DNA of 36,502 nucleotides from Cochliopodium minus (lineage: Eukaryota; Discosea; Himatismenida; Cochliopodiidae), in NCBI GenBank assembly GCA_024220525.1, contig JAMYWO010000356.1, positions 1 through 36,502 on the forward strand, read 5' to 3'. The notes beneath the pieces are model-generated. The model was given only the letters and a program-made list of their open reading frames with translations, was not told where the DNA came from and did not search any database. Below, one piece after another: positions 1-36,502 of the stretch (positions are counted from its first letter, which is position 1; every line of letters starts with the position of its first letter). The position numbers and the translations under genes were made by a program.

Positions 1-2844
1 AATAAAAAATAAAAAATAAAAAATAAAAAATAAAAAATAAAAAATAAAAAATAAAAAATTTGAAATAAAAAATAAAAGAACCGAAATAAAATTTTTTTAC
101 AATCGTAATGGGACCAGGTATATACAAAGTGAAACATTTTAGTTTGAACTTTTGGTTATTGATGAGATCAATGATGATCAAAATCACACAACTGACGAGC
201 CCCACTACTGTCGTAGCTAGGTGCACTGTCCGAATGCTAGAGAAGAAATAGAAAATCACATAAATAAAATCTGTTGCTTTTTCTGTGCTTGTTCCAAACA
301 ACGAGACAAGCTGACTTGCTGGTAAGAAAATTTTCAAAATAAAAAATAAATAAAAAATAAAAATAAAAATAAAAATAAATAAATATTTTTGAAATATGGT
401 AACTCATAAACAAAAATTAAATGAAAAATGTAAAAAATAATAAAAAATTCCGTCAAAAAAAAATAAAAAAAAAATAAGTCAAAAAAATCAAAAAATTATA
501 AAAAATACAAATAAAAATAAAATTTTAATTATTATTTGTAATAAATTAATAAAAAATATGATAAAAAATAAGAAAATAAAATAAAAATAAAAACATAAAT
601 CAAATTTTACAAACAATGATGAGTCCAGAGGCAGTTGTAAAGGCGTTCAAAACAGGCAAAGAGATGTAATTGACTATAAACCCCAACCTCAGTATTCCAG
701 CAACAAATAAACAGAGACCAACAAGCAAACATAGTGTTGTAGAGAGCGATAAATAAAGTTCTGGCTCTGTGATGGGGTTTGCGTATTGTGATATCACTGA
801 TGCCACTAATATTGCAACTACTGCGTATGGGCCAACGCTCACTTATATTTTATCAATTATTATATTTAAATTTCGAAATTAATTAAAATTCATAATTTTG
901 ATTCATTAAAATTCATAATTTTGATTCATTAAAATTCATAATTTTGATTCATTAAAATTCATAATTTTGATTCTTTAAATTTAATATTTTGATTTATTTA
1001 ATTTTTTTAAAAAATAATTTTAAATTTTAAATTTTTTGAATTAAATTTATTTAAATTTATAATTTTAAATTTAATTCAAACTTACCTTGCCTACCTGTTC
1101 CAAAAAGAGCGTAGAAGAAAACTGGTACGATCATTGAATAGAGACTGTTTTATTAGATTTTAACAATGATTTTAAATTTTTCTTTTTTTATTTTTTATAC
1201 CCAAACTGAGGTGGAATTCCAATCAACACAGCATATGCCATTGCTTTAGAAAAAAAATTTAAAAAATTTAAAAAAATTTTAAAAAAATTTCTTTTAAAAT
1301 ACCTTGGGGCACAGCCTTGTAAAAAATAAATAAATTAGTAAAACAATAAATAATAAATAAAACAATAAATAATAAATATAAATATATATATTTATTAATA
1401 ATATACCTACATTATTAATAAAATAAAATAAAAAATAAACAAAATAAATAATTTAAATTTAATTGAAAAAAAAAGATTATGAAGACCATGATGCCTATTG
1501 TCAAACCAGCAATGATATCACCCCTAATATATTCCTTTTTGTATTCCTTTAGCCACATCAAAGGAGGAAACAAAAACTTGGAGAATCTGCGCAATGCGTT
1601 TTTGAAAAATTGTACTCGTTTGTCCTTATGATGTGGCTCGAGATGCCTCTCAGACAAACTTTTGTATCTTTTAAAACTCAATTCGATTTTTTCTTTTGTA
1701 ATTGTTAATTCTCTCAAAAATTTAAAAATTTAAATAATCACCATTGGGTCTTAAATCTAAAGAATTTTTATTCATTATTTAAATTTTCAAAAAAAAATAA
1801 ATTTATTCATAAAAGATTTGAATATTTAATTTATTTATTTTTATAAGATCTAAATTTTAATTTATTTTTTAAAATTTTTTATTATTTACAATAAAAAATT
1901 TAAATAATAATTTATTCTATTATTATATTACAATTTATTCAAAAAAGAATTTAATTTATTTGTATAATTAATATTTTTATATTTTATTTAGTATTTTTTT
2001 TCTATTAAAAATTATTTTTTAAAATTTAGTTTTTTTTACCTTGAGAAATTTTGGGAAAGTGTTTGAATAAACAATCATTGGTTTCAATATTCAAATACTC
2101 CAAAATTTCGTTGCAAGAAATCCCCGAGAAAGCGCTGCAATTCAACACCTCTTGAAGACAAAGATCATAAATTATTTTAGATGTCATTACCATTCTGTTA
2201 ACATTAAGAAGAGCATGATTCTTTGTTAATTTTTGTAGTTGTATCACCAAAAGTTTCCATTCTGTTCGATATTTTTCTACTTCTTTCTCGAAATCTAGTT
2301 CTGGTGATCCGCTTAAGTTGTATTTCTGTTTTGATGTTATCAATGCTTCATACAACATTATTATTGCTAAACAATTTTAAAAAAATTTAAATTTTTTTTT
2401 TGTTTCTTTAAACAGATTTTTTTATGGATTTTATTTCAAAAAAAAATTATTTTATTTTAAATAAATTTTATTATAAAATTAATATTTTATTTAATTTTTT
2501 TTTCCTCATAATTGTCTGTATGAAGAATTGTATTTCTATTTACTTTATTGGATTGTTCATTATTAAATAGAATGGATAATTTTAAATATATTCACCAAAT
2601 CAAATCATAGAATATATATTTTTGACCATTTTGGAAAAAAAATGAATGGAATAGAAGGGAAGCATAATTGTAAAGTATTGCAGCATCATTTTTCATATAA
2701 TTTTAGCTGAATAATATACTTACTGTTATATTTAGTGATATAAGATTCTTTTTGATCTTGTTTATCCTCACTATCAGATTTCAACAGTTCTATTGAACTC
2801 TCATCTATCTTAATATTGATCGATTTGAATTGATCATGGTTCAT
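1..2844 (-). CDS. SulP-family sulfate/anion transporter, N-terminal part (runs off left edge)
   Basis: Multi-exon gene for a SulP (SLC26-like) membrane anion transporter. Exons read on the minus strand are 2844-2724, 2366-2040, 1710-1487, 1315-1303, 1243-1201, 1144-1086, 841-611 and 318-101. They total about 412 codons, and bases 1-100 are intron. The start ATG follows an A-tract. The first ~150 residues are a hydrophilic cytosolic extension that I do not recognise. The family signature then follows: PPLMWLKEYKKEYIRGD, DIIAGLTIGIM, AVPQAMAYAVLIGIPPQFG, YALFGTGRQVSVGPYAVV, LRLGFIVNYISLPVLNAFT and IPGPITIV. These are the first membrane helices of the transport core; the STAS domain would lie beyond the window. 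The junctions keep frame, but two need comment. The exon 3 donor (GTCTTC) is weak, and the exon 2/3 junction was chosen by phase. The family call is firm; the substrate (sulfate, chloride or other) cannot be told. Confidence 0.88.
882..975. repeat. 23-bp tandem repeat, about four copies, in a SulP intron
   Basis: The unit attaaaattcataattttg plus three bases recurs four times almost without change inside the intron between SulP exons at 841 and 1086. It is a minisatellite. The rest of the intron is plain A/T-rich sequence. Confidence 0.8.
1303..1315 (-). other. 13-nt micro-exon of the SulP gene
   Basis: This exon lies between an AG acceptor at 1316-1317 and a GT donor at 1301-1302. It encodes Ala-Val-Pro-Gln plus the first base of the next codon. 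It supplies the conserved PQ of the SulP motif (usually G-L-M-V-I-P-Q-G-x-A-Y-A), joining GIM to AMAYAV in frame. Skipping it would remove four conserved residues and shift the frame. Confidence 0.7.
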
Positions 2845-2892
2845 TTTTTTTTTTGATTAAATATAAAAAAAATTTGGACCATAAACTCTGAG
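2845..2892. promoter_or_regulatory. 48-bp divergent intergenic region between SulP and UCH
   Basis: Only 48 bases separate the SulP start codon (minus strand) from the UCH start codon (plus strand). It holds a ten-base T-run next to the SulP ATG, which is an A-tract in that gene's leader, and an A-rich stretch. Both 5' leaders and any shared promoter must fit here or overlap the coding sequence. No defined motif is visible. Confidence 0.5.
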
Positions 2893-4264
2893 ATGAATAA
2901 TGAAAAAGTAGAAGAAAAGAAAAAAGAATATTGGGTTGCACTTGTAAGATTATTCCTATTCAAAAAATTTCAAAAATATATAGTATCAATATGCTTTTTA
3001 AATGATACATTTCATTAACATATTTTTGAAAAAATTAAATTGGACAACAAATATTTACTTTATATTTCAACAAGGAATCCAATCCAGATATGATGAATGA
3101 TTTCGCATGGAAATTGGGATTGTCCAAAGATTATTCATTCAGAGATTGCTGGGCAATAGATCCAGGTAAAAAAAAAAAAAAATTCAAATAAAAAAAAATG
3201 CTCAATAATATCCAATATCATATTAAAAGAAAGTGTAACATACATTGCAAGGCCAGTATATGCTGTAAAAAAAAATTTTTTAAAAACTCATTATTAATTT
3301 TTCCCTAATAATAAATTAATGTTTTTTTTTTAAATTTTTAGTTCAGTAAGAAATTTCCTCTTTTTTTTTTTTTTTTTGTATTTCAATCCTTCGATGATCA
3401 GTCCTCTTGTTCCCATTCGACTCCAAGGGGTTGAGCAACGCCAAATCTGAACAACAAAAAAGAATCGAGAAAGAAGGACAAACAGTCTCTAAAAACGCTT
3501 ACTTCATGTTTCAACACGTTGCTAATGCTTGTGGATCTATTGCTAGTAAAAAATTTGATGTTTTACATTTTAAATAAAATCTTCCAATTTAATTTTCAAT
3601 TTTATTTTTAATTTAAATTATTTTTTATTTGATTATTTTTAATTTTAATTATTTAATTTATTTCTTTATTTTCAAAAAATTTTCAAAATTTTAAATAATT
3701 AGTTGTACACACCATCATCAACAACTACGGAAAACTCAAGGTGGAAAAGGGTTCTCTCATTGAGAAATTCCGTCAAGAATCTTTGGAGTTGGATCCTTCT
3801 CAAAGAGGACACTTGTTGGGTCAACAACAAGTAAAAAAAAAATAATAGTTTTTGTTTTAAAATCATTCAAATTATTTAGGCTTTCGAGGAAATCAGTAAC
3901 CAGTAAAAGTTTTTTTAATAAAACATCAAATTTTTATTCATTTCTTTTTAGGAGTGCAAAAGAAACCGGACAAACCAAGTTCACAAAAAACTATCTCCAA
4001 AACCATCTTTTGTAATCTAATTTTTTTTTTTCTTTGTTTAGAGCTCCTGAAATTGATGACAACGTAAACAACCACTTTATTGTGTTCGTAGAAATTGATG
4101 GTGACTTGTATGAATTGGACGGAGAGAAAAAATTCCCTATCAACCATGGAAAAGTCACCGACTTTGTCGAAGACTCTTCCAAAGCCATCCAAACCCAATT
4201 TTTTGATGTTGATCCTGAGGCAAACTTTTCTATCATCATTCTTGGTGATACCAAAGATCTTTAA
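2893..4264 (+). CDS. Ubiquitin C-terminal hydrolase, UCH-L1/L3 type (peptidase C12)
   Basis: Complete gene for a cysteine deubiquitinase of about 241 residues; human UCHL3 has 230. It removes small adducts from the C-terminus of ubiquitin in the cytosol. Exons are 2893-2943, 3075-3165, 3230-3264, 3342-3345, 3402-3545, 3703-3830, 3880-3902, 3952-3978 and 4042-4264, all phase-compatible. Family landmarks in order: YWVALESNPDMMNDF; IARPVYAFILLFPF; the oxyanion Gln and catalytic Cys in MFQHVANACGSIA; the catalytic His in VNNHFIVFV; the catalytic Asp in LYELDGEKKFPINHG. All active-site residues are present, so it should be active. The loop between Cys and His (SLELDPSQRGHLL to TGQTKAPEIDDN) matches the family's crossover loop in place. 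The last donor (AAGTTCAC) is weak. Convergent with the RasGEF gene, with 182 bases between stop codons. Confidence 0.95.
3342..3345 (+). other. 4-nt micro-exon of the UCH gene
   Basis: Four bases (TTCA) sit between a good acceptor (atttttag) and a good donor (GTAAGAAA). Without them, exon 3 (phase 0, ending ...RPVYA) cannot join exon 5 (which needs one leading base pair set) in frame. With them the protein reads RPVYAFILLFPF, the same length as RPVxAVLLLFPI in UCHL3. Confidence 0.65.
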
Positions 4265-4446
4265 AAACACAATATTTCAAATTAAACCACTTTGAAGAAA
4301 ATAATTTGCTTTTTTTTGTATTTATTTATTTATGCTACTATATAATTTTTATAATAAAAAAATAAAAAACAGATTTATCAAAAAACCCATTGTCAAGTAA
4401 CAAAAAGAAAAACGAAGAAAAAAAAAAAAAATTTCTTTTCTCTTTT

Positions 4447-7400
4447 TTAGTTATTGTTCTGACTAATTGAGTCCTTTTTATGATCCCCATTGAGTTGCCT
4501 CAACAACTCTTCATATCTTTTCTTTTCGTTTGGTCTTGGAAGTTCTGCCTCGTAAGAAAATTTCATGAGAACTTGCTTTTGTTTGAAAGTGTTGGGCAAT
4601 AAAGTCAAAAATTCATCCACTAATTGGACACGCTTGTCGTTTTTCTTGCTTTCAAACTCAAAGGGGTGGCTGTAAGCTTGTTCGATGAAATGTATGGCCT
4701 TGCCAAAAGAAACAATTTTGAAGAATTTGACGTGCTCTTTATCTTTAGTGGTGTCACCTGTAAAAAAATAAAAAATAAAAAAAAAAAAAAATAAAAATAA
4801 AAATAAAAATAAAAAAAAATAAAAATAAAAAAAAATAAAAATAAAAAAGTAAAAATTTTATTTGTTTGACCTTTTGATCCTTCGTCTATTCTCAACAAAT
4901 CTGTTCTGATGAGATCGATGGTAGGAATACAAGGGAGTTTGTTATCAATACAGTTTTTGATGCTGTTACGAGCCATAGAGTCAGAGAAACCCATGAAATC
5001 GCTTTCCAAATTGGTGATGGATTCTTTGATCTCGTTTGGCACATCTTTCATGGTTTCGATCAATCTTCTCACTGCCAAACTACCAAAAAAATTTATTAAA
5101 AAAATATTCAAAAAATAATAAATTAAAAAAAAATAAAAAAAAATAAAAAATTTAAATTCCAATTGAAAAATTTTTTTAAATTTTTTATTTTTTTATCCAG
5201 ATTTTATTTATTATTAATATCTTTAATATATTTAATATTTATTTATAAAAACTTTTCATCTCGAGTTCTGGAAATAATATTTTACCTTCCAATTCCCGCT
5301 AAGATGGCACACAAGGAAGAAAAGTTGTTGAGCTCAACACAAATTTGAGCGATTTGGACCAATTTTTTGTAGACTTTGGCCCTCTTCTTCTTTTTAACCT
5401 CCCTCACTATTTGAGAGGACACCCATAAAGAAAGCTTTCGAAAAAATTATATTTGAATAAAACAGTGTATTAAAAAGAAATAAATTCAAAAATTGGAAAA
5501 TAAAAAATTAAAAATAAATAACAAAAAATAAAAAATAAAAATAGAAAATAATAAAATTAATGTAAAAATAATAAAAAAAATTTAAAAAATAAAAAATAAA
5601 TAACAAAAAATAAAAAAAATTTTGAAAAATAAAAAATAAATAACAAAAAATAAAATATAAAAATAGAAAATAATAAAAAATAAAAAATTTAAAAAAATAA
5701 AAAATAAAAAAATTGTAAATAAAAAAAAAAAATAATGAATAATTAATCAAAAAAATTTTTTAACCTTTTTGAGTCTTTCTGCATATTTAATATAAAAAGA
5801 GTTTGGTTGATCTTTCTTGAGATTTTCAAAGTCTTTGTAGAGAAACTCTCTTCTGGTGATTTTTCTCATCATGTCCGCATCGATTCTGGTAAGGGACTCT
5901 GCGATTTCTCGGTTGTCAAGCTCCATGAAATCAATATCGATTGCATATTCTGGGTTTAAAAAATGTTGTTTTCAAATAGAAATAAAAAAATATTTAAAAT
6001 CAAAAAATATTAAAACAAAATTATAAATAATAAGAAAAAATGAATCAAAAAATAAAAAAATCAAAATCAAAATAAATAAAAAAATAAAAATAACAAATAA
6101 AAAATATAAACAAATAAAAATAAATCCGTATGAAAAAATAAAAATAAATCTATAAAATCAAAAAAATCAATCAATAAAATAAAAAATAAAAAATAAAAAA
6201 AAAAATTACCTGGCAAAGTTTTGAGACCCTTTTGGTTAGTTTTTTTGGTTTCGTTGCCTTGAGAAGCAGTGACGATGTAGGGAAGCTGATGGTTTATTTT
6301 CTGCAAAATTTCGGTTTTCCTTTCTTTGGGGAGGGACCTGGCGAAAGAGTGGAGTTTGGACATTGCTGGGGTTGAGTTGCCGTCATAAAGGACAAAATCT
6401 GGGTAGTAGCTGTGTTGGATCCAAAACGACAAGAAGTTGAAGATTCTACAAAAAAATAAAAATAAAAAAAAAAAGCAAAAAAAAAATAAAAACAATGCAA
6501 AAAATAAATATTTATTTGGACATTATTTTAGAAATAATTTTTAGATGATGTAAAATGTTTTTATTTTATTTTTTTACCCTAACTGCTTTTTGTCTTTAAG
6601 CGAATTGTACTCTCCCTCATAATTACGGATGCTCTCTCTTCTTGTCGGAAGTGGGGGTGGCAAAACCTGTTCGCTGTTTCTGAATGGAAAAAAAAAATTT
6701 TGGATGAATTCATAAGGCAAATAATATTTGGTTTTTTAATGTGTCAATAAAAAAATCAATCATATATCGGATGTATATTGAAAACATAAATTATATATAA
6801 TCATAAGGGAATTTTTTTTCTTTTTGTGAAGATACAAACATATTTTTAAATCACTATATTGGAGATAGATCTTCCAATTTACATATAGTGTATCGCATAA
6901 TTGAAAAAAAATTCTGAAGATTATAAATTTAATATTTGCGCAATTATCATGAAAATCTTTTTTTTTTTTAGCATGAATTGTATGATTTTTGTATCAATCT
7001 TGTATAATATAAAATTATTTCTTACAATTTCGATAACATTCCCAACAATTTGCTCGTCGATATCACACGTTGATGTGCACAGAGGAAAAACTTTAATTCC
7101 TCCTTGATAGATTCCATCTCTTGAGCAAATCCCTCTTGCTTTGTGTGTTCCTCATCATCAAAAGCGAGGAACATGACAAAATAATCTATGATGGCTTCAA
7201 CAGTCCCAGATCTTATTGTTTTGACTTTAATATGATGTGAAAAAAATATTAATTTGAGAAAGGGTTGGTGAAAATGGAATTTAAAAAATGAATGATTAAA
7301 ATGAAGAATGGGATGATTATATTATTGTTTATTTATCAGATGTTACTCCTTTAATATTAAATAAAAATAAAAAATTTTTAACTGAATAAAAAATAAATTA

Positions 7401-8219
7401 AAAAAATAATAATTTGTTACTTGTTTGATTCCCCTTTTGCTTAATTCTAAATACAACTCTTCCATCTTCACTGATGATATCAGTGAGGACAGATACTGTC
7501 TCCTCCACTTCCGTCTTCTTCCATCTAACCTGCAAAGGGTTGTTGGCGATCAAACAGGGATCAGAGAAGTAACGGGTAAATTTATTGTGTTTGTTGGGAA
7601 GGATGCTATTCTTTTTCGCTCTCGTTTTTTTTGAAGAGATAGGCAATGTTTGTGCCACATTTTTCTTATTATTCAGATTGATATTCATATTATTTGTATT
7701 TTTGCTGTTATTTGTTATATTATTGTTTGATGTGTTATTATTATTCGTTATATTATTATTATTCTTGGATGGGTCATTGATAAATATGTTATTATTATCC
7801 TTGTTCCCATTCAAGAGCGGAGAATCTATATTTTTGTTGAATTCGATATAATCATTTTTGATAAAGTGAGGCAAAGAAGATCGTCTCCTCTTATTCAGTC
7901 TCTTTTCATTTTTTTTCCTCTCCTTAACTTCATTCAACCCGACTATCGCTTCACTCTTAAATACCGTTTTGATAATGGTGGTTACAGATTTTTTTATTTC
8001 AGAAGGTTCGATATATTCTCTGGTATAATTGGCAGGAAGAAATCCAGTCTTCCCATTGATCGATCCCGTCCACCAATTGGATTCGTTCGACTTCACTATT
8101 TTGATAACCTCACCCCTCTTGAATGAAAGCAAATTTGATTGGATTTTTTCTCCCTCATAATCCCATAAAGCCTGAACTAATTTGACGACAGTTTTATCAT
8201 CTTTCTTTTCATCTCTCAT
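4447..8219 (-). CDS. SH3-REM-CDC25 Ras guanine nucleotide exchange factor
   Basis: Multi-exon gene for a RasGEF that would load GTP on a Ras-family GTPase. The first exon (8219 to about 7413) starts at an ATG preceded by 20 A residues. It encodes an SH3 domain near residues 8-72 (ALWDYEGE, LSFKRGEVIKIV, NWWTGSINGKTGFLPANY), then a low-complexity asparagine-rich linker with basic patches. Later exons carry the RasGEF_N/REM domain (IRSGTVEAIIDYFVMF at about 7170-7230; FNFLSFWIQHSYYPDF at about 6400-6450). They then carry the CDC25 catalytic domain: LDNREIAESLTRIDADMMRK about 5870-5950; KVYKKLVQIAQICVELNNF about 5310-5390; SLAVRRLIETMKDVP about 5040-5085. The last exon is about 4447-4758 and ends SISQNNN. 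The domain order is that of amoebal RasGEFs; an N-terminal SH3 suggests recruitment by proline-rich partners. Introns are extremely A/T-rich. The Ras partner is unknown; exon borders in the 6560-7040 part are approximate. Confidence 0.88.
5480..5745. repeat. A/T simple-sequence intron of the RasGEF gene
   Basis: This is intron sequence made of short repeats of aataaaaaataaa type, with 'aaaaataaataacaaaaaataaa' segments duplicated at about 5510, 5595 and 5640. Long reading frames through it are phenylalanine/tyrosine-rich artefacts of T-runs. Similar short blocks fill the introns at 4765-4860 and 6030-6205. Confidence 0.7.
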
Positions 8220-8549
8220 TTTTTTTTTTTTTTTTTTTTGTTCGATATTTTATTAAACCAAAAAAAATGATAGTTATTTTTTTGAAAAGAAGGGGGTATT
8301 TTATAAATCTCTCCTTCAAAAATATTCCACTTCAACAAATTAAAAATGTATATGTAACTGGTAAATGTGATATTGAAGTATGAAACAAATTATTAGGTGA
8401 ATTTTTATATTTTTTTTAATTTTTATCACAGTGGCTTAATGGAAATCCATGTTTTCACTAATGTAATTTTTTGATTATTCCCATAAAAAGTTAAAAGCTA
8501 TATAAAAAGGAGTTTGAGAATTAAAAAAGATGTAAGAGGAAAAATTCTT
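8220..8549. other. Intergenic region between RasGEF 5' end and F-box gene 3' end
   Basis: 330 bases of A/T-rich sequence. A 20-base T-run (8220-8239) is the A-tract leader of the RasGEF start codon. No open reading frame, RNA gene or clear promoter motif is seen. If the F-box gene uses the alternative last exon described there, its 3' end would extend a few tens of bases into this stretch. Confidence 0.5.
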
Positions 8550-9540
8550 TTACAGCAACCTGAGATGGAAAAAAATGATGATTAGAAAATAATAAATAAG
8601 ATTTGTTGAGAATATTGAAAAAAAAACCCAATTCTTTTCTTTATTCATCCCATTCAAAATTGTGATCGTGCTTTCATCATTTTTTTTCATCATGAATTGA
8701 AAATTTATCAAATCGATGGTAAATGTTACCATATCACCTTAAGAAAAAGAATTTGATGATTCAGTATTATGGGGCATATCAAATTATATACTTTAGGAAA
8801 AATGTATATTACCTGATGTATATTTGGCGGGTTTAGAAACTGCTGTATGATGGAGTGCATAATCGTACAATGAGCCAAATATTGGAACTCCAAATGCAGA
8901 TACATCAGTTCCAAATTGATTATGGTTGTTACCTTTCAAAAATGATAATATATTAATGACATTAAAAAGAATTATTACCTATAGCATATCCAGTATCACC
9001 TATCATGAAAAATTTTCAATTATTTAATTTATATTATGAAGTATATTTTACCCACAAAATAATTGAATGATTCGTAACCTGCTCCAACACGAATTGAATT
9101 GATGTTATCCATTTTAATCAAGAAATGATAGCACAATCCCTTTCTAAAAACAATCGAGGATCTGAATGTGGAATGTGTATGTCCCTTCCACTATAATTAA
9201 TTAAGAAGATATAAGTATTCTATTGAATATTAAATGTTAAAAATAATTTATATATATTTTTGATTACCTCAATACTCCTCCCTTCAATATTAAATTCTTC
9301 AGGCTTTTGTTGGGAAGTATCAAACTTCCAATCAAATCTAAAAAATTTTTTCCAACTAATGTCATCTAATTTAGATTTCATACCCATACTCCCAAATTGT
9401 TGCTCACATTTCATCTTCCAAAAATTTTCATGCTCAAAAGCATCACGAAGCTTTTTGCATGTCCGAGAAATTTGATATGCATCTTTGATGTGGAGAAAAT
9501 TTAATAGATATAATAATAATTGTTTGGGGAGTTTTTCCAT
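8550..9540 (-). CDS. F-box protein with SPRY/B30.2-like domain
   Basis: Likely substrate receptor of an SCF-type ubiquitin ligase. The first exon (9540 to about 9270) encodes an N-terminal F-box at residues 1-45: EKLPKQLLLYLLNFLHIKDA, ISRTCKKLRDAFEHENFWK. I chose the ATG at 9538-9540. Downstream exons (about 9193-9051, 9031-8989 with a short exon at about 8980-8999, 8931-8813, 8740-8550) encode a SPRY-like beta sandwich: SSIVFRKGLCYHFLIKMDN, SIRVGAGYESFNYFVGDTGYAI, then GDMVTFTIDLINFQFMMKKND. These match the SPRY pattern 'iGv...Gy...gD.v.v.lDl..f.i.fk.n'. The 3' end is uncertain. The last exon can read straight on to a hydrophobic tail ending at 8550. Alternatively a short intron starting at GTTTTTTTTTC may join NW to VAVKEFFLLHLF, ending near 8530. 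The target protein is unknown. Confidence 0.75.
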
Positions 9541-9777
9541 CAAAAATAATGTTGTTATTTTCAGATTTTCTCTCTTTTTTTTATTTTATAAAATTATTAA
9601 TGATCGCAAATAATTTTATAAAGAATTTTGAAGAAATCAAAGTAAATTTCAGTTCAATCAGTTAATATATTATGGAAAAGATGAGAATACTAGTATGATA
9701 AAATAATCAGTTATGATGAATATAAGCAATAAAACAATTTAGAAAGAATCTTTAATATTTCATAGTGATAACTCATT

Positions 9778-10798
9778 TTATTTTTTATCGAATAAGTAAA
9801 TCTCGTAATCATCCATTTGATTTTCTAAAAAAAAAAAGATTTATCGTTAATAGAATGAAAATTTGATGAATTAATTTATGTTGTAAATACCCTTTTTCCA
9901 TTCACTATATTTTTGGGTTGCTCCTTCCATTCTTTTCATCATTGATGGTGCGGTTGTGGTAGTTGCCCAACTAATATTTTGTTGAGAAATAATTAAAAAT
10001 TTTTTTTTTTTTTTGGATAAATGTTATTTTATTACGTAACAGCCCATCCAGGAACCCATCCTTTCAAATCAGCTTGACCAATGTAAGTTACATCAGATTT
10101 TCCATCATCAGTTTCTCTGATGAAATTCCCAGTTCCAAAAGAAATGGCACGTACAAATCCAGATTGTTCAGGCATCAATGGATGTTCTACACTTTTATTA
10201 AATAAAATCCATTCTTTTTTACCTCTCCAATTATATCTTGCTCCTTTTTGTGTACAAAAATCTCTCTTTTGTTGGATTTGAAAGAGAAAAATATTAAAAT
10301 GAAAATATTTTTAATTTAATAGAATATATTACGTTGGAAAGCCCAGTTGGAGCTTTTGCAGAATAATAGCTGTTCATTTAAAAGAGAAAAATAAATTAAA
10401 ATTTCATATATGGTATTTATATACCGTTTTAAATATTTTAAAAATTTTATATTTAAATTCTCTTACTTTACAGTGCTATCTTTATCATCTCCAATTGTAG
10501 CAACCAAACCATTTTTAATTGCTCTTTCATCCCATACTTTTCTATACTTTGAATTATTAAGTACTTCGATAAGTTCCAAAGGAGGACAATCCAATACAGC
10601 ACGTACTCTTACAAGATCAATGGAACATACTCCCTTAGGATCTGGTCTTTTTGTTACTACCACTTCATCGGTTTTGGTCACTACTTGCCATGCTGGATCT
10701 TCACTTTCGCATAAAGATACAAAATATTCAAATTCTTCATCTCCAAAAGGTTTCAATTCAGGATATACTTTTTCTTCTTGTTTTTTCGATCCCCACAT
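9778..10798 (-). CDS. START-domain lipid-transfer protein
   Basis: Complete gene of about 240 residues consisting of essentially one START domain (StAR-related lipid transfer, PCTP-like length). Such proteins shuttle a lipid between membranes. The first exon (10798 to about 10467) begins MWGSKKQEEKVYPEL. It contains the START N-terminal part: DPAWQVVTKTDEVVVTKR, VRVRAVLDCPPLELIEVLNN, YRKVWDERAIKN. Next comes a small exon (YYSAKAPTGLSN). A larger exon covers RDFCTQKGARYNWRGKKEW, PEQSGFVRAISFGTGNFIR and VTYIGQADLKGWVPGWAVT. The final exons end in MDDYEIYLFDKK and TAA. The central 'R D F' and the 'D.kGw.PgW' motif before the last helix are typical of the family. No signal peptide or membrane segment is seen, so it is probably cytosolic. 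The bound lipid cannot be told. Confidence 0.88.
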
Positions 10799-11019
10799 TA
10801 AAATTAAAATTCTATATAAATTTCTTTTTTTTTTTTATTTATTTTATACTGAGGATGTTAAAAATTTTTCTGTCCTCAACATTTTAGAATACTTTCTTGT
10901 GAAACAAAAAATCGAATTCTTTATTGATACTTCTTATTGATATTTTCCTTTCTTTCCAAATTTTTATTAAAAAAATTAAAAAGTAATGCAAGAGAATTCC
11001 AAAGTATATCAAAAGATTA

Positions 11020-11956
11020 TTATAACAATTTTAATATTTCATAGCATACAAACTTTGGAATAACTATTTTGTTGGCTTTCCTAAGAACAATCAGTATGTT
11101 TTCTATTAACAATTTTTCTTTTTCCAACAAGTACTTGTGGGTTTCTGCACTCCATCCAAGCCATCCTTCGACAATAAACTTTTTTTTATTTTCGTGAAAA
11201 TCCAAAAACTCGACAATTAAACTTTCAGTTTCATACATCTCAATTTGTTTATAAAAACCTTTAAAAAAAAATCTTAATTTTTAAATTGAACATTTTAAAT
11301 GAGATTGTACATTGATATTTCCTAGTTAATAGAATGAGATCCCTTCGAGAAATTTTCTCTGTTTTTTCTTCTTTCCTCATATCCACAAGACAAATTGGAA
11401 ATTCTCTCAAAAATTTTTCATAAGAACTATTCTCATTAAATTCGAGATTGGGATTCTTTTCTTTGAATTTGTGTGAACCAAAACAGAGTATTTCTTTTTC
11501 TATTTGCTCTAAGTTTTCTTCCCTCTCTAAATTGAAAACTATCATCAATATTTCGGAATTGTCAAAAAAGTAGCTATATTTTTGTTGGATTTTCATTTTC
11601 GGAATTAATTTGTTCCCAGTAATCAAATAATTATTTGTTTAACCTTCCAGCTTTCTCCAATGAACCTCTTGGATCATATATTGATATTCTATATTGATTT
11701 CCATCTATCAACAAGAATCTTTCGAATAATTCTTCAACTGTCTATATATTATTATTATTAATAATTTTGAAAAAAGTATGAAAAAATAGATTGATACATC
11801 ATTATAGTCCCAATCATTAAATCTCCCAAAACTGAAGAAATGATGGAGGAATTTGTATGAGGAATCTTCAATACCACATATGAGAAATTTGGGATTAAAA
11901 TTTATCTCTTTCTTCACTTGAGTTTTTTTCTTCACTCGTGATTTATTGTTTCCCAT
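11020..11956 (-). CDS. Divergent Ras-like protein lacking nucleotide-binding residues (pseudo-GTPase)
   Basis: Four-exon gene aligning along the whole Ras fold. The G1 strand reads KFLICGIEDSSYKFLHHF, where Ras has GxxxxGKS; the Lys and Ser are gone. The Switch I region TVEELFERFLLIDGNQYRI parallels Ras DPTIEDSYRKQVVIDG. DPRGS retains DxxG but has Ser where Ras has Gln61. A strand YFFDNSEILMIVFNLE follows (Ras: yrnaeafllvfdi). The G4 region is FPICLVDMRKEE, with NKxD lost, and the G5-like GWLGWSAETH. The joins SLEKAG|SYFF and YQ|CFYKQIEMYE keep frame. The N-terminus MGNNKS fits N-myristoylation, and there is no CaaX box. The C-terminus instead ends NKIVIPKFVCYEILKLL, close to the tail of the RCC1 gene at 25257-26853. 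Probably a membrane-bound scaffold or regulator rather than a GTPase. The fold is inferred by eye. Confidence 0.7.
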
Positions 11957-12077
11957 TCTTCAAATCAATTTTATTTTTTTCATCTCTGAAATTAAATCAA
12001 ACATAAAAAAAAAAAAAATTTGTTAGATCAAACTATAAAGTTAATACCAACATAAAAAGAACATCCACATTTGTCAA

Positions 12078-14206
12078 ATGGATTACAGATTATTTATTTT
12101 GATCATCTTCTTTGTTACTTGCTTTGATGAATCAAACTCTTCGATCATAACCAATCCCTTGGACAACACCACTTTCCAAGTGCATACTCCTAGGTTCAAG
12201 GGATCTTTAGCTAAGATCCCGACATTTACCACCTATATTGTGCCTGCTGGATTTTCAACTAAAGAACTTCAAAGTTGCATAACTTTTAAACCAGCATATA
12301 GCATGGCAGGATTAGGGATCATAGTATTAAGATTTTTTTTTTTCATCTCTTTTTGAGAAATTTCTTTAATATGCTAATCTATAATTAAAAAATATATTAT
12401 CCACTGATATAATCCAAATATTTTGAATTGCAAAATTAAATTTAAAATTATTGTTTTCAAAAGGTGGTTTCTGAAAATGGATGCAGCATTGAAAAGCATG
12501 CAAATCTCGCAATAGGTAAGAAATGAAAAAAAAAAAAAAAAATTTTATAATTTTTTTAATCTTTGAAATTCTTGATATTGTTTTAAATTTAGAACAAAAT
12601 GCGGCTGTGGTTTTTGTTGTTTCATATTACATTGATTCGACCGCAAATTTCAAATCAGACTCTGAATATATTAAGAATAAATCCATTCCAGTTTTAATGA
12701 TGAAAGATTCGGTATTCCAATAAAAAATAGAAAAAATAAAATGTATTTTTAACTGAAATTTCATTATATTTATTGAAATAAATTTAATAAATATATTAAT
12801 AATATTTTCATTTGATCGATCGAAAAGACTATTTAAATTTTAATCTAATTCCAACAAAGGATCTTTTAATAATCTTCAAGGAATTGATCAAAAACTCTAT
12901 GAGCCCCATCAACGGAACTGTTTTGCCTTTATTGGTTACAGTCATAGATGACAAGAACCAAATTGATGAGATGACTAACAATGGAGGTTTCATTTTCTTT
13001 CAAATAGTAATTGAACTTTTTTTAGGTAAATTTTTAAAACTTTAAATTAAAATTTAAGTTTGGTTTTTGTTCTATTTGAAATTTTTTTTCTTAGTTTTGG
13101 GACTAATTATTGGAGTAAGGGGCCAAATTCTCTATATTAAAGAGGAAGGGCCCAAACCTTCTGCTGCACAAATTTGTTTATTGTTCAATAATTTGGGAAT
13201 TATTACCAACATTATCTTCGTTTTGGACTTGTAAAAATTAATTTAAAATTTTTATCAATTAACTGATTTGAATGTTAAATCAAAAAAAAAGTATGGGGAA
13301 ACAAGGATGGTATACTTGGCAACTGATTGTATGTTCTCTCTTTCTTACTGAGGTGTTCGTGACTATAGCATCGGTCTCGCTTGCCTATTTCTTTCTTGAG
13401 GTACCCAAAAAAAAAAGTTTTTTTTTTTAAATAATGGTTGAATTAATAATTTTCATGTTTTATTTTTACTGCTGATTTTACTAATTATTATTTTATTTTA
13501 GGTTCTCAGAGAGAAAAAACTTTCGTTTCCTGGCCTCTCCAAGTTCAAATACCCATTCATTATCACTTCGTTGGGGCTTTTTGGGATGTACATTTCTTTA
13601 ATGGTTTTGTTTTCTCAAAATAATTCCACTCTGCCCCTCACCAGGGCTAGTTCTTTATTACCCATGTCCATTTATGCCTGTTTAATGGTTTTTTTTGTTT
13701 ATGGAGGTGTAAGGGTGATCAAAAACTTGCATAATTTTAATAGTCCCATCATTCCTAGGTTTACTGCCATGGTTTTTGCTTCCGTTAGTGGGATGTTGTT
13801 AATTATTATTTCTTTAGGAATGTAAACCAATTTTTAAAATTTTGTTGATTATTTTTTTTTATTTTTATTTTAATTTTAATTTTTTTTTTATTTTTTGTTA
13901 TTTTTTTTATTTTTTATTATTTTTATTTTTAAAAAAATTTTTTTTTAATATTTTTTACATTTTTTGTATCTGATGTTTAAAATTTTAATTACAAGGTATG
14001 CCTCACTTAGACCTTCGATTCAATTTTATCTGGCAGTTTTGGTTTTGTCAACCATCGGGCACACCTTAATTTGCTTGCCACAAGTATTTACCTTCTTGAG
14101 CCCTCCAAAAAACAAGTTAAGTATCTATTCAGGAGGGACAGACGCTATAAAGAGTAACAACATGGATTTTGAAAAAAAGTCCATCAACATGAATGAATTA
14201 GAATAA
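12078..14206 (+). CDS. PA-domain ectodomain fused to seven membrane segments (receptor-like)
   Basis: Multi-exon gene with a signal peptide (MDYRLFILIIFFVTCF). The luminal or extracellular part resembles a protease-associated (PA) domain: LQSCITFKPAYSM, VVSENGCSIEKHANLAI, AAVVFVVSYYID, KSIPVLMMKDS, then DLLIIFKELIKNS. This follows the family pattern of two Cys, 'K...A', a hydrophobic strand and 'iPv..i'. Seven hydrophobic segments follow: IFFQIVIELFLVLGLIIGV, CLLFNNLGIITNIIFVLDF, LTEVFVTIASVSLAYFFLE, IITSLGLFGMYISLMVLF, SIYACLMVFFVYGGVRVI, TAMVFASVSGMLLIIISLG and FYLAVLVLSTIGHTLICL. A hydrophilic cytosolic tail ends SINMNELE. I see neither YD nor GLGD, the catalytic motifs of PA-bearing signal peptide peptidases, so it is not that protease. 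The first-membrane exon could be partly spliced differently. Best read as an orphan 7TM receptor-like protein; the ligand is unknown. Confidence 0.75.
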
Positions 14207-14383
14207 TTATTTTTCAAGCCCGCTCAAATTTTTGATTATTTATTTAATTTTGTTTGTTTAATAACTTTATTTTTCCTCAAAAAGATTTTTGATAATTATT
14301 TTCAATTAAAAGATTATTTTTGAAATGGTTCCTTTTTAGTTCCTAATTTAATTTATTTTTACAACTTATTTTTCCTTAATACA

Positions 14384-15538
14384 TCAATTTTGGTGGTTAA
14401 ATTTTTTCTTGTTGGGTTTATGTGGTATTTTTTGCTTTTTTTTTTCAGGTTGTTTTCCCTTTTGGTGGTTTTCATTGTTCTCAACCAACAAACCCAGAGC
14501 CTTGTTTAGAAATTTCAAATGAGACTGAACTAATTTCTGTAAATTGTCAGAAATTTTAGCAGAAGGGATGGCCTCATACTTTGCAATCTCATCTTTGATA
14601 AGTTTGTCAAGTTGGGTACTTTTATCATCGTCATCATAAAAGACGAGGGAGTCTTGTATGTTGAGAGGTTTCTCGTTAATATAAATACTGTTGCATAGAT
14701 CATCTTCTTCGTTGAGAGGCAAAAAACCATATCTCATAAGCATGTCGAGTTTGGGAGAACATTCCATAAAACCATAATAAGAATTGTAGATTTGAGAACC
14801 TTTTGTTATTTTGTTCTTGGAGAAGTATTGCCAGTAGTAATCTCCTTTAAAGAGAACGGATCTGTAGAGAACGTTCTCTTTGTATTGATCGTGATTCACC
14901 AGATCTCCCACCCCGATCGTGTGTAAGCTCCCGTATTTCATTCCGAAATTCTCGTCGATGGGCATGAAGGAGCGCGAGTAGATGCAGCAGATTCCCCACA
15001 GATAATCAGAGTAGGAGATCTTCATCTCTGCTGGCAGTTTTTCCACTATCGAATTATATTTCTCTTTATCCACATCGTCCATCAAGGTGAAGTATTCATA
15101 ACTTCCTTTTGGAAAATATTTCTTGATCTCCTCTTTATAATCCACCATATTCGTGCATTCTTCTGAAAGAAGCTCCAATCCCACATGCTCATGTTCTGAT
15201 AGATACAATAATGCAGTATAATAGCCAAAGATATCCACCCATGGCACTGTGAAGTCAGTTATGTTCTCGAAGATGGGATAATGCTTCATCATCGACACTG
15301 CTGTCAACGTTCCATTCTCCACTGGCACTATCAATACCTCTTCATTCTCATCTATATCCTCTACCGCCACGAGACAGTTTCCCATCCCCTCTATCTCCTG
15401 CATCTCGATCTTTTCTGAGATCATCAGATTGGGGCAGATGTTTATCATATCAATCAGATTGACTTTGGGCCTTGGATTCGATACTTTCACCATCAAAATC
15501 ACTCCAATCAAAATGAATGAAAACAAAAGAATTCTCAT
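14384..15538 (-). CDS. Secretory-pathway SET-domain protein A (SETD3/LSMT-like), no KDEL
   Basis: Intronless 384-residue protein, first of three tandem paralogues. A hydrophobic signal peptide (MRILLFSFILIGVILMVKV) precedes a SET domain of the SETD3/Rubisco-LSMT split type. Its parts are the glycine motif IEGMGNCLVAVEDIDENEEV (family: GRGl.A..di...e.ll), the central SDYLWGICCIYSRSF, the NH motif VGDLVNHDQYKENV, the YYG motif SQIYNSYYGF, and MLMRYGFLPLNEED. The N-linked sequons NGT and NIT lie before the SET core. The C-tail is lysine-rich (KGKQPEKKKQKIPHKPNKKK) and ends FNHQN, without the KDEL seen in its neighbours, so it may be secreted or held otherwise. Parts of the coding DNA are nearly identical to copy B, which shows recent duplication. 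Catalysis is uncertain because the glycine motif has Asn where the family usually has Arg. Confidence 0.85.
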   Translation of the reverse strand: MRILLFSFILIGVILMVKVSNPRPKVNLIDMINICPNLMISEKIEMQEIEGMGNCLVAVEDIDENEEVLIVPVENGTLTAVSMMKHYPIFENITDFTVPWVDIFGYYTALLYLSEHEHVGLELLSEECTNMVDYKEEIKKYFPKGSYEYFTLMDDVDKEKYNSIVEKLPAEMKISYSDYLWGICCIYSRSFMPIDENFGMKYGSLHTIGVGDLVNHDQYKENVLYRSVLFKGDYYWQYFSKNKITKGSQIYNSYYGFMECSPKLDMLMRYGFLPLNEEDDLCNSIYINEKPLNIQDSLVFYDDDDKSTQLDKLIKDEIAKYEAIPSAKISDNLQKLVQSHLKFLNKALGLLVENNENHQKGKQPEKKKQKIPHKPNKKKFNHQN

Positions 15539-15692
15539 TTTTTTTTTTTTTTTTTGATTAAGTGAATCTCCTTTAATTATTTTTTTTCAATTTTGAAGGT
15601 GAAATTTTTTATAATAAATATTAATTAATTAATAATGAACCAATGAATGAATATTCGCAAAAATAAAATAAAAACTGGAGTTGTGATATGGC

Positions 15693-16940
15693 TCATAACT
15701 CATCTTTTTCATCTTTAATCTTGTTCTGAAGTACATTGTTCTTGTCGACTTCTTTGATTTCTTTGATTTCTTTGATATTTTCCCCTTTGATTTCTTTTTT
15801 GTTCTCAGCTTCGATATGCGTTTCATTTCTTTGGGTTTCATTGTGATTAATTTGAGTTGTTTCGTTATGATGAGTTTCATTATTGAGCAATAAAGAGAGT
15901 GCCTTTTTCAAAAAATGGAGATGATACTCCACCAATTTTTGTAAGTTTGGAGAGATTTCAGTCAAAGGAATGCTCTCATACATTCCTATCTCTTCTTTGA
16001 TGATTTTATCAAGATTTTTAACATTATCATCTTCGTCGTAGAAAACAACAGAGTCCTTAATGTAGAGAAGTTTGTTATTGATGTACACTCTATGACATTC
16101 ATCTTCCTCTTCGTTAAGTGGAAAGAACCCGTATCTCATCAGTATCTCGAAACGTGATGGACAATGACCATAGTAGGTGCTATAAAGAACAGATCCTTTG
16201 GTGATTTTTGTTCTTGTTAGAAATTGCCAGTAGAATGAACCGTTAAAGTAGATGCTATTGTAGACGATATTATCTTCTTTGAAATCGTGATTCACCATAT
16301 CTCCTAATCCTATCACATAGAAATCTCCATGTTGCTTCAGCATCGATGGATCTATAGCTTGGAAGCTTCTTGAGTAGACACAGCAGAGCCCCCACAGATA
16401 ATCAGAGTAGGAGATCTTCATCTCTGCTGGTAATTTATTTACTATGATATTGTATTTCTCTTCATCCACATCCTCCATCAATACGAAGTACTCGTAACTT
16501 CCCTTTGGAAAATATTTCAACAATTCTTTTTTATAATCCACCATATTCGTGCATTCTTCAGGCAAAAGATCCAATCCCACATGCTCATGTTCTGATAAAT
16601 ACAATAATGCAGTATAATAGCCAAAGATATCCACCCATTCTGTATCTTTATAGTCCGATATATTTCTAAAGATTGGATAATGCTCAAACATTGAGGATGA
16701 TGTCAATGTTCCATTCTCCACTGGCACTATCAATACCTCTTCGTGTTCATCTATATCATCTATTGCCACCAAGCAGTTTCCCATCCCTTCTATCTCTCTT
16801 AACTCTATTTTGCTGGATACTGTCAACAATGGGCATATATCGATCATGTCCTCTATTTTCACTCTTTTCCTTGGATTAGATATTTTTACATTCAATATCA
16901 TCCAAATGAATAAAAGGAAAAAGATAATATAGCTCTTCAT
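15693..16940 (-). CDS. ER-lumen SET-domain protein B (SETD3/LSMT-like) with KDEL tail
   Basis: Intronless 415-residue paralogue of the gene downstream, 154 bases away in the same direction. The signal peptide is MKSYIIFFLLFIWMILNV. The SET core contains IEGMGNCLVAIDDIDEHEEV, SDYLWGLCCVYSRSF, LGDMVNHDFKEDN, SVLYSTYYGHCPS and ILMRYGFFPLNEEEDE. The region after the core has four NET sequons within about 20 residues (NNETHHNETTQINHNETQRN), then an acidic/basic KEIK repeat tail ending KDEKDEL. Signal peptide, sequons and KDEL together place it in the ER lumen. Cysteines in EECTNMVDY and CPS could form disulfides. Family members modify lysine or histidine of cytosolic or plastid proteins; an ER-lumen member is unexpected. 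Substrate and activity are unknown. Confidence 0.88.
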   Translation of the reverse strand: MKSYIIFFLLFIWMILNVKISNPRKRVKIEDMIDICPLLTVSSKIELREIEGMGNCLVAIDDIDEHEEVLIVPVENGTLTSSSMFEHYPIFRNISDYKDTEWVDIFGYYTALLYLSEHEHVGLDLLPEECTNMVDYKKELLKYFPKGSYEYFVLMEDVDEEKYNIIVNKLPAEMKISYSDYLWGLCCVYSRSFQAIDPSMLKQHGDFYVIGLGDMVNHDFKEDNIVYNSIYFNGSFYWQFLTRTKITKGSVLYSTYYGHCPSRFEILMRYGFFPLNEEEDECHRVYINNKLLYIKDSVVFYDEDDNVKNLDKIIKEEIGMYESIPLTEISPNLQKLVEYHLHFLKKALSLLLNNETHHNETTQINHNETQRNETHIEAENKKEIKGENIKEIKEIKEVDKNNVLQNKIKDEKDEL

Positions 16941-17104
16941 ATTTTTTTTTAATTTTTAATTTCTGAATTAATAGGAGAGAAAATAAGGAATTTTATTTAT
17001 CACCTTGAAATCTGAATGATCGGCGATGGATAAGTTATAGAAAATATAGCCAAAATGAATTTCCAATAACTAAAATATTGAATCATTTTTTTTCAAAATT
17101 TTAA

Positions 17105-18181
17105 TTACAACTCATCCTTATCATCTCGATTCTCGAGAATATCTTGAACTTTCTCAAGAAATTCAATGGTATTTTTGATCAAAATTTTCACTTGATCAGA
17201 TATGTCACCAGAGATTTTCTTGTACTTTTTAATTTCTTCAATGACCAATCTTTTGATGACAAAATCATTTTCTTCACCTTCATAATGAACCTGATTATCA
17301 TTTATGGAGATGGGGATGTTGTTTATGTAAACATTATTGCAATGATCTTCATTCTTGGGAATGAATCCATACCTCATCAATACATCCAATTTTCCAGAAC
17401 AAGCATAATCACCATAATAAGAAATATAAAGCTGAGATCCCTTTTCTATCTTTTTCTTTGTTACATATTGCCAATAATACGATCCATTGAAAAAGATATT
17501 GATTTGATCAACGTTTTCTTTTTTTGTATCGTGATTGAAGAGATCTGCAAATGGAATGAGATGTATTCCTCCATATAATTGATAAAATTCAGTGTCGAAT
17601 GGAACAAATGATCTTGTATATACAATACATATCCCCCAAAGGTAATCATTGTATGAAATTTTCAATTCATCAGGCATCTTTTGGTGTATTGAAAGATATC
17701 TATCATGATCAGCATCTTCAAATAGCTTTATATGGTTGTAACTTCCCTCTGGGAAATATTTGATGATCTCTTTTTTAAAATCAACCATATTTGAGCATTC
17801 TTCAGGCAACATATCTAATATGATATGATTATATTTTGAAAGGTACAATGATGATACATAATATCCAAAGATATGTACCCATGGCTTTGTGAAATCTGTT
17901 ATATTTGCGAAAATTGGGTAATGATCAATCATTGAAACTTCTTGTAATGTACAATTATGGGATGGGATAACGAATATCTCTTCATTTTCTTCAATCTCTT
18001 CTCTTGCAATTATGGATTTTCCCATTCCATTAATTTCATTCATTTCTACCTTCATATTCACCATAGATAAAGGGCATTTTTCTTCCATCTCCTCCAAACT
18101 TTTTATTGTTCTTGGATTTGATATTTTTATACTGTGAATCAATGTAATCAGAGAAAATAAGAACAAAATGCTGATTCTCAT
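17105..18181 (-). CDS. ER-lumen SET-domain protein C (SETD3/LSMT-like) with KDEL tail
   Basis: Intronless 358-residue paralogue, the most divergent of the three, lying 164 bases upstream of copy B. The signal peptide is MRISILFLFSLITLIHSI. All three copies share the pattern [KI]-[VI]-S-N-P-R right after it. The SET core has INGMGKSIIAREEIEENEEI, NDYLWGICIVYTRSF, FADLFNHDTKKENV, SQLYISYYGDYACS and VLMRYGFIPKNEDH. Sequons occur at NCT, NIT and NGS. The C-terminus is ILENRDDKDEL, a KDEL ER-retrieval signal, without the long tail of copy B. It is divergently arranged with the cysteine-rich 7TM gene, 239 bases between starts. The codon bias is more A/T-rich than in A and B. Confidence 0.88.
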   Translation of the reverse strand: MRISILFLFSLITLIHSIKISNPRTIKSLEEMEEKCPLSMVNMKVEMNEINGMGKSIIAREEIEENEEIFVIPSHNCTLQEVSMIDHYPIFANITDFTKPWVHIFGYYVSSLYLSKYNHIILDMLPEECSNMVDFKKEIIKYFPEGSYNHIKLFEDADHDRYLSIHQKMPDELKISYNDYLWGICIVYTRSFVPFDTEFYQLYGGIHLIPFADLFNHDTKKENVDQINIFFNGSYYWQYVTKKKIEKGSQLYISYYGDYACSGKLDVLMRYGFIPKNEDHCNNVYINNIPISINDNQVHYEGEENDFVIKRLVIEEIKKYKKISGDISDQVKILIKNTIEFLEKVQDILENRDDKDEL

Positions 18182-18420
18182 TTTTATTTTTTTTTAAATC
18201 TTGTTTTCACTTAATGAACAGATGATCTCAAAAAGATTATTATAAATCTTTTTATTATTTTTTTTTCGTTTTTGAATATCTTTGATTGTTTTATAAAGAG
18301 TATTGAGGAATATATTGAGGAATAACAATAGAAGAGATGGTGATATTTTTTTTTTGATAAAACGATATTAAAATAAATAAAATTTCAAAAAAAAAAATTA
18401 AAAGAGGATATATCTTTCAA

Positions 18421-21400
18421 ATGATAAATATAAAAATTGTTATTTTGGTTATTTTGTTTTTAAATATCTTTCCGAATGAAGGACTGAAAGTAGAGAAAAT
18501 TCAATACACAAAAAAATCATCAAGAATAGGTAATTTTTATAACTTAAATTAGATTTCCAATTCATCTGATCGTCAAAAAGGGTAAAAAAAATAACTACTA
18601 TTTGCGCATAATTTTTTTCAATTCTTAATATGAATTGTTATAAAGATTGGGAGAAGAAATCAATTTAATTTTATTTGATTTGTACTTTGATTCAAAAATA
18701 TACATGGATGACGGGATTGCATTGAAAGCATTTAGCTCCTATAATTTCACATGGGACATTTATACAAATAAAACGACTGGAATCCCTATATGTTTGGGAA
18801 GATCGGACATCAATCAATGTCCAAAATTACCAACTGGCTTGTTGAATATAGCATCCATGTTTAGATTGGAATGTGACAATAATAGAGATATTTCAGAAAT
18901 TCCAAAGCAAGGATTTATTGTGAATTATCCTCAAATTGGATATGGTGGAAATAGTTTGGATTTTGTTGTTCCATTTTTCCCATCATTTGATCCAATCTAT
19001 TCATTTGGAACGGATTTAGGGTAAGATAATTGAGAGAGAATTTCTCGAAAAAATAAAATCATTTCCCCTTCTAGATGGATTAATGATACCAGTCTCAACA
19101 TTATCGAGAACAAATTATCATTTGTGGTTTTTAATGCATTGACGAAGGGAGGTGTGAATTATAATTTCGGATTAAGGCCAACCGATTATTCTTTGTGCAA
19201 TTTTCAAATTTACAACACCACTGGATACAAAAACAGAAGAATAGTCGATATAAATAATAATGTAATTCTTTTGGATTTATATTTGAAAATTTAATCTTAA
19301 TTTGTATTTTATTGTTAAAAATATTGAAGACTATAGAAGGTTTGGATACAATAAAAATTGTGGAATCTACTCCCAATATAACATGCAATCCTTTGGCTGT
19401 CCAAAAGGCACAAAGTACAATCAGCAATCTGACATCTACTTTGACTTGTATATATTTTTTTTTCTCCCGATTTTGACTTTTTTATTTTTTTATCAATTTA
19501 GTTTCTAAAGATTGGACCAGTTTGACAGATAATCTTTGGTTTTATACATGGTTTTTGCTCTCAGATGAAATGTCCAATTGCATCAAATTCCTTGATCAAA
19601 ATACTCTTTTAAGTAGAACAATTGGCACAGTATATAGCAGTTCATTTTGTTATTCTGAAGCACAGACACCAGAATGGCTTGCAGATCCTTGTAAAAATAT
19701 CCTTATGATGAGTTTAAGAATTAATAAATAATCCTAACAAATTAAAGGTTGTAATCCTTTCATTTATGGAAAATCCGATCATTGTTGTATGTCAAGAAAT
19801 ATCTCAACTAACATTCAAAGTTATTACAATATTTCCTCTGCATATACATCGGTTTGTACGTCCAAAGATAAGATCACCAGTTTGATTCAAGATTATCTTG
19901 TTATTCGTAACACAACAACAGATCCATTGGTTGGTAATCAATTATTCAAAATACTTTTAAATCATCGGGATTATTAATTTGATTGTAAAAATAATAGGAT
20001 GTTCATCTTCCATAAGAGATGTATCAAAGAGATCTTTGGATGATCAATATGATGCTTTGTTTTCATGTTTCGATCAAATGAGCCCGGTCAGTTGCTATGA
20101 CGACAGCGATTGTCCTTGCTCATCTTGGTAACATTCTAAGAATATCAATTGTTCATTTTTTTAACTATATATTTAACAGTAATGTCCACTCAAACTGTTT
20201 TCCATGTACAGTTGATAACCAACAAAAGTGGCTTACTTCTTGTTTTAATGGTTCTATTCCCAAAAATGTTGAATCTTTTGCGAGAGCTCTATGGGTAATA
20301 TTTTTCTTTGTTGATTAAACTAATTCCCTGATAATTATATTAATGCTTTTGTTTGAAATTTATTAGGGTTTAATTGGTGCTTCGGAAGATGTTTTTTTGA
20401 ACACCTTTTATAACAAAACTTTGGTCCCTCAATGCGTCGCTTCAAATGGTACAACACTTTCTACACTCAAAAATGAGTCTTCATGTTTGGCAACTGGTAT
20501 TTGCAGAGTGAACTCTACCAGTTTCACTTATGCGCAAATTAAAGAATCAAATTGTAAAGGTGAAAATGAAACGGTTGGTGTTTGTGAAGTTTGCAGCGCA
20601 AATGGAGAATGCAGTGCTTTGCCATTCGGTGATTATTGCCAAATAACCGATCCTAATTTAAGTAGTTACCAAGTTTGTTTCGAGAATTATGGTAAATAGA
20701 ATATTCTATCGAATATTTCGAATAAATTTTTTTTTATGCCAGGATATTCATGGAGTGAAATTTTGAATCAATGTTACTTTCCAACTTACAATAAATCTCA
20801 ATGTAATTGTGGAACGGGTATGTCCAATTATACATCTTGTTTGACTGGTAATAAAATTTGTTTTAAAAGAAGATGTAGGTTAAAAATAATTAATTTTATT
20901 CAGGTTATTGTTCTGTGGGAAAAGATCAATCTAAGTGCATTTTTAACCCTGCAACTGATGCGGCTTACAAATATTGGGATCCTATTTTGGGAGAGTGCGT
21001 TGCCAATATAATGACCAGATTTGCTTGTAGACAATACAGTGGAGGTAAAGAAACTTTAGAAAAATTTTTTTATAATTTACTCTATCAACTTGATTAGGAG
21101 GAGCATGGGTTTATGGAAAGAAATGGATTGAAACTGATAAATCCTATCTTAATATCACCAAAAAAGAGGATTGTGAGAATCTTTCTCTTTGTAGAGTGAA
21201 TGGTTCCATTGTCAACGGAACTTGTGATCAAAACAATTGCGTTGGAAACACTTACACATGCAAATCTCGTAAGTTTTAAAGACATTTTGTTAGGTTTCTT
21301 CTTTAATTTCATTATTCTTTTTATTTTAGATTCTTCTGATCCTCAATTTATTTGCTACAACGCATCTATTACTAATTCAACAGAATGTAAACTCAAACAA

Positions 21401-24400
21401 GGTTGGTGGGTAAACATCGATAATATATGTGTATTTTCAGTTATTAAGGACGCAGCAACGTGTTCTGCTATGGGTTTAACGTAAAATTTTTTGTTTTTTC
21501 ATTTGAAATTTAATCTTTTTCAAGTGGTGAAACTTGTGCTGGTCTTACAAATGAACAATGTGTTAAATGTACTTCTTATAACACTACTGTTTGCCCGCTT
21601 AAGGGAATGAATGCTCTCTAGTTAATTTTTTTTATTTTTTATTGATTTGTTAATTTTTTTTAATCTAATCAAATAGTTGTGGAGTTTGGTCGAACGGAGA
21701 CGTACCCACTACTTTACCGAAAGATCAGTGTGAAGAAAAGGGGTACTGTTTTCCGATGCAGTACTTTCCTGGGTGCTTCTATTCAACTGATGTAATATTA
21801 TTTTCATTTTTTTTTTTTCACTTTTTTTGGGTAATTATTTACAACTTTTTTTTATAGTTTATAACAAGTAACAATAATTGTCCTTTGTGTTTTTGGGGTG
21901 GAAGAACTAGCATTAACTCTAACCCTCAAAACAATTTCAGAAATGAATACGCAGATAGTTTGGTCCAAATGTTTGAAGAGCCACACACATCACGCAAGAG
22001 AGCAGAAGTCAATATCTTTGCACCTACTTTTATAAACCTCTTGGATCGTTGGAGCGCCATTTTTGGTTGCAGTTATCACAGTGTGACCGAGTCTCAGTGT
22101 GCTGAAGCTGGTGGACAATGGCTCAACAGATTATATACAAAACAGGATTGTGAGGCTTTGAAGGCTTGTAAAGAGCCAACTTCACACGTATGTTTCCATC
22201 ATTTTTTTATATTATTTATAATTTTTAAAACTTTTTTTTATAGTATTGTCAGTACCAAGTAGACGGGACTTTACTAAGTAAAAACAAAATTTTTTATTCT
22301 TATTTTTTTTATAACATTTCTGAAGATATTCTCTTTCTTTTTATAACTTTGTGATTTACGTATTTTTTATTTTTTCTTTAGCTATGGATTATGTCACAAA
22401 CAAATCTTATGAAGAATGCCAAAATTGTGGTGGATCTTGGGAGCCCGTCTATCAATGGAGAGCAGCTCAATACGTTCCGGTGACAAAGTTCACAACAAGA
22501 TGGAAAACTGTTGCATGGGAGCCTTCCAACAAGTTTGTTCCGGTCATTTCTAAACAGTCCCTCATCAACCAGATTGTACAGCTTATTTATATTCAACCAG
22601 GTACTGAAGTTGCAACCAACATTTTATGCCAAACAACTCCTATTTTAGAAACTTTAAAGTTGATTACTTGTGACTGTTTGAGTGGTTACAGGTAAATAAT
22701 CATTTTTTATCATTTTGTTAATGGAAACCCATGAACATTTATTATTACGCAGAGAAATAAATGAATATTTATTTTTTAATTTGCAATCAAAATTATTTTA
22801 TATTCTTCGCATTCTAATGAGAATTATTTGGCCGAATGTTTATAACTATTTTATACTTAACAAATTTTTTTTTTTTGTCTTAATTTTCATTTTAATTAAA
22901 AATCGATTAATTTTGTAAATATATTTTTTAATAGTTCACTTGACATTTGCAAGAGTACAAGTTTTGTTTCATACCAAATTGGTAGCGAACTTTTTTGCTA
23001 TGGTAACGAAAAGAATGTGAGAGTAGGATCCATAAATTTGGGAATCTATTCAAACTCTGTGCCTGTATCCATGTATTGTATTAACATGCAGCTCTTTTCT
23101 CATGGTGTTTCCCAATTCCAAAATCACGACATTGTATCCTCTTCTGCTCTCTTGGCTTCTCTTACATTTAAAAACAATCCATATGCTGTAATTAAAAATA
23201 AACATAGTTATGTTGGTAAAGAGCATTTTTTAAATTTCAAATCTTTTTTTATTTCAAATTTTATTTTTTATTTTATTATTTTTCAAAATTTTTATTTAAA
23301 CTTTATTTTTTATTTAAACTTTATTTTTTATTTTTTATTCTTCATTCTTTATTTCAAATTTTTTATTTTTATTAGTTGGTCAATTATTGGCTGATGGTAT
23401 TGGTATTAATATAACCAAATCTACACTCGTGGGTAGTTCCGCTAGCCCGAACACAAGATCAACCACAGCCAGCAACAACACCTTTTTGCTTTGCATGGAT
23501 CAGAGAAAGGATGTAGAGTATGCTGTCAATGATTTCCCATTGTTGGACTTTGCTTCTACAATAGATTACAAAACTTGGTAACATTTCCCTTATTTATTTA
23601 AAAATCATTAAAAATTTCTTATTATTTCAAAAATTATTATTATTTCCATTTATTAATAATAAATATTAGAAAATATAATTTTATTTTTTGTTTATTATTT
23701 TTGAAACCATCCTTAATTTTTTTTTCAGGACACCATTAAAACTCAACGTAACAAACTTAAATGGACAATATTGTGGGCTCGTTTCGACCTCTACCAACCT
23801 GATTTTCCCTGTGGCTCTCTCTAAAGATTGGGAGACAAGGAACTCCATTTTTGCTAACAACAAGGACGTGCAGAACGTTCTTTACTTTTTAGCGGTGTTC
23901 ATGTTTCTTTTGTTCGGAGGAAGTTTTTTTTTCTTTTGGTTCCATTATTACATCAACCCTCATTTCTCCTTGGCCAAAGTTTCCCTCATTTTGATCGCTG
24001 CATATTCCGGGTTACGTGGTGTTTACTTTTTGCTTTTCGCTCTTGACAAACTTAATGGGATCTCCAACAACAATCCTGCAGGTTAAAACTTTTTTGTTTT
24101 ACATTTTCATGTTTCATTTTTTAAAAAAAGGATTCTTGTTTGGCTGAGCTCCCATATTATTTATTTTTATCAATTTTATCATTTTGATCATCTTTTGGGT
24201 AAATTTTTAATTTTATTTAAAACAAATCAAAGCTTTCAATTTGAAATTTTTTTCAAAATTATTTAGTCTAAAATATCGAAAACAACTGCCAGAAACTTTA
24301 CCAAAAATGTTTGTTCCTACTTTGACTTTATTATTGCTTTTGTATGCATTCTTTGCTGCTGTATAGTAGCAGCAGTGGTCAAAGGACAAAGTAAATATTT

Positions 24401-24966
24401 CAATCTTTTTTAGTTTTTTAGTTTTATTTTTAAAAGGTGCCACTGTATTGAATAAGGTCTACAAGTCCATTGTCGCAGCTATTGCTTTCATAATTATTAT
24501 CTTCGTTGGATCTACGGAGGCTACGTCATCAGGGTGAGTTACAGAGGAATGAAGTTGAAGAAGAGGACTACTTCGACATTTTGTTCAAACCACTGTAGTC
24601 CTTATCATTTCTTCTTTGGCCCTTTTGTTCCAGATCATCTACCTATTGTATGTAATCTTTGCAAAGACTCGTCTGGTATTTTTTTAGAATTTTTTAATTT
24701 TAAAAATTAAATTTGGTCATTTTAAATTATTTACATTTTTAATAAATTTTTAGTTGGTTTTTCTGTTGCTGTCTATTTCTTGGTTGAGGCTGTTCCGCAT
24801 TTTGTCTCTTCTTGTTGTTTTTCCGATCAAAACCGAAGCCAAACTCAGCAGAACCATGTCCAGAAAATCTGGCAAATCCAATGCTTCCCATAAAAATGAA
24901 AAAGAATTTGAAAAGGAATCTGTTGAAATCGACAAGTTATCTCCAAAAAAGAAATTTATTAATTAA
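18421..24966 (+). CDS. Large cysteine-rich ectodomain protein ending in about seven membrane segments
   Basis: Long gene of about two dozen exons. The first exon at 18421 encodes a signal peptide (MINIKIVILVILFLNIFP). Its donor (GGTAATTT) does not match the phase of the next exon at 18646, so a small exon or another donor is missing from my model. The ectodomain (about 18646-23860) has dozens of Cys and many N-linked sequons. It carries repeats of the form Cys...GGxW...Cys, such as CAEAGGQWLNRLYTKQDC, CQNCGGSWEP, GGGAWVYGKKWIET and CKLKQGWWVNIDNIC. The 3' exons encode membrane segments: VLYFLAVFMFLLFGGSFFFF, LILIAAYSGLRGVYFLLFAL, LFIFINFIILIIFW, FIIAFVCILCCCIVAAVV, IVAAIAFIIIIFVG, VLIISSLALLFQIIYLLYV and LVFLLLSISWLRLF. 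A basic/serine tail ends KLSPKKKFIN. Likely a cell-surface adhesion-type receptor. No known ectodomain family is recognised. The frame of the last membrane segment is open to doubt because another frame there is also hydrophobic. Confidence 0.7.
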
Positions 24967-25256
24967 TAAAATGTATTTGATAAAAATAAAATAAAAAATA
25001 AATAAAATTTTTAACTGTTTAAGATTGAACAAATAAGAATCTTTCAGAAATTAAAAAGAGGTTTGTAATTAAGATTTGAAATTAATGATTGTGAAATCTT
25101 TAAACCTATTTTGTAGAACACATCTTTTTGAGATCATTGAATTTATCTTTCGGATCAAGCTCCATTAACTTTCCTTATAACAATCCGTTCAGAAGATTGA
25201 TATCAATTGAAGTTTAATGGATTTCTTTTCGAAAAAGAAAAAAAAAAAATTAAAGA
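24967..25256. other. Intergenic region before the first RCC1 gene
   Basis: 290 A/T-rich bases between two co-directional genes. It would hold the 3' end of the 7TM gene (AATAAA-like strings at 24966-25005) and the promoter of the RCC1 gene, with an A-tract just before its ATG. I see no reading frame or RNA gene. A slightly GC-richer patch at about 25120-25210 has no recognisable content. Confidence 0.4.
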
Positions 25257-26853
25257 ATGGAATATTATTCTAGCAGTTCCCAAGGATACCATAGTTTCTT
25301 TTATGATGGTAAATTTAAATTAAAAACAAAAAACGTATCTATTTATAAAGGATTTATCTATTAGTTCAAAGAAACCTTTTTGATTGTTTCATAAAATTTT
25401 ATCTTATTCAAATATAGAAAAGGAAAAGATTGTTTATGGATGTGGAAATAATAGTAGTGGTAAAGATTTGAAAATATATTTAATTTAAATATAAACTCAT
25501 TATTCCATCAAATGCAACAGGACAATTGGGAGATGGAACAACAGTAAATAGATCAACTGTGGTAGAAATAATGAGGGGAAAGGAGGTTGTCTCGATAAGT
25601 TGTGGGTTCAATTTTACTCTCATCTATTGTTGGAACGGAGACTTATATGGAATGGGGCTTACTCAAAGTTTATATCCGGAAAAAGAATTTAAAGAATATT
25701 CCCTTACTTTAATCCCTACACTACTCTGCAATGACCCTGAAATAAAATCTATTTGTTGTGGATATAATTATTCTGTCATTTTGAAGAAAGATGGAAAGGT
25801 TTTGAGAAATTTTACTGAAGAAATTGAAACAAACATAAAAATGATCTCTTCTGGTAAATAAAATTTTTTTTTTTTTTTTTGAGAATCATCTATTTTTTAT
25901 TTAAGAAGATTTTATATTTTTATTTCCAAATTTTTATGTTAGGATATAACTTTTTTGTGATGTATTCAAACGATGGGAAAATTTATGGTTATGGAAGCAA
26001 TGACTATTACCAACTTGGGGAATCAGATTGTGTTTCTAATAAGTCTGTTTTTTTGTTTGAAATACCAGATGTGAGAATGATGGAATGTGGTGCTTATTTT
26101 ACTTTGGTTTACAAGGAAAATGGTGATTTGTTAAGTTGGGGAGATCTTAGTAAGAAATTTTCAATCCATTTAAAACTAAACATAATTTTTTTTTTTTTTT
26201 TCATTAGGTTACGCTCAACTTTTACAAATATCCAAAAAAGGTGAACAAACTTTGATTACCAACAACAAAAATATCAAACAAATAAGTTGCGGTTATTATT
26301 TGTGCTCATATTTGACTCATCAGGACGAATTGTTTCTTCTTGGTTATTTAGATAAAGTAAATATTTTAAAAAATTAAATTTAAAATTTATTTGTTTTTTC
26401 GTTAGAAAGGTGAATTTGGCCCTTATAAACTTGATACAAATAATGAAAAAATAAAATATTCTATTGCGTTTGGACAAAGTTATATGTATTACACTGAAAA
26501 AGGAGATGTTTATTCTTTTGGTCAAAACAAGTAAATGAGAAAATTTTTGAAACATCTTTTTTAACTTTTAATTTTCATTTTTGAACCATTTTAGTAATGG
26601 ACAATTAGGTATTGGTAATAAATTTGAACATGAGTCTTCTCCTCAAAAATCTTTTAACAATGCAAATCTCTCCGTTATTAATTCAAGAACTACCAACCTT
26701 TATCCTTTGTGGACTCCTGAAAGACATTCCTTCTTTCCATCTTTTTTCAAAACTCAAGTTTCAACGTTTGTGAAATGTTTAAAGTGTAAACAGGTTTTTT
26801 GGAAAGTTAGAGTTCCTAAATTCGTTTTGTTTGAGATTATCAAGTTTTCTTGA
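25257..26853 (+). CDS. RCC1-repeat (beta-propeller) protein with conserved PKFV-type C-terminal tail
   Basis: Multi-exon gene starting MEYYSSSSQGYHSFFYD. It encodes a string of RCC1-like repeats, the units of a seven-bladed propeller: YGCGNNSSGQLGDGT, VVSISCGFNFTLIY, IKSICCGYNYSVIL, IYGYGSNDYYQLGES, VRMMECGAYFTLVY, IKQISCGYYLCSYL, VYSFGQN|NGQLGIGN. The last exon (about 26595-26853) leaves the propeller. It encodes a 'W-T-P-x-x-H-x-x-F-P' stretch (PLWTPERHSFFPSFFKTQV), a helical segment VSTFVKCLKCKQVF and the end KVRVPKFVLFEIIKFS with a TGA stop. This tail resembles that of the Ras-like protein at 11020. RCC1 repeats serve as Ran/Rho exchange factors or as general binding platforms; no catalytic assignment is possible. 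It stands head to tail with the larger RCC1-ROCO gene, which suggests that the two share an origin. Confidence 0.8.
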
Positions 26854-27096
26854 CACCTTTAATTTAACAAAATCACATCAATCAAGAATGATAATTTTAT
26901 TTTTAATAAATTTATATCTTACGAATTGCCACTTTTTTTTGAATAATGAATAGAATGATTATATTGACAATATATCTGCAATATTTCTAATTCTCTCAGA
27001 TTGATACAGAATAATCCATCATAAAATAAAAAAACTTTTTATAAAAAGAAAGAAACAAAAAAAGATTTTTATTTTATGAAAATATAAAAAAAAAAT

Positions 27097-30000
27097 ATGA
27101 GCTATAATTGCTTTTCTCATCACAATTTGTTAATCAATAGTATTTTTTTTTTTTTTTTTACTCTAATATTTATTAAATTTTCATCATTTTCATAAATCAG
27201 ATGAAAACAAGCCATTTTCATTCGGATTAAATTCATCAGGGCAATTAGGATTAGGAGATCTCATCAATAGAAATATTCCTACAGAAATAAAACATGAATT
27301 CATGGATATAAAGTATATGGCAACTTCATTGGAAAATTCTTACATTCTACAAAGTAAATAATCAATCACTGTATAATTTAATTTTAACATCAATATTTAT
27401 TAATCAGAGAATGGAGATTTGTATGGATGTGGTAATTGAATTTTTATCGTTTCCCCTTTAAAATTATAAAATATATAATTTAGGATCAAACAAATATGGG
27501 CAATTGACAAATGAGAATAAAGATAAATACACTGAATTCATTTTCATAACGGGGAATGTACAAAGGATATCTGCATCCAACAATTTCTTTCTCGTTCAAA
27601 AAGATCAGGGAAACATATATTTGATAGGGAAGGGACTAGAGCATATAAGGGAGAATGATATAAACCTTGATAATCTAATGAAAGAAAGAGAAATAGAATC
27701 TTCCGAGCGAGAATACCAAAAAGAAAGGAATGATGTAAATATGGAAGAAATAATAATAAAAGGAATTGATAAGAAGGATATAGTTTCTTTTTCTTGTGGA
27801 TATGATCATGCTTTATTCCTAAGCAGTATTTATCAATTTTTTTTTAAAGTTCTTTTTTTAAATCAAATTCTTTTTCATAAAAGAAATTGGACAAATTTGG
27901 TCATTGGGATTCAATAATTATGGTCAATGTGGGGTTGGTCATAAAACCAAATGTATTTTCGAGCCTCGCCAACTTTCTTCTTTGGGAAAAATCGATTTTG
28001 TTTGTTGTGGATACAACTACTCTGTTCTTGTGAATGGTAAAGCAATATTCATTTAATACAACAGATTAATTTAATAAAAAAAGTTCAGTAAAAAAATGAA
28101 TTGATTTCAAAAAATATTAATATTGTTTTTTTTCAAGACAAAAATGAACTTTTTTGCTTCGGAGAAAATTCGGAGGGACAATTAGGGATAGGAAATTATG
28201 AGAGAAAGGTTTTTGAAATGAAAAAAGCGGAGGGGTTAGAAAATTTGGGAAAAATTCAAAGTATAAACTGTTCTTGGGACACCACCATCATTTCTGACGG
28301 ATCCAACTTTTATTTCGCGGGGAATAATAAGTATGGGAGCTTTTCTATGTACAATAACGAAGAGGATGGTGGACATTCTATGTTTAGGAAATCAAATTTA
28401 AGAAATATTAAACATGCATTTGGTGGAGCAAATTTTACACTTTTTGTTGATGGTAATTTTTTTATTTTCTTTTATTTTATTTTTATCTTTTTATTTTTTT
28501 TTTATCGTTAGGTGACGAGAATTTGTTGTCTTGCGGTTTTAATAAGCATGGAAATCTTGGTTTAAAAGATCACGATCACAAATTCTCTGCTTGTTATTTA
28601 GATTTCAAAGATTTAAAAATGGTTCATGGTAGAGAAAAAAGTTTTGTAAAATTTTTTATTTTTTATTTTATTATTTTTTTATTTTTTTATTTTTTTAATA
28701 AAAGACAAAATCTACTGAAAGTTTTCAAAAGAGTTTGAATTCTTTTACTTCCACCACCATAAAAGAAAAAGAATTCTCCTTTCATAACAAAGAAATAATA
28801 GACTTTGAGAAACTGGATAACAATCTTAAAGTGGAAAAAAAAAACATTCCTGTGCCTCAAAAAGTTTTTATTCATCAACAATACCCAACTATGATGAGAT
28901 TTATTTTAGGTTATTTTTTATTTTTTATTTTTTTATTTTTTATTTTTTATTTTTATTTAGTTGGAGATGAAAAAGGAAAGGAAATTTTCAACAACAGATG
29001 CTACGAATCCTTTGAATACAAAACTCTCCAAAAAAATTTTTCTAACAAAGACATTTATATGGGTAGTGTTGTTGACGTGAATAAAATTTCTCTTTCTTTC
29101 TGGAACTACAACGAAAAAAATTTGTTCATGAACAAGTAAAATAAATTTTAATTTTTATTTAAAGAAAATAATTATTTTTTTAAATTAATTAGGAATTATT
29201 CGGATCATTGTAATATATTTTTTTATTTTTTTATTTTTATTTTTATTTTATTTTTGAATTTTTATTTTAAATAAAGTAAATGTCTGTTTGCTCTTCTTTG
29301 ATTTCAATTCCAGTAAACTTGATCTCAGGATTCTTTTTGACAAATGGTTCAACTTACTCGAGGTTTCTGCAAAGAGTTCAGTTGTATATTTGGTTGGATT
29401 TAATGGAGAAAAACTCTATGAAATAGAGAAGAGTAAAAGATTTTTTTTTTATTTTTTATTTTTTGTTTTTTTTAAATTTTTTATTTCAAATTTTTTATTA
29501 TTCATTTAATTTTATTCTATTTTTTTTGAATATTAATTTTTATAGTTGCAAACAATATCAATACGTCCATAAATCTTCATTATAATGTCAAAACAAATCT
29601 ACCCACCATCTTTGGTTTTTCCTCCCAAAACGTAAAAAGTAAAACCCAAGAACTTTTGACAAAGCTTATTTATGGAAGTTGCGATTTTTCAAAGAACAAT
29701 CCTTCCAAAAAACTCACAATTCTTCAAGATTCCATCGAACATCGTAGTCTTCTAAACAATTTGGACATTCTCCAAAAAGTGAGCACTTGCATTTCTATTA
29801 GCGAGCTCAAAATTCACTTTTCTAATTTCGACATTAAACATCTGAGAGATCTTCATAACTTTGGCTTTATCACTTATTTCTTTGATGAAAAAGATTCTCA
29901 AGAATATCTCATTCTCAATAATAGATGGTTAAATAATGGTTAAATTTTTTTCCTTTTCTTTTCTTATTTTTTTGAAGAATAATTTTTATAATTTTTGAAA

Positions 30001-31059
30001 TTTAGTTGTGGGAATTTTAAATGGTAAATATTTTTATTTTAAAAATTAAAAATTTACTTTTTTAATTTTTTATAAAAAAAATAGCAAAAGAAGAAATCTT
30101 TTTATCAAAGTTTCAACCATTCAAGCAAAAATTAGGAATCAAAGAAGAAAAGAAAGATATTTTGGAAATTTACAACATCCTCACCGAATTCGACCTTGAC
30201 TTGATAAAGAACAATGATAAAGAAAACATTAAAAAGTACTTCAGGAACAAAAAACAAGACAAAGCAGACATTAACCTTCTCCAAACACTCTACACCATTC
30301 ACCAAAAGCAATACGAAAACATAGCGGATGTTTTTTTTCCTCATAAACTTTACCAAAAGATGAATTCAAATGAAAAAAGCTTTGTGAAAAGCATTTTGAG
30401 AAGATTTGAACTCATTTATGACTTTGAGACTGTTTACTCTTCTAGTTTGATGATTGTGAACAAGTTTTACATTTCTCCATACCTCTTTCCTAAAGTGAAG
30501 GACAAATCTGTGGACAATTACCTCCTTTCTTTTGGGAAGATGAAATATCACTTGACTTTCCGCTTCTCTTTTACGAAGTTTCCAAGATTTGGCCCTCTTT
30601 TCAACTCATTTATGGTTATTCTTGCTAATAATCTGAGAAATCATCTTCAATGTATTGATTATTTCTTCAAAATTAATGGTATTTCAATTATTTTTTTTAT
30701 TTATTTAAACTTATCTTTATTTTAATTGATTTTTTTTTTTTTATCATTATTTTTTTCTTATCTTTATTTTTTTTATTTTTATTTTTTACAATAAGAATGC
30801 ACCTTGTTTTTTGATGTAAGTGGAATCAAGACTGTGTTAGAAATTCCTCCTCCAAAGAATGATTACTTAATTGTAACAGTAAAAACAAACGGGAACGTAC
30901 AGGTAGTAACTAAACAAATTGAATTCTCCATCAATTCTTTTCTCCAAAAATTGATCCACTTGAAGCCCAAACTCAAATTTGTAGATTCAAGAGACTCTGA
31001 ATTCTTAAGACAATATAATTTTGTTATTGAACAAAAAGAAATTCATGAATTTGTGATTA

Positions 31060-31090
<31 letters not shown>

Positions 31091-34000
31091 TTTATTTTTA
31101 TTTTTATTTTTATTTTTATTTTTTTCATTTTATTTATAAAATTTTTATTTTTATTTTTATTGTTAAGTTGATTTTTTATTTTTTATTTTTATTATTTTTT
31201 TAGGACAAAGGGAAGATAGATTGTTTCACTTGTGGCCTCAAAAATTCTTACACTTCTGATTCTTGTTTTTCATGCAAAAATTCCCTTTTAGTTGAAAATA
31301 CAATCAAAATCACCAACGTAATATTTTTTTTGATTTTTTTATTTTTTTTTTTAAAAAATATTTTTTTATTTTTATTTCCTTAGATCATCAAAACGAATGG
31401 AAATGAAATTTTTTATGAAGGAAAATTAACGAATAGTGATGTGAAAATTATGGTTGTTGAAAGAATTTCTTCTGAGAAAAATTTTGTAGAGAAATGGGAC
31501 AACGAGATCACAATCCTCCAAAAAATAATGAAGGAAATTCCAAAATTTCTAACTCAAAAGCTTTTTGATGTTCTTGATGAAAAAAACAGAAAAATTTTGA
31601 ACAAATTTGCTGTTTTTGAACTTTTTGAAAAAGAAAAAAACATTTTTTATTTCCCTCATTTCATTAAAACCAAATTAAAAGAGGGAGAGGTAGATTTCAT
31701 TAAAATGATGGTTTTGTTGATGTCTGATTTGAACAAGCTTCATCAAAAGAACGTTACTCATGGAGGAATAAAGATGGAGAACGTTTTTTTCGACGATAAA
31801 TGCAATTTTTTCGTTGTTAATTTTAAAAACTCTTCTTTTTATGTTGAAAATCAAAATTATGACTTATTCCATCAAAAGATGATCAAAGATATTGTTGACA
31901 TGTTTGATTTGTTTGAAAAAATGTACGAAAACTGCAAAGGAAAAGATTTCTTTCCTAACTTGTTTGGAGTGATTGAATCTTTGAAAAAAAAAATATCCGC
32001 TAACAAGTTTCATTTCTTGGAATTTTTTCACATACTCGAAGAGTACTCCACAAAGAAACACAATCAACACTTTGATAAATTTTGGAGAAAATTTCTTATA
32101 AAAGAAGAAATTTCACATAAATTTCTCAATGTAAAAAAGATTCTTCAAGATAGCATCTCTCTTAACTACGAGAAAACTAACAAAATCTATTTTGATGCAA
32201 TCCTTTCTGCAGGGATTTTGAGTACCAATAGTTTCCCCCAGAAAATCTTCATTCACAAAGAAAAGAAGGAGGAGAATGTCCTCATTTCCAACCCTTTCCC
32301 TTTTGAAGGGAAAATTTCTTTTGATATTTTGATCAATACAAGTTCTCCAAACGAAATAAGTTTAGGTAAAATTAAAATAAATTTTTATTTATTATTTTTA
32401 ATTTTTTTTTTAATTTTTTTTAATTGTTTTTTTATTTGTTTTCTATTTTGTTAAAGGAATATGTGAATCGACTTTTGGTGACTGGAAAAACTATGAAAAG
32501 AACACAGAACAAGTACTGAGAATACAGGGACAAAAGCCACAAGACTTCAAATACACAGTGATGCAACAAAACAAACTCTACCTCCCCATCAAACCCAACC
32601 AACTCACCTCCATGAAAATCCTAATCGACTTTTACCATCAATACTTGATTATCTTTAAATCTAACAATAACAATAATAATAATAATAACAATATTAACAA
32701 TAATGTAATCAATAACATTATTAACAATAATAATTTTTCTTATGAAAAAATCTGCGAATATTCTTTTAAATATTCTCAAATTAAAAAAGGAAAGTGCAAG
32801 TTTTTTTTATCGATGAATGCTCCTAATGATTATTGCGAAATTTTGGACACCTTTTTTCTTCATAACTACACTCACAAGGTTGACTTGCCTTTTGGTCAAA
32901 CCCCTCTTGACTTTTCTCGGAATCTTCGCAGGGTGGAGAAGATCATAGAAGATGGGAAGTATTCTCACGTTAAAAGCACCAATTCTTATTTTTTGGGGAA
33001 TCTAATGACTGGATCCGAACAAATCTACATGTGTATTTCTGTCAAACAAAAAAATCCCAAAAATCCAATTATTTTTGGTAAAATTTATTTATTATTTTCA
33101 TTATTTTATTTTTTATTTATTTATTATTTATTTATTATTTATTTATTATTTATTTATTATTTATTTATTATTTATTTATTATTTATTTATTATTTTTTAT
33201 TTGTAATTTTTTTTTTATTTATTGTTATTTTATTTATTATTTCTATTAGGAATGTTTAATAACAAAATAACATTTGAGGAAAACAATAAAGATACCATAT
33301 TTTTGTCTTTTGAAGACTTTAAAGACATAAAAAAGAATAAGGAAGAGGAGTTTTACATCGTTTCAAACAAAGACAGTATCACCATAAAAAGAAAAGAAAC
33401 GAAAGAAAGTTTCAACAGAAAAATAGAAAAAGGAAAAGTAAAAAAAAATTATTTTATTTTATTTATTTCATCTTTTAATTTAATTTTTAATTAAAATTTT
33501 TTTTATTTTTTTTTGATTAGGAGATAAATTTCTTTTTTTCATTGTTCGAGAAAGGAGATTATGTGGAAATAAGGGAATTTGAACTCCTTAACTTTGGTTT
33601 AGTAGAAGAGAAAAACGGACTGACTTACAGCCAAATAAACAGGAAAGTGGAATACATTGTGGAAAATCAAATAAAGTGTGTTTACTCTTCGCCTTTGTTA
33701 CCTCTTTATCCAATTAACATTTGCCTTCAAATTTCATTTGTAACAAACAATGTTGGAAAATTTTCATTTGGTAAAAAAATCTTGATTTTGTTTTTATTTT
33801 ATTTTTATTTCCTTTAAAGGATTTTCGAACGACAAGCAAACAAAAAAAATTTTCTTAAACAAGTTAGACAAGTTTAGTATTAAAAATGGAGAAGAAAAGA
33901 CTATTTTCTTGGTTGTTGACTTTAAAAACAACAAAATTTTCATTCTTGACATTGAGAAAAAAGCAGATTTTATTATTGGTATGTGCCCGGAATTAGAAAA

Positions 34001-34217
34001 ATCAAAAAATGGAATAAAATTATTTGTTAACTTGGCTAAAACAAAAGACAATTTTTACATCAACTCCATGAATATTTCTACCCTCCCTTTTATTTCTAAC
34101 AATAGAAATGATGATCTTAAATCTGTTGTTCTCGGAAAGTATGGAATTTTACAACAAAATAATGAGGGTTTTTCTTCTTCAAGCTTGTTTGGACTTTTTG
34201 ATGATGGTTTAATTTAA
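27097..34217 (+). CDS. Giant RCC1-Roc-COR-zinc ribbon-pseudokinase-SPRY-like (ROCO family) protein
   Basis: Gene of about 20 exons. The first encodes MSYNCFSHHNLLIN. RCC1 repeats follow (about 27200-28640: FGLNSSGQLGLGD, GSNKYGQL, LGFNNYGQCGVGH, FGENSEGQLGIGN, CGFNKHGNLGLKD). The Roc region (about 28880-29650) reads MMRFILVGDEKGKEIFNN, ISLSFWNYNE, LNVCLLFFDFNSSKLDL and SSVVYLVGFNGEKL. COR (about 29690-30690) has LRDLHNFGFITYFF and YLILNNRWLNNVVGIL. A CX2C-X10-CX2C knuckle lies at 31222-31275. A kinase-like domain (about 31384-32200) has NEITILQKI, then HGGIKMENVFF where HRDLKxxN is expected and VVNFKNSS where DFG is expected. Three SPRY-like units follow, to the stop at 34217, with an Asn run at about 32660-32735. 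The Roc lacks GK[ST], DxxG and NKxD; the kinase lacks the VAIK Lys and both catalytic Asp. It is probably a scaffold. Borders of a few exons are approximate. Confidence 0.82.
31057..31130. repeat. ATTTTT hexamer microsatellite in a ROCO-gene intron
   Basis: About eleven near-perfect copies of a TATTTT hexamer just after the donor that follows QKEIHEF. It is the longest pure hexamer run in the window and lies wholly in the intron. Confidence 0.75.
31222..31275 (+). other. Zinc-ribbon-like knuckle between COR and kinase of the ROCO protein
   Basis: Reads C-F-T-C-G-L-K-N-S-Y-T-S-D-S-C-F-S-C, that is CX2C-X10-CX2C with Gly and Asn after the second Cys. It resembles RanBP2-type and other small zinc ribbons that bind ubiquitin or RNA. 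It lies on its own small exon (about 31204-31318) with good splice signals on both sides. Zinc binding is inferred from spacing only. Confidence 0.6.
33116..33194. repeat. 11-bp tandem repeat (ttatttattat type), about 6-7 copies
   Basis: The unit TTATTATTTAT is repeated without visible change inside the intron between SPRY-like units two and three of the ROCO gene. It is a perfect minisatellite, which points to recent expansion or replication slippage. Confidence 0.8.
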
Positions 34218-34393
34218 TTTTAAAAATATATAACAAATTAAAATTATTTGATTGAATCATTGTTTGATTTGTAATTGATTTTTTTAATCCCATTGTAAAA
34301 TCGATATATCTGTTAAATCAAACCTGATATACTCTTCCTCTTATTTTATTTTTATTTTATTTGATTAAAAGTTAAAATATCTTATGATTAAGT
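34218..34393. other. Convergent intergenic region, ROCO and lipase 3' ends
   Basis: 176 A/T-rich bases between the stop codons of two convergent genes. It must hold both 3' UTR ends. A/T strings on both strands could serve as polyadenylation signals, and nothing else is visible. Confidence 0.4.
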
Positions 34394-36283
34394 TTAATTT
34401 TCTTTTTTAAAATCATTCAACAAAATATCAACAAAAAAATTGACAAATGTGTGGGTTGCTTCAGGGTTAATTGTTGGTGTAGAAAAAGTCTTCACGGGGT
34501 TTATCAACTGTTCGTGCACACTTTTACTAACAAGATTGGTTTTAGATCCTCCAAAAGAGATGTCAACACGTCTCCACTCAATAGTATTCAAGTTAGAGAT
34601 CATTTGGGGAAGAAATTCTAGTTCATGAAAGTTATCATAAAATAGACCATTGTTTGCAATGTTTTCACTTTCAGAGCTCTCTTTGGAAATTTTGGGCTTT
34701 AAAAAATATTTTTTAAATTTTGTAAACAAATAATTATAAATTACCTGTTTTTCCGTTTGGTTTAAAATAGGTTCACTTTTAGAATATTTCTGGTTTGAAC
34801 TATTTTTTGAAAAAAAAAAAAAGATAATTAATAAATAATGTATTACAAATAAAGCAAACATATTAATTTTGGAGAAATGTTCTTCAGATGACGTATGTTC
34901 TTCTTTTTTGAAAAGCTCATCATACTTGCCTGTAAACCCGCTGTGTCCCTCCAAAAAAAATTTGTTTACGCCAGTGCTAAAAAAAAATTTTTAATAATAT
35001 TCTTAAAAATATTTAGGGTTTAAAAAAAAAAAAAATACTAAAGAGGAATGCTGTGAGGGTTGTGTGATTTAATGGCAGCGGAACAGAAAGGAACCAACAT
35101 ATCAAAATGAGAGATAGAGAACAAAGTCTTGTGTTCGAAAGTTTTAAGTGAGTCTGTATACTGAAAATATATAATTGGGTTTATATAAATTAAAAATAAT
35201 TAAACACAGTATTACTTTTTCAGTGGACATTTGAAATAAAAGACTTTCTTCGAAATTTCCTATTAAATTTTTTAAAATAGTTTTATTTAAAAAAATAATG
35301 ATTATCATTAATTACCATTTACAAAGTCCTCTTGTTTTACGTCTTCCAAAATGAGTTGAGTTCCTGTACTCTTGAAAACATTCTTAGAAATGAAATGAAT
35401 AGAAGCTCCCTGTTTTTAAAAAGACATAATACAATTTTTTAAAAACTTTTTTAGAAACAATTTTTTTTTACCCATATGGACTTTCCTATTTTGGATAAAA
35501 TACTTGGATTTGTATTTTTGGAACCTGGATGTCTAACACCTTTTTTTGAATAAATAATAAAAATTGGATTAATTCTGGATTAAGTGAGATTACCTAAATG
35601 AGGAGTGGACAAAGTATGAAAACCCCAAGGGCGGAACTTCTGGAAGAAATTGACATCTTTCGCCAATTCGTAGACGCAATACCTATTAAATAAAATTAGA
35701 ATAAAAAATTTCTAGAAAATATGATCGATTTTAATAATGTGAATATAATGAAAAAGAAAATTTGTTGGTAAAAAATGATACTTGACTTTGTTAATGAAAT
35801 ATTTTTAATCAAAGTTTAATAACTAAGAATTGATCCAAATTATATATTTACATAACAAACATTTATGAGTGATCCTTACCTACTTATCAACCCTCCCAAA
35901 GAGTGTCCCACAAAACAAAGCAAGGTAATGTGGTGATCCTCTATTTCTTTTTTGCTCTGCAATGATGAGATCCAGTCTATCACCTCCTCCTTCAATCTTA
36001 CACCACAAACATCTATCCCTTCGTGAGTATTTTTGGATTCATTTCTGCATGCTTTGAGCTATAATTTTTAAGATGAATATTTGAATCATTTATATTTTGA
36101 AACAAAGAATATATCTTTTATTTTTGATATCATGCAAAGAAATTTTACAATTGAATATTTTATTTTCTCTTCTTCAAATTTTTTTTCAATTGATTTTGCA
36201 ATTGTTGACATATCATTTGCATTTCCATTCAATCCATGCTGCAATACAAATAATACATGATATTCTTCGGTCTCAACCAACAT
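34394..36283 (-). CDS. DUF676 / ROG1-like serine lipase (alpha/beta hydrolase)
   Basis: Multi-exon gene starting MLVETEEYHVLFVLQHGL. The family's first strand and oxyanion loop are VLFVLQHGLNGNANDMSTIA. The exon at about 36060-35884 holds GIDVCGVRLKEEVIDWI and the nucleophile elbow LLCFVGHSLGGLISR with the catalytic Ser. The next exon has WGFHTLSTPHL (family: 'f.tl.tPHlG') followed by GVRHPGSKN. The acid is probably the Asp of ISHFDMLVPFCSA and the His that of EATHTFVNFF near the end. WRRVDISFGG is the strand before it. All three triad residues are present, so activity is likely. Relatives are yeast ROG1 and animal FAM135, which are lipid-droplet or membrane-associated lipases. The hydrophobic run at about 34810-34860 looks like a short unspliced intron rather than a membrane helix. 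Substrate unknown. Confidence 0.85.
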
Positions 36284-36461
36284 TTATAAATTTTTTTTTT
36301 TTAGTTATCTCAATTTTTTATTATTTGTGTTTGAATGAATATTCCCCATATAAATATGTGAGATATAGACAGTGTTTTAATTATCAGTTCAAAATTTAAA
36401 TAAAAATTTGATCAAAGAAGAAATATATCAATTTAAATCTCTTCCATAATTATAAACTCCG

Positions 36462-36502
36462 ATGGATTATGTTGGCCTCCCCCTTCCAAAGGATTTCAAT
36501 GT
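36462..36502 (+). CDS. Possible first codons of a further plus-strand gene (cut by right edge)
   Basis: An ATG at 36462 opens MDYVGLPLPKDFN to the window end. Base composition jumps from very A/T-rich to about half G/C at this point, as at other coding starts here, and the lipase gene diverges on the other side 178 bases away. Only 13 codons are visible, so neither the gene nor its product can be confirmed. Confidence 0.35.
   Translation, partial: MDYVGLPLPKDFN

Follow-up and report, generated by a model that had tools for sequence, protein, structure and literature searches.

Three neighbouring intronless genes, arranged in tandem on the minus strand of a Cochliopodium minus contig (JAMYWO010000356.1, assembly GCA_024220525.1; positions 14384–18181), encode SET-domain proteins that carry predicted signals for the endoplasmic reticulum (ER). 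We propose, with confidence that is about evenly balanced, that they are LSMT/SETD3-type SET proteins of a branch residing in the ER lumen, where they would methylate secretory clients. The window, meaning the whole stretch of DNA analysed, is 36,502 nucleotides long. A preliminary description of it had noted an ER-targeted tandem SET family; that observation is confirmed at the level of predicted features, and the interpretation placed on it is partly supported, with SET class and ER-lumen targeting both backed by controlled sequence tests. To our knowledge, the known members of this type act in the cytosol, nucleus or plastid, and we know of none in the ER. The location, catalysis, substrate and SAM import of the three proteins are what we infer from their sequences.

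Tandem genes and their SET class

Genes A, B and C each consist of one open frame, at exactly the coordinates first given for the adjacent SET genes.

17105..18181, minus strand: SET gene A, 358 aa, intronless, with predicted signal peptide and KDEL; matches Pfam SET and LSMT 2h21
15693..16940, minus strand: SET gene B, 415 aa, intronless, with hydrophobic N-terminal signal and KDEL, and an extra tail of NET sequons
14384..15538, minus strand: SET gene C, 384 aa, intronless, with hydrophobic N-terminal signal, without KDEL
14436..14445, minus strand: A10 run in the letters of the sequence, about 20 codons upstream of the end of gene C

Sequence comparison identifies the genes as tandem paralogues under purifying selection, with dN of 0.29–0.44 and dS from 1.45 to saturated; in the alignment of the trio, B is 46% and C 51% identical to protein A. 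The predicted frame is least certain for the last residues of gene C, near the A10 run.

The assignment of the trio as divergent LSMT/SETD3-type SET proteins, the class named in the preliminary description, is supported by domain and profile searches. Gene A passes the Pfam SET threshold (PF00856, E 2.1e-6, 28.5 bits against a cut-off of 22.4) and gene C falls 0.5 bit short of it (E 2.4e-4, 21.9 bits). Gene B by itself gave no Pfam match (E up to 1) and is tied to the class through the trio alignment and profile comparison. An NCBIfam search returned two weak matches (0.087 and 0.18) and nothing useful. The Pfam match on gene A covers residues 54–255 though the model has only 105 positions; a SET domain interrupted by a long insertion is seen both in this span and in the profile alignment. 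When the trio profile was compared with an LSMT-type profile (rows C543, C107 and C9 from this genome, described below, with LSMT and SETD3), the probability was 98.0 over 222 columns, and single fragments of LSMT and SETD3 gave 92.6 and 93.5, respectively. The controls remained low, with a maximum of 3.0 for 100 shuffles of LSMT and 0.1 for a KMT2-type SET domain from the same genome. In the comparison with SETD3 and LSMT that had been suggested, these are by sequence the closest solved structures to gene A (E 2.1e-4 for LSMT 2h21 and 0.11 for SETD3, both weak); AlphaFold models from the three-row alignment reached a pLDDT of only 40.1 at full length and 38.2 when trimmed. Orthology of the trio to SETD3 was considered and rejected, because the genome holds a separate SETD3-like gene (C543, match E 1.4e-32); gene A is nearer to LSMT. 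The Rubis-subs-bind domain PF09273 gave no match in the trio (E up to 1), and gene A has only about 80 residues C-terminal of the SET core.

The conserved Arg, the NH motif and the catalytic Tyr are present in the trio and align to LSMT. The NH motif mentioned in the preliminary description corresponds to Asn216-His217 of A.

18020..18028, minus strand: GxG motif of gene A (G52, G54), trio-invariant
17612..17614, minus strand: Arg190 of gene A, aligned with Arg in the LSMT SRAF stretch, trio-invariant
17531..17536, minus strand: NH motif of gene A (Asn216-His217), trio-invariant
17417..17419, minus strand: Tyr255 of gene A, aligned with Tyr in LSMT YIQYD, trio-invariant
17369..17371, minus strand: Tyr271 of gene A (RYGF), aligned with Tyr in LSMT DYGF, trio-invariant

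The GxG, Arg, NH and Tyr residues presumably have the SAM-related and catalytic roles that such residues play in other SET enzymes. All seven (G52, G54, R190, N216, H217, Y255 and Y271) are invariant across the trio, against a background of 142 invariant positions in 355 ungapped columns. As these residues are kept, methylation is favoured over client binding, and the three proteins are predicted to be active methyltransferases more likely than non-catalytic client binders. Five Cys residues are also invariant and may form disulfides.

Signals for the secretory pathway

N-termini were scored by hydropathy and by the von Heijne method (reconstructed matrix), each against 5000 shuffles of the same protein. 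Hydrophobic starts are present in all three proteins and were matched by 42, 3 and 4 of the 5000 shuffles for A, B and C, respectively; the stretches are short, about 15 residues, and signal-peptide-like. With the reconstructed matrix, A scored 8.80 (attained by 2 of 5000 shuffles), B 1.59 (206 of 5000) and C 4.28 (44 of 5000), and on these scores a clean cleavage site is found in one of the three, gene A. Thus, of the claim that each protein has an N-terminal signal peptide, the hydrophobic start holds throughout and a good cleavage site in A alone.

18131..18181, minus strand: predicted signal peptide of gene A, cleavage after Ser17 (IHS|IKI), von Heijne 8.80 with the reconstructed matrix
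16890..16940, minus strand: hydrophobic N-terminus of gene B, maximum 12-residue hydropathy 3.23, cleavage site weak
15491..15538, minus strand: hydrophobic N-terminus of gene C, maximum 12-residue hydropathy 3.17, cleavage site doubtful
17105..17119, minus strand: KDEL and stop of gene A (AAG GAT GAG TTG TAA), read from the sequence
15693..15707, minus strand: KDEL and stop of gene B (AAA GAT GAG TTA TGA), with K and L codons unlike those of gene A

A hydrophobic start followed by a hydrophilic remainder was found in 7 of 96 ATG open reading frames of at least 60 aa, sampled from the window and seven other loci; three of these seven frames are the trio, leaving a base rate of 4/93. Signal-like starts are also seen in two genes flanking the trio.

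Two proteins had been said to end exactly in KDEL, and A and B do so; C ends in FNHQN. The tails preceding KDEL in A and B are unalignable, and from composition the chance of such an end is 5e-5 per protein. A genome scan, covering the stops TAA and TGA only, found 36 places with the pattern, compared with 16 for a reversed-pattern control. At the codon level 21 of the 36 read as true K-D-E-L, and six of these 21 follow an open frame of at least 80 aa, genes A and B being two of the six. Two other products of the same genome are also KDEL-ended, namely calreticulin (PF00262, E 5.2e-21) and a protein with a thioredoxin domain (1.5e-7), and the genome encodes STT3 and a KDEL receptor (PF00810 match at C134, E 4.8e-28).

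N-linked sequons, a further feature claimed at the outset, occur in all three proteins (3 in A, 7 in B and 2 in C) and exceed chance only in B (fraction of shuffles 0.010, against 0.41 for A and 0.72 for C). Sequon number was accordingly dropped as proof of glycosylation. Two sequons lie at an identical place in all three proteins.

17948..17956, minus strand: sequon N76-C-T of gene A, column shared with NGT in B and C
17897..17905, minus strand: sequon N93-I-T of gene A, column shared with NIS/NIT in B and C
15819..15881, minus strand: gene B tail carrying four NET sequons, from the sequon count

Related genes and the weighing of alternatives

Outside the trio, at least four further LSMT-type genes were identified from hand-made models (C9, C90, C107 and C543). 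PF09273 matched three of them (C9 3.4e-17, C107 2.1e-11 and C543 4.6e-10), and single comparisons with the trio gave probabilities of 80.1 for C107, 59.3 for C543, 1.6 for C9 and 1.5 for C90. With the models of C9 and C107 as queries, a genome search (E up to 10) recovered their own exons only. C9, C90 and C107 have signal-like starts in these models, so that six of the seven LSMT-type genes found begin with a hydrophobic, signal-like stretch; the exception is the SETD3-like C543, in which no signal is visible. Given these three genes and the trio, LSMT-type SET proteins seem to have been drawn into the secretory pathway of this organism. KDEL is absent from both complete models among the three. 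The NH and first Tyr motifs are lost or altered in C9 and C90, and C107 has NY in place of NH, suggesting that the SET fold can sit in the secretory pathway without intact motifs; among the LSMT-type genes found, only the trio has them intact. A tree neither supported nor excluded a single origin for the signal-bearing genes, its forks being weak and its branches long. Two alignments with different peptide patterns, reaching near relatives, found none in viral contigs and none in prokaryote genome contigs; within that reach nothing points to a virus or a bacterium as their source.

An alternative that we regard as possible, though on the unlikely side, keeps the proteins in the ER lumen and removes catalysis: the SET fold would bind clients or a partner, as a chaperone-like factor or escort, its residues being kept by chance or for structure. 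The signal-bearing C9 and C90, with their lost or changed NH and first Tyr, favour it. So does recombinant work in yeast on a fungal ER methyltransferase, where limited ER SAM is named as a possible limit (part of PMC10349129), as does METTL9, which in neural development acts mainly without catalysis (part of PMC12313917). Against it, none of the seven named motif residues differs between the three proteins, B and C being 46–51% identical to A.

The remaining explanations concern location. Type II signal-anchoring or secretion, with B and C retaining a hydrophobic anchor and C leaving the ER, agrees with the weak or doubtful cleavage sites of B and C (reconstructed matrix) and with the missing KDEL of gene C, but the score of A, the short signal-peptide-like stretches and the KDEL of B, a luminal signal, make it improbable. 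It would alter the compartment little. Least probable is action in the cytosol, with the hydrophobic start and KDEL coincidental or untranslated. Other known class members work in the cytosol, nucleus or plastid, and METTL9, though it has a signal peptide, was detected at the cytosolic Golgi side (part of PMC12313917). This reading is opposed by the open hydrophobic N-termini in three of three proteins, rare in shuffles and in the other ATG open reading frames sampled, by KDEL occurring twice through different codons, and by the signal-like starts of three more LSMT-type gene models.

A proposed luminal methylation system and its known counterparts

In the ER-lumen methylation that we favour, the N-terminal signal would send the chain into the ER, where the A and B products would be held by KDEL and its receptor; the C product might be retained via partners, signal-anchored or secreted. 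The SET fold, with its SAM and catalytic residues kept, would most likely methylate Lys or His of secretory clients, with SAM brought into the lumen by some carrier. More tentatively, and as something we think somewhat less probable than its opposite, the genome may have a dedicated ER-lumen methylation system of soluble, KDEL-retained SET enzymes using imported SAM, with LSMT-type proteins recruited perhaps more than once, some active and others decayed to non-catalytic partners.

Protein methylation by SET enzymes has so far been regarded as a reaction of the cytosol, nucleus or plastid. If the proposal is true, SAM would be available in the ER lumen and Lys/His methylation could belong to secretory protein quality control or maturation; if ER-located, the trio proteins might modify or guard proteins leaving the cell.

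LSMT is a plastid enzyme with a substrate-binding domain. It shares with gene A the long-insertion SET domain, the NH motif and two Tyr residues, and is its best match among solved structures (PDB 2h21, 1mlv); in contrast to LSMT, the trio carries ER signals, and PF09273 was not detected in it. The actin-histidine methyltransferase SETD3 (PDB 6ict, 6v62) is of the same SET class, as its fragment score against the trio profile reflects, but has Ser in HSGF where the trio has Tyr in RYGF.

The view that such a system is undescribed rests on a keyword search of open-access literature, which found no SET protein in the ER lumen among the listed titles and abstract starts; as evidence of absence this is weak. 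ER-linked or luminal methyltransferases built on another fold are already known. METTL9 has a signal peptide, like the trio, and is N-glycosylated in the ER (part of PMC12313917), although earlier work places its ER location independent of the signal (part of PMC8571522); unlike the trio, it is a seven-beta-strand histidine methyltransferase of unrelated fold without KDEL. NHMT of filamentous fungi is an ER-resident methyltransferase acting on secreted proteins, but has a seven-transmembrane anchor and a seven-beta-strand fold and is not a soluble SET protein (part of PMC10349129); the word KDEL is absent from the main text of that paper. Bringing SAM into a secretory compartment has a precedent in plant GoSAMT, albeit as a Golgi transporter (part of PMC9946043).

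Three tandem genes of the SETD3/LSMT class

The three adjacent SET genes proved to lie in tandem on the minus strand, each as a single frame:

17105-18181, minus: gene A, 358 aa, one open frame
15693-16940, minus: gene B, 415 aa, one open frame
14384-15538, minus: gene C, 384 aa, one open frame

Neighbouring genes are separated by gaps of 154 and 164 bases. The window is AT-rich, and the surroundings look eukaryote-like, with frames interrupted as if spliced. Ten window pieces were searched against Pfam: RCC1, SH3, START and sulfate permease were matched above cut-off and a kinase below it, and five pieces gave no match. On the plus strand at 25484-34214, RCC1 repeats (one piece tested) are followed by a weak kinase-like stretch under cut-off (31384-32451); together these are perhaps one long gene.

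Searching the whole genome (44.65 Mb in 598 contigs, the window being contig 351) with protein A at E 0.001 returned A, C and B and none besides, and searches of viral and prokaryotic sequence collections gave no relatives. Pairwise dN within the trio is 0.29–0.44 and dS ranges from 1.45 to saturated; the proteins are thus under constraint and the duplications old.

Class assignment depended on profiles. Pfam SET matched protein A above cut-off (E 2.1e-6), fell 0.5 bit short of it for protein C (E 2.4e-4) and did not match protein B; PF09273, the C-terminal substrate-binding domain of Rubisco LSMT, was undetected by Pfam search in all three. Protein A matched Rubisco LSMT at E 2.1e-4 and SETD3 at 0.11, while C against LSMT (E 0.14) and B against a SETD3 entry (E 0.13) are each too weak alone. 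A profile of the trio matched LSMT at 2.9e-4 and aligned with an LSMT-type profile over 222 columns at a profile-comparison probability of 98.0 (92.6 against LSMT alone, 93.5 against a SETD3 fragment); none of 100 shuffled LSMT sequences exceeded 3.0, and a KMT2-type SET from this genome scored 0.1. Set against these controls, the scores show that the proposed LSMT/SETD3-type class is right, though by sequence the trio is distant from every known member.

Predicted signals for entry into the ER and retrieval

A signal peptide had been proposed for each protein; the hydrophobic start holds for all three, but a clear cleavage site is predicted in A only. All begin Met-Arg/Lys followed by about 15 hydrophobic residues, a hydropathy that shuffled versions of the proteins reach 42 (A), 3 (B) and 4 (C) times in 5000. 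Cleavage scores, from an approximate von Heijne matrix, were 8.80 (A), 1.59 (B) and 4.28 (C), beside 10.4 for hen lysozyme, 12.1 for BiP and -2.3 for actin. The score of A, read beside these references, marks its N-terminus as a clear predicted signal peptide. For B and C, cleavage may be poor, or the N-terminus may remain as a membrane anchor while the rest of the protein lies in the lumen. Among 96 ATG ORFs of at least 60 aa from the window and seven further loci, seven combined a hydrophobic start with a hydrophilic rest, including A, B and C (that is, 4 of the 93 others). Both genes flanking the trio are also signal-like by this matrix (extents by eye):

18421-24970, plus: large multi-exon gene adjoining gene A and oriented away from it; start 4.7, numerous Cys and sequons, a hydrophobic stretch near the end, no Pfam match in four pieces tested
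12045-14209, plus: multi-exon gene converging on gene C; start 5.2, several hydrophobic stretches, no Pfam match in the single piece tested (13502-13822)

The exact KDEL ends described for two of the proteins are present in A (AAG GAT GAG TTG) and B (AAA GAT GAG TTA), after tails that cannot be aligned. Protein C ends in FNHQN, its last residues being the least certain because an A10 run lies about 20 codons upstream of the gene's end. N-linked sequons are likewise present (3 in A, 7 in B, 2 in C), and two sites (residues 76-78 and 93-95 in A) are common to all three, but their number exceeds shuffle expectation only in B.

Genome-wide, a KDEL-stop pattern (stops TAA and TGA only, the last codon also permitting Phe) occurred at 36 places, against 16 for a reversed-pattern control. 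True K-D-E-L-stop accounts for 21 of the 36. In six of these the preceding reading frame stays open for 80 residues or more: they are A and B, calreticulin (PF00262, 5.2e-21), a thioredoxin-domain protein (1.5e-7), and two whose matches fall under cut-off, one weakly thioredoxin-like (0.0048) and one resembling the end of a short-chain dehydrogenase (0.00042). The remaining 15, with short frames, may be chance or last exons. Two first exons at the thioredoxin locus have signal-like starts (scores 5.2 and 9.4). This locus (C266:36500-43500, minus) carries adjacent thioredoxin-like genes ending KDEI and KDEL, a small ER cluster. The genome also encodes a KDEL receptor (4.8e-28), and STT3 matches fall on two contigs.

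LSMT-type relatives in the same genome

A PF09273 search of the genome found three additional LSMT-type genes (C9, C107 and C543, named by contig), and a SET search gave 24 places, from which C90 was assigned by reading. A spliced gene is matched one exon at a time, so such searches, and hence the LSMT-type gene count, are lower bounds. All four models were made by hand:

C9:60000-66500, minus: C9, 456 aa, 6 introns; signal-like start, 5.07
C107:5500-12000, plus: C107, 470 aa, 8 introns; signal-like start, 5.77
C90:39000-46000, minus: C90, partial (about 2 kb of the stretch is N), 5 introns; signal-like start, 6.41

C543, the SETD3-like gene of the genome (1.4e-32), was modelled as 419 aa from an internal Met with 4 introns and lacks a signal-like start (-11.25). 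Its SETD3 match begins at residue 85 of the modelled chain, which places the real start farther upstream; the best candidate exon there, identified by eye and left unjoined, likewise begins without a hydrophobic stretch. Six of the seven LSMT-type genes found (trio and hand-made models) thus have a signal-like start. None of the C9, C107 and C543 models ends in KDEL. As the trio is intronless and each of these four relatives contains between 4 and 8 introns, there are hints that it began as a retrocopy and was later duplicated in tandem.

C9 is classed by PF09273 (3.4e-17), its SET match being under cut-off, and C90 by a SET match barely above cut-off (3.7e-5) and spread across 204 residues. 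Compared one by one with the trio profile, C107 gave a probability of 80.1, C543 59.3, C9 1.6 and C90 1.5. A SET-core tree united the trio on a long stem (100/100) and leaves single and multiple origins of the signal undistinguished; C107 is possibly the trio's closest relative within its own genome, on weak tree support.

Possible catalysis or client binding in the ER lumen

The preliminary description, in which three SET genes bear signal peptides, sequons and in two cases KDEL, stands with small corrections; its proposed reading was of methyltransferases or non-catalytic client binders in the ER lumen. Judged from signal, KDEL and controls, luminal placement is likely. The chains would enter the ER, A and B would be retrieved by the KDEL receptor, and the SET core, its motif residues kept, would methylate lysine or histidine of passing clients, which would require SAM in the lumen.

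Given that location, we lean towards catalysis. In the alignment with LSMT, all seven residues considered (G52, G54, R190, N216-H217, Y255 and Y271 of protein A), whose roles we take from established knowledge of SET enzymes, are invariant in the trio, as are 142 of 355 ungapped columns overall; both structure predictions for the trio are of very low confidence. The main rival is a non-catalytic use of the SET fold in binding clients. Whereas the motifs are intact in the trio, C107 retains both Tyr with NY instead of NH, C90 has SH instead of NH and Phe instead of the first Tyr, and in C9, probably a pseudoenzyme of the secretory pathway, NH and the first Tyr are both gone. The changes in C9 and C90 make client binding more plausible.

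That the proposed ER-lumen SET trio can be tested directly gives it real interest. Among the matches listed on SET, methylation and SAM topics (titles and abstract starts), none described a SET precedent for ER-lumen methylation. The fungal enzyme NHMT is described as ER-resident and methylating secreted proteins, its authors suggesting that a short supply of SAM in the ER may be limiting in a recombinant yeast (PMC10349129), and in plants SAM is imported into the Golgi (PMC9946043). Both are precedents, with folds other than the SET fold of the trio.
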